From positions 1 to 64,000 of the forward strand of contig JARGNO010000013.1 of the NCBI GenBank assembly GCA_029213165.1: a stretch of 64,000 bases of DNA, written 5' to 3'. Below the pieces are notes generated by a model. That model saw only the letters and a list, made by a program, of their open reading frames with translations, had not been told where the DNA came from and ran no database searches. Source of the stretch: Minwuia sp. (GTDB taxonomy: Bacteria > Pseudomonadota > Alphaproteobacteria > Minwuiales > Minwuiaceae). The translations under genes and the position numbers were made by a program. Position 1 is the stretch's first letter; each line of letters starts with the position of its first letter. Positions 1 to 64,000 of the stretch are shown piece after piece.

Positions 1-1541
1 ACACCCATGCGTTCCAGATCGGCGATTTCCTTCAGTGCCGCGATGCGCTTCTGTTCCGGGCTGTCCAGCTTCGACAGAGCACTCCGAGCCGCCGTATGGG
101 CCTTGCTGATATCCGCTGCATCCTTCTCCGCCTTCGCCAGCCGTTGCAGCGCCGCCGTCAGCTCGAAGATCCGGGCGGTCTGTTCGTTGTCGATGATCGT
201 GGTGTCTTCCAGACCGGCCTGTTTCAGCGCCGTCCGGAACGCCTTCGACCCGTCCGACCGCTTGGCCTGGGCCAGCTGGAATTCCAGATCAGCGATGACC
301 TTCTCCGAATCAGACAGTTTGGCGGGATCGCCGCCTGTCCTCGGCGTGCTGGTGGATGTCTCGCGTTCGGCCCGCTGCCGCGCCAGTTCGTCGAGACGCT
401 TCTGGATGGCTTCCCGACGTTCGGCAATGCCTTCCATTCCAGCCAGAATTTCTTTCTCGACTTCTAGCAGTCTGGTGCTTTCACCAGTCCGATCGTCAGG
501 ATCAATACGTCGCCGTTCTGCCAGGCGCGAACCAATAGAAGCGAGCGAGTCCTCCATCTTCTTACGCTCTGCAATCAGTTCATCAATCTCGCCCTGTAAG
601 CTGGCGGTTGATCTCTCATCGTCATCCCGAAACGCATCGAGAATGTCATTGATGGCGCGCAGGATCTTGCCCTTGACCTCTTCGAAAGCGATCAGCCAAC
701 CACTGAAGGTCTCACCGATCTGTCCCAGCAGGGCGCTGTTTTCCTGTTCCAGCCGGTTCAGTTCATCGCCTGCTTCACGCGCCGATTCCACCAGATGCCC
801 GTCAACAACCGCGCCCGCCGCACGGGCCTTGTTGGCGTAGTCATCCAGACCCTGGCTGCCATCCTTCAGCACCCGCACCATATCGACGCCTTCGGTGTCG
901 AAGGCGGCGAAGGCGAGGCGGATACGCTCCCCCTGATTCCCCGTCCGCTGCATTGCGTCGGCAAAGTCATCCAGCACTGCCGTGGCCGTGCGGTTCGTGC
1001 CATCGGCGTTCTTCACGGCGATGCCGAGCGCATCGAACTCGGCCTTCAGGGTGCCTGTGCCGTTCTGGGCATCGGCAAGCCGACGGGTGAACCGCTGCAG
1101 CGAGGTATCGAAGTTGGCCGTCGCCACGCCGTTCTGTTCGGCGGCGAAGCGCAGTTCCTGCAGGCTTTCGACGGTCACCCCCAGCTTGTCTGCCGCGTTC
1201 GCCAGGTCGGAGAATTCCTTCACCGCGATCCGCGCCGCCTCGATCATCAGGTTCATCCCGATGACGGCGGACCCGAGACCGGCACCGATCGCGATGCCAA
1301 CCGGGCCTATCCGGGCCAGAACGCTGCTGGCCCCACCGGCATTCGCCGCCAGACCCGTCGCGCTGTCCTTCACATTGACCACAGCCTGGTTCAGCACCAG
1401 CAGACCCTTGCTGGCCGGTTTGGATGCCCGCTCGACCTTCTGCAGCGCCGCCTGACCGCGCCCGCCCAGCTTCTGCAAGGCATCCTCGACCTTCTGGCCA
1501 TCCCGCAACCGCAGGCGTATGGTGACATCACGTTCTGACAT
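1..1541 (-). CDS. Phage tail tape measure protein (N-terminal 513 codons, cut by window edge)
   Basis: This is the scaffold that sets tail length in a siphovirus and helps DNA pass at injection. The minus-strand frame is open from ATG at 1541 to base 1. The start reads MSERDVTIRLRLRDG, followed by a short hydrophobic glycine/alanine stretch near residues 80-100, a segment resembling the usual tape-measure N-terminal domain (AADKLGVTVESLQELRFAAE), and a long charged helical region from about residue 290 that looks coiled-coil. It sits where lambda gene H lies, downstream of the G/G-T chaperone genes. A plus-strand cargo gene separates it from them. Total length is unknown. Confidence 0.85.
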   Translation of the reverse strand, partial: MSERDVTIRLRLRDGQKVEDALQKLGGRGQAALQKVERASKPASKGLLVLNQAVVNVKDSATGLAANAGGASSVLARIGPVGIAIGAGLGSAVIGMNLMIEAARIAVKEFSDLANAADKLGVTVESLQELRFAAEQNGVATANFDTSLQRFTRRLADAQNGTGTLKAEFDALGIAVKNADGTNRTATAVLDDFADAMQRTGNQGERIRLAFAAFDTEGVDMVRVLKDGSQGLDDYANKARAAGAVVDGHLVESAREAGDELNRLEQENSALLGQIGETFSGWLIAFEEVKGKILRAINDILDAFRDDDERSTASLQGEIDELIAERKKMEDSLASIGSRLAERRRIDPDDRTGESTRLLEVEKEILAGMEGIAERREAIQKRLDELARQRAERETSTSTPRTGGDPAKLSDSEKVIADLEFQLAQAKRSDGSKAFRTALKQAGLEDTTIIDNEQTARIFELTAALQRLAKAEKDAADISKAHTAARSALSKLDSPEQKRIAALKEIADLERMG

Positions 1542-1555
1542 TGGAGGTTACCTTC

Positions 1556-1969
1556 ATGTATCGCGATGAAATTGCGCTCGTCACCCTGCTCGGGGGCGCC
1601 GGTGTACTGGTTCTGGTCTTCTGGTGGGGCCTGATGGCCATTTCCGTTGGCATCGTCGCCATGGAGCGCAAGCGATCGTTTGGCGCATGGCTCATTGTTG
1701 CTCTTGTTCTCTCACCGTTCTTCGCAGCCCTGCTCCTGATCGCCGCAGGTGATGCCAAGAAGGTTCAGGAGGATATCCTTGCCCAACTCAACAGAATTCG
1801 TAGCGCCATGGATGCCGCGAAAAAGGAAAAACCTAATGTTGTAACCGAAACAGCATGGGCGAAACGGGCTCGCGAAGAGCGGGAAGCGAAGAAATCACCC
1901 AAACCGCCCACGGAAGATGACATGGCAAAGTATCTTGAGACCGGGGAACGGCCTGTCCCCCGCGACTAG
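1556..1969 (+). CDS. Small two-helix membrane protein, candidate prophage moron
   Basis: A 137-residue protein of unknown family. The ATG at 1556 is chosen because GGAGG lies 8 bases upstream; a TTG at 1541 is possible but lacks such a site. Two hydrophobic segments (about residues 7-32 and 43-62) are followed by a lysine/glutamate-rich tail, suggesting an inner-membrane protein with a soluble C-terminus. It reads against the tail operon and is wedged between the tape measure gene (15 bases away) and the G-T gene (7 bases away), where lambdoid phages often carry extra genes. A role in lysogenic conversion or exclusion is inference from position. Confidence 0.6.
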   Translation: MYRDEIALVTLLGGAGVLVLVFWWGLMAISVGIVAMERKRSFGAWLIVALVLSPFFAALLLIAAGDAKKVQEDILAQLNRIRSAMDAAKKEKPNVVTETAWAKRAREEREAKKSPKPPTEDDMAKYLETGERPVPRD

Positions 1970-1976
1970 ACCTTCT

Positions 1977-2752
1977 CTACTTCTTCCCGCTTTCCCTGAT
2001 CCGGGTGTTCCACGCCTTTACCAGGCCGCTTTCGGCTGCACTGGCCAGTGCGGTTGCCATGTCGGCGCGGATACCGTTCTCGCCTGCGACGGTGACCAGC
2101 AGGCCCATGTCCAGCCCGGTGGCGATGCCGCCCATGCCCGCTGTCCTGACCTGACCCGCGAAGCGTTTCACCAGATCCCAGATCGTCGCGCCCTCCATCG
2201 ATCGCGGGGCGCTTTCGGTGTAGGGGCAGTGCTTTCCGCTCAGACCGGGCTTTCCGTCAGCACAGGCGGCACCGCTTTCCCGGCATCCGGCGCAGTATTC
2301 GGGCCCGTCGCCGAAGTGCCATTCGGCGAGGGCCCTGATCCGTTTCCCTCCCGCACCCGATCCGCATAGGGCGCGGTGTATTTCGAGACGAAGATGTCGG
2401 CGATATCGTGGTACCGCATCAGACCCTCGACGTTCGCCGCCGTCACGGGCAGGACATTGCCGTCGTCGTCGCCGACCCCTTCCCATTCCAGGATGGCGAG
2501 TCGGGCCAGCGCCTTGACCAGGCCGAACTGGCTGACCCCGGCGATCTCCGCCGCGTCATCCAGTGACAGGCCCATGACCGTGCCCCCGGCATCGCGCACC
2601 CCGGCCAGTGCCTGCTGCGCATCGCGGACGGCATTGATGCCGGCCAGTTTTGCGGCCTGGTAGACGGCAGTGTCACAGGGCCGGACCCGCACCCGGACGC
2701 CATCCACCAGGTCGATCCAGTAGGGATCAGAAGACATGCCCAGTCTGATCAT
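1977..2752 (-). CDS. Tail assembly chaperone G-T fusion made by -1 frameshift
   Basis: Lambda-type tails need a short G protein and a longer G-T protein made by -1 frameshifting; both help fold the tape measure protein before the tube polymerises. Here the G frame starts at 2752. At 2348-2342 it reads G GGA AAC, a canonical slippery heptamer. Slipping back one base joins it exactly to an open frame that runs to 1977, giving about 137 + 121 = 258 residues. The T part has a Cys-rich stretch (EYCAGCRESGAAC) and ends with a helical segment. The T frame has no convincing start of its own upstream of the heptamer, which supports frameshifting. Confidence 0.75.
2240..2752 (-). CDS. Tail assembly chaperone G (unshifted product)
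   Basis: This 170-residue protein is the product when ribosomes do not slip. The start at 2752 (MIRLGMSSDPYW) has GGAGG 8 bases upstream; an in-frame ATG at 2737 is less well placed. The body is a compact helical domain with ALARLAILEWEGVGDDDGN. The last 34 residues, downstream of the slippery site, are low-complexity Pro/Ser/Gly/Thr, as expected of an unshifted tail. It follows the tail tube, tail terminator and connector genes in lambda order, although several cargo genes intervene. The family assignment rests on position, size and frameshift architecture more than on conserved residues. Confidence 0.7.
   Translation of the reverse strand: MIRLGMSSDPYWIDLVDGVRVRVRPCDTAVYQAAKLAGINAVRDAQQALAGVRDAGGTVMGLSLDDAAEIAGVSQFGLVKALARLAILEWEGVGDDDGNVLPVTAANVEGLMRYHDIADIFVSKYTAPYADRVREGNGSGPSPNGTSATGPNTAPDAGKAVPPVLTESPV
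2342..2348 (-). promoter_or_regulatory. -1 ribosomal frameshift slippery site GGGAAAC
   Basis: On the minus strand the heptamer GGGAAAC is phased X XXY YYZ in the G frame (GAG GGA AAC). It has the same form as the lambda G/T site GGGAAAG. The -1 frame entered there stays open for 122 codons to the stop at 1977, while the 0 frame ends at 2240. No downstream structure was assessed. Confidence 0.8.
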
Positions 2753-2976
2753 CGCTGTCGCCTCCATTTCTGCGACCCGACCACCACTTCGTGGCGGCAA
2801 TCGGTCATCTGTTCTACCATTCCGCGACGAAACCATCGCAGGGATGGATACCGTTTCCGGCAATTTCCTGTGGATACACTTGTCCATAGGTTGGCCGAAC
2901 TCGGGGATAACTGCCGGAAATCCTCTGATTTCAAACGCTTTCCATCCCTGGTCGGCCGTGACATTTTTCTTCCCGG

Positions 2977-3756
2977 TCAGCAGTGCGTCAGCCGCAGATT
3001 CTTCCAGAACCGCCCGCCGCTGCGTTCCAGGCGCTCCATCCCGAGACCCAGCAATGTCAGCGCGAAGACCTTGTTGGACAGGACAGCGCGATTGTTGAAC
3101 TCCGCCCAGCTGCAATATGCGCCGTAGAAGACAGATGCCTTGATCGAGCCGCCGCTGACCGGTTCCGTCCGGTTCTGCAGAAAGTCGGTGACCTCCGACA
3201 CGGGCATGTCGCCCCGTTCCTCCGGCGGTGTGGCATCGAACTGCGGCAGCGGCGACCGCCGCCAGATCGACAGCCCTGCGGAGTTGCCGGCAAGGCGGCG
3301 CGCCTCCCGCACCATCTCCACCCAGATGCGGACATGATCGGCGCCCAGCCGCTCGATGATGTCGACCTCGCCGCCCTCTTCGTCGTCGGCCCCACCCGTT
3401 ACCGGATGATGGACATATTTGCCGGTTCGGCGGATGGCGGGCAGGACCTCCCCCGTCACCCACTTGCGGAAGCGGTGGGCCGTGGTGCCGGGCGTCACGG
3501 CGTCATGGCTGCGGAGGATCATGGTCAGCAGCCCAGACTCCGAAACAACCACCATGTTGGGGTTCCCCCGAATACCCTCAGAAATTCTGATGGTATTCTT
3601 CTCGTCATCATCCAGCCGCGATGACGCCTCGCTCGGGTTGGTGATCTCCAGCACTCGGCAGACATCTCCAAGAACGAACCAGGGCTGTCCGTCCTGGTCG
3701 ATGACCCGTACAGGCATTTCCTCGAAATCATACGTCGCAAGTTTCTGGTCAGTCAT
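2977..3756 (-). CDS. Bro-N antirepressor-like protein with D5/primase-type C-terminal domain
   Basis: The N-terminal third has the Bro-N fold signature (residues about 8-110: MPVRVIDQDGQPWFVLGDVC, then LDDDEKNT and ESGLLTMILRSH). Bro-N domains bind DNA and occur in phage antirepressors. The last 80 residues (FLQNRTEPVSGGSIKAS then WAEFNNRAVLSNKVFA, ending RSGGRFWKNLRL) resemble the winged-helix tail found at the C-terminus of phage D5-type primase-helicases. The start at MTDQKL (3756) is preferred over 3792; its ribosome-binding site is weak. It is divergent from a small HTH gene 75 bases away, which suggests a local switch. Function is inferred. Confidence 0.7.
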   Translation of the reverse strand: MTDQKLATYDFEEMPVRVIDQDGQPWFVLGDVCRVLEITNPSEASSRLDDDEKNTIRISEGIRGNPNMVVVSESGLLTMILRSHDAVTPGTTAHRFRKWVTGEVLPAIRRTGKYVHHPVTGGADDEEGGEVDIIERLGADHVRIWVEMVREARRLAGNSAGLSIWRRSPLPQFDATPPEERGDMPVSEVTDFLQNRTEPVSGGSIKASVFYGAYCSWAEFNNRAVLSNKVFALTLLGLGMERLERSGGRFWKNLRLTHC

Positions 3757-3831
3757 TGCGTTGCCTTTGCAGTTTGCGTCCCAATGGCCCATATTGACGA
3801 TGAACCAATCAACCGACGTTCAGCGTCTCAT

Positions 3832-4104
3832 ATGATAGAAAAATTATCAATGAATAATAAAGCAATCAATGGTGAGCAAGTTCGTGCCGCACGGGCGCTT
3901 GTCCGCCTTACCCGTGATGAACTTGCAAACGCTGCTCAGATTGGCACCGCCACGCTGCATAGAGTTGAGGCAACTGACGGAGAACTGAGCCAACGGCCAA
4001 GCGTCGTCGCCGCCATCCGCCGCGCCCTGGAGGATGCCGGCGTCGAGTTCATCGACGCCAACGGCTCCGGCCCCGGCGTCCGCCTCAAGAAACCCTCGAC
4101 CTGA
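3832..4104 (+). CDS. Small XRE-family HTH regulator
   Basis: A single-domain DNA-binding protein of about 90 residues. The helix-turn-helix is VRAARALVRLTRDELANAAQ followed by IGTATLHRVEA, and the C-terminal RRALEDAGVEFI...GPGVRLKK is characteristic of short chromosomal and prophage XRE regulators. ATG codons at 3784, 3832 and 3850 are all possible; none has a clear ribosome-binding site. I chose 3832 because the segment before it is AT-rich and unlike coding sequence. It diverges from the Bro-N gene and is followed at once by a hairpin terminator, so it is probably its own transcription unit. Confidence 0.75.
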   Translation: MIEKLSMNNKAINGEQVRAARALVRLTRDELANAAQIGTATLHRVEATDGELSQRPSVVAAIRRALEDAGVEFIDANGSGPGVRLKKPST

Positions 4105-4115
4105 TCCCAAAAGAG

Positions 4116-4145
4116 AAGGGGCACCGGTTTCCCGATGCCCCTTTT
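4116..4145 (+). terminator. Intrinsic terminator after the HTH gene
   Basis: AAGGGGCA (4116-4123) pairs perfectly with TGCCCCTT (4136-4143) across a 12-base loop. The last T bases of the stem run into a short T tract (4142-4145). It lies 12 bases past the HTH stop codon. Confidence 0.75.
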
Positions 4146-4184
4146 GAAATCCCACTCTCTGATGACTGCCGAAAGTACCGGCGG

Positions 4185-4634
4185 TCAGATAGCCTTCTTC
4201 TGTCGTTTCCGGACAGTTCCCGCGTTTTCCACCTTCTTGAACTCACCCCGCAATCCCATTGGCACCCACCAGGCGTCGCCCGGCTTTGCCTCGGCAATCA
4301 TTTCGTGGATCGTTGGCCACCACCTGATCAGATGCGCACTCTTGTAGGCAAGATCGCTCTGCGCCCAGGTCCGTGCGCAGTAGAACCCTATCAGTCCATG
4401 CTCCCGAAAAGCCGCTATCTGATGGGGGCGGCGGGCAATGTTCTTGTCTCCGGTCAGGACCACCTGGCCACCGAAGCGCGTGAAGGCTGCCGCCCAGAAC
4501 TCATCCTCCGCGCTCGACGACGCAAAGCTTGGCTCCCAGTGAAACTCGTACCCCTGATCACGAAATCCTGAGTTCAGCATACCGACAGTACGCTGCGGAA
4601 TATTCGCATCCAAGGCTACCTTGATCCGCCTCAC
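4185..4634 (-). CDS. VapC45-like PIN toxin
   Basis: A PIN-like protein of 149 residues, expected to be an RNA-cutting toxin. The first acidic site is in KVALDANIP (residue 9); further acidic residues follow in SSSAEDEFWAAAF and LTGDKNIARRP, the arrangement seen in the PIN-like group that includes mycobacterial VapC45. It starts with GTG at 4634, whose GTGA overlaps the stop of the antitoxin gene by 4 bases, so the pair is translationally coupled with the antitoxin made first. Size and order match the Rv2018/Rv2019 arrangement. The RNA target is unknown. Confidence 0.75.
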   Translation of the reverse strand: MRRIKVALDANIPQRTVGMLNSGFRDQGYEFHWEPSFASSSAEDEFWAAAFTRFGGQVVLTGDKNIARRPHQIAAFREHGLIGFYCARTWAQSDLAYKSAHLIRWWPTIHEMIAEAKPGDAWWVPMGLRGEFKKVENAGTVRKRQKKAI

Positions 4635-5359
4635 GCTGCTTCCTGTCTCTCCTGGTTATCAAGCGCACCTTCGAAACTGACCGCCTCGACAACATCCCTG
4701 GCACTGATATTGAACCAGTATGCCACCGCATCGGCATCCTTCCCCTCTGCGATCCAGGCATCCTTCAAGGTTGACGTCGGTACCCCATTCACCTCCATCA
4801 CAGGCTGGCCAAAGGCGCGATACGGATCGACCACGACCTGTGGAAACTTTCCCGGTATCGGTCGCCATGCGCGCGCCAGTTCGGTTTCCGGATCAAACTC
4901 CACGCCTGGCAACAGGGACTGCTTGATGGTCTCGTACATCGCATAATTGCGGGTGATCAGTGACCGAAGACGTGGGTCACCCGCCTGATCGGCGCTTTCC
5001 TTCATCACTTCCTTGACGAATACATCCGCCTTGTCCGCCACCAAAACGACCCGGTGCTGGGCAAAGGGGTGGGAGGTCTTCCATTCTCGGCGCAAGGCAT
5101 CCGCCGCGATGCGCAGGCTACTAACCTTCACACCTTGTTCCCGGAAATGCTCGACGAAGCGTACCTCCATCAGATCCAGAAAACTCAGTTCCTCACTGCC
5201 TTCTATCGGCTGAAAATCCCTTTCAAGCAGTGGTCCAACGTTGCGTTTCGGATACCCACGCAGCCAGCTGTATATCCGCCGGGAACTTCCCACGCGAATC
5301 AGTCGCGCCGCTTCCGGCACGGTATAGAACCCTTGCGCGAGCGGGTTCACCGTTGTCAC
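4631..5359 (-). CDS. VapB45-like antitoxin (HTH plus DUF433-type)
   Basis: About 242 residues. The N-terminus is MerR-like (GFYTVPEAARLIRVGSSRRIYSWLRG with 'GFYT' first), followed by LSFLDLMEVRFVEHFREQGV, as in DUF433-type VapB45 antitoxins, and near the C-terminus by DVVEAVSFEGAL. The frame is open upstream to 5569, but the conserved region begins only after a GTG at 5359. That start gives a length close to the mycobacterial protein, so I use it although no strong ribosome-binding site is visible. It would neutralise the toxin encoded immediately downstream and probably represses the operon. Confidence 0.7.
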   Translation of the reverse strand: MTTVNPLAQGFYTVPEAARLIRVGSSRRIYSWLRGYPKRNVGPLLERDFQPIEGSEELSFLDLMEVRFVEHFREQGVKVSSLRIAADALRREWKTSHPFAQHRVVLVADKADVFVKEVMKESADQAGDPRLRSLITRNYAMYETIKQSLLPGVEFDPETELARAWRPIPGKFPQVVVDPYRAFGQPVMEVNGVPTSTLKDAWIAEGKDADAVAYWFNISARDVVEAVSFEGALDNQERQEAA

Positions 5360-5542
5360 TGTCTTGCCGCTGAGGAATCCATATTCATCAGTCTCGCCTC
5401 CCGATGATCTCGTGAGAGAGAGGCTGCCACCTCCCTGCTTCCCGAATCCTACGCGCGTTGCAGGAAAATTCCAACTCGGCTTGGCAGCGCCTCCCAGAGC
5501 GGCCCGAAGTTCAATGTCATGATGCCCGAGCGGCGGAGCCGC

Positions 5543-5580
5543 CCCACACGCTACGACCTTGGAAATCAAATGCGTGTGGG
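5543..5580. repeat. 9-bp inverted repeat in the gap upstream of the VapB45-like gene
   Basis: CCCACACGC (5543-5551) and GCGTGTGGG (5572-5580) are perfect inverses with a 20-base spacer. They lie in the 326-base stretch (5360-5685) between two divergent units, the VapBC45-like operon and the WYL gene. An operator or a transcript hairpin are both possible. I see no other clear element in that stretch. Confidence 0.4.
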
Positions 5581-5685
5581 ACGGTCAACATTCCATGAAT
5601 GGAGCATATCCATGGAAAATCTTCGACCAGACACCCCGCGAGTGGCAGGATTTCCGCCAGCGCACGGCGCAGGGAAGGGTTCGTC

Positions 5686-6411
5686 ATGGAAATCGTTTTT
5701 CTCGCAATCTTGATCGCTGTCTTCCTGTTTGCAGTCTTCAGCCAATTGCGGGCGCAGAATCGGGCCGGAATTCCCGATCAGGAATTCCGGCCCGCACCTG
5801 TCAGACGATCAGCACCGCCAGCATCAGATACCGTGTTCGATCCAGGCCCGACGCTGCGCGACGGCATGAACGAAGACTGGCGGATCGAGTACGTTGATCG
5901 GGACGATGTCCAGACCACGCGGACGATCACCGTCCTGTCGCTTCACGGCGAGAAGTACCCGAAATACATCCACGCCTTCTGCCACCTCCGGCAGGATCAC
6001 CGGCACTTCAACGTCTACAACATCGTGACGGTCACCGATGCCGCAGGACACGCGGTGCCGGTCACCCGGCACCTGCTGGACTGGCTGCATCAACGCGACC
6101 TCGGCACGATCGGCGGCGGCGGCGAGGGCAACAGGGTCGAACATGAGCTGGCCGAACCGGTGCCCGTCGTCATACGCAACGACCGGACCGGCGAGACCTG
6201 GGACATGCAGGTCAGTGTCTTCATGGTGCGCTACGGCACGCCCCTGATCCGGGGACGGGCGACGCGGCGAAAGACCAAGCATCACGGCAAGTGGACCGGA
6301 CAGAAGACCTTCGGGCGTGACCCGGAAGACATCATCTGCGACCCCGATACCAGCGATACCTGGCGCGACCCCCGTACCCATCCCGACATCGCCCGCCAGA
6401 TACAGGACTGA
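5686..6411 (+). CDS. Membrane-anchored WYL-domain-like protein
   Basis: The protein has 241 residues. One N-terminal membrane helix (MEIVFLAILIAVFLFAVFSQ) is followed by a Pro-rich linker and, at about residues 60-120, a WYL-like core: WRIEYVDRDDVQTTRTITVL, then YIHAFCHLRQDHRHFNVYNI. WYL domains sense ligands, often nucleotides or nucleic acid, in anti-phage and stress regulators. No DNA-binding domain is visible, so this is a membrane-tethered version. The start at 5686 has a GGAAGGG-like site a few bases upstream. It reads against the tail operon and is therefore likely cargo; its role is not known. Confidence 0.65.
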   Translation: MEIVFLAILIAVFLFAVFSQLRAQNRAGIPDQEFRPAPVRRSAPPASDTVFDPGPTLRDGMNEDWRIEYVDRDDVQTTRTITVLSLHGEKYPKYIHAFCHLRQDHRHFNVYNIVTVTDAAGHAVPVTRHLLDWLHQRDLGTIGGGGEGNRVEHELAEPVPVVIRNDRTGETWDMQVSVFMVRYGTPLIRGRATRRKTKHHGKWTGQKTFGRDPEDIICDPDTSDTWRDPRTHPDIARQIQD

Positions 6412-6504
6412 CCGTTCCGAATGATGCGCCATGGCACCCGTTCCCAGCACCGCCGCCAGCAGGATGCCCAGCACCACACCACCCATTGCCTTGAACCATT
6501 TCAT
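6412..6504 (-). pseudogene. Possible remnant of a signal-peptide gene cut off by the WYL cargo
   Basis: A minus-strand ATG at 6504, preceded by AAGGGA, opens with MKWFKAMGGVVLGILLAAVL and then GTGAMAHHSERS, a good signal peptide with an AMA cleavage site. After about 31 codons the frame runs into the antisense of the WYL gene, where it stays open but looks like a shadow. The simplest reading is the 5' end of a phage gene that once followed the tail tube gene and lost the rest when cargo entered. It could also be chance. Confidence 0.3.
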
Positions 6505-6567
6505 GTCGTTTTCCCTTCTCGGTAGACCCGGGCCCATCCCGGTTTCAGAAATCAGGCACGGCGCGTG

Positions 6568-7554
6568 TCAGTAGCTCGCGACGCCGTTGACCAGCGTGGC
6601 GCGGGCGGCGTAGCCCGCGGTCGCGTCCTTCGCGGCCTCGAAGTTGTAGGTGACCTCGATCCCGTCGGGGCCATCAACCTCCCGCGCGACCTGGGGCAGG
6701 AACACGCGCGGCAGGGCGAAGGTCAGCGACCGGGAGGAATCGGCATTGTCATAGGTCAAGGCCAGCGCCACGGGCGTCTTGTTCTTGCCCGGCGTCGGCA
6801 CGTCGGTCGCGGTGCTGAAACGGATCGTCAGGCTGCCCGTGGCCAGGAACTCCCCGGGGTCGGCATCCTCGATCAGGCCATCGGTGCGGATGCTCTCCAC
6901 CACCTCCAGATTGTTCGACATGTTCAGCGACCAGCCCATCAGCGACCCGATGGCAGATCCGCCAAGGGTCATGATGCCCCGCCGTTTCTGGAAATGGTTC
7001 GGGACCAGGATGTTCGTGACCACGGGCGAGCCGTCAATCGCCGACACTTCCTCCGCCTCATCCTGCGCGATCAGATCCATGGTGGCCCATGCCGGACCGC
7101 CGCGACCGCTTTCCAGCGACATGCTGTTCGCCCGGACGCCCGTATGGCGGAACCGCTTCACGGTCGAAAGGTGCGTGTGGCCCAGCTGCAGCGCCATGGA
7201 CGGCAGATCGCTGCCGCCACCGGTGAAGACGTGATCGTAGGTGGTGTCTTCATTGTCGGTCGTGTCCGGCGCACCCAGCATCAGTTTCAGCCAGGCACCG
7301 AAATCGATGTGGTCCACCGGCACCCGGATGTTGCCGGCCACGCTGAACGCATCGGCATGGCTGTCCGCCACATCGCGTCCGATACCCAGCAGGGGGTCGC
7401 GGGTGATCGGTTCCGCCTTGCCCAGGGTGTACTGGTTGAACGGATACTGGGTATAGACGCCACCGCCCCGGACGGGTCCGGCGGTGGCGTAAGTGCTTTC
7501 AAAGGCGCCCAGCAGAACACTGCCGACGCCACGGGCTCGGGTCTGATTGGCCAT
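6568..7554 (-). CDS. Major tail tube protein
   Basis: This 328-residue protein is the likely subunit of the tail tube. The start at 7554 (MANQTRARGVGSVLLG) has GGAGG 8 bases upstream, whereas the two earlier ATGs sit within or before that site. The sequence is beta-rich with few charged clusters, typical of tail tube proteins: YPFNQYTLGKAEPITRDPLLG near the N-terminus and SLTFALPRVFLPQVAREVDG near the C-terminus. It lies directly after the tail terminator gene, in lambda gene V position. The call rests on position, size and composition. Confidence 0.75.
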   Translation of the reverse strand: MANQTRARGVGSVLLGAFESTYATAGPVRGGGVYTQYPFNQYTLGKAEPITRDPLLGIGRDVADSHADAFSVAGNIRVPVDHIDFGAWLKLMLGAPDTTDNEDTTYDHVFTGGGSDLPSMALQLGHTHLSTVKRFRHTGVRANSMSLESGRGGPAWATMDLIAQDEAEEVSAIDGSPVVTNILVPNHFQKRRGIMTLGGSAIGSLMGWSLNMSNNLEVVESIRTDGLIEDADPGEFLATGSLTIRFSTATDVPTPGKNKTPVALALTYDNADSSRSLTFALPRVFLPQVAREVDGPDGIEVTYNFEAAKDATAGYAARATLVNGVASY

Positions 7555-7600
7555 CGCAGGGCCCTCCATCAATTGTCAGATCAGATCGTTGCGACGGGAC

Positions 7601-8044
7601 CTATCCGGCCCGGGTCGCGCTTTCGTATTCCAGGATGACCGGCAGCACGGTTGCCGCGATGCCGGGGCCCCCCTCTGCCCGGGCCAGGTCGGCTACGCGA
7701 GGGGTGCCCACCTCCGAATCCTGAACCTTGTTGCCAAGTGTCGTGTCGGCATTGATCGCCGCATCGATCGCCATGATCAGCGTGTCACGTTCGGAGGCGC
7801 GGACCGGGCCCGTATTGCCTTCGATCCCGATGTAGATTTCAGCTTCGTGACGCCAGAAGTACCGCTCGGGAGAAAGTCCAATGTCCGGATCGCCCGGGTC
7901 GCCGTCCATGATGTCCAGATAGACCGCCGTCGCGGCAGAATAGGATGCGCCACCATCATTGCGGCGCACGATCGTGCCGGAAGGGACTGCCGCCCGAATG
8001 GTGGCCAGCAGCGCCTGCAAGGCGATCTCACGGTTTGATGCCAC
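7601..8044 (-). CDS. Tail terminator protein (gpU-like)
   Basis: This 147-residue protein occupies the lambda gene U position, between a minor tail protein and the tail tube. Such proteins cap the growing tube and join it to the head. The GTG start at 8044 has AAGGG 7 bases upstream and overlaps the previous gene by 17 bases. RDTLIMAIDAAINADTTLG and EAEIYIGIEGNT fit the gpU-like pattern of small alpha/beta terminators, which databases sometimes mislabel as acyl-CoA transferases. Confidence comes mostly from synteny. Confidence 0.65.
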   Translation of the reverse strand: MASNREIALQALLATIRAAVPSGTIVRRNDGGASYSAATAVYLDIMDGDPGDPDIGLSPERYFWRHEAEIYIGIEGNTGPVRASERDTLIMAIDAAINADTTLGNKVQDSEVGTPRVADLARAEGGPGIAATVLPVILEYESATRAG

Positions 8045-8708
8045 GGGACGCCCTTTCCATCTCTGTGATCATCGCGCGGGCCAGCAGTTGCGAGGCCTGG
8101 CGACGGGTTTGCGCCAGATTGAAATGCTTCGGCATCATTACGCGCGGCACCAGTATGAACATCGGGACTGTCGTGACGCCCTTGCGCAGTTTGCCGGTCT
8201 TTGTCCTGCCCTGGTTCTTCAACTGGCGGCTGACCGAACCGGACTTGTTGAACTTGACCCCATCGACCACCAGCAGCGAGGTCGCGGGCGGGCGGCGATA
8301 GATCATCCGCAGACGGCCATAACGATGGTTCGGCCAGTTCGACGGGTTGATCCGTTTGCGACCACCGACACCCGTCTTCGGCGCATTCTCGGTCGGGATG
8401 GCCAGCCAGAAACCGTTCTGGCTCCGAATTTCTCCGCCACGGTCAAAGGATTCGATGATCTTTGGCGCCTGTGTCCAGACCATCGCAGCCGCCTTCAGGC
8501 TGGTGCGGCTGCCGCCGGGATAGACCGCTGACCGCCATGCGTTCGGCAACCGGTTACCCAGCCCCGCGGCACGTGTCTGGCGGCGCAGGATTTCCTTCAC
8601 CCGTTTGGATGTTGCGTTCATCGCGGCGGTCACCCCGACTTCCGTTGCCTTCAGTTCCGCCGCCATGTGTTCAACAAGGTTGCCCCGGATTGCCGCATCA
8701 AACCGCAT
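8028..8708 (-). CDS. DUF6441 minor tail protein (gpZ position)
   Basis: This 226-residue protein shows the marks of DUF6441: RAAGLGNRLPNAWRSAVYPG, NGFWLAIPTENAP and a lysine-rich GRTKTGKLRKGVTTVP stretch. In phages of alphaproteobacteria this family sits between the head-tail connector and tail terminator genes, the slot of lambda gpZ, and is probably part of the tail end that meets the head. It overlaps the connector gene by 11 bases and the terminator gene by 17, so translation is likely coupled. The biochemical function is unknown. Confidence 0.75.
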   Translation of the reverse strand: MRFDAAIRGNLVEHMAAELKATEVGVTAAMNATSKRVKEILRRQTRAAGLGNRLPNAWRSAVYPGGSRTSLKAAAMVWTQAPKIIESFDRGGEIRSQNGFWLAIPTENAPKTGVGGRKRINPSNWPNHRYGRLRMIYRRPPATSLLVVDGVKFNKSGSVSRQLKNQGRTKTGKLRKGVTTVPMFILVPRVMMPKHFNLAQTRRQASQLLARAMITEMERASRGIKP

Positions 8709-9102
8709 CGGAATGGCTTTCGCGGGTGCCTTCGCGGGCCGGGGCCCGCCATGTCAGGCCGAGGGAATCGCGGGTCGGGGATGATGTCAGCGTGTAATAG
8801 GTCGTGCCGATCTGGATGACGTCATCGACCTTCAGGGCCGGTGCCTCGCTGACCCGGATCAGGAAGACGACTGTTGCGACCACCATGCCATGGCCCAGAA
8901 CGTCCACCATCTGGTCAGGGGTGCGGCGGACCACGTTCAGGCTGATCGCCTCATCCGGATCGCCGAGGTCCAGAGCGTCGATTTCGTCCAGCGTTTCCCA
9001 TGACTCCATCCCACCGGCGGCACCGGGCCAAAGCGTGGCCGCGGAGATCATGTCCGGGTTGGTGAACAGCCGGGATGCGGCGAAGGAAAAGGCGTCAGAC
9101 AT
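8698..9102 (-). CDS. Head-tail connector (gpFII-like)
   Basis: A 134-residue protein starting at MSDAFSFAASRLF, with GGAGG 7 bases upstream. Its C-terminal half (LKVDDVIQIGTTYYTLTSSP then RDSLGLTWRAPA) forms the beta-rich pattern of small neck proteins that attach the tail after DNA is packaged. It follows the capsid gene, as lambda FII does. No FI homologue is seen between them; the roughly 100-base gap upstream holds an imperfect hairpin instead. Confidence 0.6.
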   Translation of the reverse strand: MSDAFSFAASRLFTNPDMISAATLWPGAAGGMESWETLDEIDALDLGDPDEAISLNVVRRTPDQMVDVLGHGMVVATVVFLIRVSEAPALKVDDVIQIGTTYYTLTSSPTRDSLGLTWRAPAREGTRESHSDAV

Positions 9103-9202
9103 TCCGTTTCCTCCGCCGCGCGGTCGTCCCCAGAACGGGGAACAGGACCCACGCCAGCCGGACCACGATGGCCGACCGGCGTGGTGTTTCAGCAGTCGCC
9201 GA

Positions 9203-10228
9203 TCAGGTGCGCTTCGCCCGCTGCAGCATTGCAGGCTTGGTGCAGTAGAACAGCGGGTAGCTATAGACCTCCAGATCGACAAACATGTTGCGATCACGGT
9301 CCGGCACCTGCCAGCCATAGACAGGCAGGCCGGGCGTATTGACGAAGTCGAAGGACTCCGCCGGGGACAGCGCAACCTCGAACACGTCGAGTGCATTCAC
9401 GGGGAAGAACTTGCATTTCTCCGAACCGATCGTGACCGTGGTGGTGTCGTCGGTACCGCGATAGTTGACGAACCGAATGCCACCGTAGTCCAGCCACTGC
9501 CAGGTAATGTCCCGGCGCAGTTCAGCACCGGCCTGCTGGGCCTCGTATGTCCTCTCGACTTCCGGATGCGTGATCAGATCATCCCAGAAGGCATCCCCGC
9601 ACCGTCCGACCGCAGAGGTGACGCCTTCGATCCACGAACCTTTCGAGGCCCGCTGCATCGCGCGGTTGACCGCCGCGCAGTTCACACGAACAGCACCAGG
9701 GTCAGGCGACGCATTATCGAGATCGAAATCGATCTCATCCGGCTGGGTGACGCCAAATTCGGTAAAGAGATTGACGATCTGCGAACCATCGGCATCCAGA
9801 ACGATACCCTGGACTGCCCCGAGACGATGATGTTCGTGAGTCAGGGCCACATCACGCAACAGGTTGGTCTGCTTTCGGGCCACCAGCGTCTGCACCTGCA
9901 TCAGCTCCGATTCCGAACCGAAGGCCCGGATGCCCTGAATCTCAGATGCACGGACCGTGTCCTGCTGCGAGATCCGAACCGTGCTCAGATGACGAAGGGT
10001 ACGCTTGTCTGTACCGCGCGCCGCCGGCGGGGCACCACGCTTGTCGGTCTGGATCAGCCCCAGAGTGCCGTTGATCTGTTCGATCGCAGCAGTATCGGTC
10101 GTGATCGGCTTGGGAGTGAACAGCCGCATGTCGCCCAGCAGGCTGGGCAGGAACGGCTGATTGTTGAGGGCCGCGGTCATGCTCATGGCGCTGAACCCGT
10201 CGGCTGCGAAGATGTCCATGCTTGCCAT
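9203..10228 (-). CDS. Major capsid protein (lambda gpE family)
   Basis: A 341-residue protein, exactly the length of lambda gpE. It has the gpE-family pattern: MDIFAADGFSAMSMTAALN at the N-terminus, RTDKRTLRHLSTVRI-like arginine-rich segments, and a C-terminal DMRL/VYSYPLFYCTKPAMLQ stretch typical of this HK97-fold branch. AAAGGAAG lies 6 bases before the start. It follows the decoration protein gene, as in lambda, and forms the icosahedral head shell after scaffold-directed assembly and proteolysis. Confidence 0.9.
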   Translation of the reverse strand: MASMDIFAADGFSAMSMTAALNNQPFLPSLLGDMRLFTPKPITTDTAAIEQINGTLGLIQTDKRGAPPAARGTDKRTLRHLSTVRISQQDTVRASEIQGIRAFGSESELMQVQTLVARKQTNLLRDVALTHEHHRLGAVQGIVLDADGSQIVNLFTEFGVTQPDEIDFDLDNASPDPGAVRVNCAAVNRAMQRASKGSWIEGVTSAVGRCGDAFWDDLITHPEVERTYEAQQAGAELRRDITWQWLDYGGIRFVNYRGTDDTTTVTIGSEKCKFFPVNALDVFEVALSPAESFDFVNTPGLPVYGWQVPDRDRNMFVDLEVYSYPLFYCTKPAMLQRAKRT

Positions 10229-10298
10229 GGGTCACTTCCTTTCGTGAGATATGCTCAGAAGATGCCCGCGGAAGCCGCAGGCGGTGACTCCCGCCGGA

Positions 10299-10952
10299 TC
10301 AGCGGGCGATGATACCCTGCAGGGCCAGTTCGGCGGTGCCCGTGGCGATCTGGTCGGTGGTTGCACCATCGAACCAGGTCAGTTCCGCCGCGGTGACTTC
10401 CGCATCGCGGGTCACGACGACACCGTCTGCAGCGGCAGCGGAGGCATCCACGGCGTCGAACAGGACACCGACCGCAGTCTGGGTGCCATCACCGGCGGTC
10501 GGGTCGTATTCGGCATAGGTGCCGGCGCCTGCCCCGACCGTGATGGTGAAGGAATCACCGGCGATGAAGTCTGTGGCACCATCGGCAATCGTGAACTTCA
10601 CGACGCCGTCGAAGGCGACCCCCACGGTGGCAATGCCGATCGCGATACCGTCCGGGTCCTCGACTTCGAACGTGCCGACATCGCTACCCGGCTCGATGCA
10701 GGTGACGCGATAGACGCCCGCCTTCACACCGACCGCGAAGGCCGGACTGGCCAGGGTCAGGGCACCGTCACCGGTATTCCCGGCATCGGCAGCCTTGGTG
10801 ATGTCGGTCGTGTCGATGCTCACCTTGCCGACAACGGCACCGGCAACAAGGGTCTGGCCACTGGCCACGGTGATTGCATCCCGCGAACGGCAACCGTTCG
10901 CTTCGTGCAGGATGAATTCTCCGGCGTGGGCCGGTTCTGTCAAAACCGTCAT
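10299..10952 (-). CDS. Head decoration protein (gpD-like, enlarged)
   Basis: A 217-residue protein beginning MTVLTEPAHAGEFILHEANG. That opening, followed by TVASGQTLVAGAVVGKV and the C-terminal ALTWFDGAT-like segment (AAELTWFDGATTDQIATGTA), matches the lambda gpD family that caps capsid threefold sites. It is about twice the length of gpD. The extra central part is a beta-rich domain (residues about 55-140, GVYRVTCIEPGSDVGTFEVE and following), which could project from the capsid surface. The start at 10952 is preferred to 10973 because AAGGAA sits 9 bases before it. Confidence 0.8.
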   Translation of the reverse strand: MTVLTEPAHAGEFILHEANGCRSRDAITVASGQTLVAGAVVGKVSIDTTDITKAADAGNTGDGALTLASPAFAVGVKAGVYRVTCIEPGSDVGTFEVEDPDGIAIGIATVGVAFDGVVKFTIADGATDFIAGDSFTITVGAGAGTYAEYDPTAGDGTQTAVGVLFDAVDASAAAADGVVVTRDAEVTAAELTWFDGATTDQIATGTAELALQGIIAR

Positions 10953-10993
10953 GGGATGACGTTCCTTCTGCATGTGATGGAACCGATCCGCTG

Positions 10994-11037
10994 CCCGTCA
11001 CACCATTTTCGCCATGTCACGAAAATGGTGTGACGGG
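10994..11037. repeat. Perfect 18-bp hairpin between protease/scaffold and decoration genes
   Basis: CCCGTCACACCATTTTCG (10994-11011) is followed by an 8-base loop and its exact inverse (11020-11037). Neither strand has a T tract after the stem, so it is not a standard terminator. It lies in the gap between the protease/scaffold gene and the decoration gene, where it could stabilise or process the mRNA and raise the yield of abundant head proteins. Confidence 0.8.
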
Positions 11038-11062
11038 ACCGGAGATCGGTCAGGTTGTGGGA

Positions 11063-11617
11063 TCAGAGGCGGCGATGCGCCGCTGGCGGAAACGGCGAGG
11101 TCTGAACCTGCGCCGCAGGGGCCTGGGCTGCCGGCGGGGCGGCCTGGGGCTGACCGAAGCCGCCCCGTGCACGGGCAAAGGCTGCATTCCAGTTGGTCAC
11201 GGACGGGTCCGTTGCGGGACCGCCGTGCTGGGTATGGACCGGGTTCTGACCAGACTGGCCGGCACGGTCCTTCAGCAGTTTCTTCGACACCGCCGCCGCC
11301 GACATGTCCGATGCCAGGAACCCGGAAATCAGGTCCGGCCGCCCGGCCAACGTGCAACTGTCGGCAATCGCCTGGGCGCGGGTTGCCGAGGCGGCGTTGC
11401 CGCCACGGATCGGCACGACGGTGCCAGCGCGGCGGCGGCGGGCGGCAGGCCCAGCGGCCTCTTCCCCGTCATCGTCACCCTCGGCATCTTCGTCGTCTTC
11501 ATCGTCCATGGCGGATTCATCGGGATCTTCGTCGATCGCCGTCTCATCCTCTTCGTCGTCCATGGCCTCTTCGTTCTCGGTTTCGGCGCGCAGACCGCGG
11601 CGATTGCGTTTCCTCAT
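11063..11617 (-). CDS. Nested capsid scaffold protein (Nu3-like) from an internal start
   Basis: Inside the protease gene and in the same frame, ATG at 11617 (codon 319; MRKRNRRGLRAETENEE) is preceded by AAAGGAG at ribosome-binding distance, a site stronger than many gene starts here. It would give a 184-residue protein made only of the acidic scaffold segment. This copies lambda, where Nu3 starts within gene C in frame. The product would template the prohead and be destroyed by the protease. The start signal is seen; expression is inferred. Confidence 0.75.
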   Translation of the reverse strand: MRKRNRRGLRAETENEEAMDDEEDETAIDEDPDESAMDDEDDEDAEGDDDGEEAAGPAARRRRAGTVVPIRGGNAASATRAQAIADSCTLAGRPDLISGFLASDMSAAAVSKKLLKDRAGQSGQNPVHTQHGGPATDPSVTNWNAAFARARGGFGQPQAAPPAAQAPAAQVQTSPFPPAAHRRL

Positions 11618-12571
11618 CGGAACGTCTCCTTTCTGGGCTGTTTGTGTGGGGAAGGGTGTCTCCCCCTCCGGTTCGGTCGAAACGAACTCCGCCAGCGATT
11701 CCGCTGACGGCATGATCCGGTCCACCAGACCGGCCGACACCGCATCCTCCCCACGGAAGGAACGGGATTCCTGGGCAAGCACATCGTCGGCGCTGAGACC
11801 GCGATGCAGCGCCACGGTGCCAGCGAACAGGGCATAGGTCGCGTCGATCTCCGCCTGAATGTCGGCGTGCACGTTTGCGGGCAGGGGTTCGAACGGGTTG
11901 CCATCCGCCTTGCGGGCACCGGCATAGATCAGGGTCACGGTCATGCCCATGTCATCCAGCATGCCAGACACGTCCTGATGCGCGCAGATGACGCCGATGG
12001 ACCCGGCCTCCCCCGTGCGCGGCATCGTGATCTCATCGCAGGCACTGGCCAGCGCATAGGCCGCGGAACAGGCCTGTTCGGACAGGATCGCGCGACTGGG
12101 CTTGGTCCCCGCCGCGATCTCATCGGCCAGGTCGAAGCATCCCGCGACTTCCCCGCCCGGACTGTCGATGTCCAGGACGATGCCGGTCACTTCCGGGTCC
12201 TGTTCGGCGGCACGGAACTTCTCCGCGATGCCGTCATAGCCCGTCATGCCCGACATCGGGTCCAGGCCATTTCGCTGTACCAGCGTGCCACGGATCGGAA
12301 TGACCGCCGTCGTCTCCATCATCCGGAACGGGCGGTAGCGTTCCTGACGCACGCCCCCGGCCATGGCGACACGCACCCTGCTGGCCCGCGCCACCTCCGC
12401 CAGGTCCTGCCGCGACAGCACCGTTGCGCCATCGATCAGACGGGCCACGTCGTGCCGGGGCCCCATGACGCCCATGACGGCCCGCAGCTTTGACGCGGTC
12501 ACCATCAGGGGGCGGTCGAACAGCCGTGCAGCGATGTTTTCGGGACTCCAGTCCCGGCCCGGATAGGTCAT
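11063..12571 (-). CDS. S49-family head maturation protease with scaffold C-terminus (lambda gpC-like)
   Basis: A 502-residue protein. Residues about 85-290 are an SppA/ClpP-fold S49 protease: GIVLDIDSPGGEVAGCFDLA, then the catalytic serine in QACSAAYALAS (Ser169) and the catalytic lysine in AGARKADGNPFEPL (Lys221). The C-terminal 180 residues are very acidic (Asp/Glu runs near residues 330-370), then basic and Pro/Ala/Gln-rich, as in capsid scaffolds. In lambda the equivalent gpC cleaves the scaffold and itself inside the prohead. An internal start for the scaffold alone is listed separately. Confidence 0.92.
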   Translation of the reverse strand: MTYPGRDWSPENIAARLFDRPLMVTASKLRAVMGVMGPRHDVARLIDGATVLSRQDLAEVARASRVRVAMAGGVRQERYRPFRMMETTAVIPIRGTLVQRNGLDPMSGMTGYDGIAEKFRAAEQDPEVTGIVLDIDSPGGEVAGCFDLADEIAAGTKPSRAILSEQACSAAYALASACDEITMPRTGEAGSIGVICAHQDVSGMLDDMGMTVTLIYAGARKADGNPFEPLPANVHADIQAEIDATYALFAGTVALHRGLSADDVLAQESRSFRGEDAVSAGLVDRIMPSAESLAEFVSTEPEGETPFPTQTAQKGDVPMRKRNRRGLRAETENEEAMDDEEDETAIDEDPDESAMDDEDDEDAEGDDDGEEAAGPAARRRRAGTVVPIRGGNAASATRAQAIADSCTLAGRPDLISGFLASDMSAAAVSKKLLKDRAGQSGQNPVHTQHGGPATDPSVTNWNAAFARARGGFGQPQAAPPAAQAPAAQVQTSPFPPAAHRRL

Positions 12572-12617
12572 GACAGGTTTCCTTCATGCGCCCCAGGGCG
12601 CCGATGTTTCAGAAAGC

Positions 12618-12657
12618 GCCCCGTGACCGGATCGGGGAGGTGATCCGGCCACGGGGC
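12618..12657. repeat. 16-bp hairpin (one mismatch) between portal and protease genes
   Basis: GCCCCGTGACCGGATC (12618-12633) pairs with GATCCGGCCACGGGGC (12642-12657) with one mismatch and an 8-base loop. The loop size and lack of a T tract match the hairpin at 10994-11037, suggesting a shared role in head-operon mRNA. Confidence 0.7.
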
Positions 12658-12705
12658 CAGTGACCCCCGGCCACGGGAGGGAGGCGGCCAGAGGGGGAAT
12701 TCGGG

Positions 12706-14265
12706 TCAGCCCGCAGAGCCCGTGGTATTGCGGGTTCCCGGTTCCTGTTCGGGTTCGATGGCGAAACTGTTCTCCAGCGCCTGCGCGGAACCGGATTTCG
12801 CGGTCCGCCGCGGGTCGGAATCGAGGATCAGGCCGAGACCGTCGGCACGGGCATTGTCTTCCGCGATCTCCTGGTCGATTTCGTCGACATCGCGGCCAAG
12901 GCGGGCGGCGACTGACCGGCGGGAGGTGAAGCCGTTGCGGACAGCCGACTGTTCGGCAAGCTGTTCCTTCACCGGGTCAACCCATTCCCAGCCTTCCGCC
13001 ATCCACTTCACCCGCAGCCAGGCCAGCGGATCGTTGACCATGCCGGGGGCGGCGATGATGCCGCCGATGACGGCGGCATTGATCACCGACCGCCAGACCG
13101 GGCGGCAGAGCTGATGCGCCAGGATCTGATGCTGGTCCATGCGCATGGCGCGTCGGAATTTCAGCAGACCGGCGCGGATGGATGAGAAGTTCACTCCCGT
13201 CAGGTCGCCTGTGACCTGTTCATAGGTGGCACCGATACCGGCGGCGAAGCCGCGCAGGTTCCAGCGCAGGAAATCGTTGTAGGCACCGCCCAGGTCCGCC
13301 GGAGCACTGAACTCGACGCTTTCCCCGACACCCAGCCGCCACATTGTCCCGGCCTCCAGGCTGGCCTCAGCCGTGCCTTCTGTCGCGGCGGCGGTCTGGG
13401 CCGCCGTCAGCACCGGGGACGCATCATCCGGCTCCTGCGAGGTGATGAAACCCGCGAACATCGCCGCCATCTTCTTCCGGATCAGTTCCGCATCCTCATA
13501 GCCATCGAGGTCGAAGACCTTCACCAGCACCGGGGCGAGGGAAGGGATGCCCCGGATCTGTCCGGCCCGCAGCGGCTTGAAGATGTGCACGATCTCCGCT
13601 GCCGGAACCCGGATCATCTGTGTGGCATCGAAGCCGATCACCGCATCCTCCGGATGCTGGCTGTACATGTGATAGGCGACGCGGCGGCCGGCGGGATCGA
13701 ACTCGATACCCTGGCGAATGACGTTGCCGTTCGGGGCCACGTTGTTGACTTCGACCGGCACCTGCTCCGCCTCGATCAGCTGCAGGTGGACCGGCACGGC
13801 ATCGGTCGTGTCGGGATCCACGGACAGCAGCCGGACGAAGCATTCACCGGCCTCGTAGAACTCCCGCGCGACCAGGGCTTGCAGGCCGTAGAAGGTGGTC
13901 AGACCGTCGCGGTCGGACTCTGCTGTCCAGTCGTTCCACACCGTCTGTGCCGCCGTCTGGAAATCGGCGGAAACAGCCTGGCTCATCGGCTTGATACCCG
14001 ACCCGATACATTCCGAGACCAGGGCGTCGATGCCGGAACGGGCCCAGGGGTTGTTCCGCACCAGCTGCCGGACGCGCCGACGGATGGTGGCAACATTGCC
14101 GCTGATCACCGCGTTCGGGCCACCCGATGATGCATGGAACCCACGCATCCGACGGCCCGTGCCCGACCCTTCATAGGCCTGCCCGAAGCCGGCATCGGCC
14201 AGCATCTTGCGACCCGCCGGTTTCAGGGTGATGCGACCGGCACGGACCCTTGCGGCCCGGCTCAT
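12706..14265 (-). CDS. Portal protein (lambda gpB family)
   Basis: This 519-residue protein is the portal, the ring through which DNA enters and leaves the head. Family marks include RRMRGFHASSGGPNAVI near residue 45, VRQLVRNNPWARSGIDALVS, FYEAGECFVRLL and VSFSSIRA-type text (TGVNFSSIRAGLLKFRRAMR) at about residue 355, all typical of the lambda gpB group. The ATG at 14265 overlaps the stop of the gpW gene (ATGA), so the two are coupled. Length is near that of lambda gpB (533). Confidence 0.92.
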   Translation of the reverse strand: MSRAARVRAGRITLKPAGRKMLADAGFGQAYEGSGTGRRMRGFHASSGGPNAVISGNVATIRRRVRQLVRNNPWARSGIDALVSECIGSGIKPMSQAVSADFQTAAQTVWNDWTAESDRDGLTTFYGLQALVAREFYEAGECFVRLLSVDPDTTDAVPVHLQLIEAEQVPVEVNNVAPNGNVIRQGIEFDPAGRRVAYHMYSQHPEDAVIGFDATQMIRVPAAEIVHIFKPLRAGQIRGIPSLAPVLVKVFDLDGYEDAELIRKKMAAMFAGFITSQEPDDASPVLTAAQTAAATEGTAEASLEAGTMWRLGVGESVEFSAPADLGGAYNDFLRWNLRGFAAGIGATYEQVTGDLTGVNFSSIRAGLLKFRRAMRMDQHQILAHQLCRPVWRSVINAAVIGGIIAAPGMVNDPLAWLRVKWMAEGWEWVDPVKEQLAEQSAVRNGFTSRRSVAARLGRDVDEIDQEIAEDNARADGLGLILDSDPRRTAKSGSAQALENSFAIEPEQEPGTRNTTGSAG

Positions 14266-14477
14266 ATTCCCTTGCCCCCGTAGAAGCGGATCGCCCGGAT
14301 CGGCTGTACATTGGTCATGGCGCTGATCTGCTGTTTCACCATCGTGATGGCGCGCTGCAGTTCATCCAGCGACCGGTATTCGATTGTCTGGCCATCCAGC
14401 GTGACCCGCAGTTCCCCACGCGCCGCGATTTCCCGCAGCGCATCACGCCGCGTTTCCAGTTCGGACAGAGTTGCCAT
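14262..14477 (-). CDS. Head-tail joining protein gpW
   Basis: A 71-residue protein of the gpW family: MATLSELETRRDALREIAAR, then RVTLDGQTIEYRSLDELQRA, the alpha-beta-alpha fold of lambda gpW (68 residues). It stabilises the filled head and forms the surface for FII binding. It sits between terminase and portal genes exactly as in lambda and overlaps the portal start by 4 bases. Confidence 0.9.
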   Translation of the reverse strand: MATLSELETRRDALREIAARGELRVTLDGQTIEYRSLDELQRAITMVKQQISAMTNVQPIRAIRFYGGKGI

Positions 14478-14482
14478 GATGT

Positions 14483-16462
14483 CTACCTGTTCAGAATGCT
14501 GGAACGGCTGACCGGACCGGGGCGGCGCTGCGCGGCGGGGGCGCGGTTTGCCGGTGCCTCATCCGGCACGGCGCCCGGCACGGCGGTCATCGACACCACC
14601 ATGTCGGGTTGCACGGGACGGGCGTCACGCTGCTTCGCCAGTTCGGACCAGTCATCATCGGTGAAGCGGTCAAGCCGCAGCAGGGGATGGTGGGTCAGTG
14701 ACGTATTGTAGACACGGCAGTCGTGATAGTGGTTCTCACCGCGCGCCACCCATTCCCGCAGCGTGCGACCGGCGTGGACACGTTCCTTCACGTATTCCGC
14801 CGTGAGCTGCTGGAAATAGGCCTGGGACAGGTGGGTCGCGAAGTGACAGTAGCCCGGCGGATCGCTGTCCTTCCCCTCCGCGATGCCTTCCTTGCGCAGG
14901 CGACCGTAGAACGCGGCCTTCACCGACCATGTGCCGACGGGCCAGACCATCAGGCCGCGGCGCTTGCGCTTGCCGCTCGCCTTGATGTCGAGTTTGCCCG
15001 GTGCGTTGCCGATCTCCGGCGCCGTCCAGCCCGGCACGCCCTTCAGCGCCAGGGCCTTCGGCTTGCCGCGAACGAAGGCATAGACCGACGACGTGTTGTA
15101 GCCACTGTCCACCCCGGTCAGGTCGATCGTCAGGGATCCGCCGGTTTCCATCGGCCATGTCCGCTCGGTCAGGGCCGCCAGGTCCAGCCAGCATTTCGCA
15201 TCGTGCTGTGCCGTGTCGCCGGTCAGGAATCCGGCCTCCACCACCCAGCTGGTCCGGCCACGACCCCAGGCCACAACCTCGTAGTACAGTCCATCCTTCT
15301 GCACATCGACGGCGCAGGTCAGCACCAGGCCGCCACGCGGCACGATGCCGGGATCCATGGTGGTGCGCCGGGCGAACAGGCGGTTCCATTCGGGCGCGTC
15401 GCCGCGTTCCTCCCACGCCAGGCCCAGCGTCAGGTTCCAGAAGACCTTCAACTTCGTCGGGTCATCCTTCGACTTCAGGAAGTCGGCAACGATGCTGTCC
15501 CACTGGGCGAACAACGATGAAAGCGCGTCCAGGTGATAGGAAGGGCAACGACCGGGACCGGGGCATGTGGCCTGCCATTCACCGGCGCGGATCATTGCCG
15601 GTTTCTCGTGATGCTGGATCACGCAACCGTTGTGACGGCAGACGTAATGGGCCTGATGCGGAAATTCGCGGCGGAACTTCAGGCCAAAGGGGCTGTCCTT
15701 CGTGCCCCATTCCAGGCGCTGCTTCTCGCCGCAATGCGGGCAGGGCATGACCCAGTAACGCTGATCCCCGCCCTCGAACGCCGCATCGATGCGGCTTTCG
15801 CCTTTCACCGTCGGGGTGGAGGCGCGCAGGATCTTCCAGTCGCCCGTCGCGTCGTAGGACTTCTTGCGGGCGTCGGCCATCTCCAGAGGATCGCCCTGGC
15901 CATCGAGGTCCAGCGGCCAGTCGTCGATTTCGTCCTGCGACAGGTAGCGCCGGGTCTTCGACCGCAGATCCGCCGTGGAATTCGCGCCGGTCAGGATGAT
16001 CGATCCACCGGGAAACCGCTTCGTCCGGGCCGTCGATGACCGTGCCGAACGGCTGCCCGCGGCGGAAACCCTGCGCATGACGGCGGGGCTCGCCTCGAAC
16101 GACAGGTTCAGCTTCTCACGGTTGAAACTGTCCGCCGAATCCAGCGTCGGCATGATGATCATCATCGGCGCCGGATCAACGGCGGCGACGTACCCGGACC
16201 AGGCGATGCCCAACGTCGTGGCACCCACCTGCGCCGACTTCCGCAGCACAACCTCGTTCACCGGGCTGTCCGGTGCGAGCTGGTCCATGATCTCCACAAG
16301 ATGCGGCGTCTGGGCCGGGTTCCACTTCTGGCCGGACTGGGGCCCATCAGGCACCACCAGGTTCTGTGCGGCCCAGGCGGAGGGGCTGATCTGTGCTGCC
16401 GGCAGGATGCCAGCCGAAAGCGCGCCGAAGATCAGGGCAGTGACGGCGTTACGTGTCCACAT
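14483..16462 (-). CDS. Terminase large subunit (gpA family)
   Basis: A 659-residue packaging ATPase and nuclease. The ATPase domain shows a Walker A-type motif in VVLRKSAQVGATTL (about residues 70-83) and Walker B in YLSQDEIDDW. A zinc-finger-like CPHCGEK...YVCRHNGC segment follows. The nuclease domain begins at LVLTCAVDVQKDGLYYEVVA, with the metal-binding Asp. Start: the ATG at 16462 has GGAGG 6 bases upstream, so it is preferred over 16498; it then overlaps the small subunit gene by 14 bases. Lambda gpA is 641 residues. Confidence 0.93.
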   Translation of the reverse strand: MWTRNAVTALIFGALSAGILPAAQISPSAWAAQNLVVPDGPQSGQKWNPAQTPHLVEIMDQLAPDSPVNEVVLRKSAQVGATTLGIAWSGYVAAVDPAPMMIIMPTLDSADSFNREKLNLSFEASPAVMRRVSAAGSRSARSSTARTKRFPGGSIILTGANSTADLRSKTRRYLSQDEIDDWPLDLDGQGDPLEMADARKKSYDATGDWKILRASTPTVKGESRIDAAFEGGDQRYWVMPCPHCGEKQRLEWGTKDSPFGLKFRREFPHQAHYVCRHNGCVIQHHEKPAMIRAGEWQATCPGPGRCPSYHLDALSSLFAQWDSIVADFLKSKDDPTKLKVFWNLTLGLAWEERGDAPEWNRLFARRTTMDPGIVPRGGLVLTCAVDVQKDGLYYEVVAWGRGRTSWVVEAGFLTGDTAQHDAKCWLDLAALTERTWPMETGGSLTIDLTGVDSGYNTSSVYAFVRGKPKALALKGVPGWTAPEIGNAPGKLDIKASGKRKRRGLMVWPVGTWSVKAAFYGRLRKEGIAEGKDSDPPGYCHFATHLSQAYFQQLTAEYVKERVHAGRTLREWVARGENHYHDCRVYNTSLTHHPLLRLDRFTDDDWSELAKQRDARPVQPDMVVSMTAVPGAVPDEAPANRAPAAQRRPGPVSRSSILNR

Positions 16463-17027
16463 TGTCCGCCTCCACTTCCTGTTCAGTGTCCGTGCCACCG
16501 TCGTCCGGCAGGCTGATCGCCTCGGCGACCGATTTGCGAATATCGCGAGCCCGTTGCTTCAGGACCTGACGGACGGCATTCGCGCCACCATCGATCGCCG
16601 CCGCCACCAGTTCGTCCGCCAGCTGCGGCAAGGCATCCAGGGCGCGGGCGATCTCTGTTCCCGCCTGGCTCATGGCATCGACCACCATGTCGCGGGGCAG
16701 CAACTGCCCCATCCGCTTCTCGTACTCCAGCCGTGCTGTCTGAGCCTGGTAGTGCTCCCGCTCCGCACGGGCGTCGCGATACGACTGGCGATCACCATCC
16801 GCCGCGGACGGAGCCTCGGATACCGCAGCCGGGCTCGGCATGTCCGGACCGGGGCGCACGAACTCTTGCGACGGGTCACTGTTCTCGCCACGCATCCGAT
16901 CAGCGACGTCCGGGTCAATCCGGCCTTTGTCATCTTTCGGGATGCCGAGGGTCGCGACGGCTTTTGAAATCGCCTGCCGACTGACACCGCGCCGCCGCGC
17001 ATAGTCCGCTTGGGATACAAACGACAT
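16449..17027 (-). CDS. Terminase small subunit (Nu1-like)
   Basis: A 192-residue DNA-recognition subunit. The N-terminus is a winged helix-turn-helix (SQADYARRRGVSRQAISKAV). A long charged helix follows (YRDARAEREHYQAQTARLEY), then a helical region that should contact the large subunit. GAGG lies just before the start at 17027. As in lambda it heads the late operon, so its DNA target, the cos site, is expected in the upstream gap (17028-17275), where repeats are seen. Confidence 0.88.
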   Translation of the reverse strand: MSFVSQADYARRRGVSRQAISKAVATLGIPKDDKGRIDPDVADRMRGENSDPSQEFVRPGPDMPSPAAVSEAPSAADGDRQSYRDARAEREHYQAQTARLEYEKRMGQLLPRDMVVDAMSQAGTEIARALDALPQLADELVAAAIDGGANAVRQVLKQRARDIRKSVAEAISLPDDGGTDTEQEVEADNVDT

Positions 17028-17044
17028 GGTGACCTCACTCGATT

Positions 17045-17074
17045 GACAACCGCGACAACCGCCAGCGACAACCG
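17045..17074. repeat. Three GACAACCG repeats upstream of terminase, cosB candidates
   Basis: GACAACCG occurs at 17045-17052, 17054-17061 and 17067-17074, directly before the small terminase gene. In lambda the terminase small subunit binds repeated R sites in this position. The assignment is by position only; no cohesive-end site is proven. Confidence 0.45.
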
Positions 17075-17107
17075 GTCGTCAATCTGTCAACTCGTTTCAA
17101 GTCATTG

Positions 17108-17130
17108 AAAACTGGCGCTTTCCCGCGCCA
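17108..17130 (-). terminator. Short hairpin with T run, possible terminator before the packaging operon
   Basis: Read on the minus strand, TGGCGC, a 6-base loop and GCGCCA are followed by GTTTTC. The stem is short (6 bp), so termination may be partial. It would separate the 17276-17896 gene from the terminase genes. Confidence 0.45.
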
Positions 17131-17160
17131 CAGCCATCCGCTTACGTTGATGACTGGGAA

Positions 17161-17207
17161 GGACCCGCGAGGTCATGGGGGTGTCGGTCATTGCCGCCCG
17201 CGGGTCC
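17161..17207. repeat. 9-bp inverted repeat in the presumed cos region
   Basis: GGACCCGCG (17161-17169) and CGCGGGTCC (17199-17207) are perfect inverses with a 29-base spacer. They fall in the terminase upstream gap, where a cos site with dyad symmetry would be expected. Function unproven. Confidence 0.4.
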
Positions 17208-17275
17208 AGTTGACGCAATGCACCGTGACTGCACTGTCGCCAAATTGAGGGTGTCTGTCCACTTACGACAGAAAT

Positions 17276-17896
17276 TCATCCGTCGAGTGGTCCCCACCGG
17301 CTTGGCCCCACCACCGCGAACCTCTCCATCCTGCCCTCCAACCTTTTGGCGACACGAGTCAATCCGGCATGCCATTTCGCGTAGGTCTGCCGATCATGCT
17401 CCACCAGGTCCGGCCCATGGTCCAGCCGCAGCGGCGTATGTCGCCCGACCCCTCGCGGCGCGTCGCCGGGATCGGACAGCGCTTTCCCGGCTGCGTTCCG
17501 CCATGGCACCAGCCGCTGCGGCACCATCGGCGGCCAGTCCGGGATCGAGGCTGTTTCGGCGTGATGCGCCAGCAGCCCGACTGTTTCGTGATCCTCTTCG
17601 CAGACGGCTTCGAACACGGCGACGGCATCGGCGGGGGCACGACAGTTCCCGACCCCGGCATGTCCCGGCCCGGAGGTATCGACGATGGTGCCGAGCTGCA
17701 TGATCCTTCCGATCACGCTGGCATTGGAGGAAGGCGACGGCCCTGGCCCGTATCGCCCGGCGAGGGCGCGGTTGATTTCGGTGACGACGCACTGGTCCCG
17801 GAACGCCCAAACCAGCAGTTCCTCCACATCGATCGTGACCCGCACATCAATGGAGGCACGCTGAGGGTCGCTGAGGGTCGAATGGATAGACGTCAT
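17276..17896 (-). CDS. Hypothetical phage protein between helicase and terminase genes
   Basis: A 206-residue protein I do not recognise. The ATG at 17896 has GGGGA 8 bases upstream. The N-terminal third (VRVTIDVEELLVWAFRDQCV) looks globular, with a conserved-looking ALAGRYGPGPSP segment. The middle has an HH/HAE-rich part (EEDHETVGLLAHHAETASIP), and the C-terminal third is basic (YAKWHAGLTRVAKRLEGRME). The first codons contain the outer arm of the GAGGGT repeat array (17861-17877), so the array and the gene's 5' end evolve together. An antisense frame of equal length exists on the plus strand but lacks a comparable start site. Confidence 0.6.
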   Translation of the reverse strand: MTSIHSTLSDPQRASIDVRVTIDVEELLVWAFRDQCVVTEINRALAGRYGPGPSPSSNASVIGRIMQLGTIVDTSGPGHAGVGNCRAPADAVAVFEAVCEEDHETVGLLAHHAETASIPDWPPMVPQRLVPWRNAAGKALSDPGDAPRGVGRHTPLRLDHGPDLVEHDRQTYAKWHAGLTRVAKRLEGRMERFAVVGPSRWGPLDG

Positions 17897-18096
17897 GAAG
17901 ATATTCCCCTGTATTTCAGTCAGTTACAACTTCAATGGAGGGTGTGGAGGGTCATTCGGAAAACTGGCCTCACATGCGCGCGCCCCTGAGGCACTTTCCC
18001 CGATAACCCTCCACACCCTCCACACCCTCCATCGCCTCAATATTTTCAATGGCTTGCACAATGGAGGGACACCAAGTCTCCCTCAGCGACCCTCAG
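17861..18096. repeat. Nested inverted-repeat array with GAGGGT core, candidate origin or operator
   Basis: An outer pair, CTGAGGGTCGCTGAGGG (17861-17877) and its exact inverse (18080-18096), surrounds an inner pair, ATGGAGGGTGTGGAGGGT (17935-17952) and its exact inverse (18015-18032). A further ACCCTCCAC (18006-18014) and ATGGAGGGA (18061-18069) carry the same core. In all there are about ten GAGGG cores, five per strand, centred near 17980. The gap is otherwise moderately AT-rich and lies beside the replicative helicase gene, so an iteron origin is plausible; a repressor operator is the alternative. Confidence 0.7.
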
Positions 18097-18145
18097 ACCG
18101 CCCGAAGCCCCCTCACGCACATGAGGCCGCTTTCCCGCATGACTG

Positions 18146-19714
18146 TTACCCGCCATAGTCACCCTCCGACGGCGCCGGGCTTTCATCCTCCCGGACGCCG
18201 ATGCCGATGTAGAACCGCCCACCGCTGCGGTCCTTCCGCTCGTAGCCCATCTCCACCATCTTCTGGCCGAACGCCTTGTTCGACCACACTCGTTCGCCGA
18301 CCCGCTTGCACCATTCCTGGTAGGCGTCGAACAGCTTGCCCGCGCCGATGTCCAGATGTGGATTGACCACCACCATGGCCGCCACGAACTTGCCCACCGG
18401 GTCCCCTTCGGCGCGGTAGTCGGCGGTCGCGTCCGCCACCTCCGCCGGCACCTGCAACCCATCCTCCAGCCACAGCCGCAACCCATCCAGAACCCAGTTC
18501 AGCACCCCAGACCGTTCCGCCCACAGCCTGTCGGGCAGCGCCGCATCCCGTTCCGCAACCGGTATCTGTACCTCCCATGGCACCAGCAGCACGCGCCGCC
18601 AGATGCCGTCATCCTGGTCGCTGATCTTCGGCTTGTGGTTGCCCGCGATGACGATCTTGAACTGCGGCAGGAAATGGAACGGCGGCTTGTAGAGCTGCCG
18701 CGCGGGCAGCGGGTCACCGCCCGTCATGGTCTTCAGCCGCGCCGGGTCCAGCTCCTGCCCCCGGTTCGGTTCGGAGACCTGGACGAAGCGCGCGCCGGGC
18801 AGTTCCGCGATATCCGGGGTCGCTTCCGACCCGCTGCGCCGGTCATCCTTGATCAGGCTCCCGAACGGCAGCGCCTTGGTATAGCCCCCCATCATCCGCC
18901 CGATCAGATTGTTGAAGGTCGATTTGCCGTTCGCCCCTCCACCGAAATCGAACACCATCTTCTGTTCGTCGGTGCGCCCGGTCTGGCAATATCCTGTCCA
19001 CCGCTGCAGGAACCCGCGTACCGGGGCCAGGGGCTGTACCCTGTGCAGGAATGCCTTGAATACCGGGGCATCCGCCGCCGGGTCATAGGTCACCGGGCAC
19101 AGGTGCGTGATCAGATCGCCCCGCTCATGCGGCCGCAGCACGTCACAGGCACCGGACAGCTCCAGCGTCCCGTTCTCCAGGTTCAGCACCATCGGGTCGC
19201 TGTCCAGCGCCGCCGCTGGCACGTTCAGATAGGGCTCCGCCTCCCGGATCATCGCCGTGATCCGCTTCGATTCCCCGCATTCGGCGGACCATCCCCCCAG
19301 CGCGCTGGCCAGATCCCGCAGCCGCGACCGGTCCACATGCGGCGTCGCCTCGGATTCGGAGGCCTCCCGCGCCGCCTGCGCCTCCACCAGCACCATCCGC
19401 GCCGTGAAGTGCGCCACCTGGCGCAGCGCCGCCACCGCCCCCTTGGTGGTCCAGCGCCGCCCGTCCCAGCGATGCCAGCCCAGTTCCGGGATGTTCATGA
19501 AGTCCCCGCCGGCCCGCGCGATCAGCCTGTCCGCATTGCCGACATCGTTCAGTTCCTTTTCGGCCAGCTCCAGGTCGCTGGGCCCGCCGGGCCGGGGCCG
19601 GGGCAGGGCCACCCCACCGTCCGGTCCCTCATCGTCCCGCCGCACACCGCCGGGAAAGGGCACCACACCCGCCGCCGCCGCCGCCGACCTGATCGCATCC
19701 GTATCCGTTGTCAC
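18146..19714 (-). CDS. P4/D5-family primase-helicase (SF3)
   Basis: This 522-residue protein is the phage replicative helicase. A D5-type N-terminal part (YLNVPAAALDSDPMVLNLENG then VLRPHERGDLITHLCPVTYD) precedes an SF3 ATPase: Walker A in FGGGANGKSTF (about residue 270), an arginine-rich sensor region, and IVIAGNHKPKISDQDDGIWRR, the diagnostic motif C of this group. A winged-helix tail ends the protein. Its start overlaps the prim-pol stop (ATGA), so primase and helicase are made together. Confidence 0.92.
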   Translation of the reverse strand: MTTDTDAIRSAAAAAGVVPFPGGVRRDDEGPDGGVALPRPRPGGPSDLELAEKELNDVGNADRLIARAGGDFMNIPELGWHRWDGRRWTTKGAVAALRQVAHFTARMVLVEAQAAREASESEATPHVDRSRLRDLASALGGWSAECGESKRITAMIREAEPYLNVPAAALDSDPMVLNLENGTLELSGACDVLRPHERGDLITHLCPVTYDPAADAPVFKAFLHRVQPLAPVRGFLQRWTGYCQTGRTDEQKMVFDFGGGANGKSTFNNLIGRMMGGYTKALPFGSLIKDDRRSGSEATPDIAELPGARFVQVSEPNRGQELDPARLKTMTGGDPLPARQLYKPPFHFLPQFKIVIAGNHKPKISDQDDGIWRRVLLVPWEVQIPVAERDAALPDRLWAERSGVLNWVLDGLRLWLEDGLQVPAEVADATADYRAEGDPVGKFVAAMVVVNPHLDIGAGKLFDAYQEWCKRVGERVWSNKAFGQKMVEMGYERKDRSGGRFYIGIGVREDESPAPSEGDYGG

Positions 19715-21297
19715 AGGCCCCTCCGCCGCATCCGGTTCGCCATGTCCCGCAGACCGGGAATGACCATTTCACTTACCTGCCGCCCGAATCCGGCATGCGC
19801 CGAACCGATGCGCGCCAGCTCCGCCGCATCGATCTCCCCGCCATGCACGATGATCAGCCGCCGCACCACATCGGGTAACCGTACCGATATCCTGTCGCCG
19901 CGCCCGGGCAGCGCCCAGCAGGCCCGGTTCAGCACACTGGCCACGGCCAGCGCCTGCAGCACGTCTCCGGCCAGCAGCAGTTCCCGCTCCGCCGCCCGGA
20001 TCCGTATCGTGCCCCCGTCGGGCACACCGATGCAGCGGACATCACCGCCGCCGTCCGCATCCATGGTCACCACGCCGATCCCCCCGGCGCTGCCATCGCG
20101 AACCGGAAACATCAGGTCACCCCGTGTCCCGCAGGCACCACTCTCCGGCCGCAGGAACCGCGCATCCACACTGTCCGGATCGATCCCGAACCGCCGCAGC
20201 GCCGTCGCCGCCGGGGTCGCGGGCACCGGCCACCCGGCCCGCCACAGCTTCCCCGCATCGCGAATCCCCGTCTGCCGCCGTTCCGTCGGTGCCACAGACG
20301 CATCATGGTCCGCGCCGGATCCGGCACCGCCGGTCCTGACGTCCCGCCCCCGCACGATCTCCGCCACCTTCGCCGCCGCCCGCCCGCAGGCGGCCATCCC
20401 GCCCCGCAGGCCCGACCCGATGGTGGCCTCCACCGCCTTGACGCCGTCGTCCGCCACCAGGCCGCTGATCTCCGCCGCCCGGCCCAGCACCTGGCGCACC
20501 TCGCTCTCGCCGATCGCCCCCGCACCGACCAGTTGCCCCAGTGAATAGGCCGCCCGGTTCAGGGCATCATTGCGCTGCCCCTTGCCCGCCCGCGCCACGT
20601 CACCATGCGCCCCGTCCAGCGCCGCCTCGACGTACCGCCGCAACCGGCTGTCGCCCTCTGCCGCCGCCATCCTGACCCGCGCCGGAACCGGCCCGGCCGG
20701 TCCCGCCACCGGGGGCGGGGCCGACGGTTCATCCTCCCGCAGGAACAGCACCCGCAGCCCCTCCGGCAAGGCGGGCAGGGGTTGTCCCGGTTGCCACGGC
20801 ACCGCCCAGGTATAGCGCCGCCCCGATGCCATCCGCGACGGCGGCGCGATCACGTAGCCATTGTCCGCCCTGAAATCGACGCCGCGACAGGGCTTCCGGT
20901 TGCCGATCACGGTCCCTTCGGGCACCTCCGGCCGGGCGAACCACAGATGCACCCCCCCGGACTGGGTCACCACCGCCGCCCCGTCCGCCGGGATCGTCTC
21001 CCCCGCGACCTCCGACAGCCGCCGCAGCACGTCCAGCGGCTTCTCGCCTGGGGCGGGGTCCAGATCCACCACCACCGCCCCCGCGGTGCCCGGCACCACC
21101 CCGATCAGCGCATCGGTCCACCGGAACCACCATTGCGTCACCTGGTCGATCCGTGCACTCGCAACCTTGAATCCATCCTCGATCAGCGGTTGCTTGCCCT
21201 TCTGGCCACCCCAGCCGGGATGACACGGAAACACCGGAATCCCGTGCCGCGCAAACCCCACCGCCGCCCGCCCGATCGCATTCAGCGCATCAGCCAT
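19711..21297 (-). CDS. Bifunctional primase-polymerase (AEP prim-pol)
   Basis: A 528-residue protein that should lay primers for phage DNA synthesis. The AEP catalytic core is at residues about 10-185: YGIPVFPC-like ARHGIPVFPCHPGWGGQKGK, the metal-binding VVVDLDPAP, SGGVHLWFARP and GVDFRADNGYVIAPPS. The C-terminal half has a Toprim-like region (LMFPVRDGSAGGIGVVTMDA). The start at 21297 has GGGAG upstream; 21318 is less likely. A plus-strand toxin-antitoxin pair separates it from the methyltransferase gene upstream. Confidence 0.88.
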   Translation of the reverse strand: MADALNAIGRAAVGFARHGIPVFPCHPGWGGQKGKQPLIEDGFKVASARIDQVTQWWFRWTDALIGVVPGTAGAVVVDLDPAPGEKPLDVLRRLSEVAGETIPADGAAVVTQSGGVHLWFARPEVPEGTVIGNRKPCRGVDFRADNGYVIAPPSRMASGRRYTWAVPWQPGQPLPALPEGLRVLFLREDEPSAPPPVAGPAGPVPARVRMAAAEGDSRLRRYVEAALDGAHGDVARAGKGQRNDALNRAAYSLGQLVGAGAIGESEVRQVLGRAAEISGLVADDGVKAVEATIGSGLRGGMAACGRAAAKVAEIVRGRDVRTGGAGSGADHDASVAPTERRQTGIRDAGKLWRAGWPVPATPAATALRRFGIDPDSVDARFLRPESGACGTRGDLMFPVRDGSAGGIGVVTMDADGGGDVRCIGVPDGGTIRIRAAERELLLAGDVLQALAVASVLNRACWALPGRGDRISVRLPDVVRRLIIVHGGEIDAAELARIGSAHAGFGRQVSEMVIPGLRDMANRMRRRGL

Positions 21298-21377
21298 GCT
21301 CGGCTCCCGCGCCGCCACCAGTCTGCCCGTTCACCCGGAAATGACCCGGACGCAGGCAGATGGACGATGCAAATTTT

Positions 21378-21424
21378 GCTATACTTTGCTTGACTATTTC
21401 CCGCCAAATTGCTATATTATGCTT
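21378..21424 (+). promoter_or_regulatory. Promoter and paired direct repeats of the toxin-antitoxin operon
   Basis: TTGACT (21390-21395) and TATATT (21413-21418) are separated by 17 bases, a strong sigma-70-type match. Two similar 14-mers, GCTATACTTTGCTT (21378-21391) and GCTATATTATGCTT (21411-21424), overlap the -35 and -10 boxes, as an operator for the HTH antitoxin would. The stretch is markedly AT-rich compared with its surroundings. Confidence 0.75.
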
Positions 21425-21442
21425 ATCGGAACAACGGGGGCC

Positions 21443-21700
21443 ATGATGGAACTGACGATCACGAAGCGGGCGGGCAAGGAACTGGCCAAGGCACCGGCCC
21501 ATGTCCGCGCCGCCGTCATCGAAAAGATCAAATCCATCTCCACCGGCACCGATGCCGCGAACCTCGATATCCGCCCGCTGGCAGGCAGCACCGACGAATT
21601 CCGCCTCCGCCATGGTGCATATCGCGCCATCTTCACCATTCAGGATGATATCCTGACCGTCACGGCCTTCGGACCCCGTGGCGGCATCTACAACAGATAG
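21443..21700 (+). CDS. RelE/ParE-superfamily toxin
   Basis: An 85-residue protein with the RelE fold pattern: TKRAGKELAKAPAHVRAAVI, a middle DIRPLAGSTDEFRLRHGAYR and the final TVTAFGPRGGIYNR. RelE-type toxins cut mRNA on the ribosome, and ParE-type toxins poison gyrase; the sequence does not decide between them. ATG at 21443 or 21446 follows GGGGG. The antitoxin gene follows 12 bases downstream, so this operon has toxin first, the reverse of classical relBE but common with HTH antitoxins. Confidence 0.85.
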   Translation: MMELTITKRAGKELAKAPAHVRAAVIEKIKSISTGTDAANLDIRPLAGSTDEFRLRHGAYRAIFTIQDDILTVTAFGPRGGIYNR

Positions 21701-21712
21701 GGGAGAGACCTG

Positions 21713-22198
21713 ATGACCACCGACGACAGCACCACCATGGGGTTCATGACCTCCAGCCCCGATTTCTTCGCCAGGCCGGAGAAAACGGATTCCCGATCCC
21801 CGTTCCAGATCACCCGCGACCAGACCGGCCGCGCGGTCAGCGCCTCCATGGACTGGCAGACCTTCCTCGGCATCGCGACACCGGAAATGCTGGCGCTTGT
21901 CCCCGACGACGACTTGGCCGGCATCTCCGCCGCCCGTGCCGCGCACGACCCCGACAGCCGCGAAACCGAACCGCTGGAGGTCGCCGAACGGCTGATGCTC
22001 GGTGATCACCCGATCAAGGTCTGGCGTGAATACCGCGGCCTCACCCAGACCGAACTGGCTTCCCGTGCCGACACCAGCAAGGCCTATGTCTCCCAGCTTG
22101 AAACCGGCACCCGCAGTCCCAGTCGGAAGCTGCTGACCGCCATCGCCGCCGCCCTCGATGTTCCTGCCCGCGACCTTCTCCCGGACCCGAACGACTGA
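21713..22198 (+). CDS. XRE-family HTH antitoxin
   Basis: A 161-residue partner of the toxin. The helix-turn-helix is near residues 100-150 (VWREYRGLTQTELASRADTS then KAYVSQLETGTRSPSRK). The N-terminal part (MDWQTFLGIATPEMLALVPD) is the likely toxin-binding segment. GGGAGAG lies just before the start. It should bind the direct repeats over the promoter at 21378-21424 and repress the operon. The pair could stabilise the prophage or act in exclusion. Confidence 0.85.
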   Translation: MTTDDSTTMGFMTSSPDFFARPEKTDSRSPFQITRDQTGRAVSASMDWQTFLGIATPEMLALVPDDDLAGISAARAAHDPDSRETEPLEVAERLMLGDHPIKVWREYRGLTQTELASRADTSKAYVSQLETGTRSPSRKLLTAIAAALDVPARDLLPDPND

Positions 22199-22215
22199 TC
22201 CGTCCCTGCGCCGGC

Positions 22216-23604
22216 TCATGCCGCCACCCCGAACGACGCCAGCACCAGCGCGCGGGATGTGCGGGTCGGCACCGCATTGCCGATCTGCCGTTTCACCTCG
22301 GTTTTCGTGCCTCTGAAGTCGTAATCCCTCGGAAACGACATCGCCGCCGCCAGCTCGTGCGGCTGCAGCATCCGATAACGGATATCCACCGGCGGCCCCT
22401 GCACAGGCTCGATCAGCCCGAACCGGTCCCGCGTCGTCACGGTGTCCAGCGTCTCCGACACCGGCTTCGCGCTGGCATTGTTGCCGTAATAGGCCATCAC
22501 CATGGGTTCGATCAGTGCGCCCGCACCGCGCGACGTGACTGTCGGCAACGGGGCGTTGATATCGTGATTGCGCGGTGACTGTCCGGCCCGTTCGCCGAAG
22601 TTCGGCACGATGAACGGCTCCACCAGCGCATGCGCGCCCAGCGCCGGAATCGTCGCCATCGGCTTGTCCACTGCCCGCGCCAGTCCTCCGGATTGCTGTG
22701 CCAGGATGATGGGCTGCACCGGCTCCACCAGCCCGAAATGGCTCCCGCCGGCGGTGATCGCGGGCAGGGGCAGGTCCAGGTCGCGGGCATCGGCGTGATT
22801 GCGCAGCACGACCAGAAACGGTTCCGCCGCCGCCCCGAACCGCGACAGCCCCGCCGCGATCCGCGCCAGCGTCTTCGGGCGCAACGGCCGGTCCCGGCTG
22901 AAGATCGATGCCGACGGCAGCGACCAGTCGATGATCTCCCGCGCCGCCCGCCACGGGGCCATGCCCATTTCGGATGCCCCGTCTGGGCGGGCGTGGCTCT
23001 GCCGCGGCCAGGTGATCGGCCCCCCGTCGCGGCGCCCCAGCAGGAAGAACCGCTCCCGCGTCGTCGGATCGCCATAATCGGCACAGTTCAGCACCCGGCA
23101 TTCGACGTTGTAGCCGATGGCGCGCAGGGCACTCAGCCAGGCACCGAAGAATTCGCCGCGCCTGCTCGGGACCGGGCGGCCCGTTTCCGGGTCGACGGGG
23201 CCCCACTGCATGAATTCCGGCACGTTCTCGATCATGATCCGGTCGACCCGCAGCGACGTGCACCACGTCACCACGTGCCATGGGTCCATCCGCTGCTGGT
23301 CGCTGGTCGGCTTTCCGCCCCGCGCCCGGCTGTGATAGGTGCATGTCGGCGACGCCATCAACAGGTCCAGCCGCCCCTCCGGCACGATCACTTCCGGCCG
23401 TGCAGTGCCGATATCGACACAATGATGCCGCGCACCGGGATGGTTCGCCGCATGGGTCTCGATCGCCACCGGCCAGTGATTGACGCAGACCAGCTCCGGC
23501 ACCTTGCCCAGCCGCTCCAGCGCCATCACCGCCCCCGTCGAACTCCCGCCGGCCCCGCAGAACAGATCCGCGATCAGCGCCGGTTGCGCCCGCCCCCCGC
23601 TCAC
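22216..23604 (-). CDS. C5-cytosine DNA methyltransferase
   Basis: A 462-residue enzyme that would methylate cytosine at C5. Motif I is IADLFCGAGGSS (14-22), the catalytic cysteine is Cys88 in ASPTCTYHSRARGGKP, the ENV motif is at 126-128, motif VIII-like CADYGDPTTRERFFLLGRR follows, and motif X is KRQIGNAVP near the end. Between VIII and X lie four related units ending in VEP or IEP (GSHFGLVEP, GAHALVEP, GAGALIEP, RFGLIEP), a repeat-built target-recognition region. No restriction partner is nearby, so it probably protects phage DNA. It overlaps the other methyltransferase gene by 4 bases. Confidence 0.92.
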   Translation of the reverse strand: MSGGRAQPALIADLFCGAGGSSTGAVMALERLGKVPELVCVNHWPVAIETHAANHPGARHHCVDIGTARPEVIVPEGRLDLLMASPTCTYHSRARGGKPTSDQQRMDPWHVVTWCTSLRVDRIMIENVPEFMQWGPVDPETGRPVPSRRGEFFGAWLSALRAIGYNVECRVLNCADYGDPTTRERFFLLGRRDGGPITWPRQSHARPDGASEMGMAPWRAAREIIDWSLPSASIFSRDRPLRPKTLARIAAGLSRFGAAAEPFLVVLRNHADARDLDLPLPAITAGGSHFGLVEPVQPIILAQQSGGLARAVDKPMATIPALGAHALVEPFIVPNFGERAGQSPRNHDINAPLPTVTSRGAGALIEPMVMAYYGNNASAKPVSETLDTVTTRDRFGLIEPVQGPPVDIRYRMLQPHELAAAMSFPRDYDFRGTKTEVKRQIGNAVPTRTSRALVLASFGVAA

Positions 23605-24392
23605 AGCATCGCCTCCTGTCGGGCGCGGTCAGGGGGCTGCACGAACAGGTCGCCCTGGCGGTGTGCCTCGCGGATGCGGCTGACGGCGACGTCGAAATAC
23701 CGTGCATCCCGTTCGATGCCGGTGAAGGGCCGTCCCGCCCGTACGCAGGCGACGCCGGTGCTGCCCGATCCCATGAACGGGTCCAGCACCGACCGGCCCG
23801 GGTCCGTGAACAGGCCCACCAGCTCCGCCATCAGGCTGACCGGCTTTTCGGTCGGGTGCATGCCGTGACGGTCCCGCCCATTGCACGGGTGCGTGAAGAC
23901 ATTGCGCCGCCCGCCACCGTTCCAGCGTGACAGGCCGCCGCCACACCAGGCGGCAACGAAGTTCTCCGCACCCATCGCCGGGCCCTGGCCATTGAACTGT
24001 GGCGCGCTGTCCGGTTTCACCCAGACGCAGGCGCGCTTGTACCGTGCCCCGCTGGCCTCCAGCACATCACGCCACGGCGCCACCCCCTCCGGCGTGCAGA
24101 ATATCAGGCACCAGCCGTCTGTCTGGCTGACCAGCATCGGCGTCACCACGTCCCGGATCGCGTCGATGCTCTCGAAATCCACCGGCGGCGGGTTGGCGTG
24201 GCCATCCGTCCGGATCCGCCGCGCCGATCCGTTCGCCCCTTGCCCCCGCTTCGCCGCGTGCATGTGCGATTCATAGGGCGGATCGGTGATCACGGCGCCG
24301 AACGCACCGCCCAGGACGGGCAGGACTTCCAGGCAATCGCCATGGATCAGCGTGCATGCACCGATGCGCTCAACCCTCCACCCGCCGCTCAT
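23601..24392 (-). CDS. Adenine-N6 or cytosine-N4 DNA methyltransferase
   Basis: A 263-residue amino-methyltransferase of the beta order: catalytic DPPY at residues 37-40 (VITDPPYESH) comes before the SAM-binding motif in VLDPFMGSGSTGVACVRAG. HPTEKPVSLM is the usual conserved box. The target site is unknown. It is too short for the C-terminal domain of CcrM, but it lies in an operon with a GcrA-like gene (4-base overlap), which raises the question of a methylation link. It overlaps the C5 enzyme gene by 4 bases. Confidence 0.9.
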   Translation of the reverse strand: MSGGWRVERIGACTLIHGDCLEVLPVLGGAFGAVITDPPYESHMHAAKRGQGANGSARRIRTDGHANPPPVDFESIDAIRDVVTPMLVSQTDGWCLIFCTPEGVAPWRDVLEASGARYKRACVWVKPDSAPQFNGQGPAMGAENFVAAWCGGGLSRWNGGGRRNVFTHPCNGRDRHGMHPTEKPVSLMAELVGLFTDPGRSVLDPFMGSGSTGVACVRAGRPFTGIERDARYFDVAVSRIREAHRQGDLFVQPPDRARQEAML

Positions 24393-24988
24393 GCCGCCGT
24401 CTCCGGGTCATCGTCGTTCTTCACCCGTGGGCGGGATGCAGCATCGTGTATCGCGCACAGCCCGCGCCGTCGGGACACCACCGGCCCGGCACCGCAGAAC
24501 CCGAATCCGACCTCCCCGACTTCCCCGATCGGCCAGGCGCAACGGCCCCTGGGCGGTTCATGCAGGCCGGGCCAGTGGGCGGTACCATCGCATTCGGGTA
24601 CCGTTGCCCGGTCGGGCGCCTTCCGGCATGTCGTGTCATCCTCCGCCCGGCGCACCAGCACCAGGTCGGTCGGGCAGGCGGCCACCGCCGCCCGCATCGC
24701 CGCCGCTTCTGCCCGGGCCTGTTCGATCTCGTCCCGCATCTGCTGTGCCATGGCGTGGCTCTTCCGCTGTGCCTTGCGCCATGCCTCCCGGCCCGCAGGC
24801 GCACCCTGTCCACCCTTTTGCACGCTCAGGCCCAGGCGACCCCGCTGTCCGCAAACCATCCCGGTGCTGACGCCGATCCCGAACTCCCGGGTCAGGATCC
24901 CGGCGGTTTCCTGTACCGGCCTCCCCTCCCGATGCAGCACCCGCAACCGCGCCCGCATGGCATTCGTCCATATGCTCGGGCCAGGCAT
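24389..24988 (-). CDS. GcrA-like cell-cycle transcription factor
   Basis: A 199-residue protein. The N-terminus is a GcrA-type DNA-binding region (SIWTNAMRARLRVLHREGRP, with IWT replacing the usual SWT). A long alanine/glutamate helix follows at about residues 75-110. The C-terminus has the family's cysteine-rich RNA-polymerase-binding pattern: RCAWPIGEVGEVGFGFCGAG then RGLCAIHDAA. In Caulobacter GcrA activates promoters carrying methylated GANTC. Here it sits in a phage early operon with two DNA methyltransferases. The ATG at 24988 is used; a TTG directly before it is an alternative. Confidence 0.75.
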   Translation of the reverse strand: MPGPSIWTNAMRARLRVLHREGRPVQETAGILTREFGIGVSTGMVCGQRGRLGLSVQKGGQGAPAGREAWRKAQRKSHAMAQQMRDEIEQARAEAAAMRAAVAACPTDLVLVRRAEDDTTCRKAPDRATVPECDGTAHWPGLHEPPRGRCAWPIGEVGEVGFGFCGAGPVVSRRRGLCAIHDAASRPRVKNDDDPETAA

Positions 24989-25041
24989 CAAAGACCCCTT
25001 CGCGGATTGTGCGGTGCCCGGTTTCCTGTAATCATCGGGTC

Positions 25042-25575
25042 ATGAACATTCAGGCAACATTCCACGCCGCCGGTCCCGGCTGCACCGCCCGCCGCCGCCC
25101 GCCCGTTCGGGTGATTCTCGCTCTGGCCCTCGGGCTCGGGCTCGGGTTCATGGTCCATGCCCCGGCATCCGCCCGACCCGCCATCGGTGACGTCTTCTCC
25201 GGCCCCGCCCGCATCATCGACGGTGACACGCTGATGATCGGCGGTCAGTCCATCCGGCTCTTCGGCATCGACACCCCCGAACGGGGACAGCCGGGCTTTG
25301 CCGCCGCCACCCGCCATCTGCGCGCGATCACCGCAGGCGGGGCCGTCACCTGCCACACCGTCGACGTCGACCGCTACCGCCGCGCCGTCGGCATGTGCCG
25401 AACAGGCCCCCGCGCCACGGTCACGGAACAACAGGAAACCCTGTCCGAAATGATCCTTCGATCCTGCCATGCACGACGTCTCTCGCGCTGGGATCACGTC
25501 GTCAGTCCCGGCATGCGAACCCGGCTGGATCAGGCCCGTGACCTCTGCACCGGAACGGGTGAAGGAGACGGGTGA
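25042..25575 (+). CDS. Secreted thermonuclease-family (SNase) protein
   Basis: A 177-residue protein with a basic N-terminus and a signal peptide (about residues 21-44, cleavage after PASA). The SNase core follows: ARIIDGDTLMIGGQSIRLFG then IDTPERG, with the expected catalytic Arg72, Glu80 and Arg114 in DVDRYRRAVG. It should be exported and cut nucleic acid in the periplasm or outside. It reads against the early operon and fills the gap between two of its genes, so it is cargo. A role in destroying incoming phage DNA is possible but unproven. Confidence 0.85.
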   Translation: MNIQATFHAAGPGCTARRRPPVRVILALALGLGLGFMVHAPASARPAIGDVFSGPARIIDGDTLMIGGQSIRLFGIDTPERGQPGFAAATRHLRAITAGGAVTCHTVDVDRYRRAVGMCRTGPRATVTEQQETLSEMILRSCHARRLSRWDHVVSPGMRTRLDQARDLCTGTGEGDG

Positions 25576-25595
25576 GGGGGGCATCTGCTTGACCA

Positions 25596-26168
25596 TCACC
25601 GCACCCCCGCGACTGCCTTGTCGCGGCGCGTGACGACGGAATAGGGATCGACCTCGGTATTCGCGGTCAGGTGACTGCGGCAACTGTCGCAATGACGGTG
25701 CCCGGCCCCGGTCGACCAGAAGGTGTCGCCGCAGCGGATGCAGCCCCGGTACCGCTCCGGTCCCTTCGGCACCTTCACGATGCCCCGCCGGATCCGCTCG
25801 ATCTGGACCCCCACTTCGGACGCACGCCGCCCCATGCTGTTGGCGATCGACTGATGCTTCATGTCGGTTTCCATGAAATGTGCCAGCTGGCGCAGTTCGA
25901 AATCGCTCCATGGCTGACCGACACTGCCCTCTGCATCCCCCTTCTGCCGTCGCGGTTCCGGGGCCGTTCGCCGCGCCCCGCCCCCTTCGGACGACCACCG
26001 GACCCGGCGGGCCTCCAGGCCCAGCTTTTCAAGTCTCAGCCGCACCGAAGACGGGGCCCGCCCCAGTTCCTGCGCAATGTCCCCGACCGTTGCGGCCACC
26101 CCGCACATCCGCCGCATCTCGGCATCTTCCCTGGCCGTGAAGGGCTGGCGGATCGACTCCCCGCTCAC
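25596..26168 (-). CDS. Myb/SANT-like DNA-binding protein with C-terminal zinc ribbon
   Basis: A 190-residue protein. Two helical DNA-binding units are visible: residues about 8-50 (QPFTAREDAEMRRMCGVAAT, then VGDIAQELGRAPSSVRLRLE) and 85-125 (QPWSDFELRQLAHFMETDMK then HQSIANSMGRRASEVGVQIE). A zinc ribbon ends it, with Cys pairs in YRGCIRCGDTFWS and RHCDSCRSHL. It is probably an early regulator. Its ATG overlaps the stop of the CII-like gene by 4 bases. I cannot name a phage family for it. Confidence 0.6.
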   Translation of the reverse strand: MSGESIRQPFTAREDAEMRRMCGVAATVGDIAQELGRAPSSVRLRLEKLGLEARRVRWSSEGGGARRTAPEPRRQKGDAEGSVGQPWSDFELRQLAHFMETDMKHQSIANSMGRRASEVGVQIERIRRGIVKVPKGPERYRGCIRCGDTFWSTGAGHRHCDSCRSHLTANTEVDPYSVVTRRDKAVAGVR

Positions 26169-26656
26169 GCCTCCGCCTCCAGCGCCGCCAGCGCCTTCTC
26201 CAGCGCCGCCAGATGGGTCATCGCCTCGGTTGCCCGCGCCCGCAGGCCCAGGACCCGCGATTCATCCGCCGTGATGGTTCCGGCGACACCGTTTTCCACA
26301 TGCCCGGCCAACGCCCGTGACAGGTCACCCGCCACCTGCGCCGTGTCCTTCGTCACCTGCGCCAGATGGTTCAGCCATGCCGAATCCCCCTCCACCGGCG
26401 GCAAGGGAATCAGCAGATGCCGGGCCTGCCATGCCAGTTCGGTGGTGACGATCGGGCCGACCTCGCGCTCCAGTATCGCCACGGCATCCACCGGCGGTTG
26501 CGGCGCCTCGTGCGGTGACCCCCAGCGGCTGACCTGTGACCGGTCCCGCCCCACGGCCAGTGCGGCGGCATCGACACCGCCATAGGCCTTGAACAGCCGC
26601 CGCCACGCGTGGTTCAGCCGGTACCGGTCCTGTTCGGTGAACTCCTGCCCGCTCAT
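26165..26656 (-). CDS. CII-like phage transcriptional regulator
   Basis: A 163-residue protein. Its first 60 residues (RYRLNHAWRRLFKAYGGVDA then AALAVGRDRSQVSRWGSPHE) form a lambda-repressor-like fold with recognition helix QVSRW, as in CII-type regulators of prophages. The C-terminal half is helical (EKALAALEAEA at the end) and may oligomerise. GGAGG precedes the start. Its place straight after cro matches lambda cII, suggesting a role in the lysis-lysogeny choice. Confidence 0.6.
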   Translation of the reverse strand: MSGQEFTEQDRYRLNHAWRRLFKAYGGVDAAALAVGRDRSQVSRWGSPHEAPQPPVDAVAILEREVGPIVTTELAWQARHLLIPLPPVEGDSAWLNHLAQVTKDTAQVAGDLSRALAGHVENGVAGTITADESRVLGLRARATEAMTHLAALEKALAALEAEA

Positions 26657-27249
26657 GCCGCATCCTCCCGTGACGATCCGATGGCCGTGCCCAGCACCCG
26701 TTCGAACCAGCGCGGCGCTCGACCGGGCACCTCGGCGTCGGGGTCAGGCCCGTCTGTCATGCGGGGGGTGGCATCAACCTCCGCCCCTGTATTTGCGTTG
26801 CCGCTTCGGGCGCGGTCCCTGACACTGTCGTCATGGACAAGCACCAGCAGCACCGGAACGACTTCCCCGTCACGGCCCGTCCGGCCCCCGCCCTGCACGA
26901 CAGTGGGGTCGGGAATCCCCGCCGCCGTCAGGGCGGCATGGACCCGATCGATCAGGCTTGGCATCTCAGGTCCGCGCGCCATGCCAGCCGCATCGTTGAG
27001 GGGCAGCACCTGCAGGCCCTTGCCCGCGCCTTCTTCCGCACCGCGGGCAATCAGCACAGGGCCATGCAGTCCGAACAGATCGTTGGGCGTGACCGCCCCA
27101 CCGGTCAGGTCATGAACCGCCCTGACATTCGCCGCTGTCAGGGCATCGCCCTCGCACAGACGGGTGACGACGGCGGGGGTTCGACCGATGCGTTCCGCCA
27201 CGTCGATGCGGCGCAGCCCACTCTCATTGATCCAGTCAGCCAGTTTCAT
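26653..27249 (-). CDS. Cro-like repressor, first gene of the early operon
   Basis: A 198-residue protein. The N-terminal HTH is MKLADWINESGLRRIDVAER followed by IGRTPAVVTRLCEGDA, of the Cro/YdaS type. The rest is poorly conserved and partly disordered (residues about 140-180). The ATG at 27249 is preferred because GAGGG lies 6 bases upstream; that same GAGGG is the end of the operator at 27256-27282, so repressor binding and ribosome binding use overlapping sequence. It is divergent from cI. It overlaps the CII-like gene by 4 bases. Confidence 0.7.
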   Translation of the reverse strand: MKLADWINESGLRRIDVAERIGRTPAVVTRLCEGDALTAANVRAVHDLTGGAVTPNDLFGLHGPVLIARGAEEGAGKGLQVLPLNDAAGMARGPEMPSLIDRVHAALTAAGIPDPTVVQGGGRTGRDGEVVPVLLVLVHDDSVRDRARSGNANTGAEVDATPRMTDGPDPDAEVPGRAPRWFERVLGTAIGSSREDAA

Positions 27250-27255
27250 GACAGC

Positions 27256-27282
27256 CCTCAAATTTGTCTCTCATATTTGAGG
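27256..27282. promoter_or_regulatory. Operator between cro and cI
   Basis: Half-sites CCTCAAATTTG (27256-27266) and CATATTTGAGG (27272-27282) face each other across 5 bases and match the palindrome at 28108-28121. The site lies just upstream of the cro start and would cover its promoter, although the -10/-35 boxes are not clear. It is the likely target of CI and Cro. Confidence 0.7.
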
Positions 27283-27341
27283 AACAGGCCGCAATGAATG
27301 CAAGTGATTTTTTTGAGGGCAGTTCTATCCTCTGCCTTGAC

Positions 27342-28079
27342 ATGACCACGAAGCCGAAATCGCCGGACCCCGCCGTACCCGACCCAGGCGCGCATCACAT
27401 CCGCGCATGGCGACGCCGTGCAGGCCTGAAACAGACTGCCCTGGCAGAGGCGATCAGCCGCGATATCGCCGTCATCAGCCGGATCGAGAATCACCAGCAA
27501 GAACCCAGCGAACAGATGCTGGCCAGCATTGCCGCCCGTATTGGTGTCACCCCCGCCGATCTGCTGCGGCCACCGCCGGCCGACGGCGCGCCGCCGCGAA
27601 AATCACGCCCGGCGCTGACGCCGTCCACCGGCCGTCCGGCACCTGATGCGCCGCCGATCCCGCCCCGGTCGTCGATGCCGCTGGACCTGCCGTTGCTCGG
27701 CACTGCCGCCGGTTCCTTCAATGGTGAGTTCATCCTGCAGGAAACCGTGGATTATGTCCGCCGCCCACCCGCACTGGCAGGCACCGCCCAAGCCTACGCG
27801 ATCGAGGTCACCGGCGATTCCATGGCCCCACGGTTCGAAGAGGGGGACCTGGTATTCGTGCATCCCGGTCGCCGTGTGCTGGTCGGTGACGACATCATCC
27901 TGCAGACCCGGAACGGCGAACATGATGAACTGCAGACCTTCATTAAGCGCTTCGTCCGACAGGATGCGGATACCGTGACGGTCCGCCAGTTCAACCCGCC
28001 GCAGGACATCACGTGGGAGCGCCGATTCGTCGTCGCCATGCACCGCGTCATGTCACTGCGGGACTGCTTCGGCATCTAG
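27342..28079 (+). CDS. CI-like repressor with LexA/S24 autoprotease domain
   Basis: This protein of about 245 residues should maintain lysogeny. The HTH is at residues 20-52 (IRAWRRRAGLKQTALAEAIS...VISRIENHQQ). After a Pro-rich linker comes an S24 domain with an Ala-Gly cleavage site (LLGTAAGSF, 123-124), catalytic Ser160 in VTGDSMAPRF and Lys202 in FIKRFV, so DNA damage through RecA should trigger self-cleavage and induction. The ATG at 27342 has no ribosome-binding site and TATCCT lies 11 bases upstream, so the mRNA may be leaderless, as for lambda cI from PRM. An alternative ATG at 27294 follows GAGGAA. Confidence 0.88.
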   Translation: MTTKPKSPDPAVPDPGAHHIRAWRRRAGLKQTALAEAISRDIAVISRIENHQQEPSEQMLASIAARIGVTPADLLRPPPADGAPPRKSRPALTPSTGRPAPDAPPIPPRSSMPLDLPLLGTAAGSFNGEFILQETVDYVRRPPALAGTAQAYAIEVTGDSMAPRFEEGDLVFVHPGRRVLVGDDIILQTRNGEHDELQTFIKRFVRQDADTVTVRQFNPPQDITWERRFVVAMHRVMSLRDCFGI

Positions 28080-28107
28080 GACACCTCAAGTCTCAAATTT
28101 TATGTTG

Positions 28108-28121
28108 CCTCAAATTTGAGG
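28108..28121. promoter_or_regulatory. Perfect operator palindrome before the integration operon
   Basis: CCTCAAATTTGAGG is a perfect 14-bp palindrome. A partial copy, CTCAAATTTT, lies at 28092-28101. It matches the cro-cI operator half-sites and lies 45 bases before the first gene of the rightward operon, so CI or Cro probably controls that operon. Confidence 0.75.
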
Positions 28122-28165
28122 TTCGGTCATCATGCCGCCATCACATCCGCTGATGGAGGCTTCAG

Positions 28166-28405
28166 ATGCCGATCGATCTTTCCCGCAAACGTGAACCCGA
28201 TCATGTCCTGATCGAACGCATGGCGAACCATCTTGTGGCCTGTCGTGCGGTCAAACACACCGCCACGGTGCAGGACATGCGCCAACGCGGCTGGTCCATC
28301 GAACAGATCACGAAGTTCCGTGAACGGGCCGTCGCACGGGCGGAGGTCATTCACGCCGCCGACCGCGCCAGCGGGCAGGGTGGCCAGTCCGGGCAGGCAG
28401 CCTGA
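28166..28405 (+). CDS. Small hypothetical protein, first gene of rightward operon
   Basis: A basic 79-residue protein of unknown function: MPIDLSRKREPDHVLIERMA, then RQRGWSIEQITKFRERAVAR and a Gly/Gln-rich tail. GGAGG lies 6 bases before the start. The helical middle could be a small DNA-binding unit, but no family is recognised. Its stop overlaps the next start by one base (TGATG). Confidence 0.6.
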   Translation: MPIDLSRKREPDHVLIERMANHLVACRAVKHTATVQDMRQRGWSIEQITKFRERAVARAEVIHAADRASGQGGQSGQAA

Positions 28406-28638
28406 TGCGCGGTTCGCCTTACCCCGTCAATCCGCTTGATGTCCGGAGATCATTCCGGCACCGAATGGTCCCTGCCATCTCCACCAGCACGACGGCGACC
28501 CCGGTCCCGACGGCAGATGACCTGCTGCGGCAGGTATGGGCCGCGCGGCCTCTGGACTGGCAGTCCGGTGACCCGGCTTTCGCGGTGGCCATGCAGGCTG
28601 TCCGCGCGCACCTGGCCAGCACAGGGGTGCTGTCATGA
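28405..28638 (+). CDS. Small hypothetical protein
   Basis: A 77-residue protein without a recognised family. The first 30 residues are basic and Ser/Thr-rich. The rest (TADDLLRQVWAARPLDWQSG then DPAFAVAMQAVRAHLASTGV) looks like two helices. It is joined to its neighbours by overlaps of 1 and 4 bases, which supports it being translated. Confidence 0.5.
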   Translation: MRGSPYPVNPLDVRRSFRHRMVPAISTSTTATPVPTADDLLRQVWAARPLDWQSGDPAFAVAMQAVRAHLASTGVLS

Positions 28639-28877
28639 CCGAAGTCATCGCCGCCGACCGCCTCCGCCAGATCATCGAACGCATCGAACGGCTGGAGGAA
28701 GAGAAGGCGGCACTGACCGCCGACATCAAGGAGGTCTACTCCGTCGCGAAGGCTCAGGGCTTCGAACCGAAGATCGTCAAACAGGTCATCGCCCGCCGCA
28801 AGCGGGATCGGGATGAGCAACAGGAAATGGATGCCGTCCTGCGCCTGTACCTCGAAGCCCTGGGGGAACCGTCATGA
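28635..28877 (+). CDS. GapR-like nucleoid protein (DUF2312)
   Basis: An 80-residue protein matching DUF2312 throughout: AADRLRQIIERIERLEEEKA, then DIKEVYSVAKAQGFEPKIVK and a C-terminal EQQEMDAVLRLYLEALG. In Caulobacter the family member GapR binds overtwisted, AT-rich DNA ahead of replication forks and helps type II topoisomerases. This phage copy may serve phage replication or redirect host chromosome control. It overlaps both neighbours by 4 bases. Confidence 0.88.
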   Translation: MTEVIAADRLRQIIERIERLEEEKAALTADIKEVYSVAKAQGFEPKIVKQVIARRKRDRDEQQEMDAVLRLYLEALGEPS

Positions 28878-29566
28878 ACGTCACCACCCTGCACCCCTCC
28901 GCCACCGAAAGGCAGTCCAGCACCATGACCAACCGGCCATGGTTGCTGACCGCGTCGGGCGGCGTCTATCACTTCCTGGACCCGGACCCGGCGGACCTCC
29001 GCTGGGCCGACATCATCGAACCGATGGCGCGGTTGCCGCGTTTCGGGGGGCACAGCCAGGGCGCGCCGTTCTCCATGGCGCAGCACAGCTGCATGGTGGC
29101 GGAAATGGTCACACAGCAGGACCGGCCATGGGCCCTGCTGGCAGATGCGCATGCCGCCCTGCTGACGCCACTGCTGCCACCGGTCAGCAACGCCATGACC
29201 GCGGCAACGATCCGGCAGGCCCGGCAACGCAACCTGCCGACATTGCCCAGCATCAATACGCAGCGGGAAGGTCTGATGGACCTGGTCACCGCCGCCCATG
29301 TCGCCATCTGCCGCTTTGCCGGCATCGATCCGCCGGACCGCGGCACCGCCGACCGGGTTGCCATGGCCGACCGCTATGTCACCGCGCGGGCCGTGCACTG
29401 GCTGCTGCCTGACGGCCCGGGCAAGGATCGGTGGCGGCGCAGTGATCCCGAACTGTTCAGCCTGCCCAGGGGCAGGGCCGTCCGGCCATGGAACTGGGAG
29501 GCGTCGGCGACCATGTACACCGACGCCCTGACCCGTGCCATCCCGGCCTTCGACGGGCGGGCCTGA
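28874..29566 (+). CDS. HD-fold (YfbR-like) protein with altered HD motif
   Basis: A 230-residue protein. The family features are [20 protein letters not shown] near residue 60 and a final acidic site in [12 protein letters not shown]. YfbR-like enzymes remove phosphate from deoxynucleotides. The central motif that normally reads L-H-D-A reads [10 protein letters not shown] here: the histidine of the HD pair is alanine, and the next conserved glutamate is missing. Catalysis is therefore doubtful unless His at ADAH substitutes. It may be a binding protein. Start and stop are coupled to GapR and nearly to SSB. Confidence 0.65.
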
Positions 29567-29567
29567 C

Positions 29568-30083
29568 ATGGCCGGTTCCGTGAACAAGGTCATCCTGATC
29601 GGCAATCTCGGTCAGGATCCGGAAATGCGCAACGGGCCGAGCGGCGACCCGATCGCCAACCTGTCGGTGGCCACCTCCGAAACGTGGAAGGACCGCACGA
29701 CCGGCGAAAGGAACGAACGGACCCACTGGCACCGCGTCGTCATCTTCAATCCCCACCTGGCATCGATCGCCCGGGATTACCTCCGCAAGGGCGCGAAGGT
29801 CTATCTGGAGGGACAGTTGCAGACGCGCAAGTGGACCGATCAGTCAGGCATGGACCGCTACACGACGGAGGTCGTGCTGAACCGCTTTCGCGGTGACCTG
29901 CAGATGATGTCATCCCCTGGCGGGCGCCCGTCGGAAGACAGCTATGGCCAGTCCCGGAATGACCCGGCCCGCAGTGACCCCTCCGGCGACGCCTATGCCC
30001 GCGCCCGCGACGGTACCGGACCCGCAGCCGGATCCGGGGCAGGGGGCGCCGCCCCGGACCTCGACGACGAAATCCCCTTCTGA
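29568..30083 (+). CDS. ssb: Single-stranded DNA-binding protein
   Basis: A 171-residue SSB. The OB fold opens [20 protein letters not shown], continues with [20 protein letters not shown] and [19 protein letters not shown], and is followed by a disordered Gly/Ser/Asp linker. The last residues DLDDEIPF form the acidic tip that recruits replication and repair proteins. The start at 29568 sits one base past the previous stop. It protects single-stranded phage DNA. Confidence 0.95.
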
Positions 30084-30097
30084 CGACAAGTGAACCC

Positions 30098-30613
30098 ATG
30101 ATCATCCGCATTCCCAACTGGCTGCGTGACCGGCTTCTCGCCTTCGCGCAGCGCCGCATGCAACGCCAGCCGGAACCCGATTTCACCATCGGCCCGACCG
30201 ATGATCCCTACATGCGCCGCTGGTACATCTGGCGCATCCGCTGGCTGTCCTGCCTCTATCTGCACCAGGTCATGCGCAGCGACGACGACCGTGCCCTGCA
30301 CGATCATCCCTGGGCCAGCCTATCGATCATCCTGCATTGCGGTTACCACGAGGTCGTGCCCCGCCACCACGCCGGCCCCGGTTGCCCGGACACGGTCCTG
30401 CACTGGCGCCCGCCCGGATGCCTGATCCTGCGCGGCGCATCCGCCGCCCACCGCCTGGTGATCGACGACCCCGCCATGGTCGCCACGACACTGTTCCTGA
30501 CCGGACCGCGGATTCGCCAGTGGGGTTTCTGGTGCCCCCGCGGCTGGGTGCCCTGGCGCAAGTTCACCGACCCCGACAACACCGGCCTGATCGGCCCCGG
30601 CTGCGGAGACTGA
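30098..30613 (+). CDS. Cupin-like hypothetical phage protein
   Basis: A 171-residue protein common in form among phages of alphaproteobacteria but without known function. RALHDHPWASLSIILHCGYH and HWRPPGCLILRGASAAHRLV give the spaced histidines and beta pattern of a cupin barrel. The C-terminus (RQWGFWCPRGWVPWRKF) is Trp-rich. A metal-binding or sugar/nucleotide-modifying role is possible, but I cannot choose. Confidence 0.6.
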   Translation: MIIRIPNWLRDRLLAFAQRRMQRQPEPDFTIGPTDDPYMRRWYIWRIRWLSCLYLHQVMRSDDDRALHDHPWASLSIILHCGYHEVVPRHHAGPGCPDTVLHWRPPGCLILRGASAAHRLVIDDPAMVATTLFLTGPRIRQWGFWCPRGWVPWRKFTDPDNTGLIGPGCGD

Positions 30614-30615
30614 CC

Positions 30616-31068
30616 ATGACAGATGAACCGGACTTCACCGGATTGGCCGCCACGCTGGACCGCGTCGCCATGACCCGCAGCGCCTATACGCTCGACGAAC
30701 ATGGCGCGAAGACCGCGATCGCTGACATCACCGCATGTCACGAACTCATGACACAGGCTGCCGATGCCATCCGGACGCTGGCGACCCCGAACCTGTTCTG
30801 GCCCGAAGGCGAAGATGAGGGATGTGAAGATCCGGAATCATATCACCGGTTCGTTGGATACGACGCCGAAGTGATCGCGTTCAGAACGGCAAGGGTAGGA
30901 TTGCCCCCGATTTTCTCGGCAACGGTTGTGCACAAGACCGCGGACAGCAAGCCGGTCGTCTGCGAATTTCAGCGATACGCAACCCGGGAAGAGGCGGAGA
31001 AAGCATACGCGGACTCCCTCGCCGCCGCCCGCGAGGCCGCAGGCCTGGATCCGGAGGGCGCATCGTGA
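30616..31068 (+). CDS. Hypothetical protein
   Basis: A 150-residue acidic protein of no recognised family. The N-terminal half is helical (TLDRVAMTRSAYTLDEHGAK). The C-terminal half resembles a small alpha/beta unit (SKPVVCEFQRYATREEAEKA). The ATG at 30616 is used; the frame is open further upstream, but that part is a shadow of the cupin-like gene. Its stop overlaps the next GTG start. Confidence 0.5.
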   Translation: MTDEPDFTGLAATLDRVAMTRSAYTLDEHGAKTAIADITACHELMTQAADAIRTLATPNLFWPEGEDEGCEDPESYHRFVGYDAEVIAFRTARVGLPPIFSATVVHKTADSKPVVCEFQRYATREEAEKAYADSLAAAREAAGLDPEGAS

Positions 31069-31919
31069 CGGCGACGGATGTTCCATCGATCGCTGACCTG
31101 GCTGCTGGCTTCGAGGCAAGTGGCTGGTCCATGGCGTCAGACCTTGGTGACAGGCCGCGGGTGGAGTGGCAATCGACCGAAAACCTGCTGGGCGATCCCC
31201 GATTCCAGCGCGGCCTCGGACGCAAGTCGCATCATCTGATCCGCCGCATCGCTCAGAATTTCCAGTGGTGCCTCTTCGGCATCATCATCTGCACGGATAA
31301 TGGTGACGGCACGTTCATGGTCATCGATGGCCAGCACCGGGCCATTGCCGCAACCCTGCATGGATCAGTCCGATCCGTGCCGGTGTTCGTCACCGACGCG
31401 GAGACACTGCATGAACAGGCCCGCGCCTTCCTCGATATCAACCGTCACCGGGTGAAGCTCAACGCCTTGCAGATCCACAAGGCGCGCCGGACGGCAGGCG
31501 ACCCGGACGCCGCCGCGATCGCGCGGATCTGCGACGAAACCGGGATCACCATCCCCGGCAATGTCGTCAGCTGGAGCAACATCAAACCCCTGCATGCACT
31601 CTGCATCGGCACCCTCTACAACGTGCGGCGCATGTATGGCGACGACGTGCTGCGCCGCAGCCTGAAGGTCTGCGCCGCCGCATGGCCGGATTCGGCGGGA
31701 GATATCATCGCCGTCGTCGTCGGCGCCACCGCCTCCGCGATCAACGAAGGCGACACGGATGACACCGATATCGTCGCCATTCTCCGCACCCGTACCGGTG
31801 ATGAATGGAAGGAACGGGCCCGCGCACAGGCGCGGGCGGACGGCACCACCATGGCCAAGGCACTGCACTCGTTTCTCGTTCAGGCATGCGCCCCAAAGGC
31901 GAAAGGCAGAAAGCAATGA
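31065..31919 (+). CDS. ParB/DGQHR-type nuclease-fold protein (DUF6551-like)
   Basis: A 284-residue protein beginning with GTG at 31065 (GTGA overlap). The core motif is TFMVIDGQHRAIAATLHGSV near residue 90, the signature of ParB-like and DndB/DGQHR proteins. A helical C-terminal half follows (LHALCIGTLYNVRRMYGDDV and VVVGATASAINEGD). Relatives bind DNA or nucleotides; in DNA-modification systems DGQHR proteins regulate the modification enzymes. It is coupled to a Gp37/Gp68 gene. Activity unknown. Confidence 0.7.
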   Translation: MTATDVPSIADLAAGFEASGWSMASDLGDRPRVEWQSTENLLGDPRFQRGLGRKSHHLIRRIAQNFQWCLFGIIICTDNGDGTFMVIDGQHRAIAATLHGSVRSVPVFVTDAETLHEQARAFLDINRHRVKLNALQIHKARRTAGDPDAAAIARICDETGITIPGNVVSWSNIKPLHALCIGTLYNVRRMYGDDVLRRSLKVCAAAWPDSAGDIIAVVVGATASAINEGDTDDTDIVAILRTRTGDEWKERARAQARADGTTMAKALHSFLVQACAPKAKGRKQ

Positions 31920-32950
31920 CCAGCATCTCCTGGACCGGCGAGACATGGAACCCCATCGTCGGCTGCAGCATCGTCTCCCCCGGTTGCACCAACTGCTACG
32001 CCATGCGCATGGCGCACCGGCTGGGCGCGATGCCGAAGGTGCCGCACTATCACGGCCTGACCCGAAAGGTGAACGGCAACCCGGTCTGGACCGGCCGCAT
32101 CGCGGCGGCACCCGACCGCACCTGGCAGGAACCCCTCCGCCGCCGCAAGCCCACCACGTATTTCGTGAACAGCATGGGCGACCTGTTCCACGACCAGGTG
32201 CCGACCAAACAGATCGACCAGGTCTTCGCCATCATGGCGGCGTCTCCGCAGCACACTTTCCAGATCCTGACCAAGCGCCCGGACCGGATGCGGGCGTACA
32301 TGGCCGATGCAGAAGCGCGAATTCAGGGCCGTCTGCGTTGCGTCGACAGGTTCATAGCAACGGGTGGCGAGCATGGGCGCGGGTTTGACGCGTGGCCCCT
32401 CCCGAACGTCTGGCTCGGCGTAAGCGTCGAGAACCAGGCCGCCGCCGACAGCCGTATCCCGCCCCTGCTCGCCACCCCCGCCGCGATCCGCTTCATCAGC
32501 GCCGAACCCCTGCTGGGGCCGGTGGATCTGACTGCGCTACAACACGATGGCCTGTTCGAAGTCAATGCAATGTCCGGAACCAATGGCGTGTACCGCCCGC
32601 ACGGCGGATTGTGCGCCCGCCTCGACTGGGTCATCTGCGGCGGCGAGTCCGGTCCCGGTGCCCGCCCGATGCACCCCGACTGGGCACGTTCCCTCCGCGA
32701 CCAGTGCGCCGCCGCCGACGTCCCGTTCCACTTCAAGCAGTGGGGGGCATGGCGGCCCACTGACCGATGGCATCCCGGCTACATACAGAGCATGACGGCC
32801 ATTGATCCTGAGGGCGGGGCCGTCCCGATCGATGTGAACCCTGACGATATCGGCGGGCAGCGGTTCCTTTTTAGCAACAAGAAAGATACCGGTCGCCTTC
32901 TCGACGGCGTCGAACACGACGCCATGCCGCCACATGCAGGGGGTGCGTGA
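31916..32950 (+). CDS. Phage Gp37/Gp68 family protein (DUF5131, radical-SAM-like)
   Basis: A 344-residue protein. The N-terminal ISWTGETWNPIVGCSIVSPG and CTNCYAMRMAHR give three cysteines (17, 24, 27; C-x6-C-x2-C), typical of this family and likely to bind an iron-sulphur cluster. TYFVNSMGDLFHDQVP, FQILTKRPDRM, WLGVSVENQ and DWVICGGESGPGARPMHPDW are diagnostic of DUF5131. The substrate is not known; a nucleic-acid target is an inference. It is coupled to the genes on both sides. Confidence 0.88.
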   Translation: MTSISWTGETWNPIVGCSIVSPGCTNCYAMRMAHRLGAMPKVPHYHGLTRKVNGNPVWTGRIAAAPDRTWQEPLRRRKPTTYFVNSMGDLFHDQVPTKQIDQVFAIMAASPQHTFQILTKRPDRMRAYMADAEARIQGRLRCVDRFIATGGEHGRGFDAWPLPNVWLGVSVENQAAADSRIPPLLATPAAIRFISAEPLLGPVDLTALQHDGLFEVNAMSGTNGVYRPHGGLCARLDWVICGGESGPGARPMHPDWARSLRDQCAAADVPFHFKQWGAWRPTDRWHPGYIQSMTAIDPEGGAVPIDVNPDDIGGQRFLFSNKKDTGRLLDGVEHDAMPPHAGGA

Positions 32951-33588
32951 TGACCCTCGCGACACCATATCCGCTTCAGTGGCCGACAGGGCGGAACCGC
33001 ACCCCAGCCCGCAGGCGGAAACGCGCGCAGTTCGGGCAGACGTCCGATGCCCGGCGGTCTCGCGGCAAGGAACCGGTATCAATCAACACAGCACGTGAAC
33101 GCCTGGCCGCAGAACTGGATCGTCTCGGCGCCGGTTACGGCGTCATCTCCAGCAATCTGGAATTGCGCGCTGACGGCCAGCCGCGATCAGGCCAGCGCGA
33201 ACCCGCCGACCCCGGTATCGCCGTGTATTTCCGGATGCAGGGTGCCGATCACTGCATCGCCTGCGACGCATGGGATAGGGCCGCTGACAACATCGCAGCC
33301 ATCGCCAAGCATATCGAGGCGACCAGGGGAATGGCCCGTTGGGGCTGCGCCGACGTCGCCGCCATGTTCCGCGGCTTTCAGAGCCTGCCGCCACCGGACG
33401 CGGCCATCGTCACCCCGCGCCACTGGACCGCCGTCCTGGGCTTCCCGCGCGATGTCACCCTGACACGCGACCAGGTAGAGGCACGCTACCGGAAACTGGC
33501 AAAGGAACGCCATCCCGACGCCGGTGGATCAGTGGACGCCTTCGCCGAATTGCAGACCGCAATCGACACTGCCCGAAAGGGATTCTGA
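32950..33588 (+). CDS. J-domain protein
   Basis: A 212-residue protein. The C-terminal 65 residues form a DnaJ-like domain: RHWTAVLGFPRDVTLTRDQV, then EARYRKLAKERHPDAGG with the HPD motif that stimulates Hsp70. The first 110 residues are basic, then mixed (DHCIACDAWDRAADNIAAIA), and may bind a client. Phages use J-domain proteins to bring host DnaK to replication or assembly complexes. The ATG shares a base with the previous stop. Confidence 0.8.
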   Translation: MTLATPYPLQWPTGRNRTPARRRKRAQFGQTSDARRSRGKEPVSINTARERLAAELDRLGAGYGVISSNLELRADGQPRSGQREPADPGIAVYFRMQGADHCIACDAWDRAADNIAAIAKHIEATRGMARWGCADVAAMFRGFQSLPPPDAAIVTPRHWTAVLGFPRDVTLTRDQVEARYRKLAKERHPDAGGSVDAFAELQTAIDTARKGF

Positions 33589-33992
33589 TGACCGTCCCCG
33601 TCCGCATCCAGCGTCGCCGTGTGAAGGGTTTCGACATGCAGGCCGTGTCGCTGGCTGCGAACGGGCGAGCGGCACGCTATGTCGGGCGCGGCACAGTGTT
33701 CGGCAACCTGACGCCATGCACCCGGCATGGCTGCACCCGACGGCCCTGCGGCTGTTGCGAGCCGTTCCGCTGCTGCCTCGATGACTTCACCGAATACCTG
33801 AACAGCGGGCTGGAGGGACGGCCCTCCCGCTCCGGCCAGCTCCGCATTGCCCTGGATGCACAGCAGGGCTATCCCCGCCGCACCGCCATGATCGATGCCC
33901 TGCCGACCCTGCGCGGCCTCAACCTGGCCTGCTGGTGCCCCCTCGACCGCCCCTGCCATGCCGATATCCTGCTGGAAGTTGTGAATCGATGA
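33588..33992 (+). CDS. DUF4326 domain protein
   Basis: A 134-residue protein that matches DUF4326: VRIQRRRVKGFDMQAVSLAA, RYVGRGTVFGNL and the C-terminal LRGLNLACWCPLDRPCHADI, whose cysteines and histidine could bind metal. A Cys-rich insert (HGCTRRPCGCCEPFRCC) sits in the middle. Function unknown; the family is common in phages. Start and stop overlap the neighbouring genes. Confidence 0.8.
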   Translation: MTVPVRIQRRRVKGFDMQAVSLAANGRAARYVGRGTVFGNLTPCTRHGCTRRPCGCCEPFRCCLDDFTEYLNSGLEGRPSRSGQLRIALDAQQGYPRRTAMIDALPTLRGLNLACWCPLDRPCHADILLEVVNR

Positions 33993-34246
33993 ACGCCCCA
34001 GCGCGCATCGTCCGGCAGGGACAGGCGGCCTATCCGCCGCTGCTGATGCGTCGCGACACGGCGGCGGCGTTCCTCGATCTGTCCACCACCACCTTCGACC
34101 GCTGGATCGACTCCGGGCACCTGGGCCCCGGCACCCGCATCGACGGCGTCCGCGTCTGGCACCGCGACGACCTTGCCGCCGCCGCCGATCGGCTGTTGAA
34201 TAGGGCCACGGCGACCGGGCAGGGCGGCAACCTGTGGGACGGATGA
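33989..34246 (+). CDS. Excisionase/AlpA-like winged-helix protein
   Basis: An 85-residue protein with a MerR/AlpA-type DNA-binding motif: LMRRDTAAAFLDLSTTTFDR, then WIDSGHLGPGTRIDGVRVWH. Its position directly before the integrase, overlapping it by 4 bases, suggests it is the Xis that directs excision. A purely regulatory AlpA role is also possible. Confidence 0.65.
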   Translation: MNAPARIVRQGQAAYPPLLMRRDTAAAFLDLSTTTFDRWIDSGHLGPGTRIDGVRVWHRDDLAAAADRLLNRATATGQGGNLWDG

Positions 34247-35382
34247 CGCCACCGCCGCCCGCGCCGGATGACGGGCAGGGGAATGACATGTTGCTGGCGC
34301 GGCTGCGCTACATCGTTCAGGACAGGGACCGGCACGGCAATGTCCGCATCTACGTGCGCCGCCATGGCCGCAAGATCCGCCTGCGCGAAACCCCGGGCAC
34401 CAAGGCGTTCATGGCCGAATACCACGCCGCCCTGGCCGGTCAGCTCCCGCCATCACCGCGCCGCATGGCCCCGGATGATGGATCATTGCAGCACATGATC
34501 GACGAATACATGAAGTCGGCCACATGGCGCGCGCTGTCGCCGTCCACCCAGAAACTGCGGCGCAGCATCCTGAACCGCACCGCGGCGGAGGTGGTCGGTG
34601 ACCATACCGCAGGCAGCCTGCCAGTCAGTGCCATGGCCCGGCGCCACGTGGTCATGCTCCGCGACCGCGTGGCCGACAGGCCGGCAGCCGCCAACAATCG
34701 GGTGAAGATGTTGCGCCAGATGTTTTCCTGGGCGATCGAGAATGACCTGATCGGCGAAAACCCGGCGCGGCATGTGCGGTCACTCGACATGGTCGGCAAC
34801 AGCTGGACGCCCTGGACCCTCGAAGACATCGACGCATTCGCCCGGCATCACGCCGACGACCCCCGCGCGATGCTGGCACTGCACCTGCTGGTCTGGACCG
34901 GCGTGCGGCGCAGCGATGTCGTCACTCTGGGGCAGCAGCATGTCCGGACCATCGACGGACAGATGCATCTGGTCTTCACCATGACCAAGGGGCGGAAACG
35001 CAACCCGCGGCGTGTGGAACACCTGATATCGCCTCCGCTGAAACAGGCCATCGATCGCTGGGCCGACCCCGCGCAGCTGACGTTTCTCACGAACCAGTGG
35101 GGCCGGCCGTACACGGTTGAGGGTTTCGGCAACAGCTTCCGCAAGTGGTGCCAGCGCGCGGGCCTGGCTGACGGCCTCTCCGCCCACGGAATCCGCAAGG
35201 GTGTCGCTGCGATGACGGCCGAACTGGGCGCCAGCGAACACCAGATCATGGCCATGCTGGACCACGCCACCCCGTCGCAGGGTGCCGTCTATACGCGCAG
35301 CGCCAACCGCCGCCGCATGTCCGGCGAAGCCGTCACCAGCCTCAGCACCAAATTGTCCCACCTGCACCCCGGAAATAAATAG
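34243..35382 (+). CDS. int: Tyrosine integrase
   Basis: A 379-residue site-specific recombinase. The N-terminal arm-binding and SAM-like domains precede the catalytic domain, whose active residues are visible: Arg at 222-223 (TGVRRSDVV), Lys249 (MTKGRKR), His315 and Arg318 (SAHGIRKG), His341 (MLDHAT) and the nucleophile Tyr350 (AVYTRS). It should recombine the phage into the tRNA-Arg(CCT) gene, whose 3' end is 54 bases past the stop. The start at 34243 overlaps the excisionase-like gene. Confidence 0.95.
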   Translation: MTPPPPAPDDGQGNDMLLARLRYIVQDRDRHGNVRIYVRRHGRKIRLRETPGTKAFMAEYHAALAGQLPPSPRRMAPDDGSLQHMIDEYMKSATWRALSPSTQKLRRSILNRTAAEVVGDHTAGSLPVSAMARRHVVMLRDRVADRPAAANNRVKMLRQMFSWAIENDLIGENPARHVRSLDMVGNSWTPWTLEDIDAFARHHADDPRAMLALHLLVWTGVRRSDVVTLGQQHVRTIDGQMHLVFTMTKGRKRNPRRVEHLISPPLKQAIDRWADPAQLTFLTNQWGRPYTVEGFGNSFRKWCQRAGLADGLSAHGIRKGVAAMTAELGASEHQIMAMLDHATPSQGAVYTRSANRRRMSGEAVTSLSTKLSHLHPGNK

Positions 35383-35394
35383 TGGGACAATTTT
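35350..35394 (+). terminator. Hairpin terminator overlapping the integrase stop codon
   Basis: AAATTGTCCCAC (35350-35361) and GTGGGACAATTT (35382-35393) are perfect 12-bp inverses with a 20-base loop, followed by T. The left arm lies in the last integrase codons and the right arm begins at the stop codon. It may also be an integrase arm site. Confidence 0.6.
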
Positions 35395-35435
35395 CGCGCC
35401 TATCTCATTGATAAATAACGATTGCAAAAGGTGTC

Positions 35436-35512
35436 TGGTGATCCCGACAGGATTCGAACCTGTGACCTACTGATTAGGAATCAGTTGCTCTATCCTGCTG
35501 AGCTACGGGACC
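35436..35512 (-). tRNA. tRNA-Arg (anticodon CCT), probable phage attachment site
   Basis: The minus strand gives a complete 77-base cloverleaf: acceptor GGTCCCG with CGGGATC, D arm GCTCAGCAGGATAGAGC, anticodon stem CTGAT/ATCAG with loop containing CCT, T arm CAGGTTCGAATCCTG and an encoded CCA end. The integrase gene ends just beyond the 3' end, the usual layout of tRNA-integrated phages, so the attachment core should be within the 3' half and leave the tRNA intact. Confidence 0.95.
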
Positions 35513-35678
35513 ACGCAGGGCGGAAACTACCAGCGCTTCGAGCGGTCGGAAAGGCCAGAAACGCGCTAATCCGCCGCGGCCTGCAGCCGCGTAGGGGAAG
35601 AAATTTGCCCGCAAGAATAAATATATTGCAATACAGCTTTGGATTGTTGTTTCGGGATGCGTGGCCAGATGCGTCTGC

Positions 35679-36587
35679 TCAGGCCAGCCCGCCCATCAGC
35701 AGGGCGGCGAGCATGATGAAGCCCATGCCGATGTTCGACTTGAACTTGGCCAGGCAATCGCGGCTGTTGTCGATATCCACACGCACGATCTGCCAGACGA
35801 GGTGGCCTGCCACACCGGCGAAGCCAAGCAGGAACCAGTGGCTGAAACCGGCCTCCCGCGCCGCCAGCGCCCAGAGCACGATGGTGAGACCATAGAAGAT
35901 CCAGAGAGCGGGGCGGGTGCGGCGGCCCAGCTTGCGGGCGGAGGATTTGACGCCGATCAGTGCGTCGTCTTCCTTGTCCTGATGGGCGTAGATGGTGTCG
36001 TAGCCCAGGGTCCAGAAGAAGCCACCTGCATAGAGCAGCAGGGCGGGCAGTTCGACGGTTCCGGCTGCCGCCGCATAGCCCATCACGGCCCCCCAGTTGA
36101 AGGTCAGGCCGAGCCAGGCCTGCGGCCACCAGGTGACCCGCTTGGTGAAGGGATAGACGACCACCAGAAACAGCGAGAAGACACCGAGCCAGATCGCTGT
36201 CGGCCCGAGTTGCAGCAGGATCACGAGACCGAGCAGGGCGAGGAACGCGGCCCAGAGCAGGGCCTGCTTGACGGTAACCTGACCGGAGGGAATCGGGCGC
36301 AGCCGTGTGCGCTCCACCTTGCCGTCGAAGTTGCGATCGGCGATGTCGTTCACCGTGCATCCTGCGCCACGCATGATCAGGGCACCCAGCCCGAACAGCA
36401 CGAACAGCCGCAGCGTTTCCAGATCCAGCGCCGGGCGGGCGAGGATGATCGACCACCAGCAGGGCCAGAGCAGCAGCCAGGTGCCGACCGGCCTGTCAAA
36501 CCGCGCCAGCTTGAACCAGGGTTTCAGGAATTCCGGCGCATGGCGGTCAACCCAGTTGTCGCCCCGCGCATCGGCAATGATGCTCAT
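35679..36587 (-). CDS. ubiA: 4-hydroxybenzoate polyprenyltransferase
   Basis: A 302-residue membrane enzyme of ubiquinone synthesis that attaches the polyprenyl chain to 4-hydroxybenzoate. The two Asp-rich metal-diphosphate sites are clear: NDIADRNFDGKVERTRLRPI and GYDTIYAHQDKEDD. Multiple hydrophobic helices cover most of the sequence. It starts 3 bases after the stop of the methyltransferase gene, so the two form an operon. It is the first chromosomal protein gene beyond the tRNA. Confidence 0.95.
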   Translation of the reverse strand: MSIIADARGDNWVDRHAPEFLKPWFKLARFDRPVGTWLLLWPCWWSIILARPALDLETLRLFVLFGLGALIMRGAGCTVNDIADRNFDGKVERTRLRPIPSGQVTVKQALLWAAFLALLGLVILLQLGPTAIWLGVFSLFLVVVYPFTKRVTWWPQAWLGLTFNWGAVMGYAAAAGTVELPALLLYAGGFFWTLGYDTIYAHQDKEDDALIGVKSSARKLGRRTRPALWIFYGLTIVLWALAAREAGFSHWFLLGFAGVAGHLVWQIVRVDIDNSRDCLAKFKSNIGMGFIMLAALLMGGLA

Positions 36588-36590
36588 GCA

Positions 36591-37292
36591 TCAGGTCTCC
36601 GTGGTTGCGTGTGCCGCTGCCGACGCCTTCTGGTCCGTCTCGAACAGCCAGACATCGGTGGAGCGGACGTCATTGTCTTCCAGTTCCCGCGTCGTCGGCA
36701 CGGCGTAATGTGCCAGACGCCGCATTCCGCCACTTGGCCGATAGGTCCGACCGGGGTCCCCCATGATGACAGGTGTCCCTGCGGCGACCAGGTCGCGGAA
36801 CCAGCTTTCCACCCGACCCGCCAGTGGCTGTTCGTAACAGATATCACCTGCCAGCAGAACATCGGTGTCCGGCAGCGGCGCGCCGACAATGTCATCACCG
36901 CACGCCGACACCACGACATTGTTGGCTTCGGCGTTCAGTTTCGTGGCGGCGACGCTGAAGGGATCGACATCCACAGCCAGCACGGACTGTGCCCCGGCGA
37001 TTGCCGCCGCGACCGCCACCAGTCCCGACCCGGCGGCGAAATCGAGCACCCGCTTGCCGCGCACCGTCTCCGGATTGTCCAGGACATAGCGCGCCAGTGC
37101 CTGTCCGCCAGCCCAGGCAAAGGCCCAGAAGGGTGGCGGCAAACCCTTCTCCTGCAAGGCTTCTTCGGTCAATTGCCAAAGCGGCACGGCCTCTGTCGCC
37201 AGATGCAGTCGGACCTCCGGCACCAGCGGTGACGGCAGCAGGGCAGTGTTGGCGCGGATGAACGCGGTGCGGTCGTGGATCGATTCCATCAT
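36591..37292 (-). CDS. Class I SAM methyltransferase (ETFB-lysine methyltransferase-like)
   Basis: A 233-residue enzyme. The SAM site is KRVLDFAAGSGLVAVAAAIA, followed by VLAVDVDPFSVAATKLNAEA and LLAGDICYEQPL. The opening (FIRANTALLPSPLVPEVRLH then LPPPFWAFAWAGGQALARYV) matches the family that includes mitochondrial ETF-beta lysine methyltransferase and its bacterial relatives. The target is probably a protein. GDPGRTYRP near the C-terminus is another family mark. ATG at 37292 or 37289. Confidence 0.75.
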   Translation of the reverse strand: MMESIHDRTAFIRANTALLPSPLVPEVRLHLATEAVPLWQLTEEALQEKGLPPPFWAFAWAGGQALARYVLDNPETVRGKRVLDFAAGSGLVAVAAAIAGAQSVLAVDVDPFSVAATKLNAEANNVVVSACGDDIVGAPLPDTDVLLAGDICYEQPLAGRVESWFRDLVAAGTPVIMGDPGRTYRPSGGMRRLAHYAVPTTRELEDNDVRSTDVWLFETDQKASAAAHATTET

Positions 37293-37425
37293 CCGCTGCT
37301 TATAGCGTCGCAGTCACAACACTGCAGCTTTGGTTGAAATCGGGGGCGCGACGGTTATATTCCCGGCACTTTCATCAAGGCCCGTCTGGTACGGGTCACC
37401 TGATCTCCGTGCATGGAGCGACCAA

Positions 37426-37818
37426 ATGCTGATTTCCCCGGCCTACGCGCAGGCCGCCGGAGGCGGTGGCGATATTTTCTCCGCCATCCTGCCTCTCGTC
37501 CTGATCTTCGGTGTCTTCTATTTCCTGCTGATCCGTCCGCAGCAGAAGAAGATGAAGGAGCATCGCTCCATGGTGGAGAACGTGCGCCGCGGCGACACGG
37601 TCGTCACCGGTGGCGGCATCATCGGCCGTGTCACCAAGGTCAAGGACGAGGCCACGATCCAGGTCGAGATTTCGGAGAATGTCCGTATCGATGTCGTCAA
37701 GGGGACGCTGACCGAGGTGCGCACCAAGTCGCAGCCCGCCAGTGGAGATGCCAAGCCGGCAGCTCCGGCGAACGAGGACAAGGGCGGCCTGCTCGGCAAG
37801 CTCGGCCTCAAGAAGTAA
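37426..37818 (+). CDS. yajC: Preprotein translocase subunit YajC
   Basis: A 130-residue inner-membrane protein. One membrane helix (SAILPLVLIFGVFYFLLIRP) is followed by QQKKMKEHRSMVENVRRGDT and the conserved VVTGGGIIGRVTKVKDE. It joins SecD and SecF in the complex that helps proteins leave the Sec channel. The start at 37426 has GGAG upstream. It begins the yajC-secD-secF operon. Confidence 0.95.
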   Translation: MLISPAYAQAAGGGGDIFSAILPLVLIFGVFYFLLIRPQQKKMKEHRSMVENVRRGDTVVTGGGIIGRVTKVKDEATIQVEISENVRIDVVKGTLTEVRTKSQPASGDAKPAAPANEDKGGLLGKLGLKK

Positions 37819-37875
37819 GCTGACGCGACCCATCGCGTTTCCCGCATCGTGACGTAAAGGCAGCCGGTCAAGCCC

Positions 37876-39477
37876 ATGCTCTATTTTGCCAAGTGGAAGA
37901 TTGCGGTCATCGCTGCCGTCTGCCTGATCGGTCTCGTCTTCACGGTGCCGAACTTCCTGACGTCGGAGACGCGCCAGTCGATCCCCGACTGGTTGCCGAA
38001 CCAGTCGATCAATCTCGGTCTCGATCTGCAGGGTGGATCGCATCTGTTGCTGCAGATTGACCGGGAGGCGGTGCTGCGGGACCGGCTGACGGATCTGGCG
38101 GAAACCATGCGCAACGACCTGGGCGACATTCGCCCGCGCATCCGTCGCTCCGGCTTCCAGGTCGGCGACCTGTCGGTTTCCTTCGAGGTGCGTGACACAG
38201 ACCGCATGGAGGAAGTGCGGGAGGTCCTGCGGGGGCTGGTGACCCAGATCGGCGGCGGCATCTCCGTCGGTGCCGGTGGACCGGACCTGCAGATCTCGAC
38301 GGATGGCAACCGCTTCATCGCGACGCTGACGGAGGCTGGAATCAAGGCCCGCCTGTCGTCGGCAGTGCAGCAGTCGATCGAGATCGTGCGTCGTCGCGTC
38401 GATGAGACCGGTGTCAACGAGCCGACGATCCAGCGTCAGGGTGAAGACCGCATCCTGATCCAGTTGCCCGGTGTGGATGACCCGGACCGCATCAAGCGAC
38501 TGCTGGGTCGTACCGCCAAGATGACGTTCCATCTGGTCGACCTCAGTGCCGATCCGAATGCCGCGCGTCTGCCGCCGGGCACCATGGTGCTCTACGAGGA
38601 AGAGGGCGAGGCCCGCATCCCCTGGGCCGTGCGCAAGAAGGTCGAGGTCTCCGGTGAGCATCTGGTGGATGCCCAGCCGAACTATCAGGAAGGACGCCCG
38701 GTCGTGGCCTTCCGTTTCGATGCCGTCGGTGCGCGCAAGTTCGGCCAGATCACCAGCCAGAATGTCGGGCGTCCTTTCGCCATCGTACTGGATGAAAAGG
38801 TGATCTCCGCGCCGCGGATCGAGAGTGCGATCCTGCAGGGGTCAGGCATCATCACCGGTGGGTTCTCGGTGCAGGAAGCCAATGACCTTGCCGTGCTGCT
38901 GCGTGCGGGTGCCCTGCCGGCCCCGCTGACGATCCTGGAGGAGCGCACGGTCGGACCGGACCTCGGTGCGGATTCGATCGCGGCGGGCGAAACGGCAGCC
39001 GTCATCGGTTTCGCCGCCGTCGTGTTCTTCATGTTCCTGGCCTATGGGCCGGTGTTCGGCATCGCCGCCAACACGGCGCTGGTCACCAATCTGGTGCTGA
39101 TCATCGGCGCGCTGTCGGCGCTGCAGGCGACACTGACCCTGCCGGGTATCGCCGGTATCGTGCTGACCATCGGCATGGCGGTTGATGCAAATGTGCTGAT
39201 CTTCGAGCGCATACGCGAGGAACTGGCCAACGGCCGGTCGCCTTTCAATGCGGTGGAGGCCGGTTACCGCCGGGCGCTCACCACCATCGTTGACGCCAAT
39301 GTCACCACCGGTTTCGCCGCAGCGGTGCTGTTCGCCATGGGTTCCGGCCCGGTACGTGGCTTCGCCGTCACGCTGTTCCTCGGCATCATCTGCTCCATGT
39401 TCACCGCCATCCTGCTCAGCCGGATGATTGTTGCGCTCTGGCTCCGCCGGAAGCGTCCCAACGTGCTGACGGTCTGA
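37876..39477 (+). CDS. secD: Protein translocase subunit SecD
   Basis: A 533-residue RND-type membrane protein. An N-terminal helix and the first periplasmic region (INLGLDLQGGSHLLLQIDRE) are followed by P1/P4 domains and five C-terminal helices with ALPAPLTILEERTVGPDLGA and MAVDANVLIFERIREEL. It uses the proton gradient to pull proteins from SecYEG on the periplasmic side. It lies 57 bases after yajC and 13 before secF. Confidence 0.96.
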   Translation: MLYFAKWKIAVIAAVCLIGLVFTVPNFLTSETRQSIPDWLPNQSINLGLDLQGGSHLLLQIDREAVLRDRLTDLAETMRNDLGDIRPRIRRSGFQVGDLSVSFEVRDTDRMEEVREVLRGLVTQIGGGISVGAGGPDLQISTDGNRFIATLTEAGIKARLSSAVQQSIEIVRRRVDETGVNEPTIQRQGEDRILIQLPGVDDPDRIKRLLGRTAKMTFHLVDLSADPNAARLPPGTMVLYEEEGEARIPWAVRKKVEVSGEHLVDAQPNYQEGRPVVAFRFDAVGARKFGQITSQNVGRPFAIVLDEKVISAPRIESAILQGSGIITGGFSVQEANDLAVLLRAGALPAPLTILEERTVGPDLGADSIAAGETAAVIGFAAVVFFMFLAYGPVFGIAANTALVTNLVLIIGALSALQATLTLPGIAGIVLTIGMAVDANVLIFERIREELANGRSPFNAVEAGYRRALTTIVDANVTTGFAAAVLFAMGSGPVRGFAVTLFLGIICSMFTAILLSRMIVALWLRRKRPNVLTV

Positions 39478-39490
39478 GGAGGATACGCCC

Positions 39491-40435
39491 ATGTTTCGTC
39501 TGAAACTCGTTCCCGCGAAGACCAGCCTGCGCTTCATGGAGCGCCGCAAGATCGCCTTCGTGCTGTCTGCATTGCTGATCCTTGGCTCCATCGTCGTGTA
39601 CTTCGGACAGGGTCTGAACCGGGGCATCGACTTTGAAGGCGGCATTCTGGTCGAGGTGAAGACCGAGGGGCCTGCCGACCTGGCCGCCATGCGCGGCCTG
39701 ATGAACGGGCTCGGCCTCGGTCAGGTGGCGTTGCAGGAATTCGGCGCACCCGACGACGTTTTGATCCGGGTGGAACGACAGCCTGGCGGCGCGGAGGCAC
39801 AGCAGACTGCGGTCAATACCGTCAAGGCGGCGCTGGACCCCGAGTTTCCAGGCATCAGCTATCGCCGTGTGGAATTCGTCGGTCCGACGGTTTCCGGTGA
39901 ACTGGTGGAGGCCGCAACGATTGCGGTCCTGACCTCCGTCGTCATCATGCTGATCTATATCTGGCTGCGGTTCGAATGGCATTTCTCTGTCGGTGCCGTG
40001 ATTGCGCTGGTGCATGACGTGGTGATCACGCTCGGCATGTTCTCGGTGACGGGGATCGAGTTCAACCTGGCCTCGGTCGCGGCGATCCTGACCATCGTCG
40101 GCTACTCCATCAATGACACGGTGGTGGTCTATGACCGCATCCGGGAGAATCTGCGGAAGTACAAGCAGATGCCCATGCCGGATCTGCTGAATGTCTCCAT
40201 CAACGACACGCTGTCGCGCACGGTGATGACCTCTGTCACCACCCTGCTGGCGCTTGTGGCCCTGTTCGTCTTCGGCGGCGAGGTCATTCGCGGCTTTGCC
40301 TTTGCAATGATCTGGGGCGTGGTGATCGGCACCTATTCCTCCATCTTCGTGGCGGCTCCGGTACTGATGGTGCTTGGCCTGAAGCGCGGCACCCGCGACG
40401 CGGAGGACGGGTCGGGCGACGAGGCGACTGCCTGA
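39491..40435 (+). CDS. secF: Protein translocase subunit SecF
   Basis: A 314-residue partner of SecD. The first part reads LNRGIDFEGGILVEVKTEGP, and the membrane domain shows ALVHDVVITLGMFSVTGIEF and YSINDTVVVYDRIRENLRKY. Six membrane helices are expected. AGGAGG lies before the start. Acts with SecD in the late steps of export. Confidence 0.96.
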   Translation: MFRLKLVPAKTSLRFMERRKIAFVLSALLILGSIVVYFGQGLNRGIDFEGGILVEVKTEGPADLAAMRGLMNGLGLGQVALQEFGAPDDVLIRVERQPGGAEAQQTAVNTVKAALDPEFPGISYRRVEFVGPTVSGELVEAATIAVLTSVVIMLIYIWLRFEWHFSVGAVIALVHDVVITLGMFSVTGIEFNLASVAAILTIVGYSINDTVVVYDRIRENLRKYKQMPMPDLLNVSINDTLSRTVMTSVTTLLALVALFVFGGEVIRGFAFAMIWGVVIGTYSSIFVAAPVLMVLGLKRGTRDAEDGSGDEATA

Positions 40436-40437
40436 CA

Positions 40438-40815
40438 ATGGACATCACCCCGGCCATACCCGCCGGTCGTCAGGTCATCGATGGCTATGGCAGTGGTGGT
40501 TTCCGGATCAGTCATCAGCGGCGTGAAGGTTCGGTGCTGGTCTTCCCTACCGAGACCCTTGCCTGGTCCGTATCCGCGATGGGCGACTTGACCGCGGAGC
40601 ACTTTCAGCCGGTTCTGGAGCGCGCGGCGGCGGTCGAGGTGCTGTTGCTCGGTTGCGGCGCTTCCATTGCCTTCCTGAAACACGACCTGCGCGCACTGCT
40701 GAAGGATCATGGCATCGTTGCCGACCTGATGGATACGGGCGCCGCCTGCCGGACCTACAACGTGCTGCTGTCGGAGGACCGAAGGGTCGCCGCCGCCCTG
40801 ATCGCCGTGGAATGA
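40438..40815 (+). CDS. Mth938-domain protein (DUF498)
   Basis: A 125-residue protein of the Mth938 family (relative of human NDUFAF3): VIDGYGSGGFRISHQRREGS, VEVLLLGCGASIAFLKHDLR and GIVADLMDTGAACRTYNVLL. Alphaproteobacteria commonly carry it right after secDF. NDUFAF3 helps assemble respiratory complex I in mitochondria; a similar bacterial role is an inference, strengthened by the NDUFAF6-like gene that follows with a 3-base overlap. Confidence 0.88.
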   Translation: MDITPAIPAGRQVIDGYGSGGFRISHQRREGSVLVFPTETLAWSVSAMGDLTAEHFQPVLERAAAVEVLLLGCGASIAFLKHDLRALLKDHGIVADLMDTGAACRTYNVLLSEDRRVAAALIAVE

Positions 40816-41705
40816 CACAGGACGGACACAGCACCGCTGGGGGCGATCCTGGCACCAATCCGCATGGTCTCGATCCGCTCGCGGCGGACCTCAGGACCGG
40901 TGATGCGGACCGTTTCTACACGGCCATGTTCGCCGCCCCGGCCCCGCGCAAGCGACTGCTGACCCTCTATGCCTTCAACCTGGAAGTGGCCCGCACCCGG
41001 GAACGGGTCTCGGAGCCGATGCTGGGCCAGATCAGGCTGCAATGGTGGCGGGAGGCACTGGACGAGATGGCCGGGGGGCAGGTGCGCAACCATCCGGTCT
41101 GCACTGCCCTGAACGACTGGCTTGGCGACAGCTTTCCGGCGGAGGTCAAGACGCGGCTGGAGGCAATCCTGACCGCCCGGGAGCTGGACCTGGAGGACAG
41201 CGCCTTTCCGACCCTCGACAGCTACCGTGACTACGCTGCCACGACCGGCGGTATCCTGCTGGAACTCGGCCTGCATGCCGTCGGGATGGCGGACAGGGGA
41301 ATCGAACCTGTGGCCCGCCACGTGGGAACGGCCTATGCGATCACCGGCCTGATCAGGGCCATTCCGTTCGCCGGTACTGCAGGGCGGATGCTGATCCCGC
41401 AGGAGGTTCTGGAGCGTGTCGGCGCGACCGACAGCGCGGCACGGCGTGAACCGGACCGGATGCGCGCGGCCGTGGAGATTCTGGCCGATCAGGCGCAGGC
41501 GGAACTGCTTGCCGCGCGGCAGGCTGCAAGGGGTGTCCGTATCCCGGGTGCCGCACGCCCCGTCCTGCTGCACCGGACCCTGGCGGCAATGTATCTTCAC
41601 CGAATCCGCCGCGCCGGTCATGACCTGTCCAGTCCGCGACTGGACCCGGACAGTTTCGCCCGCATCTCACGGCTGCTGCTGCAAAATTTCCTGCGACGGT
41701 TCTGA
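40812..41705 (+). CDS. Squalene/phytoene synthase-fold protein, NDUFAF6-like
   Basis: A 297-residue protein with the isoprenoid-synthase fold: KRLLTLYAFNLEVARTRERV, LGQIRLQWWREALDEMAGG and YAITGLIRAIPFAGTAGRML. The two Asp-rich metal sites of true synthases are absent (NLEVARTRER in place of the usual DDIADE-type motif). This is typical of the NDUFAF6 group, whose human member supports complex I assembly. It contrasts with the intact HpnC and HpnD elsewhere in the window. It is coupled to the Mth938 gene and ends at a strong hairpin. Confidence 0.8.
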   Translation: MTQDGHSTAGGDPGTNPHGLDPLAADLRTGDADRFYTAMFAAPAPRKRLLTLYAFNLEVARTRERVSEPMLGQIRLQWWREALDEMAGGQVRNHPVCTALNDWLGDSFPAEVKTRLEAILTARELDLEDSAFPTLDSYRDYAATTGGILLELGLHAVGMADRGIEPVARHVGTAYAITGLIRAIPFAGTAGRMLIPQEVLERVGATDSAARREPDRMRAAVEILADQAQAELLAARQAARGVRIPGAARPVLLHRTLAAMYLHRIRRAGHDLSSPRLDPDSFARISRLLLQNFLRRF

Positions 41706-41714
41706 CCAGCGTAC

Positions 41715-41748
41715 CCAGGCGGCACCATGCCGACATGGTGCCGCCTGG
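41715..41748. terminator. 15-bp hairpin between convergent genes, likely two-way terminator
   Basis: CCAGGCGGCACCATG (41715-41729) and its exact inverse (41734-41748) enclose a 4-base loop. The T tracts on either side are weak, but the place between converging genes fits a bidirectional terminator. Confidence 0.7.
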
Positions 41749-41759
41749 ATTTGCCGTGA

Positions 41760-42581
41760 TCAGTTGCCGCCGGTGACTTCCAGCATCTGGCCGCTGACGT
41801 AGTTCGACAGCGGCAGGCAGAGCATGACGACCGCGCCCGCAGCCTCGGAAGGCTTGCCGCCACGGCCCATGGGGATCATGCGGTTGGCGGCTTCGATGTT
41901 CTGCACCGGCACGCCGATGGGCACCTTGTTGCCTTCGACCTCGATCATCTTCTTCTCGTCGGTGGCCTCGGTCAGGCGGGTCTCGATCAGGCCGAAGGCG
42001 ACCGCGTTGACGTTGACCTGATAGCGGCCCCATTCCTTCGCCAGCGTCTTGGTCAGGCCGACGATACCGGCCTTGCCAGCCGAATAGTTGGTCTGCCCGG
42101 CGTTGCCGCGGGTACCGGAGACGGAGGAGATGTTGACGACCTTGCGGATCACCGCCTCGCCCTGCTTCTCGACCTCTTCCTTCGACTTCACCCGGATGTA
42201 TTCCGATGCGGCCTTCAGGATGCGCCACGGAGCTTTCAGGTGGACGTCGATCATGGCGTCGAACTGGTCGTCGCTCATCTTCTGGATCACCGCGTCCCAA
42301 GTGTAGCCCGCGTTGTTGACGATGATGTGCAGGTTGCCGAAGGTCTCGATGGCCGTGTTGACGAAACGGTCGGCGAAGCCCTCCTCCGTCACGCTTCCGG
42401 CGCAGGCGATCGCCTGGCCCCCGGCGGCCTTGATCTCCGCCACGACCTCATTGGCCGGTGCCTCGTCCAGATCGTTGACCACGACCGACGCGCCGAAGCC
42501 TGCGAGCTGCAGGGCCACTTCACGCCCGATACCGCGACCGGAGCCTGTTACCAGTGCAACCTTTCCGTCCAGCATTCCCAT
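41760..42581 (-). CDS. Short-chain dehydrogenase/reductase (FabG-like)
   Basis: A 273-residue SDR. The NAD(P) site is VALVTGSGRGIGREVALQLA, then NNAG (HIIVNNAGYTWD), the catalytic serine in NISSVSG, and the Tyr/Lys pair in YSAGKAGIVGLTKTL. GGGGAGG precedes the start. It reduces or oxidises a hydroxyl/keto group; neighbours (a kinase-fold protein, an amidohydrolase and a GST) suggest breakdown of acyl or aromatic compounds, not membrane-lipid synthesis. The substrate is not known. Confidence 0.9.
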   Translation of the reverse strand: MGMLDGKVALVTGSGRGIGREVALQLAGFGASVVVNDLDEAPANEVVAEIKAAGGQAIACAGSVTEEGFADRFVNTAIETFGNLHIIVNNAGYTWDAVIQKMSDDQFDAMIDVHLKAPWRILKAASEYIRVKSKEEVEKQGEAVIRKVVNISSVSGTRGNAGQTNYSAGKAGIVGLTKTLAKEWGRYQVNVNAVAFGLIETRLTEATDEKKMIEVEGNKVPIGVPVQNIEAANRMIPMGRGGKPSEAAGAVVMLCLPLSNYVSGQMLEVTGGN

Positions 42582-42592
42582 CTGATCCTCCC

Positions 42593-44005
42593 CTATGATG
42601 CGCTGAATTCCATGGCGTTCTTGTAGCCCGAGTACACCGGCTGGTCGATGGCGACCTGGCGAATGACGCTTTCCCGCAGGTGCATGGCAAGGCCTGGATG
42701 GTCGAGAGCCATGGAGCCATCGCGCAAACCGTCCACCAGGACCTGCAGCAGTTCGCTTCGGCTGCCATCCCGGCCCAGTACCCGTTTCAGGCTCTCATGC
42801 TCCAGCCGGCGGCTTTCCGGTCCCAATGCGGCGTCCCGCAGCACGATGTCCAGCGAGTTGGCCGCGACGCGGGCGAGGAAACTTGTCCGCCCCTCCGTCG
42901 CGCCCATCACGTCGGCACGCAGGAAATCGCGCACGCTGGTGGTCAGCTCATCGGTGCGCGGCATGTTGATGTCATCACTGCCGTTGCCTTCGACGTGAAC
43001 GCCGGGCGGGCCGGGGATGATCAGATTGACGCAATCGACCTGGCATTCGGAGGTGCGCCGGGCGATGCCGGGGCGTTCGACAGTCCTGTCGGGGCCATTG
43101 CGCCAGCGTTCCGCCATGCGCAGGCATCCGACCGCCCACCAGAAGGAACCGAAGACCTCCCAGAAATGCACATGGTCACGATTGACCGGCTGGCCCGAGA
43201 CCGCTTCATAGCCCGCGAACAGGTCGTCGTAGGTGCCGAAGCCGCCCACCGGCAGGTGCGAGACACCGAACCGCCATGAATTGGTACAGATCCAGCCGAG
43301 ATCGCGCATCGGGTCGCCCAGGGTGGCAACTTCCCAGTCCAGCACCGCCACGACACCGGTCCCGGGCCGGATCATCAGGTTGCCGTTCCTGAAGTCATTG
43401 TGGACCAGCGTCACCCGATCCGTGTCGGGCAGGTTGGCAAGCATCCAGCGCGCGGCATAGTCAATCATGGGCTGTGGTGTGCCGAAGGCCTGATAGTCCT
43501 GCCAGAGTTCACGGATGTAGGACTCTGGCGTCCATCGCTCCAGCCGGTCGGCAATGCCGGCCGCATGAACATCCAGGGCATGGATACGGGCAAGGATCTC
43601 CCCGCACTGCCGCGCAAGGATCGGCCGGGTGCCCTCGAAGGCGTCCGAGCGGGCAATGCGCGCGCCCAGTGCTTCGCCCTCCAGCCAGTCCATGAAGAAA
43701 CCCGGACCCATGCCCTCCGAACCGTCGAGCACGGCCACCACTTCCGGTTCGGGTACGCCAGCCTGTCGGGCAAGCTGCATCAGTGCGGCTTCCACATCCA
43801 GACCCGGACCGGTGCGGTCCACGCCGGGATCACCGCCACCCGGCGCACGGCGAAATGCCAGCAGACGGGTGCACTGGTCGGTTTCGATCTCGACGCGGTG
43901 GGTTTCCTGACTGGCCCCGCCCGACAGGCGGTCGCAGGAAACAAGTCGCCGGAAACCGTTGATCCGACCGCTCAGATAGTTCTCGACGGCCTCAGCCAGT
44001 TGCAT
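42593..44005 (-). CDS. Aminoglycoside-phosphotransferase-fold protein fused to DUF6285
   Basis: A 470-residue fusion. Residues 1 to about 330 are an APH-like kinase fold: LSGGASQETHRVEIETDQC, GMGPGFFMDWLEG, the catalytic LVHNDFRNGNLMI and the metal-binding VLDWEVATLGDPMRDLGW. The last 130 residues (DELTTSVRDFLRADVMGATE, then FLARVAANSLDIVLRDAALG) are DUF6285. In many alphaproteobacteria these are two adjacent genes next to acyl-CoA or SDR genes; here they form one frame. The kinase substrate is unknown, and antibiotic resistance is unlikely from context. Eleven bases separate it from the SDR gene. Confidence 0.82.
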   Translation of the reverse strand: MQLAEAVENYLSGRINGFRRLVSCDRLSGGASQETHRVEIETDQCTRLLAFRRAPGGGDPGVDRTGPGLDVEAALMQLARQAGVPEPEVVAVLDGSEGMGPGFFMDWLEGEALGARIARSDAFEGTRPILARQCGEILARIHALDVHAAGIADRLERWTPESYIRELWQDYQAFGTPQPMIDYAARWMLANLPDTDRVTLVHNDFRNGNLMIRPGTGVVAVLDWEVATLGDPMRDLGWICTNSWRFGVSHLPVGGFGTYDDLFAGYEAVSGQPVNRDHVHFWEVFGSFWWAVGCLRMAERWRNGPDRTVERPGIARRTSECQVDCVNLIIPGPPGVHVEGNGSDDINMPRTDELTTSVRDFLRADVMGATEGRTSFLARVAANSLDIVLRDAALGPESRRLEHESLKRVLGRDGSRSELLQVLVDGLRDGSMALDHPGLAMHLRESVIRQVAIDQPVYSGYKNAMEFSAS

Positions 44006-44015
44006 CGCTGAAGCC

Positions 44016-45254
44016 TCAGATGGCGGCGGCCTGCATCCGCGCGGCGGGGCTGTCGGCAGTGCTGCCGGAAACCGTCCTGCCATCCTTGATGACGGCCAGA
44101 TGGCGGGTGCGGTCGGCGGCGGCGGTGATGTCCTCCACCGGATTGCCGGGCACCAGCAGGAAATCGGCCACGGCACCGTCGCGGATCACGCCACGGTCGC
44201 CGGGTTCCACCAGCTCCGCCGCATTCGACGTGCCCGCGATCAGGGCATCCAGCGCAGGCATTCCGGCTTCCGCCATATAGGCCAGCTCCCAGGCATTGGC
44301 GCCATGCAGGTTGAACGGGGTTCCGGCATCCGTGCCCATCGCCACGCGTCCCCCGGCAGCGATGTAGTCCTTGAAGGCCTGCAGATGGATGTCGTAGACG
44401 CGCTCCGACTTCTCCACCGCCCAGGCGGGGATACCCTTGTCGCGGTTCAGCAGGATGTTCTTCACGGCGGCCAGCGTCGGCACCAGGAAGACGCCGCCAG
44501 CAATCATTTCCGCGATGCATTCATCGTTCATGAAGATGCCATGCTCGATGGAATGGATGCCGCCACGCACGGCATTCAGAATGCCCTCGGCACCCTGCGC
44601 GTGGCTGGCGGTGCGCTTGTGGAACCGGCGCGCCTCCGAAATTCCGGCCTTCATTTCCTCAGCCGTGTAATGGGCATCTTCCGGGTTCACGCCCGGCGTC
44701 ATGACGCCACCCGTGGCCATGATCTTGATGACATCGACGCCCTTGTGGACATTGGTGCGAACGGCCTTGATCACGTCCTCCACACCGTCAGCCACCAGGC
44801 CCCAGCGATTGCCGTGGCCGCCGGTCATGCAGATCATCCGCCCCGACGCCCGCATCACCGGACCGGGAAAGCGACCGGCGTTCAGCGCGTCACGCACGTC
44901 GAGATCGATGTAGTCCTTGCCGCCGCAGTCACGCACGGCGACGATCCCGCCCTCCAGCGTGCGCCGCGCATGTTCCAGCGCGCGCAGACCGACGCCGGAT
45001 GCGGTCAGGCGGTCGACGCCTTCCGCCGGATTGGCTTCGGCCCCGTGGCAGATATGAACGTGGCAGTCGATCAGGCCCGGCATCAGGGTGGCCCCGGCGG
45101 TATCGACCTTCTGCCCGGCGAAGCCGCTGAAGGCATCTGCGGGCGCGACTTTCGTGATACGTCCGTTCTCGACCAGTACCGCCTGGCCTTCGGTCGGGCT
45201 GTTCAGCCCGTCAAAGACCAGTCCACCGGCATAGAGTGTTGCGTCGTCAGTCAT
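44016..45254 (-). CDS. Metal-dependent amidohydrolase (prolidase/imidazolonepropionase-like)
   Basis: A 412-residue hydrolase. The metal ligands are visible in PGLIDCHVHICHG, the carbamylated lysine in VDVIKIMATGGV, histidines in RTASHAQGAEG and SIEHGIF, and the final aspartate in VAMGTDAGTPF. This set defines the subgroup with Xaa-Pro-type carboxypeptidases and imidazolone-propionase-like enzymes. It probably cleaves an amide or cyclic amide in the cytosol. It sits in a minus-strand run with the APH-DUF6285 and GST genes. Confidence 0.88.
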   Translation of the reverse strand: MTDDATLYAGGLVFDGLNSPTEGQAVLVENGRITKVAPADAFSGFAGQKVDTAGATLMPGLIDCHVHICHGAEANPAEGVDRLTASGVGLRALEHARRTLEGGIVAVRDCGGKDYIDLDVRDALNAGRFPGPVMRASGRMICMTGGHGNRWGLVADGVEDVIKAVRTNVHKGVDVIKIMATGGVMTPGVNPEDAHYTAEEMKAGISEARRFHKRTASHAQGAEGILNAVRGGIHSIEHGIFMNDECIAEMIAGGVFLVPTLAAVKNILLNRDKGIPAWAVEKSERVYDIHLQAFKDYIAAGGRVAMGTDAGTPFNLHGANAWELAYMAEAGMPALDALIAGTSNAAELVEPGDRGVIRDGAVADFLLVPGNPVEDITAAADRTRHLAVIKDGRTVSGSTADSPAARMQAAAI

Positions 45255-45274
45255 CTGTCTGTCTTCCCTGTGTC

Positions 45275-45961
45275 TCAGTCGTAACCGGGGGCGGAACGGG
45301 CAACGCCATCATAGGCGTCCAGCACCCGGCCCAGCCATTCGGCAATCGGGTCATCATTCTCCAGCAGTCGGAACGGAGAAATGGCGCGTGCCCAGAGGAA
45401 GGGGCCAGCACACATGTGATCGGCAAAACCCGGTGTGTCGCCTGCGACCCAGGGCTGGCTGCGAAGGGTCAGGCGCAGCGGCATGAGTGACTGGCGAAAG
45501 CCTTTCACGCGTTCTTCGCGGCCTGCCTGCACCTCCTCCAGCGTCTTGCCGAAGCGCTTCTCCCGGCTTTCGCGGAAATAGGGCTTGTCGACCGGGTCGA
45601 GGTGTTCGTGGATGTCGTGCAACACCAGTTGCGCCACACCGCCGGTCAGCACGGCCTCGGTCCAGGCCTTGATGAAACGGGCTTCCGCCCGGCCGTTCGG
45701 GAAAAGGGTGGGCTTGTCCGGATAGGTGTCATCCAGATACTCGGCGATGGCCCAGGAGTCGGTCACCACCTTCCCGCCGTCAACAATGGTGGGCACGGTC
45801 TTCGCACCCAGTGACTCGATGGCTTCCCGGTCGGTGAACTTCCAGGCAACAGCCTCGACCGCCAACCCCTTGTGCGCCAGCGCCAGCCTGGAGCGCCAGC
45901 AGAAGGGGCTGAACCGTCGCTCCGGTTCCGCACCGCAAAGGTCGAACATCCTTATCGTCAT
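45275..45961 (-). CDS. Glutathione S-transferase (beta-etherase-like)
   Basis: A 228-residue protein. The thioredoxin-fold N-terminus is FDLCGAEPERRFSPFCWRSR, then AKTVPTIVDGGKVVTDSWAI with the cis-proline and glutathione-binding Asp/Ser. The helical C-terminal domain ends FADHMCAGPFLWARAISPFR. The FSPFCWR start resembles bacterial beta-etherase (LigE/LigF-type) enzymes that split aryl ethers with glutathione. The true substrate is not clear. It lies 32 bases after the large GDH gene. Confidence 0.8.
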   Translation of the reverse strand: MTIRMFDLCGAEPERRFSPFCWRSRLALAHKGLAVEAVAWKFTDREAIESLGAKTVPTIVDGGKVVTDSWAIAEYLDDTYPDKPTLFPNGRAEARFIKAWTEAVLTGGVAQLVLHDIHEHLDPVDKPYFRESREKRFGKTLEEVQAGREERVKGFRQSLMPLRLTLRSQPWVAGDTPGFADHMCAGPFLWARAISPFRLLENDDPIAEWLGRVLDAYDGVARSAPGYD

Positions 45962-45993
45962 CTGTCCCGATCTCCCCCGATCATCAATTCCGG

Positions 45994-48900
45994 TCAGGTC
46001 AGCAGCCTGGCAATCTGGCGGTTTGCCAGAACCAGCCGCGCGATATCCACGCCGCCGGACGCCCTGAGCTCGTTCATGACCTGATCAACCCGTTGCAGCC
46101 CCGACGCGAATTCCGATTCGAAGCCCGAAAGCGGATCATCCTGACCCGTCGCGAAGGCCTGTACAACCAGCCTGCGCTGCTGCGTATAGCTGTCATCCAC
46201 CAGCATCGCGACGGCCTGGCGGTCCCAGGCGCTTTCCACGTTCAGACCGGTCGCCTGCGCCCGCAGCCAGTCGAGACCAAGACGCCCGCCAAGCGCGAAG
46301 TAGGCGGCGGCAACCGTGCGCATCTCCTGCCCGACGTTCTCTGCGGCATCCACGATATCCAGGGTGGTGGCCAGCGGTGCCAGTGCCGCGACCTGTCCGG
46401 CCAGATCGCCGGGCACCCCGTCGCCCAGCAGACCCTCCCGTACCCGTTCCCAGTCGGCACGTTCCATCGGACCGAGCTGTTCGGCAAGGCTGCCCTTCAC
46501 CTGGTCGATGGCCGGGCGGAACCGTTGCACCATGCGCCCGCTGTCGATGGGACGCACGGCATTGTGCAGGAACCACTGCCCGGCACGCTCCATCAGTCCC
46601 TGCACCATGTTCAGCATCCGCGTCTGCACGGCGGCTGGCACGACATTGTCCAGCGCATCGATGGCATCCCACAGCGGTTGCAGGTCGAAGATGTCCCGCA
46701 CCGCCATTGTGACGCGGGCAACGTCGGCGGCGCTGACCCCCAGATCATCCTGGGCCAGCCGGGCGAAGGCCGGTCCGGCGCGGTTGACCATGAAATTCGC
46801 CACCTGGGTCGCAATGATTTCCCGCCGCAGCCTGTGCGCCTTGATCTCCGCGACATACTGCTGCTGCAGGTCGTCGGGGAAATAGGTGACCAGATCGGCC
46901 TCCAGCGACGGCTCATCGGGCAGGTCGCTTTCCAGCAGTTCGGTTTTCAGCGACATCTTCGCATAGGACAGCAGCACCGAGATCTCCGGACGGGTCAGGC
47001 CACCGGTACGGTCGGCCAGTTCGTCATCGGCGGGCAGGAATTCCACCTCCCGGTTCAGCAGGCCCGTGCGGGCATAGGATCGCATCATCCGGCCCAGCGG
47101 CCCGACATTGCCGCGTCCGGCACTCTCCGCCAGGGTGATCGCCTGACCCTGCACATAGTTGTCGCGCAGCACCAATGCGGCCACATCGTCGGTCATCTCC
47201 ACCAACTGCCGGTCGCGCTGCTTGCGCGTCATCTCACCGGCACCCTCCACGGCACCGAGCAGGATCTTCAGGTTGACCTCATGGTCCGAACAGTCGACCC
47301 CGGCGGAATTGTCGACGAAGTCGGTATTGATGCGCCCGCCCTCCTGCGCGAATTCGATCCGGGCGCGCTGGGTGATACCCAGGTTGGCGCCTTCACCAAC
47401 CACCTTCACCCGCAGCTCGTCGGCATCGATCCGGATCATGTCGCTGGCGCGGTCACCCACGTCGCCATGGCTCTCGTCGGTCGACTTGACATAGGTGCCG
47501 ATGCCGCCGAACCAGAGCAGATCGACCGGCGCGCGCAGGATGCCCTGAAGCAACTGGAACGGGCTGAGTTCGGTGTCGGCGATATCCAGGGCCTTCTGCG
47601 CCTCCGGCGTCAGGGTGACACGCTTGGCCTTGCGGTCGATCACCATGGCGCCGGCGGACAGTTTCGCCTTGTCGTAATCCTCCCAGCTCGACCTGGGCAG
47701 ATCGAACAGCCGCTGGCGCTCGGCGAAGCTGGTGGCAGCGTCGGGTGTCGGATCGATGAAGATGTGGCGATGGTCGAAGGCGGCGATCAGCAACGTCTGC
47801 TCCGACAGCAGCATGCCGTTGCCGAAGACGTCGCCGGACATGTCGCCGACCCCGACGGTGGTGAAGGGCTGGGTCTGGATATCCGTGCCCATCTCCCGGA
47901 AGTGCCGTTTCACGCATTCCCAGGCACCACGGGCGGTGATGCCCATCTTCTTGTGGTCGTACCCGGCGGCACCGCCACTGGCGAAGGCATCGCCCAGCCA
48001 GAAGCCGTAGTCGACCGCGACCTGGTTGGCATAGTCGGAGAAGGTGGCCGTGCCCTTGTCGGCGGCAACCACCAGATAGGGGTCATCGTCATCGCGGCGC
48101 ACCACATCCTTCGGGGGCACGATGGCGCCTTCGACGATGTTGTCGGTGATGTCGAGCAGCGATGAGATGAAGCTGCGGTAGCAGGCGATGCCTTCCGCCT
48201 GGATGGCCTCCCGATCACCACCGGCCGGCAGGTTCTTCGGCACGAAACCACCCTTTGATCCCGTGGGCACGATGACGGAGTTCTTCACCATCTGCGCCTT
48301 CACCAGACCCAGAACCTCGGTCCGGAAGTCCTCCCGCCGGTCGGACCAGCGCAACCCGCCACGGGCCACCAGTCCGCCGCGCAGGTGCACGCCCTCGAAC
48401 CGCGGGCTGTAGACGAAGATTTCCCGCAGAGGTCGGGGCAGTGGCAGGTCCTCCAGCGCCTGGCTGTCGAACTTGAAGGAGCAATAGGTACGGGCGCTGC
48501 CGTCGTCCAGCCGCTGGTAGAAACTGGTGCGCAGGGTGGACCGGATGGCATTCAGGAACCGGCGCAGGATGCGGTCCTGATCCAGGCTTTCGACATCGTT
48601 CAGCAGGACCTCGACCGATTCCATGATGGTCTGGGACAGGTCGTCACGATCGCCTGTGGTGGCGGGGTCGAACTGGATGCTGAACAGTTCCACCAGCAAC
48701 TGGGTGATGTCAGGGTTCGCGGCCAGCGTGTCTTCCATGTAGGCCTGGCTGAACTGGATACCCGCCTGGCGCAGGAACTTGCAGTAGGCGCGCAGCATCG
48801 TGACTTCAGGCGCGGTCAGGCCCAGGCTGAGGATCAGGCCGTTGAATCCGTCATCCTCCGTCTCGCCGTTGAAGATGCGCAGGAATCCGTCCTCGAAACC

Positions 48901-50787
48901 GGCCTTGACGCTCGACAGGGCCATGGCCCGGCCTGACAGGCTTTCCATGCGGAAGTCATGTATCCAGCACAGCGGCTCCACAGGGTCGCCAACCGGATAG
49001 GTCTGTTCCGACAGGACCCGAAGCCCCAGGTTCTCCAGCATCGGCAGAACATCCGACAGGGCCAGTGCAGGGCCCCTGCGGAACAGCTTAAGACGGACAA
49101 TGTCATCATCATCCTCCACCTTGCGGTAGAGGTTGATGCCGAGCCTGTTCTCGGCCGAGCGCTCGATCCGGTCGATGTCGATCCGCGCCATGCCGGGCGA
49201 GAATTCCTCCCGGTAGGCGGCGGTGAATGCGGTGCCGTAGCGCTGCAGCAGCCGTGAGGCCGCTTCCTCCCCATGTGCATCGGTCAGCACTTCTGCCAGG
49301 GCGTCATCCCAGGAGCGCGCTTCCTCGACCAGTCGCTGCTCCAGGATCGCGTATTCGACATCCGCGCCTTCCGGATTGCCGCCGACGATGACATGCAGCC
49401 GCGCCAGCGCGGAATCACCGATCTGGGTGTAGAAGGCGGAAATCCGCCCGCCCAGACCCCTGGCCAGGATCTTCTCGAACTTGCGCCGCAGTTCCGAATC
49501 ATAGCGGTCGCGCGGAATGAAGATCAGGCAGGAATAGAAACGCTGGAACCGGTCGCGCCGGACGAACAGCCGGATCCGGGGGCGTTCCTGCAGCGCCAGG
49601 ATGGCCAGCGCCGTGTCGTGCAGTTCGTCCTCCGAGACCTGAAACAGCTCGTCGCGCGGATAGGTGTCGATGACATTGACCAGCGCCTTGCCGGCATGAC
49701 CGCGACGGTCGAAGCCCGACCGTGCGAGGACCCGGTCGGCCTTGCGGCGGAGGTAGGGAATCTCCCGCGGGGTCCGGTTGTAGGCGGCTGAAGTGAAAAG
49801 GCCGACGAAACGACGCTCCCCCACCACATCGCCCTTCGCGTCGAAGCGCTTTATGCCGATGTAGTCCAGGTGAACCGGCCGGTGAACCGGGCTGCGGTAG
49901 TTGGTCTTGGTCACGATGACCAGTTCCGGGCGCTGCAGGAATTCCCGGACTTCCGGTGACAGGGTGGGGCCGCCGGAATGACGGTTCATCACCCGGCGTT
50001 CGGAATTGCGCAGCAGGCCGAGACCCGTGCCCTGAACGATCTCCAGCCGCTCGCTTTCCTGGCTCGCCTCATAGTCATATTCGCGATAGCCGAGGAAGGT
50101 GAAATGATCGGCGATCATCCACTCCAGAAGGGCCTTGCCCTCCGCCACTTCCGTTTCTTCCAGAGGAGGCGGGTTCTCCTCCAGGTCACGGACAATGGCG
50201 CGGGCATTGTCCATCATCTTCGACCAGTCGGTGACCGACAGGCGCACGTCTTCGAGAACGTTCGACAATGTCTGCTGGATCGTGGACAGCGCGTCCGGGT
50301 CGCTCAGGCTGCCGATCTCGACCTGGATGTAGCTCTCCCGGACCGTCGTCGCATCCTTGCCGGTCTTGCAGAGAGCACCGTCGCCGTCGCGCGCCATCTC
50401 GATGACCGGATGTGCCAGTCCGTGAATCTGATGCCCATTCTGGTTCAGTGCCGCGATGACCGAATCGACAAGGAACGGCATGTCGTCATTCACCATCTCG
50501 ACGATGGTGTGAGGTGAACTCCAGCCGTGTTCATCCAGCCGCGGATTGTAGACGCGGACAAGCGCCCGGCCTGGGTTCCGCTTTTCCGCGAACTTCCAGA
50601 ACGACAGCAGCGATGCATAGGCATCGTCAGGGTCACGCGGTTCCGTCTCGTCTGTCGCCATGTGCGGCGCCATGTGCGCGGCAAAGGCAATCAGCGCCTC
50701 GCTGTCGTCAGGCTTCAGGCGCTGCCTGCAATGGGCCGTGATCTTGTCCAGCAGGTCGCTGGCTATTGCTTCAACGGTCGGATCCAT
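45994..50787 (-). CDS. gdhB: NAD-specific glutamate dehydrogenase, large (about 180 kDa) type
   Basis: A 1597-residue enzyme that turns glutamate into 2-oxoglutarate and ammonia, feeding carbon from amino acids to the TCA cycle. The N-terminal half holds the ACT-like regulatory modules (residues about 90-180: [20 protein letters not shown]). The catalytic core follows near 770-900: [20 protein letters not shown], then [20 protein letters not shown] with the active-site lysine. The nucleotide fold follows ([20 protein letters not shown]). Length equals the family norm. It is divergent from the small GDH gene. Confidence 0.96.
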   Translation of the reverse strand: [1597 protein letters not shown]

Positions 50788-51101
50788 TGTCGACTCTCCC
50801 TCTGCACGTCACGGCTTTCCCGGTCAGGTGCCGTTTGTTCCTGGGACGCCCGAAACGTCCGATCAATCTGTGCGCATCGCCACTAAACCACATCACGCCC
50901 GTGAAGCCGAGTATTGACCAAGCGGCAATGGCAACCGACACTGGAGCCGAGGGGCTGGATCGAACACCGGGAAAATGGTGCGGCTGCGCCATGGAGCCAC
51001 CGTGCCGACTGTCCGGCTACTGCAACAAGCACCGGCCAAAATCCGGAATTTTCACGAGGGCCGTCGGGAAGATGTGCCCATGCTCTTGAGGGGGATCACA
51101 A
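50788..51101. other. Intergenic region between two divergent glutamate dehydrogenase genes
   Basis: This 314-base stretch must hold the promoters for both the large NAD-GDH (leftward) and small GDH (rightward). I see no convincing -35/-10 pair. A short plus frame at 50928-51089 encodes a Cys-rich peptide (WCGCAMEPPCRLSGYCNKHR) without a good ribosome-binding site. GAGGGGG at 51086-51093 is the ribosome-binding site of the small GDH gene. Confidence 0.6.
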
Positions 51102-52460
51102 ATGGCATCAGGTAACGAGGCGCTGCAAAATTTCATGGACGGCCTGGAGAAGCGCAATCCGGGCGAACCTGAGTTTCACCAGGCGGTGATGGAGGTTGCG
51201 GCCACCATCATTCCCTTCCTGGACAACAATCCGAAGTATCGCGAGATGCAGATCCTGGAACGCATGGCGGAGCCGGATCGTGTGGTCTCCTTCCGCGTCT
51301 GCTGGGAGGATGATCAGGGCAATATCCGCGTCAACCGCGGCCATCGCATCCAGATGAACAATGCCATCGGCCCGTACAAGGGTGGCCTGCGGTTCCATCC
51401 GTCGGTGAATACCTCGGTGCTGAAGTTCCTGGCCTTCGAACAGACCTTCAAGAACAGCCTGACCGGTCTGCCGATGGGTGCGGGCAAGGGTGGTGCGAAC
51501 TTCAACCCGAAGGGCAAGTCCAGCAACGAGATCATGCGGTTCTGCCAGTCGTTCATGACCGAACTCTATCGCCACATCGGCGCGAATGTTGACGTGCCTG
51601 CCGGTGATATCGGTGTCGGCGCACGAGAGATCGGCTACATGTTCGGCCAGTTCAAGCGCATCACGAACTCCTTCGAGGGCGTGCTGACCGGCAAGGGCCT
51701 GGAATTCGGTGGGTCGCTGGTCCGCAACGAGGCAACGGGCTACGGCGCTGTCTACTTCCTGCAGAACATGCTGAAGGCTGCGGGCAACGACGTGTCCGGC
51801 AAGGTTGCCGTGGTGTCCGGTTCGGGCAACGTGGCCACCCATGCCGCCGAGAAGCTGATGCAGCTTGGTGCGCGGCCCGTGACCCTGTCCGACTCCGGCG
51901 GCTACATCCACGATCCGGCTGGTTTCACGCAGGAAAAGCTGGACTGGATCAAGGACCTGAAGAACGTCCGTCGTGGTCGCATCAGCGAATATTGTGACGA
52001 GTTCAGCGGTTCCACCTTCCATGAGGGCAAGCGCCCCTGGGAAGTGCCTGCCGAGATCGCCATGCCCTGTGCGACGCAGAACGAGCTGAACCTTGATGAG
52101 GCCAAGATGCTGATCAAGAACGGCGTCGTTGCGGTGTCGGAAGGTGCCAACATGCCGACCTCGAACGAAGGCGTGGACGCATTCCTGGATGCCGGCGTCG
52201 TCTTCGGCCCGGCCAAGGCCGCCAATGCTGGCGGTGTTGCAGTGTCCGGTCTGGAAATGAGCCAGAACTCGGCCCGCATCAGCTGGGGTGTCGACCAGAT
52301 GCAGGAGCAGCTGCGCCAGATCATGGAAGACATCCATGGCCGCTGCGAGACCTACGGCAAGGACTATGGCCGTGAAGGCATGACCGACTATGTCGCCGGT
52401 GCCAACATTGCCGGTTTCGCCAAGGTCGCCTCTGCGATGATGGCGTTCGGCGTGGTCTGA
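51102..52460 (+). CDS. gdhA: Glutamate dehydrogenase, hexameric small type (probably NADP-dependent)
   Basis: A 452-residue enzyme. The substrate site reads GPYKGGLRFHPSVNTSVLKF and SLTGLPMGAGKGGANFNPKG with catalytic lysine. PAGDIGVGAREIGYMFGQFK and the Rossmann VAVVSGSGNVATHAAEKLMQ follow. Length and start are those of the biosynthetic, NADP-linked bacterial enzymes that assimilate ammonia, opposing the large NAD enzyme next door. Strong ribosome-binding site GAGGGGG. Coenzyme choice is inferred. Confidence 0.95.
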   Translation: MASGNEALQNFMDGLEKRNPGEPEFHQAVMEVAATIIPFLDNNPKYREMQILERMAEPDRVVSFRVCWEDDQGNIRVNRGHRIQMNNAIGPYKGGLRFHPSVNTSVLKFLAFEQTFKNSLTGLPMGAGKGGANFNPKGKSSNEIMRFCQSFMTELYRHIGANVDVPAGDIGVGAREIGYMFGQFKRITNSFEGVLTGKGLEFGGSLVRNEATGYGAVYFLQNMLKAAGNDVSGKVAVVSGSGNVATHAAEKLMQLGARPVTLSDSGGYIHDPAGFTQEKLDWIKDLKNVRRGRISEYCDEFSGSTFHEGKRPWEVPAEIAMPCATQNELNLDEAKMLIKNGVVAVSEGANMPTSNEGVDAFLDAGVVFGPAKAANAGGVAVSGLEMSQNSARISWGVDQMQEQLRQIMEDIHGRCETYGKDYGREGMTDYVAGANIAGFAKVASAMMAFGVV

Positions 52461-52496
52461 TCCGTCTGTCGGATCAGCACATGCTGACGGAATTGC

Positions 52497-52532
52497 GCCC
52501 GGTCCCGGCTTTCGGGGCCGGGCGTTTTCCTT
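52497..52532 (+). terminator. Terminator after the small GDH gene
   Basis: GCCCGGTCCCG (52497-52507) pairs with CGGGGCCGGGC (52513-52523), nearly perfectly, with a 5-base loop and the tail GTTTTCCTTT. A smaller hairpin, CTGATCC/GGATCAG, precedes it around the stop codon. Confidence 0.85.
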
Positions 52533-52536
52533 TCTC

Positions 52537-54012
52537 ATGAACGCCGCACGCCAGTTCGCGATCGCGCTGGCCATCCCGGCCAGCGGCAATATCTTCGGAA
52601 ATGCCTTCTTTTCGCTGGCGACCGGTGAGGTCGGCTATCTGCTCTGGACCCTTGCCTATGACGGGTTGGTGCTGGTCGGCCTGAATATCCTGCTGGCGCG
52701 ACAGTTCCTGTTCCGCCGGGTCGCGCGACTGATCGCGGGAGAGGATTCGGACGCCAACCGCCGTGCCCTGGAACGGTTGCCTCTAGGCAGTGCGCTCTGG
52801 GCCGCCGGCTTCTACATCCTGTTCTTCCCTCTCGGTTTCTATTTCAGTCCGCTGGCAGGGTCCTATGGCGGCGACCTGAACCTGCCCGTGGACTATATCT
52901 ATTTCATCGCCCTGATCCTGGCTTCGGTTGCGGGTTATCTGGTCTATTTCATGCTGAACGGCCTGGTGACGCGGCTCAAGCTGCAGCTTTTCCATGGCCG
53001 GGGGATCATCCTGCCTGGCGGCGGTGGCCGGTTGCGTCGCCGCATGATCGTGGCCATCGGTTTCATTGCCATCATGCCGTATTTGCTGCTGGGGGCGGAG
53101 TTCCTCTGGTTCGTGCGCTATCGTGACGGTGGCGGCCTGGACCTGCCGTTCGAGAGCGCCATCATCATGGACATGGCGGTGGGCCTGTTCCTGATCTGCG
53201 TTGTCCTGACGTTCCTGCCGCTGTCCCTGACCCGTCCCATCGAGATACTTGCGGCGGCGGTCGAGCGGGTGGCGCGGGGTGACCTGACCGTCCGGGCGCC
53301 GGTCACGTCGAACGACGAGATCGGTGGCCTCACCACGCGCTTCAACGAGATGGTGGACGGGCTGAACGAGCGGCAGGCGATACGCGAGACCTTCGGCAAG
53401 TATGTGCCGGAGGCCGTGGCCGAACAGCTGATCCGTGATCCCGGTGTGCTGGCTGGCGAGGAACGCATTGCCACGATCATGTTCACCGACATCCAGGGTT
53501 TCACCGGCATTTCTGAGATGCTCAGCCCGGCCGAGACCATTGCCCTGCTGAACGACTATTTCGAAGTGGTGCTGGAACCGATCCGGGCGGAGGGCGGCAC
53601 CGTCAATGCCTTCATCGGGGATTCCGTCTTCGCCAGTTTCAATGTGCCTGTACCCCATGATGACCACGCCGCCCGCGCCATCCGCGCCGGGCTGGCGATC
53701 GAGCGGGCGCTGGAGGGGAAGCGGTTCGGCCCGGGTGACGACATCCGGCTGACCACGCGCATCGGCATCAACACCGGCACGGTGGCCGCCGGCGCGGTGG
53801 GTGGTGGCGACCGGCTGGGATACACGATCATCGGCGACAGCGTGAATGTCGCGTCACGGCTGGAGGGGCTGGCGAAGGAGATGGGCGGCCCGATCCTGGT
53901 CAGCGACACAACCCGCCGTGTCGCCGGGGATGCATTCCGCTTCGAACAGCTCGGCAAGGTCGCCATTCGCGGTCGCGCCCGGGAAATCATGGTCTGGCGT
54001 GTGCAGTCCTGA
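52537..54012 (+). CDS. Membrane class III adenylate/guanylate cyclase with HAMP domain
   Basis: A 491-residue membrane protein. Six hydrophobic segments fill residues 1-240, followed by a HAMP-like linker (LTRPIEILAAAVERVARGDL then TVRAPVTSNDEIGGLTTRFN) and a class III cyclase domain from about 290. The metal aspartates are in IMFTDIQGFTGI and NAFIGDSVFASF; GYTIIGDSVNVASRLEGLA is the transition-state region. It makes cyclic AMP or GMP in response to an unknown membrane signal. It begins 5 bases after the terminator region and ends 3 bases from hpnE, which converges. Confidence 0.9.
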   Translation: MNAARQFAIALAIPASGNIFGNAFFSLATGEVGYLLWTLAYDGLVLVGLNILLARQFLFRRVARLIAGEDSDANRRALERLPLGSALWAAGFYILFFPLGFYFSPLAGSYGGDLNLPVDYIYFIALILASVAGYLVYFMLNGLVTRLKLQLFHGRGIILPGGGGRLRRRMIVAIGFIAIMPYLLLGAEFLWFVRYRDGGGLDLPFESAIIMDMAVGLFLICVVLTFLPLSLTRPIEILAAAVERVARGDLTVRAPVTSNDEIGGLTTRFNEMVDGLNERQAIRETFGKYVPEAVAEQLIRDPGVLAGEERIATIMFTDIQGFTGISEMLSPAETIALLNDYFEVVLEPIRAEGGTVNAFIGDSVFASFNVPVPHDDHAARAIRAGLAIERALEGKRFGPGDDIRLTTRIGINTGTVAAGAVGGGDRLGYTIIGDSVNVASRLEGLAKEMGGPILVSDTTRRVAGDAFRFEQLGKVAIRGRAREIMVWRVQS

Positions 54013-54014
54013 CG

Positions 54015-55277
54015 TCACATGGCGCGGTCAATCACCTGGTCGGCGGCCAGGCGGCCCGACCTGATCGCGCCTTCGATGGTGGCGGGCAGGCCACGAACGG
54101 TCCAGTCACCTGCCAGGAAAACATTCGGCACCTGGCATTCCGGGCCGGGGCGCCTTGCCTCGTTCGCGGGGGTCTCGGCGAAGGTGGCGCGGCGTTCCTT
54201 CACCACACGGTATTCGGGCAGGGGCAATGACCTGTCGCCCAGCGCTGTTGCGACCTCCGGCCATATCCGGGTGGCGAGTGCCTGGGCCGGCGTTTCCGCG
54301 AATCGATCCGCCGCGCTGACGGTCACGGAGGCAAGGCCCTCCCGACAGAACAGCCATTGCGCGATGCCACCGGTCAGTCCGGTCAGCGGCGGCATGTGCC
54401 CGGCATGACCGGGAACGCTGAAATGCAGGTTGAGAATCATCCGGCTGCCCTCCGGCACCGGAACATCGGGCAGCAGGTCGGGAAGGTTCCAGGACGGCAC
54501 CGCGACGATCACCCCGTGGTCCGGGCCAATGGCGCGCGACCGGCGGGATGTTTCAAGGGCGGTCACAGCGCCGGTGGGATCACGATGCAACTGGCGGACA
54601 CGCTCGCCGAAGCTGATCTCCACGCCCCTGCTGCGCAGGCGGTCGATGGCCGGATCGATCAGTGTGGCAGCCAGACTGTCGCGCACCGTGACCGGTCGTG
54701 ACCAGCGTTCACCCCGGGCGAAGGTGAGACGGCAGGTTGCTGCCAGCAATTGTGCGGAGGCCTCGTGCATTGCCGTATTCAGCGCGGCGACGGAAAGGGG
54801 CTCCCAGAACCTTCGCCACAGCCAGGTGGCATCCGGAATGCAGTCGGCGACGGTGTCGTCCGGTCGCGCCCGCAGCAGCCGCCTGCCCGCCAGCCAGTCC
54901 CGCAGTCTTGCCCCGGGAACGGAGCGGGACCGCATCAGTACCCACCAGGGCACCGGGCCTGCATTGGGGCGAACCGTCCAGCGCTGCCCTGTCACGGTGT
55001 CGATGAAGGGATAGGCGGCGGGCGTGCCGATCCTCACCCGGTCCAGTGCGCCGACTTCCGTCAGATAGTCAAAGACAGCCTCGTTGGCGGTCATCATCAG
55101 GTGGTTGCCATTGTCGATGACGCGGTCCAGCGTCGGATCGTGGAAGCTGCGGCATCGACCGCCTGCGGCAGGCGCGGCCTCCAGCACTGTAACGCGGTGA
55201 CCATTGGCCGACAGGCGCAGTGCGGCGGCCAGTCCTGCAAGCCCGGCACCGATGATGATCGTCTGCGACACAGGCAT
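54015..55277 (-). CDS. hpnE: Hydroxysqualene dehydroxylase HpnE
   Basis: A 420-residue flavoprotein that completes squalene synthesis in bacteria. The FAD site opens the protein: SQTIIIGAGLAGLAAALRLS, then TVLEAAPAAGGRCRSFHDPT. The C-terminal FAD motif is VPNVFLAGDWTVRGLPATIE. It reduces hydroxysqualene made by HpnC. Its ATG shares a base with the hpnD stop. The alternative upstream frame to 55499 is a shadow of hpnD. Confidence 0.93.
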   Translation of the reverse strand: MPVSQTIIIGAGLAGLAAALRLSANGHRVTVLEAAPAAGGRCRSFHDPTLDRVIDNGNHLMMTANEAVFDYLTEVGALDRVRIGTPAAYPFIDTVTGQRWTVRPNAGPVPWWVLMRSRSVPGARLRDWLAGRRLLRARPDDTVADCIPDATWLWRRFWEPLSVAALNTAMHEASAQLLAATCRLTFARGERWSRPVTVRDSLAATLIDPAIDRLRSRGVEISFGERVRQLHRDPTGAVTALETSRRSRAIGPDHGVIVAVPSWNLPDLLPDVPVPEGSRMILNLHFSVPGHAGHMPPLTGLTGGIAQWLFCREGLASVTVSAADRFAETPAQALATRIWPEVATALGDRSLPLPEYRVVKERRATFAETPANEARRPGPECQVPNVFLAGDWTVRGLPATIEGAIRSGRLAADQVIDRAM

Positions 55278-56125
55278 CAGACCGTCAGGGCACGGATGGC
55301 CAATCCCAGCTTGGCGAGGCGGGAAAGGCGCAGACGGCGGGTGGGCTGCGCGAATCCCCGCCGCTTCAGCCTGCTGAGGTGACTGCGGTAGATCATGTCC
55401 ATCAGCAGGGCCGGGCGCAGCTTCCGCCGATCCAGTTGCGCCAAAAGCGTGTCGGCGTCCCGGAAGCGGTTCTCCGCCTCCGTCAGAAGTTCCTCGCAAA
55501 CCAGCCGAACCGCAGGATGGGACAGGGTTTCCTGCGGCGTGGTGACGGCAATGCCGTAATGGGCAAGGCGGTCGGCGGGCAGGTAAAGGCGTCCTGCCGC
55601 CGCGTCCTCACCAATGTCGCGCAGGATATTGGTGAGTTGCAGGGCGTCGCCGAGTGCCAGCGCGTATTGTGTCGCGCGCGGCTGTCCGAACACCTGGACC
55701 GAAAGCATCCCCACGGCACCTGCAACCCGGCGACAATAGAGGTGCAGAGCGGCATGGTCCAGCGGCGGCGCTGCGCCGAAATCCATGTCCACATCCATCA
55801 ACATGCCGTCGATCAGGGCATGGAACTCGGCCTTCGGAAGGTCATAGCCCTCCACCGCCGCAGACAGGGCGACGGCTGTCGGTCGCCCCGGACGCCCGGC
55901 ATAGAGCGCCTCGATCTCGTCTGACCAGTCGGAAAGGGCGGCGCGCTTCATGCCTTCCTCGCCCGGTTCATCGGCAATGTCGTCGATCTCCCGGCAGAAG
56001 GCATAGATCGCATACATGGCCCGACGCCCGGCAGGGGGCAGGGCACGCATTCCCATGGCGAAAGAGGTGCCGGAGCGGTCCACGACCTGACGGGTGTGGC
56101 GATCCGCCTCCGCCAGGTCCGTCAT
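55277..56125 (-). CDS. hpnD: Presqualene diphosphate synthase HpnD
   Basis: A 282-residue isoprenoid synthase joining two farnesyl diphosphates to presqualene diphosphate. Both Asp-rich sites are intact: YAFCREIDDIADEPGEEG and TNILRDIGEDAAAGRLYLP. YCRRVAGAVGMLSVQVFG is another family mark. It overlaps hpnC by 4 bases, so the order hpnC-hpnD-hpnE is one coupled operon. Confidence 0.94.
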   Translation of the reverse strand: MTDLAEADRHTRQVVDRSGTSFAMGMRALPPAGRRAMYAIYAFCREIDDIADEPGEEGMKRAALSDWSDEIEALYAGRPGRPTAVALSAAVEGYDLPKAEFHALIDGMLMDVDMDFGAAPPLDHAALHLYCRRVAGAVGMLSVQVFGQPRATQYALALGDALQLTNILRDIGEDAAAGRLYLPADRLAHYGIAVTTPQETLSHPAVRLVCEELLTEAENRFRDADTLLAQLDRRKLRPALLMDMIYRSHLSRLKRRGFAQPTRRLRLSRLAKLGLAIRALTV

Positions 56126-56994
56126 CGCCGTGACCCGCCGAGGCGTGACAGGGCGTGACCACCCGCTGCCAGAACGGAGATGACCAGGGCTGCCGGTTTC
56201 GAAAGCCGGGTCCGCTGCCGCAGCGGATCGCGGTGGCGCAACCGACGCACCATGTGCCGCGCCAGCGCGTGAATTACCGCGGCCTCCGCCCCAAGTCGCC
56301 CGCTCCGCAGCCGAAGGGGCAGCGGGCGTGATCTTTCCAGCAGCGCATCGCAGACATCAAGGCCCCGGTCCAGCACCTGGCGCAGCGCAGGTGAGCAGCG
56401 GTCAGCCCGCAGTGACGATTCGTCGATACCTTCGTCATGCAGCCAGTCGAGCGGCAGGTAGACCCTGTTCATCTGCAGGTAGTCATCCCTGCAGTCCTGC
56501 AGGTGGTTGATGATCTGCAGGGCATCGCAAAGCGGATCCGACAGGCTGTGGTCCTGCCGGTCTTCGCAGTGCAGATCAAGCAGGTACCGTCCCACCGGAG
56601 AGGCGGAGAGCCGACAGTACTCCAGCAATTCACCAATATCCCGACAGCGGTCCAGCCTGGCGTCACGACGGAAGGCGGCCAGCAGGTCGCGCCCGTGCCT
56701 GTTGGTGATGCCCGTCGCGTCAAGGCTGCGACGCAACCGGTCCCCCACCCCAAGTTCCGGCAGATCGCTGCCATTGACCAGCGCATCGTCCAGAGCGTCG
56801 AGCCGAAGCAGCTTCTCGGCGGGGGAGAGTTCAGGTGCATCGGCGATGTTGTCGGCGGTGCGCGCGAAGGCATAGAACGTCGTGACATGGGGCCGGAGCC
56901 CGCGGGGCAGCAGGATCGATCCAACAGGAAAATTCTCTTCCCGTGCCTGCGCGACGGGGTCTGCCTGACGCAACATCTGCAACTCAACCGTCAT
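56122..56994 (-). CDS. hpnC: Hydroxysqualene synthase HpnC
   Basis: A 290-residue synthase fold protein that converts presqualene diphosphate to hydroxysqualene. ENFPVGSILLPRGLRPHVTT is the HpnC-type opening; the metal sites are FARTADNIADAPELS and INHLQDCRDDYLQMNRVYLP. The start at 56994 is used; the longer frame to 57117 lacks family sequence. No squalene-hopene cyclase gene is in this window, so it must lie elsewhere if hopanoids are made. Confidence 0.93.
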   Translation of the reverse strand: MTVELQMLRQADPVAQAREENFPVGSILLPRGLRPHVTTFYAFARTADNIADAPELSPAEKLLRLDALDDALVNGSDLPELGVGDRLRRSLDATGITNRHGRDLLAAFRRDARLDRCRDIGELLEYCRLSASPVGRYLLDLHCEDRQDHSLSDPLCDALQIINHLQDCRDDYLQMNRVYLPLDWLHDEGIDESSLRADRCSPALRQVLDRGLDVCDALLERSRPLPLRLRSGRLGAEAAVIHALARHMVRRLRHRDPLRQRTRLSKPAALVISVLAAGGHALSRLGGSRR

Positions 56995-57197
56995 ATCGGC
57001 CCCGTACTCCCAGAATGTTGCACCAATGCCCGACCTGCACGGGTGTACAGGAAGCATGGGCAGTGGAGAAGGGTGCCTGTCGTTGCGGTGATCAACTGTT
57101 CCCGGGGGATCGCCCATGCCGATTGATCACGACCGCCTGCCCATATAGTCTCAGCCACAATAACGACATCAAAGTGTCAAACTCAGGGAGGAAACAC

Positions 57198-58247
57198 ATG
57201 TTTCACAAGACGCTGAAAGGCGTGGTGGCAGTCGCCGTTGCGCTTGGAATGGCCGGGGCCGCACAGGCTGGCAGCCATTCCGACATGGTCGACGGTCCGG
57301 CCGTCACCTGGAACCACTCGATCTGGGGCAAGCCCAGGGCATTCACCGCAGGCCTGGAATACATCGTGGCCGAGCTGGACCGCCGGACCGGCGGCAAGTT
57401 TCAGCTGAAACTGTCCTATGGCGGTCTCTCCAAGCCGCGCGAGAATCTCGACGGCATCCAGCTGGGCGCATTCGAAGGGGCGAATTTCTGCAACTTCTAC
57501 AGTCCCGACAAGACGCCTTCGTCGATGATCTTCTCTCTGCCGTTCCTGCCGATCGGTGACTGGAATGTCCGGATCAAGGCATCGGATGCCTTCTACCAGC
57601 ATCCGCATGTGAAGAAGGAAATGGCCAACTGGAATGCCGTGATCTACATGGCCGGCATCCTGCCGCAGTATGAATTCCTGGGTCGCGGCAAGCCGCCGAA
57701 GAGCCTGGAAGACTGGAACGGGATGCGGGTCCGCGCCGGTGGCGGTGTCGCCAAGGCGATGGAGAAGCTGGGTGCCACGCTGATGAGCGTGCCGGCGACC
57801 GAGGTCTACACGCTGCTGGAACGCGGCACGGTCGATGCGGTTTCCTTCCCCTACACCTATGCCCATGCGGCCTACAAGGTGAACGAGGTCGCCGACTGGT
57901 TTACCGGCAACTTCCAGCCCGGCACGGCGGATTGCCCGACGGTCTTCAACATCGATGCCTGGAACGCCCTGCCGCAGCAGTATCGCGATCTGTTGCTGGA
58001 GCTGAAATGGCCGGCATACGAGAAGATGCGTGAGGCCTATGAGGCGGCTGACAAGGTGAACATCCCGATGTTCCAGAAGCAGCTGACCGAAATCCGCTTC
58101 ACCAAGGATGAGTTGGCCACGTTCCGCAAGGAAATCGGTGAGCCGCTCTGGAAGGAAGCTTTCGTCGATACTTACGGCGACAAGATTCCGGCGCAGGAAC
58201 TGCTGGACTTCCTGCTGGCCGAAGCCGCGAAGGCTGAAGGCTCCTGA
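57198..58247 (+). CDS. TRAP transporter substrate-binding protein (DctP)
   Basis: A 349-residue periplasmic binding protein. The signal peptide is MFHKTLKGVVAVAVALGMAG with cleavage after AQA. The binding domain shows LDGIQLGAFEGANFCNFYSP, WNGMRVRAGGGVAKAMEKLG (with the ligand arginine) and TEVYTLLERGTVDAVSFPYT. It delivers an unknown, probably carboxylate, substrate to the membrane pair encoded downstream. GGGAGG precedes the start. A hairpin follows the gene. Confidence 0.93.
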   Translation: MFHKTLKGVVAVAVALGMAGAAQAGSHSDMVDGPAVTWNHSIWGKPRAFTAGLEYIVAELDRRTGGKFQLKLSYGGLSKPRENLDGIQLGAFEGANFCNFYSPDKTPSSMIFSLPFLPIGDWNVRIKASDAFYQHPHVKKEMANWNAVIYMAGILPQYEFLGRGKPPKSLEDWNGMRVRAGGGVAKAMEKLGATLMSVPATEVYTLLERGTVDAVSFPYTYAHAAYKVNEVADWFTGNFQPGTADCPTVFNIDAWNALPQQYRDLLLELKWPAYEKMREAYEAADKVNIPMFQKQLTEIRFTKDELATFRKEIGEPLWKEAFVDTYGDKIPAQELLDFLLAEAAKAEGS

Positions 58248-58264
58248 AGGCATTGACATGAACC

Positions 58265-58298
58265 GGGGCGGACTCCATGCGGGTCCGCCCCTTTCTTT
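58265..58298 (+). terminator. Hairpin with T-rich tail between dctP and dctQ
   Basis: GGGGCGGAC (58265-58273) pairs with GTCCGCCCC (58283-58291), 9-base loop, followed by TTTCTTT. It probably acts as a partial terminator, giving more binding protein than membrane subunits. Confidence 0.8.
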
Positions 58299-58354
58299 GC
58301 CTTGATCAATTTCAGAACGACATAGCTGTTTTCGTTTCCCGGGGAGGGGCGAGC

Positions 58355-58987
58355 ATGGACGCAACGCAGGGCGAGGCCAGGATGGGCCAGCTTGATCATG
58401 CGCTGGGGCGCGTTGAGACGGCCTTCAATCTGGTCGCTGCCTACTCCATTGTCTTTCTCATGCTGCTTGGTGTTTCGCAGATACTCCTGCGCAGCATCGG
58501 CTACCCCATGTGGGGCTATATCGATTTCGTCGAACAGGCCATCGCGGTCTTTGCCTTCATGGGCATCGCCTATTGCCAGCGGGCGGGTGGCCATGTGCGC
58601 ATGGATCTGGCAATTCGCGGTCTCAAGGGGCGGTGGCTCTGGTTGGCCGAATCCCTCGCGATCGTCCTCTCGCTGATCGTCGTCGGCATCCTGATCGCCT
58701 ATGGCTATACCCACTTCGAACGCGCCTTCGAGCAGGGCGATTCCACAATCGACGCCAACTTTCCCGTCTGGCCGTCGAAACTGATCGTGCCTGTGGCCTT
58801 CAGCCTTCTGTGGCTGCGGCTGTTGCTGCAACTTGTCGGATACATGCGTCTGTTCCTGGATCCATCGCGCACACCGGTCGGCGTACCGACCATTCCGACG
58901 ATCGAGGACGTGGCCCGTCAGGACATCGAAAGCACGGGTGACGAGGACAGGAACCCGAATACCGCCAACCGGGGAGCAGGCGCATGA
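58355..58987 (+). CDS. TRAP transporter small membrane subunit (DctQ)
   Basis: A 210-residue protein with four membrane helices, among them AAYSIVFLMLLGVSQILLRS and ESLAIVLSLIVVGILIAYGY. YIDFVEQAIAVFAFMGIAYC and GGHVRMDLAIRGL match the DctQ family. The start at 58355 follows GGAGGGG; the frame is open back to 58277. It overlaps dctM by 4 bases. The Asp-rich tail (about 40 residues) is longer than usual. Confidence 0.9.
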   Translation: MDATQGEARMGQLDHALGRVETAFNLVAAYSIVFLMLLGVSQILLRSIGYPMWGYIDFVEQAIAVFAFMGIAYCQRAGGHVRMDLAIRGLKGRWLWLAESLAIVLSLIVVGILIAYGYTHFERAFEQGDSTIDANFPVWPSKLIVPVAFSLLWLRLLLQLVGYMRLFLDPSRTPVGVPTIPTIEDVARQDIESTGDEDRNPNTANRGAGA

Positions 58988-60351
58988 TCACCGATCCGCT
59001 GACAATCGGCATCATCGGCATGGTGGCGCTGCTGATCCTGATCGCGCTTGGTATGCGCGTTGTCTTCGCCTGCGCCATTGTCGGCATGGTGGGCATCATC
59101 GCGGTGCTCTACGCCAAGCCCAATTTCGACCTTGCCAAGGCATTCATGGCCGGGGCCGGCCTCGCCGGTCTGACACCCCATTCCAAATCGGTGGCCTATA
59201 CGCTCAGCGTGCTGCCGATGTTCATCCTGATCGGCTATCTGGCGTTTCATGCAGGCATCACCAAGGCGGTGTTCGAGGCGGCGCGGCGCTGGATCGGCTG
59301 GGTGCCGGGCGGGCTGGCCGTGGCCAGCGTGTTCGCCACTGCCGGATTCGCCGCCGTCTCCGGTGCCTCCACCTCGACGGCCGCTGTCTTTGCCCGGATC
59401 GCGATCCCGGAGATGCTGGCCGCCGGATATGACAGGCGACTGGCGGCTGGCGTTGTCGCGGCCGGTGGGACGCTGGCGTCCCTGATCCCGCCCAGCGCGA
59501 TCCTGGTCATCTACGCCATCATCGTCGAGCAATCGGTCGGTGCGCTGCTGCTTGCCGGGTTCCTGCCGGGGCTGTTCTCAGCCGTCGTCTACGCACTGCT
59601 GATCGTCTTCCGCGCCTGGCGCAACCCGGAACTGGGGCGCCCGATCCGGGGCTATACCTGGAAGCAGCGGTTCGAGAGTGTTCCCGGCACGACACCGATC
59701 CTGCTGGTCATCGCGATCATCATTGGCGGTATCTACCTCGGTCTCGCGACCCCGACCGAAGCGGGCGCGCTTGGCGCGTTCGTCGTGCTGGTCATGGCAG
59801 CTGTTCGGGGCATGAAATGGTCGCAGTTCCAGGACGCGATCCTGGAGACGGCCAAGCTGACGGTGATGATCTTCTCCATCATCTGGGGCGTGCTGATCTT
59901 CGTGCGCTTCCTCGGGTTTGCCCGTCTGCCGGAGAACTTCGCCAACTGGATCGTGGACCTGCCACTTGATCCCTGGACCATCATGATCCTGATCCTGCTT
60001 GCCTATGCGGTGCTGGGCATGTTCATGGATGCCATCGGGATGCTGCTGCTGACGCTGCCGGTGGTCTATCCGGCTGTCGTGGCGCTTGGCCCGGGGTTGG
60101 GATTCGATCCCGGCAGCAACGATGTTGCCATCTGGTTCGGGATCATCGTGGTGAAGATGGTGGAGATATGTCTGGTCACACCTCCAATCGGGTTGAACTG
60201 TTACGTCGTCAACGGCGTCAGACCGGACATACCGCTGACGGATGTGTTCCGGGGCATCGGACCGTTCTTCATCGCCGATGTGCTGACGGTCGCCGGCCTG
60301 GTGGCTTTCCCCGCCATCATCACCTGGCTGCCCAATCAGATGCTCAACTGA
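58984..60351 (+). CDS. TRAP transporter large membrane subunit (DctM)
   Basis: A 455-residue transport channel with about 12 helices. AAGGTLASLIPPSAILVIYA, GIYLGLATPTEAGALGAF and FMDAIGMLLLTLPVVYPAV are typical DctM motifs. It uses the sodium or proton gradient to import the substrate held by DctP. Coupled to dctQ by an ATGA overlap. Confidence 0.95.
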   Translation: MITDPLTIGIIGMVALLILIALGMRVVFACAIVGMVGIIAVLYAKPNFDLAKAFMAGAGLAGLTPHSKSVAYTLSVLPMFILIGYLAFHAGITKAVFEAARRWIGWVPGGLAVASVFATAGFAAVSGASTSTAAVFARIAIPEMLAAGYDRRLAAGVVAAGGTLASLIPPSAILVIYAIIVEQSVGALLLAGFLPGLFSAVVYALLIVFRAWRNPELGRPIRGYTWKQRFESVPGTTPILLVIAIIIGGIYLGLATPTEAGALGAFVVLVMAAVRGMKWSQFQDAILETAKLTVMIFSIIWGVLIFVRFLGFARLPENFANWIVDLPLDPWTIMILILLAYAVLGMFMDAIGMLLLTLPVVYPAVVALGPGLGFDPGSNDVAIWFGIIVVKMVEICLVTPPIGLNCYVVNGVRPDIPLTDVFRGIGPFFIADVLTVAGLVAFPAIITWLPNQMLN

Positions 60352-60376
60352 TCCGGTTTCGGTCCGGCCCGGCGTC

Positions 60377-61117
60377 ATGAGCGGACGCCGGGCGGACCTG
60401 GAACTGGTGGCACGGGGTCTGGCCCAGAGCCGGGGCCGCGCGCGGGCATTGATCGAGGCGGGCAAGGTCACGCTGGATGGCCAGACTGTCAGCCGTGTCG
60501 CGGAGATCGTCGAACCCGAACAGGTCCTGGCGCTGTCGCAGCCCGACCACCCCTTCGTCAGCCGGGGCGCGCTGAAGCTGGTGGCGGCGCTGGACCACTT
60601 CGGAATTGATCCCATGGGCCACAACTGCCTCGATATCGGTGCCTCGACCGGCGGTTTCGCCGACGTGTTGCTGCAACGCGGTGCGCGGCATGTCACCGCA
60701 ATTGATGTCGGGCGCGACCAGTTGCATGACAGCCTGAAGGGGAGGCCGGATGTCACCTCGCTGGAGGGGATGAATGCCCGCGACCTGATCCTTCAGGACC
60801 TGCCGCACCCGCCGGATCTCATTGTCTGCGACGCGAGCTTCATCAGTCTGACGCTGGTTCTTGCCCCGGCGCTGCTTCTGGCCGCGCCCGGCGCGCGCGT
60901 GATCGCGCTGGTGAAACCGCAATTCGAGGCAGGGCGCGCCGCGTTGGGCAAGGGCGGGGTGGTGCGCGACGCGAAAGTGCGCGATGAGGTGCGCCAGCGC
61001 CTGACGGACTGGCTGGCGGAACAGCCGGGCTGGCACGTGCTGGGCAGTATCGAAAGCCCGATCACGGGGCCGAAGGGCAACATCGAATATCTGCTGGCAG
61101 GAGAGCGCAGCGCATGA
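60377..61117 (+). CDS. tlyA: TlyA-family 16S/23S rRNA methyltransferase
   Basis: A 246-residue protein. An S4 RNA-binding domain (LVARGLAQSRGRARALIEAG) is followed by a Rossmann methyltransferase: CLDIGASTGGFADVLLQRGA, then IVCDASFISLTLVLAPALLL and LVKPQFEAGR. TlyA adds 2'-O-methyl groups to rRNA cytidines; some members were first described as haemolysins. It overlaps the next RNA methyltransferase gene by 4 bases. Confidence 0.92.
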   Translation: MSGRRADLELVARGLAQSRGRARALIEAGKVTLDGQTVSRVAEIVEPEQVLALSQPDHPFVSRGALKLVAALDHFGIDPMGHNCLDIGASTGGFADVLLQRGARHVTAIDVGRDQLHDSLKGRPDVTSLEGMNARDLILQDLPHPPDLIVCDASFISLTLVLAPALLLAAPGARVIALVKPQFEAGRAALGKGGVVRDAKVRDEVRQRLTDWLAEQPGWHVLGSIESPITGPKGNIEYLLAGERSA

Positions 61118-62415
61118 GTGAAGTGAGGATCGACGGTCTGGGCAGCGCGGGTGATGGTATCGCCACGCTGGACGGCAAGACCGTGCATGTGCCCTTCACG
61201 GCACCGGGTGATGTGGTGGAGATCGAGATACCGCGCCCGGCGCGCAAGCCGAAGGGCCGCGGCAAGGGGCGCCCGGACGCCGGTGCCGCACCGAGACCCC
61301 GCGTCGTGAAACAGGTCTCGGCGGGACCGGACAGGGTGGAACCTGCCTGCCCGCACTTCGGGCGCTGCGGCGGCTGTGCCCTGCAACATCTGTCCGCGGA
61401 CTTTCTGGCAGACTGGAAGCGAGAACAGGTGGTTGCCGCGCTGGAACGGCGCGGAATCAGCGATGTGGCCGTCGGTGAGACATTCCGTGGCGGGCCAGGC
61501 CGTCGTCGCCGCGTGAGCCTGACCGCGCAGGTCGGCGGGCGCCGGTCGGTGGCCATCGGGTTTCATGAACGCGGCAGCCGCAATCTTGTCGATATTGGTC
61601 CGTGCCCCGTGCTGGAACCGGCGCTGGAGGCGCTGATTGCGCCGCTCAGATCCCTGCTGGCCGCGCATCTGGCACCACAGGAGGCCGCGCGGATCTCCAT
61701 CAACATGACCGACAGCGGCGCGGACATGCTGCTGGAGGCAGAGATGCGACAGGGACCGGATCTGTTCATGGATCTGGCGGAGTTCGCGGAGACCCATGAT
61801 CTGGCCCGGCTGACCCTGACCGGCAGGGAGGGTGAAACACCGATTGGCGCGCGGCGGCAACCGGTACTCGAATGGCCGGGACTGACCGTCTCGCCGCCGC
61901 CAGGTGCCTTCCTGCAGACGGACCGCATGGTGGAGGCTGAAATGCGCCGCAGGGTCCGTGCAGCGGCAGAAGGCGCCGCTTCGGTCGCCGACCTGTTCTG
62001 TGGTGTCGGAACCCTGACTGCAGGCATTCCGCCGGTCGCGGAGGTTCTGGCCATTGACAGCGCGGCGGACGCGGTGCGGTCCCTGCGCGCCGGGGCGGAC
62101 AAGGCACGCCGCACCAATATCACCACCAGTGTGCGCAACCTGACACGTGATCCCCTGAGCGCAGTGGAGATTTCACCGCTCGATCTGGTGATCCTCGACC
62201 CCCCGGCGGCAGGCGCGCGTGCGCAGGTGGAGGTGCTGGCAGGGGCCGGGGCGCAGGTGCCGTGTATCGCCTATGCCTCCTGCGCGCCGGGAACATTCGC
62301 GCGGGACGCACGTATCCTGATCGACGGCGGTTACCGGCTTGTTTCACTCACGCCGTTCGACCAGTTCCACTGGTCACCGGAGATCGAACTGTTCGGCCTG
62401 TTCGAACTGGCGTGA
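61114..62415 (+). CDS. TrmA/RlmD-type 23S rRNA or tRNA uracil-5 methyltransferase
   Basis: A 433-residue enzyme. An N-terminal TRAM-like part (GSAGDGIATLDGKTVHVPFT) precedes the iron-sulphur site ACPHFGRCGGCALQHL. SAM domain: VADLFCGVGTLTAGIPPVAE, then LVILDPPAAGARAQVEVLAG and the catalytic cysteine in IAYASCAPGTFARDA. It methylates uridine at C5 in RNA; whether the target is 23S rRNA or tRNA cannot be told from sequence alone. Coupled to tlyA. Confidence 0.9.
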   Translation: MSEVRIDGLGSAGDGIATLDGKTVHVPFTAPGDVVEIEIPRPARKPKGRGKGRPDAGAAPRPRVVKQVSAGPDRVEPACPHFGRCGGCALQHLSADFLADWKREQVVAALERRGISDVAVGETFRGGPGRRRRVSLTAQVGGRRSVAIGFHERGSRNLVDIGPCPVLEPALEALIAPLRSLLAAHLAPQEAARISINMTDSGADMLLEAEMRQGPDLFMDLAEFAETHDLARLTLTGREGETPIGARRQPVLEWPGLTVSPPPGAFLQTDRMVEAEMRRRVRAAAEGAASVADLFCGVGTLTAGIPPVAEVLAIDSAADAVRSLRAGADKARRTNITTSVRNLTRDPLSAVEISPLDLVILDPPAAGARAQVEVLAGAGAQVPCIAYASCAPGTFARDARILIDGGYRLVSLTPFDQFHWSPEIELFGLFELA

Positions 62416-62499
62416 GGGTTGGTCCGCGCGACCATTGAAACAGGATTCTGTCGTTCCATCCAATGATGGAGTCGGTGCCACAATCAAACAGTGGAACGA

Positions 62500-63510
62500 T
62501 CAGTCCGCGAGAAATTCCAGACAGCCGGACGGTGATAGCAGGGCGTCGGCCCGGGCCTTGTCCGATCCGTTCAGGCGGCCATAGAGACTGCGCAGGCGGC
62601 TGAGGCACTTGACCTGGTAGCGGAAGGGGGCCTGCGCGTAGGGGCGGTCGAAGATGGTCATCCGGACTTCCTCCGCATCCTTGTCCAGTGCCTCCGCATT
62701 GGCGACAAGGAAAGGCAGGTAGGCTTGGCCACAGATCGCCAGCAGATCGTGCACGGCCTGCGGCAGTTCGGCGTCCGACGTCACCCAGTCCCCCTCCAGT
62801 CCCGACAGGTCGTCGGTTTGCCGGATCCAGTGAACCACGGTCGGCGCGCGTCGACGCATCTCGGTCATCGATGTCGGATCATCGGCCAGCGTCCGCAACT
62901 GCCCGAACAGGCCGAAGTCACCAATGGAGGGCCGGGTACCGAACAGATAGTTGCCCAGGCCCACATGGCTTTCCAGCGCATCGACGGTCCGGGCAAAGGT
63001 CTCCTCGATCACCGGGCGGTTCTCCTCCGTACAGCCGACAATCGGCATGCGGCTGACCTGGCGTTCGCAGATTTCCCGGGCGAAGGCGCGGCGTTCCTCC
63101 AGTGGGGCGGCGGCCGGGATATTGTCGCTCGCGATCCACCAGGAGGCGAAGTCCCGGTCGGCGGCATAGAACCAGCGGTAATGAAACATGGCCTTGGTCA
63201 GCCATTCATCGCCCATGTCCTCGATCAGGTTGGACAGAAAGCGGTGAACCGGATCTTCGGGCAGGATCGAACGCTCGGTATGGCGCTGTTCCAGTTCCTG
63301 CGCGATGGGGGTCGAATCAACCCGCCAGGCCACGTCATCGGGAAACTGGACCATGGGAATGACCTGCGGCTTCACATGCGCGGTCTCTGCGCGGCTGGCC
63401 AGCGTGCGAAGTTCCCAGATGAAGGGCAGGCGCCGATAGCGCAGGATCGCACGCATCTTCATCGAATAGGGTGAGCCATTGCCCCCCAGCAGCCGGATCG
63501 GATCAGTCAT
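62500..63510 (-). CDS. Glutathione S-transferase-like protein
   Basis: A 336-residue protein. The N-terminal thioredoxin fold has the catalytic Ser in LLGGNGSPYSMKMRAILRYR and the cis-proline in KPQVIPMVQFPD. A long helical domain follows, with LFGTRPSIGDFGLFGQL at about residue 205. It is longer than the usual 200-230 residues, with a C-terminal part (MTIFDRPYAQAPFRYQVKCL) that may be a lid. The ATG at 63510 has GGGAG upstream. Function unknown. Confidence 0.8.
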   Translation of the reverse strand: MTDPIRLLGGNGSPYSMKMRAILRYRRLPFIWELRTLASRAETAHVKPQVIPMVQFPDDVAWRVDSTPIAQELEQRHTERSILPEDPVHRFLSNLIEDMGDEWLTKAMFHYRWFYAADRDFASWWIASDNIPAAAPLEERRAFAREICERQVSRMPIVGCTEENRPVIEETFARTVDALESHVGLGNYLFGTRPSIGDFGLFGQLRTLADDPTSMTEMRRRAPTVVHWIRQTDDLSGLEGDWVTSDAELPQAVHDLLAICGQAYLPFLVANAEALDKDAEEVRMTIFDRPYAQAPFRYQVKCLSRLRSLYGRLNGSDKARADALLSPSGCLEFLAD

Positions 63511-63589
63511 TGATTGCATCTCCCCACGCAGGCCCGCCACATCCCCATGACGGTGCTTTCGCCTGGATCATCCTACAGAACGCAATGGT

Positions 63590-63776
63590 GTGTCATGGAC
63601 AAAAGGGCGCGCGCTGGACCGGTCTTCAGGTGGCGGCGCGCTGCGGATGTTCGGTCTACGACAGCATGATCATTGCTGCGGCCACGGACGCCGGGTGTGA
63701 TGTGATCTGGAGCGAGGACATGCAGTCGGGACAACGCATCGGGACAGTGACGCTCCGGAACCCGTTTCAGCGTTGA
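63590..63776 (+). pseudogene. C-terminal remnant of a PIN-domain (VapC-type) toxin
   Basis: The last 45 codons read VYDSMIIAAATDAGCDVIWS and EDMQSGQRIGTVTLRNPFQ, a textbook VapC C-terminus with the catalytic Asp pair. The upstream frame has no PIN N-terminus and no antitoxin gene nearby, so the rest has been lost. It is probably inactive. Its stop overlaps phnN by 10 bases. Confidence 0.75.
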
Positions 63777-64000
63777 AGCGTATCCTCGACCACGCGACAG
63801 AGCTGCGCCGTGGCGATCTCCGGCGGGCCGGAGTTGTCGAGGTGCAGCACGTCGCCGCCGCTGACCGTCAGGTCGCGGGCGCGTTGCAGCCGGGCCTCGA
63901 TCTCGGCGGCTGTCTCCCTGCCTCGGGCGGCGAGGCGGCGCGCGAGTTCAGCCTCAGAAACCGTCACGGCGACAACGACCACCCTGCTGAAAGCGGCGCG
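63767..64000 (-). CDS. phnN: Ribose 1,5-bisphosphate phosphokinase PhnN (C-terminal part, cut by window edge)
   Basis: The final 77 codons of a minus-strand gene that runs out of the window. VVVVAVTVSEAELARRLAAR, then GRETAAEIEARLQRARDL and the end VLHLDNSGPPEIATAQLCRV match the last third of PhnN, which makes phosphoribosyl diphosphate in phosphonate breakdown. The P-loop end is off the window, so a guanylate-kinase relative is not fully excluded. Confidence 0.8.
   Translation of the reverse strand, partial: RAAFSRVVVVAVTVSEAELARRLAARGRETAAEIEARLQRARDLTVSGGDVLHLDNSGPPEIATAQLCRVVEDTLQR

Follow-up and report, generated by a model that had tools for sequence, protein, structure and literature searches.

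The array of inverted repeats lying between a helicase gene and the terminase genes of the prophage studied here is predicted to be a cis-acting replication origin, with the D5/SF3 helicase encoded just upstream as its initiator. We put the probability of this reading, which was drawn from sequence comparison, at roughly 0.86. Three features of the iteron-origin class served by D5/SF3 initiators, namely a helicase core with a winged-helix-like domain, copies of a word 3' of the helicase gene and facing sets of copies around an AT-richer centre, were present in the window (the whole 64-kb stretch of DNA analysed), and a fourth, a conserved layout, was seen in relatives. The first-pass annotation had already favoured an iteron origin, with the Prim-Pol and helicase genes serving it, and this proved to be the best fit in view of three surveys of helicase relatives and of the related layouts of Sfi21, P4 crr and pRN1. 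Origins of this kind are already known for a few elements. The literature searched, which included few subscription papers, yielded no report that phages with a D5/SF3 helicase follow this layout in general. We found also that most arrays of GC-rich phages carry a central alternating tract, which is new here; the titles and abstract beginnings searched held no description of such a tract in these phage origins.

The repeat array and its prophage setting

The window, taken from an 87,211-base contig in a bacterial genome of 4.1 Mb, carries a prophage, with an integrase gene (34234-35382) adjoining a tRNA-Arg gene. The minus strand presents, in order, Prim-Pol, the D5/SF3 helicase, the array, ORF 17276-17896, the small and large terminase genes, the portal and the head protease (Table 1). 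The annotated location of the array between helicase and terminase genes was confirmed, the small terminase being the one on its side.

Table 1 Coordinates of the array elements and of the neighbouring genes in the window
Feature	Position	Strand	Remarks
Prim-Pol primase/polymerase, directly upstream of the helicase gene	19711..21318	-	Pfam Prim-Pol 2.9e-30
D5/SF3-type helicase, 522 aa, proposed initiator	18146..19714	-	Pfam D5_N 6.7e-26, DUF5906; PHROG DNA primase 3.5e-126
Outer iteron doublet beside the helicase stop	18080..18096	-	Two GAGGG cores, 10 bp apart
Single extra copy, opposite orientation	18063..18070	+	Core at 18064
Inner iteron triplet TGGAGGGTG, 9-bp spacing	18006..18032	-	
Central spacer, 53 bp	17953..18005	.	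GC 0.60 vs 0.67 in the surrounding 10 kb
Alternating purine-pyrimidine tract CACATGCGCGCGC (GCGCGCGCATGTG on the minus strand)	17971..17983		13-nt run
Inner iteron doublet TGGAGGGTGTGGAGGGT, 9-bp spacing	17936..17952	+	
Outer iteron doublet, 10-bp spacing, in the first codons of ORF 17276-17896	17861..17877	+	
Conserved ORF, PHROG 9306, function not known	17276..17896	-	
Small terminase	16449..17027	-	phrog_57 1e-30
Large terminase, GpA type	14483..16498	-	Pfam GpA_ATPase/GpA_nuclease

The array spans 50 to 285 bp past the helicase stop codon and holds ten GAGGG/CCCTC cores in 236 bp (17861-18096), with GAGGG on the plus strand at 17863, 17873, 17938, 17947 and 18064 and CCCTC at 18007, 18016, 18025, 18080 and 18090. 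The sense of the cores is uniform within each half and opposite between the halves, the core at 18064 being the sole exception; the count of about ten cores in the first-pass annotation was right, and its division into opposite halves is broken by this one copy. Two perfect inverted pairs, of 17 bp (17861-17877 and 18080-18096) and of 18 bp (17935-17952 and 18015-18032), have their centres at 17978.5 and 17983.5, only 5 bp apart, so that the nearly shared centre reported before was found again. Read in the sense of the helicase gene, the order is a doublet (10 bp), a reversed single copy, a triplet (9 bp), the 53-bp centre, a doublet (9 bp) and a doublet (10 bp). The 9-bp triplet at 18006-18032 and the central alternating tract CACATGCGCGCGC go beyond the earlier description. 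The facing sets are unequal, with a triplet against a doublet across the 53 bp, and the AT excess of the centre is small.

Dinucleotide shuffling of 17861-18096 (n = 2000) showed that this symmetry is unlikely to arise by chance, as had been claimed: the shuffled sequences held 1.09 cores on average and five at most, none of the 2000 reached ten, and a perfect inverted arm of at least 17 bp appeared in two of them. No other 236-bp stretch of the window contained more than three cores. The 17-mer TGGAGGGTGTGGAGGGT occurs exactly three times in the whole host genome, always within the array, and this genome has a single array of such a kind. The cumulative GC skew of the window had no turning point at 18 kb and was uninformative, because most genes lie on one strand.

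Relatives of ORF 17276-17896 made up 16 of 96 ORFs located 3' of arrays in an iterated search, one of these matches being weak, and none was found in phage records. The structural model of its product (pLDDT 72.7) gave no fold match, the best E value being 3.5. PHROG 9306 recurs directly after such arrays, and the relatives start with a similar LLxWAF segment. The product may be an accessory protein.

Some further genes of the window were noted. On the minus strand, an 805-aa ORF upstream of Prim-Pol (21290-23707) has no Pfam or PHROG match at E 0.001, and a gene at 24389-24991 codes for a phage-borne GcrA-like cell-cycle regulator (Pfam 8.1e-07, above the family cut-off), close to a DNA methyltransferase gene (23601-24392). 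A Bro-N antirepressor-type protein is encoded at 2977-3792, also on the minus strand, and its C-terminal part resembles the C-terminal segment of the helicase (match at 2995-3150, 37% identity, E 1.7e-4). The "antirepressor" of Rhizobium phage RR1-A (L033, 7720-8448) has the same helicase-like C-terminal resemblance; in RR1-A, the candidate array lies two genes beyond the helicase gene, after the "antirepressor" gene instead. Initiators and regulators may have a DNA-binding domain in common.

Layout across helicase relatives

Loci were chosen by helicase similarity alone, with repeats disregarded and no word specified. An array was defined as any 7-mer present at least twice on each strand, and at least five times in total, within 350 bp. 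It was searched for from -150 to +1500 around the helicase stop, the same span upstream serving as control. Survey 1 comprised 80 IMG/VR loci, the window and five named or genome relatives (n = 86). Survey 2, from a second seed, retained 70 of 80 loci after removal of ten (three duplicate proteins, seven with a missing stop or too little DNA). Survey 3 started from a third seed; 46 of 78 were dropped as already met, which left 32 new contigs, two more of the 80 being old loci.

Arrays were present 3' of the helicase gene in 57/86, 42/70 and 28/32 loci of surveys 1, 2 and 3, respectively, upstream of it in 3/74, 0/65 and 0/27, and inside the gene in 7/86, 1/70 and 2/32. With a stricter rule based on 40 shuffles per region, survey 1 gave 45/80 downstream and 1/73 upstream. 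Two of the three upstream matches of survey 1 (L134 and L138) resemble real arrays placed on the opposite side of the gene. Conservation among related phages, proposed at first pass as a check, had a mixed outcome: relatives retained the layout, the word often changed, and the 7-mer rule detected no array in 29 of the 86 loci of survey 1, 28 of the 70 of survey 2 and 4 of the 32 of survey 3. The words included GGAGGGT, GGAGGAT, AGGGACG, GGACAGC, GGTTACT, GTGACGG, TGGAAGG and more, and the facing halves and the position, mostly within about 400 bp past the stop, were constant across them. In survey 1, the distance between same-strand neighbours (up to 40 bp) was 9 bp for 157 of 317 spacings, and in survey 3 (up to 30 bp) for 72 of 145; survey 2 had a broader distribution over 9-12 bp, with 22 of 116 spacings at 9 bp and 26 at 11 bp.

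The reverse approach, starting from the exact 17-mer, retrieved 26 IMG/VR loci. The window helicase had a tblastn match in 15 of them, and in 13 of the 15 the helicase gene runs towards the array and stops just short of it. L018 and L023 differ in that the GGAGGGT match is found upstream of the helicase, at a distance of about 3 kb. These two very similar contigs each carry a GGAGGGT doublet with inverted copies (12842-12946 in L018 and 5958-6062 in L023), which may reflect either a different use of GGAGGGT or an origin placed at the opposite side.

The genes 3' of the arrays varied in kind and lay on either strand while the helicase side was constant, and this variation disfavours an operator, at which a regulator binding the repeats would control ORF 17276-17896 or the late operon. 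Such a function was one of the alternatives given at first pass, and two features of the window are in keeping with it: the outer left arm indeed lies in early codons (about 7-12) of ORF 17276-17896, as annotated, and the Bro-N antirepressor bears the helicase-like C-terminal segment. A two-sided symmetry over 236 bp, together with an AT-richer centre, suits an origin better, and we regard the operator as very unlikely.

The other alternative given at first pass, a packaging site at which the small terminase would bind the array as part of a cos or pac region, is still less probable. The array lies upstream of the terminase genes, TerS and TerL following it in the window; L015 and L028 also carry a GpA-type terminase adjoining the array, and the RcapNL record places a cohesive end soon after the primase gene. 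Among the 96 ORFs 3' of survey-1 arrays, however, at least seven matched small-terminase and at least one large-terminase families (25 of 33 families), and, of the 15 GGAGGGT loci that matched the helicase, only L015 and L028 also matched a TerL of the window type, a test that other types could escape. The layout is also common to P4 crr and pRN1, which are both replication elements. We rejected packaging as the main reading because the arrays follow the helicase and not the terminase.

The central alternating tract

The widest gap separating exact copies of opposite sense was taken as the centre of an array, and a strict rule called for two facing tandems. The GC content of the centre was below that of the locus in 48/50 arrays of survey 1, 32/34 of survey 2, 27/27 of survey 3 and 10/11 of the GGAGGGT set, the latter being the 11 of 15 arrays with at least four copies. 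In GC-rich phages, most of the array centres carry a strictly alternating purine-pyrimidine run. That of the window (17971-17983) gave P 0.007 by shuffling and P 0.001 when compared with windows of equal length from the 10 kb around it.

The alternation was first noticed in survey 1 and then tested there, so that survey 3 is the cleaner test. Under dinucleotide shuffling, survey 1 had 33 strict centres, of which 22 gave P below 0.05. For survey 3, 23 of the 27 centres were used (L288, L290, L296 and L305 omitted); 15 qualified as strict, and P was below 0.05 for 13 of them. The other intra-array intervals of at least 30 bp gave 0/54 (survey 1) and 0/19 (survey 3) at P below 0.05; these intervals were submitted to mononucleotide shuffles only, and the centres to both mono- and dinucleotide shuffles. 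In survey 3, 21 of 27 centres passed by both shuffling and locus windows.

The largest-gap centres reached P below 0.05 by shuffling in 25/50 (survey 1), 5/34 (survey 2, mostly AT-rich) and 3/11 (GGAGGGT set), and against same-locus windows in 30/50, 8/34 and 5/11, respectively. With the strict rule, survey 2 gave 2/5 by shuffling and 3/5 by locus windows, and the GGAGGGT set 0/5 and 1/5. Outside flanks of equal length reached the run of the centre in 14/99 cases in survey 1, 27/68 in survey 2, 6/22 in the GGAGGGT set and 4/54 in survey 3. Identical gaps were counted once in the centre tests, except in that of the 27 centres of survey 3; many loci are related phages, and pooled P values overstate their independence. 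The effect is weak in AT-rich phages, whose runs, if any, are mostly ATATAT. The central tract is not universal among arrays.

The 35 tracts of at least 12 nt had a median length of 17 nt and contained 148 CG, 77 TG, 55 CA and 38 TA steps. A hairpin reading of the tract was tried and rejected: compared with shuffles that keep the pattern, the 35 tracts had a mean z of -0.22, nine being below -1 and seven above 1. Since the tracts are no more prone to hairpins than shuffles keeping the alternation, it seems that the alternation itself, and not pairing, has been kept. Alternating CG/CA tracts favour Z-DNA.

Proposed mechanism and comparison with known origins

The helicase model, built with 37 sequences, had a mean pLDDT of 90.4. 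The secondary structure of its C-terminal end (helices 439-447, 458-472 and 479-488; strands 448-457, 492-496 and 499-507) follows the order H-E-H-H-E-E, and residues 439-507 are thus predicted to be arranged as in a winged-helix-like C-terminal domain. VIA-align matched residues 35-514 of the model to the SaPI5 primase-helicase (Z 29.1, rmsd 4.3, 395 residues), a score tied with that of a second SaPI5 entry and just below that of an AsfvPrimPol entry (30.3). Among the matches listed, the SaPI5 protein (7ola) was also the one whose best stretch in the sequence profile reaches furthest into the C-terminal end. A single-protein search of viral and genome contig collections found no close relatives of the helicase. 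Iteron similarity was correlated with identity of the helicase core (0.415) and of the winged helix (0.251); the partial Mantel value for iteron word and winged helix given the core was 0.087 (P 0.05).

We propose that the C-terminal winged helix of the helicase would bind the GGAGGGT iterons. Two helicase rings would then be set head to head by the facing halves, with the 53-bp centre between them; driven by ATP, the rings would melt this centre, and the co-encoded Prim-Pol would prime the opened strands. The central alternating tract may be the place or the trigger of opening. Binding, two-ring loading, melting, priming and origin activity itself are all inferred, and the steps after binding are modelled by analogy with SaPI, P4 and pRN1. 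More tentatively, and with the odds somewhat against it, phages with D5/SF3 helicases, and the pRN1 origin with them, could have a common plan in which iterons about 9 bp apart face each other across a centre that, in GC-rich genomes, opens through its alternating tract. The CG/CA/TG tract would flip to left-handed Z-DNA under supercoiling, or yield at its pyrimidine-purine steps, and this transition, rather than A/T-richness, would trigger melting between the two rings. The role given here to Z-DNA would follow from what is established on CG/CA tracts.

Few phages with a helicase of the D5/SF3 family are known to have a mapped origin. Candidate origins can be found, without the word being known beforehand, by looking immediately downstream of the helicase gene for facing words spaced by about 9 bp. 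The tract, present in independent samples and lacking in the remaining intervals of the same arrays, is relevant to how an origin rich in GC opens without the usual A/T-rich element; being one short stretch, it can be swapped for testing.

The record of Streptococcus phage Sfi21 annotates as origin the 302 bp after the primase gene, where TTAGTTACTTAGTTACT faces GTAACTAAGTAACTA. As in the window, this origin directly follows a D5-type primase gene and has facing tandem pairs (TAGTTAC word) and an AT-rich centre, but its spacing is 8 bp and its centre A/T, against 9 bp and a CG-rich alternating tract. In P4, crr is located 46 bp downstream of alpha and has type 1 repeats at 9-bp spacing with inverted copies. 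P4 differs from the window in carrying a further array, at ori, roughly 2 kb past the start of alpha, where the window genome has one array, and in its TOPRIM primase (PMC4234260, in the part consulted).

The SaPI elements resemble the window in their D5-type initiator helicase, the C-terminal domain of which binds DNA and recognises the iterons directly downstream of its own gene, according to the sections of PMC7581432 consulted. In SaPI5 the primase and the helicase form a single protein, and in the window two separate ones. Cch2 of SCCmec is likewise a D5_N helicase whose C-terminal domain binds direct repeats 3' of its own gene; it differs from the window in having three AAGTG iterons and inverted repeats that are dispensable for binding (same sections of PMC7581432).

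The archaeal plasmid pRN1 encodes, like the window, a Prim-pol/SF3/winged-helix initiator, with an origin that starts 54 bp 3' of the gene. In the sections of PMC4234260 consulted, its authors interpret this origin as a stem-loop without iterons, the 100-bp stem-loop being necessary, and sufficient when combined with the replication operon. A comparable reading of the window array, in which a hairpin or cruciform formed by the long inverted repeats would matter and not protein-binding words, could appeal to the long perfect arms present there. We judge it improbable, although less so than the operator. The copies recur singly, in 9-bp tandems, with mismatched arms and in odd numbers per side, and each arm of the pRN1 stem itself holds the hexamer TGGACA twice at 9-bp spacing. 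The binding of Cch2, moreover, survived deletion of the inverted repeats and not of the direct repeats (PMC7581432, in the same sections). PMC4234260 contains no data on compensatory changes in the pRN1 stem. The array rule flagged pRN1 alone among the pRN-family plasmids; by eye, a repeat is clear in one arm of pHEN7, pRN2 has only the 4-base GGAC in two copies 9 bp apart, and none is evident in pDL10. This leaves room for a structural stem-loop in those plasmids, and an iteron reading of these stems is weaker in the rest of the family than in pRN1. In pHEN7 (L308, 189-283), the loop of the pRN-type stem holds an alternating palindrome, TACACGCGTGTA.

Compared with the iteron origin proposed for the window, pRN1 has one doublet per side without outer copies, and its alternating run is only 7 nt long. 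The Bordetella phage BPP-1 carries TTTGCCTCG twice in tandem, as 9-bp doublets, facing copies of CGAGGCAAA across about 70 bp, and its centre contains a 14-nt alternating run, CATACGTGTACATG. For its near-identical relative BIP-1, a replication start at a stem-loop has been proposed (PMC4234260, in the part consulted). The facing-iteron layout offers an alternative and testable reading of these "stem-loop" origins of pRN1 and the Bordetella phages.

Follow-up and report, generated by a model that had tools for sequence, protein, structure and literature searches.

What does a prophage gain from carrying relatives of two host cell-cycle regulators beside DNA methyltransferases? The window analysed here, a 64,000-nucleotide stretch of contig JARGNO010000013.1 from Minwuia sp., encodes a GcrA-like protein, an N6/N4 (amino-) methyltransferase, a C5 methyltransferase and a GapR-like protein, and profile matches agree with these gene identities as first assigned. 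The initial annotation viewed the four as a set that ties phage development to the methylation-based cell cycle of the host or takes that cycle over. A takeover is not demonstrated by the analysis described below.

The prophage and its early operon

The genes belong to a prophage of a Minwuia-like alphaproteobacterium with terminase, portal, protease, major head protein and integrase genes; the element is lambda-like, a temperate siphophage. It adjoins a tRNA-Arg at 35436-35512, and a search for a second copy of the tRNA-side sequence found none. Since the contig begins at window base 1, the left end of the prophage may be missing. Whole-genome search of the host (Minwuiales) located one chromosomal GcrA, one GapR and one CcrM-like gene, all on other contigs.

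Table 1. Features of the prophage early region and integrase arm.
Feature	Position	Strand	Evidence and remarks
D5-type primase/helicase	18146..19714	-	phrog_1156 E=4e-126
Primase-polymerase-type replication protein	19711..21297	-	phrog_5852, phrog_1156; downstream of methyltransferases
C5-cytosine DNA methyltransferase, 462 aa	22216..23604	-	PF00145 99.8 bits, phrog_116
Amino-methyltransferase (N6/N4), 263 aa	23601..24392	-	PF01555 79 bits, phrog_67
GcrA-like protein, 199 aa	24389..24988	-	PF07750; HTH at the N terminus, joined by a long helical linker to a C-terminal sigma-interacting-type Cys/His domain
Myb/SANT-like HTH protein with C-terminal CxxC...CxxC motif	25596..26168	-	phrog_323; candidate upstream regulator
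CII-like regulator	26165..26656	-	phrog_101; G007 prophage homologue 48%
XRE/Cro-like first gene of lytic operon (probable)	26653..27249	-	weak HTH matches; homologues in G005 and G007 prophages
Divergent regulatory region	27250..27341	.	GANTC absent
CI-type repressor	27342..28079	+	phrog_4 E=3e-28; divergent from minus-strand operon
GapR (DUF2312/UPF0335) homologue, 80 aa	28635..28877	+	PF10073 104 bits, 72/72 positions
Tyrosine integrase	34243..35382	+	phrog_1; adjoins tRNA-Arg(CCT)

In the early minus-strand operon, the GcrA-like gene, the DPPY-type amino-methyltransferase gene and the C5 methyltransferase gene overlap by 4 bp each (ATGA at the first junction, GTGA at the second), which bears out the tight coupling initially ascribed to them. 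The GapR-like gene is, as annotated, in the opposite operon, on the integrase-bearing arm. Because the minus-strand operon diverges from the CI-type repressor gene and starts with Cro- and CII-like genes, it is probably the lytic operon and is probably silent in lysogens, which argues against the expectation that the GcrA/methyltransferase set acts in lysogens. Neighbours at 21443-26168 include a RelE-like toxin, HTH proteins and an SNase-like protein; no cognate endonuclease of a restriction-modification system was found among the neighbours scanned.

The GcrA-like protein and the methyltransferases

The GcrA-like open reading frame covers 24389-24991 on the minus strand, and the ATG at 24988, preceded by AAGGGG, is the better start. 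The product scored 30.0 bits against PF07750 (cut-off 26.9), although in the six-frame search a single stretch reached only 24.3 bits, and it matched C. crescentus GcrA (7ye1) by phmmer at E=0.0011. Its structural model matched the GcrA sigma-interacting domain (5yix_B) with a Foldseek probability of 0.99 and an rmsd of 1.3 over 41 columns (E=0.19), and C151, C166, C179 and H182 align with the conserved C-terminal Cys/Cys/Cys/His of that domain. The model match and the conserved residues support the reading of this protein as a putative sigma70 cofactor. The recognition helix, VSTGMVCGQ, departs from the VTRNAVIGK that is near-invariant in the other GcrAs compared and lacks the TRN-A-V-I-G signature of GcrA; since these near-invariant residues are lost, we refer to the protein as GcrA-like, a divergent member of PF07750. 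Judged from its sequence and model, it appears to retain a sigma-interacting-type domain though its recognition helix is altered. By the same argument from conservation, it is doubtful that it reads methylated GANTC, as had been supposed. Single-sequence searches of IMG/VR and phage records found no relatives of the window protein. Three other GcrA candidates were set aside: one from Microcystis phage Mwe-JY25 scored below the cut-off and lay in an implausible reading frame, and two genome-contig matches (L282 and L283) look like chromosomal GcrA with no methyltransferase nearby.

The motif order of the amino-methyltransferase is of the beta type (DPPY first, then HPTEKP and DPFMGSGSTG), and the nearest solved structures are DpnA (5hek) followed by CcrM (6pbd). 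The enzyme is not of the CcrM type: it shares the beta-type catalytic core with DPPY, at 25% identity to host CcrM over the core, and lacks the CcrM-type C-terminal extension (263 aa vs 360 aa, with no counterpart in the alignment). Nor is it of the type of PhiLM21_p027, to which the best local alignment had E=2.4, and no close characterised relative of it was found. The translated C5 enzyme contains the catalytic motifs SPTC, ENV and TTRERF and is 72% identical to the enzyme of the G007 prophage and 36% to the Aeromonas phage phiARM81mr C5 methylase.

No GANTC occurs between the genes of the prophage early region, leaving control of these phage promoters through that sequence without a site. 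The prophage shows an about threefold depletion of GANTC, as does the host flank.

Conservation of the slot and independence of GapR

Two sister prophages in Minwuia genomes (loci L090 and L303, the latter in G007) have the same gene order as the window: zinc-type HTH, GcrA, adenine-type methyltransferase, C5 methyltransferase. The GcrA/adenine-type methyltransferase junctions in the three prophages are ATGA/GTGA. The Myb/SANT-like HTH protein has a homologue in the equivalent slot of the G005 prophage, and G007 has a protein of like layout there. The three adenine-type enzymes are not orthologous: the L090 enzyme aligns with that of the window in short motif blocks only, and the L303 enzyme is 50% identical to PhiLM21_p027 (E=1e-63). 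The C5 enzyme, too, has been exchanged in the G005 prophage. The methylation reading of the initial annotation thus holds in part, since one sister slot enzyme is a homologue of a published GANTC methyltransferase, although the window enzyme has no p027 homology.

Among viral contigs, an unrelated one from IMG/VR (3300031454_000230, L143) has a GTGA junction that couples GcrA with an enzyme of the p027 type. Over 75 non-redundant viral GcrA loci, three adenine-type methyltransferases were seen directly downstream of GcrA against 0.76 expected within 500 bp (P=0.04); the excess at 1-5 kb was not significant, and C5 enzymes showed no excess directly downstream. With the beta-type and C5 models alone, phage GcrA genes showed no general association with methyltransferases, and a weak excess appeared once p027-type enzymes were added. 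Because this excess is weak and confined to 500 bp, GcrA-methyltransferase coupling is not general.

GapR behaves differently. The homologue matches 6cfy at E=4e-22 and is 69% identical to the host's own GapR, and in the tree it groups with Minwuia chromosomal GapRs (support 0.95). The family is matched by 104 phage records. Neither sister prophage has the gene (the single GapR of G005 and that of G007 lie on contigs other than those of the prophages), and in 50 GcrA-bearing viral contigs GapR and PF01555 methyltransferases co-occurred four times, 4.2 being expected by chance. GapR therefore assorts independently of GcrA and the methyltransferases, is not an obligatory partner of either, and looks like a separate gene that is common in phages. 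Of the set predicted to recur in other prophages, it is the GcrA-methyltransferase slot that does so.

Possible functions and relation to known systems

We tentatively favour, at somewhat below even confidence, a phage module of sigma70 cofactor and DNA modification that belongs to the lytic programme. On induction or infection, the early operon would make the Cro/CII-like regulators, the zinc-motif HTH protein and the GcrA-like protein, followed by the adenine-type and cytosine methyltransferases and then the replication proteins. Newly made phage DNA would be the substrate of both methyltransferases. The GcrA-like protein may contact host sigma70 by way of the C-terminal domain that it has kept, and so direct RNA polymerase to certain promoters. 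Middle or late phage promoters are the most plausible targets, and their choice may depend on methylation. The position of the module before the replication genes and opposite the CI-type repressor, a parallel to PhiLM21, speaks for this reading. GapR, probably acquired from a Minwuia-like host, would be a separate left-arm gene and probably acts on overtwisted phage DNA in replication. The adenine-type enzyme has been exchanged repeatedly while its slot beside GcrA was kept, a sign that regulator and enzyme are retained as a pair for a shared function, and this suggests that they work together.

Quite possibly there is no joint function, a reading we rate as a serious contender without preferring it: the methyltransferases would do no more than guard the phage genome against host restriction, the genes for the GcrA-like and GapR-like proteins would be independent accessories, and their adjacency would reflect mosaic chance and shared Minwuia prophage ancestry. 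Orphan methyltransferases have an ordinary anti-restriction explanation and are frequent in phages (519 phage records match the amino-methyltransferase and 148 the C5 enzyme). The chance-level assortment of GapR and the missing C5 excess downstream of GcrA count in the same direction, and the lack of general coupling at viral GcrA loci counts against the favoured module. Three different adenine-type enzymes in one coupled slot behind GcrA in sister prophages, and the independent coupled GcrA/GANTC-type pair in L143, count against it.

An unlikely and more novel reading is a switch in which writer and reader both belong to the phage: the coupled methyltransferase would set a private mark, and the divergent GcrA would recognise it, instead of host GANTC, at phage promoters. 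Phage DNA, once replicated, would thereby turn on its own late transcription, and in sister prophages the pair would have been re-matched after each enzyme replacement. The coupled slot with interchangeable enzymes yields a claim open to test, namely that a methylation-dependent transcription factor of their own is present in some alphaproteobacterial phages, and a recognition helix varying together with the enzyme would be natural material on how GcrA-type proteins read methylated DNA.

Host takeover, in which phage GcrA reads GANTC methylated by CcrM or the phage enzyme and drives host cell-cycle genes while GapR helps replication, we consider still less probable. The phage proteins are from families of host regulators, one sister pairs GcrA with a GANTC methyltransferase homologue, and such use has been proposed for phiCbK GcrA (PMC3556154) and for phage GANTC methyltransferases (PMC5537653). 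Against it stand the altered recognition helix, the early intergenic regions devoid of GANTC and its depletion in prophage and host flank alike, the sister prophages lacking GapR, the non-CcrM-like C-terminal part of the window enzyme and the probable silence of the operon in lysogens. A decoy that keeps the sigma-interacting domain, does not read GANTC and occupies sigma70, dampening host GcrA-dependent transcription in lytic growth, would fit the changed helix but is the most doubtful option, as the model still has a confidently predicted three-helix DNA-binding domain (pLDDT about 95), superfluous in a pure decoy.

Among known systems, the GcrA of phiCbK-like Caulobacter phages (gp222) is likewise a phage-encoded PF07750 protein and was proposed to act on the host cell cycle (PMC3556154); these are, however, virulent giant phages with no coupled methyltransferase described, whereas the window phage is temperate and its GcrA has an altered recognition helix. 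Brevundimonas phages Kikimora and Domovoi also carry both GcrA and GapR, and no PF01555 enzyme was detected in them. In Sinorhizobium phage PhiLM21, the GANTC-methylating p027 is encoded, as here, in a right-hand operon before the replication genes and opposite CI, and Phi2LM21 pairs an m6A with an m5C enzyme (PMC5537653). In contrast to the window, local HMM search found no GcrA in the first 50 kb of PhiLM21, and it is the G007 sister enzyme, not that of the window, that is homologous to p027. The Caulobacter CcrM/GcrA pair also combines an adenine-type methyltransferase with a GcrA-family sigma70 cofactor (PMC3667746), but in this genome the host genes are on separate contigs, and the phage versions lack the CcrM C-terminal part and TRNAVIG. 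Phage GapR/DUF2312 proteins (Azospirillum phage Cd gp10; Erythrobacter phage R34L1, PMC12185513) are of one family with the window GapR, which is closer to the host's own than to the phage records in the searched collection (all under 60%). In phiLM21-like prophages of Sinorhizobium meliloti, GcrA, UPF0335 (GapR) and methyltransferases are each among the prophage genes, though the parts of that report consulted do not describe them as one coupled operon (PMC12429752). Each of these phage components, GcrA, GANTC methyltransferases and GapR, is already on record, but the open-access papers searched gave no account of translational coupling between GcrA and a methyltransferase. The parts are known; what is new here is a slot order kept in two other Minwuia prophages with a differing adenine-type enzyme.

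The GcrA-methyltransferase operon and its prophage

The prophage occupies the left 35.4 kb of the window, with which contig JARGNO010000013.1 of a 4.1 Mb genome begins. Its genes for morphogenesis are of the lambda type and include terminase, portal, protease, decoration, major head and tail; its integrase gene adjoins tRNA-Arg. Since the contig starts at window base 1, the left end of the prophage may have been lost. The gene identities proposed in the initial annotation were borne out by matches to PF07750 (GcrA-like protein, 30 bits with a cut-off of 26.9), PF01555 (N6/N4 methyltransferase), PF00145 (C5 methyltransferase) and PF10073 (GapR, 104 bits), and ATGA and GTGA overlaps among the three minus-strand genes agree with one coupled operon of GcrA and two methyltransferases. 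We conclude that this feature is real and was identified correctly.

On the minus strand an XRE/Cro-like gene comes first, then a CII-like gene and a Myb/SANT-like gene whose product bears CxxC motifs, followed by GcrA, the N6/N4 and C5 methyltransferases, the primase-polymerase, the D5 helicase and terminase. GapR belongs to the opposite arm, where it is downstream of CI and on the strand shared with SSB-like and integrase genes. The host has its own GcrA (contig C54), GapR (C42) and CcrM-like enzyme (C101). In its small order, represented by nine genomes, GcrA matches were detected in all nine and GapR matches in eight; a second GapR is present only in the window prophage.

Additional features of the prophage
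Feature	Position	Strand	Remarks
CI-type repressor	27342-28079	plus	divergent from minus-strand operon
SNase-like (PF00565) protein	25009-25575	plus	opposite orientation, between zinc-type HTH gene and GcrA; hydrophobic, signal-like N-terminus; homologue in G005 prophage (46%)
RelE-like toxin and HTH antitoxin-like pair	21443-22198	plus	opposite orientation, between C5 methyltransferase and replication genes
Anti-repressor Ant-like protein	2977-3654	minus	late region
ParB-like protein	31065-31919	plus	left arm
phrog_2045 protein	31916-32950	plus	left arm; 59% identical to one in G005 prophage

Methyltransferases of the window and sister prophages

A single-sequence search with the window GcrA retrieved one clear relative (33% identity over 163 aa), in G005, a genome of the same genus as the host. 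The G005 prophage contains, in the same order, genes for a zinc-type HTH protein, GcrA, a PF01555-type methyltransferase (416 aa) and a C5 methyltransferase. The alignment of its N-methyltransferase with that of the window is limited to 58-residue motif blocks, and the two C5 enzymes show hardly any relationship; judged by sequence, the G005 methyltransferases are not orthologues of the window enzymes. A third prophage, on contig C26 of genome G007 in the same order, has CII-like, zinc-type HTH, GcrA, methyltransferase and C5 methyltransferase genes, the last product being 72% identical to the window C5 enzyme. Its adenine-type enzyme, whose gene overlaps GcrA by ATGA, shares 50% identity (E=1e-63) with PhiLM21_p027 of a Sinorhizobium phage, for which GANTC specificity was experimentally shown (PMC5537653). 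Since the adenine-type enzymes of the window, G005 and G007 are unlike, a single slot behind GcrA accommodates three different ones. In an independent case, IMG/VR contig 3300031454_000230, a canonical GcrA and a p027-type enzyme are joined by GTGA.

DPPY is the first motif of the window N-methyltransferase and the SAM motif its last; the C-terminal part of CcrM is missing from it. Its closest phage relatives (~52% identical) come from Rhizobium and Sinorhizobium phages, where a large primase-type gene follows a few genes downstream (in one case this gene carries no annotation). The C5 enzyme is a distant relative (36%) of an enzyme from Aeromonas phage ARM81mr, whose m5C methylases are described as relaxed in specificity (PMC5537653). 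No restriction endonuclease is adjacent to the window methyltransferases, which therefore look like orphan enzymes.

GapR and the frequency of the set

Among 75 non-redundant viral GcrA loci, fetched with patterns biased toward canonical recognition helices, 21 had an adenine-type methyltransferase inside the fetched flanks. There is a weak excess of such enzymes directly downstream of GcrA (3 within 500 bp vs 0.76 expected, P=0.04 uncorrected), which shrinks with greater distance. In IMG/VR locus L098, a GcrA-like frame (1459-2688, minus) matched the GcrA model at three separate places; it apparently encodes several DNA-binding repeats followed by one sigma-interacting domain.

Fifty GcrA-bearing contigs contained PF01555 enzymes in 16 cases and GapR above cut-off in 13, and the two together in 4 vs 4.2 expected. 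Thus GapR, which had been proposed to belong with GcrA and the methyltransferases, is probably not part of their set. The full set does recur in other phage contigs, with GapR, GcrA and an N-methyltransferase on one strand of viral contigs G093 and G097 (spans of ~4.6 and ~5.7 kb), but at chance frequency only. The window GapR groups with Minwuia chromosomal GapRs (support 0.95), which suggests capture from a host. Contrary to the claim of a first finding of GapR in a phage genome in 2025 (PMC12185513), 104 phage records, several annotated DUF2312 or UPF0335, and at least 577 viral stretches match GapR. A 305-aa protein of Rhizobium phage RHph_N28_2 contains a match to the GapR domain; it is encoded two genes after the CI-type repressor, with a p027-type methyltransferase further along the same strand.

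Function of the module and known systems

The window GcrA-like protein retains the C-terminal Cys/Cys/Cys/His positions. Its AlphaFold model, in which the DNA-binding helices are confidently predicted, matches the sigma-interacting domain of GcrA (5yix_B; Foldseek probability 0.99, rmsd 1.3, E=0.19), although canonical GcrAs in the input alignment may have helped the model. The recognition helix reads VSTGMVCGQ in place of the near-invariant VTRNAVIGK of other GcrAs compared, with FTRNAVLGF in G005 and VSRSAVLGK in G007. GANTC is depleted ca. threefold in both the prophage (56 vs 146 expected) and host flank (39 vs 130), and is absent from intergenic regions between 17028 and 35429, a statistically non-significant absence in ~900 bases. 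Because of the altered helix and the depleted, intergenically absent site, reading of methylated GANTC by this protein is doubtful. GATC is over-represented in prophage and host DNA alike relative to dinucleotide shuffles.

Takeover of the host cell cycle by these genes, as initially proposed, is possible, yet we do not favour it; GcrA and the methyltransferases most likely constitute a lytic-phase module of a sigma70 cofactor plus DNA modification. Phage GcrA (PMC3556154, PMC6630229), GANTC phage methyltransferases (PMC5537653, PMC7139368) and phage GapR (PMC12185513) have been described; a coupled GcrA-methyltransferase operon was not found in the open-licence literature, which is limited evidence of absence. 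By analogy with lambda and PhiLM21, the minus-strand operon would be the lytic early operon: in PhiLM21, the GANTC methyltransferase p027 sits in an operon that starts with Cro and leads to DnaB.
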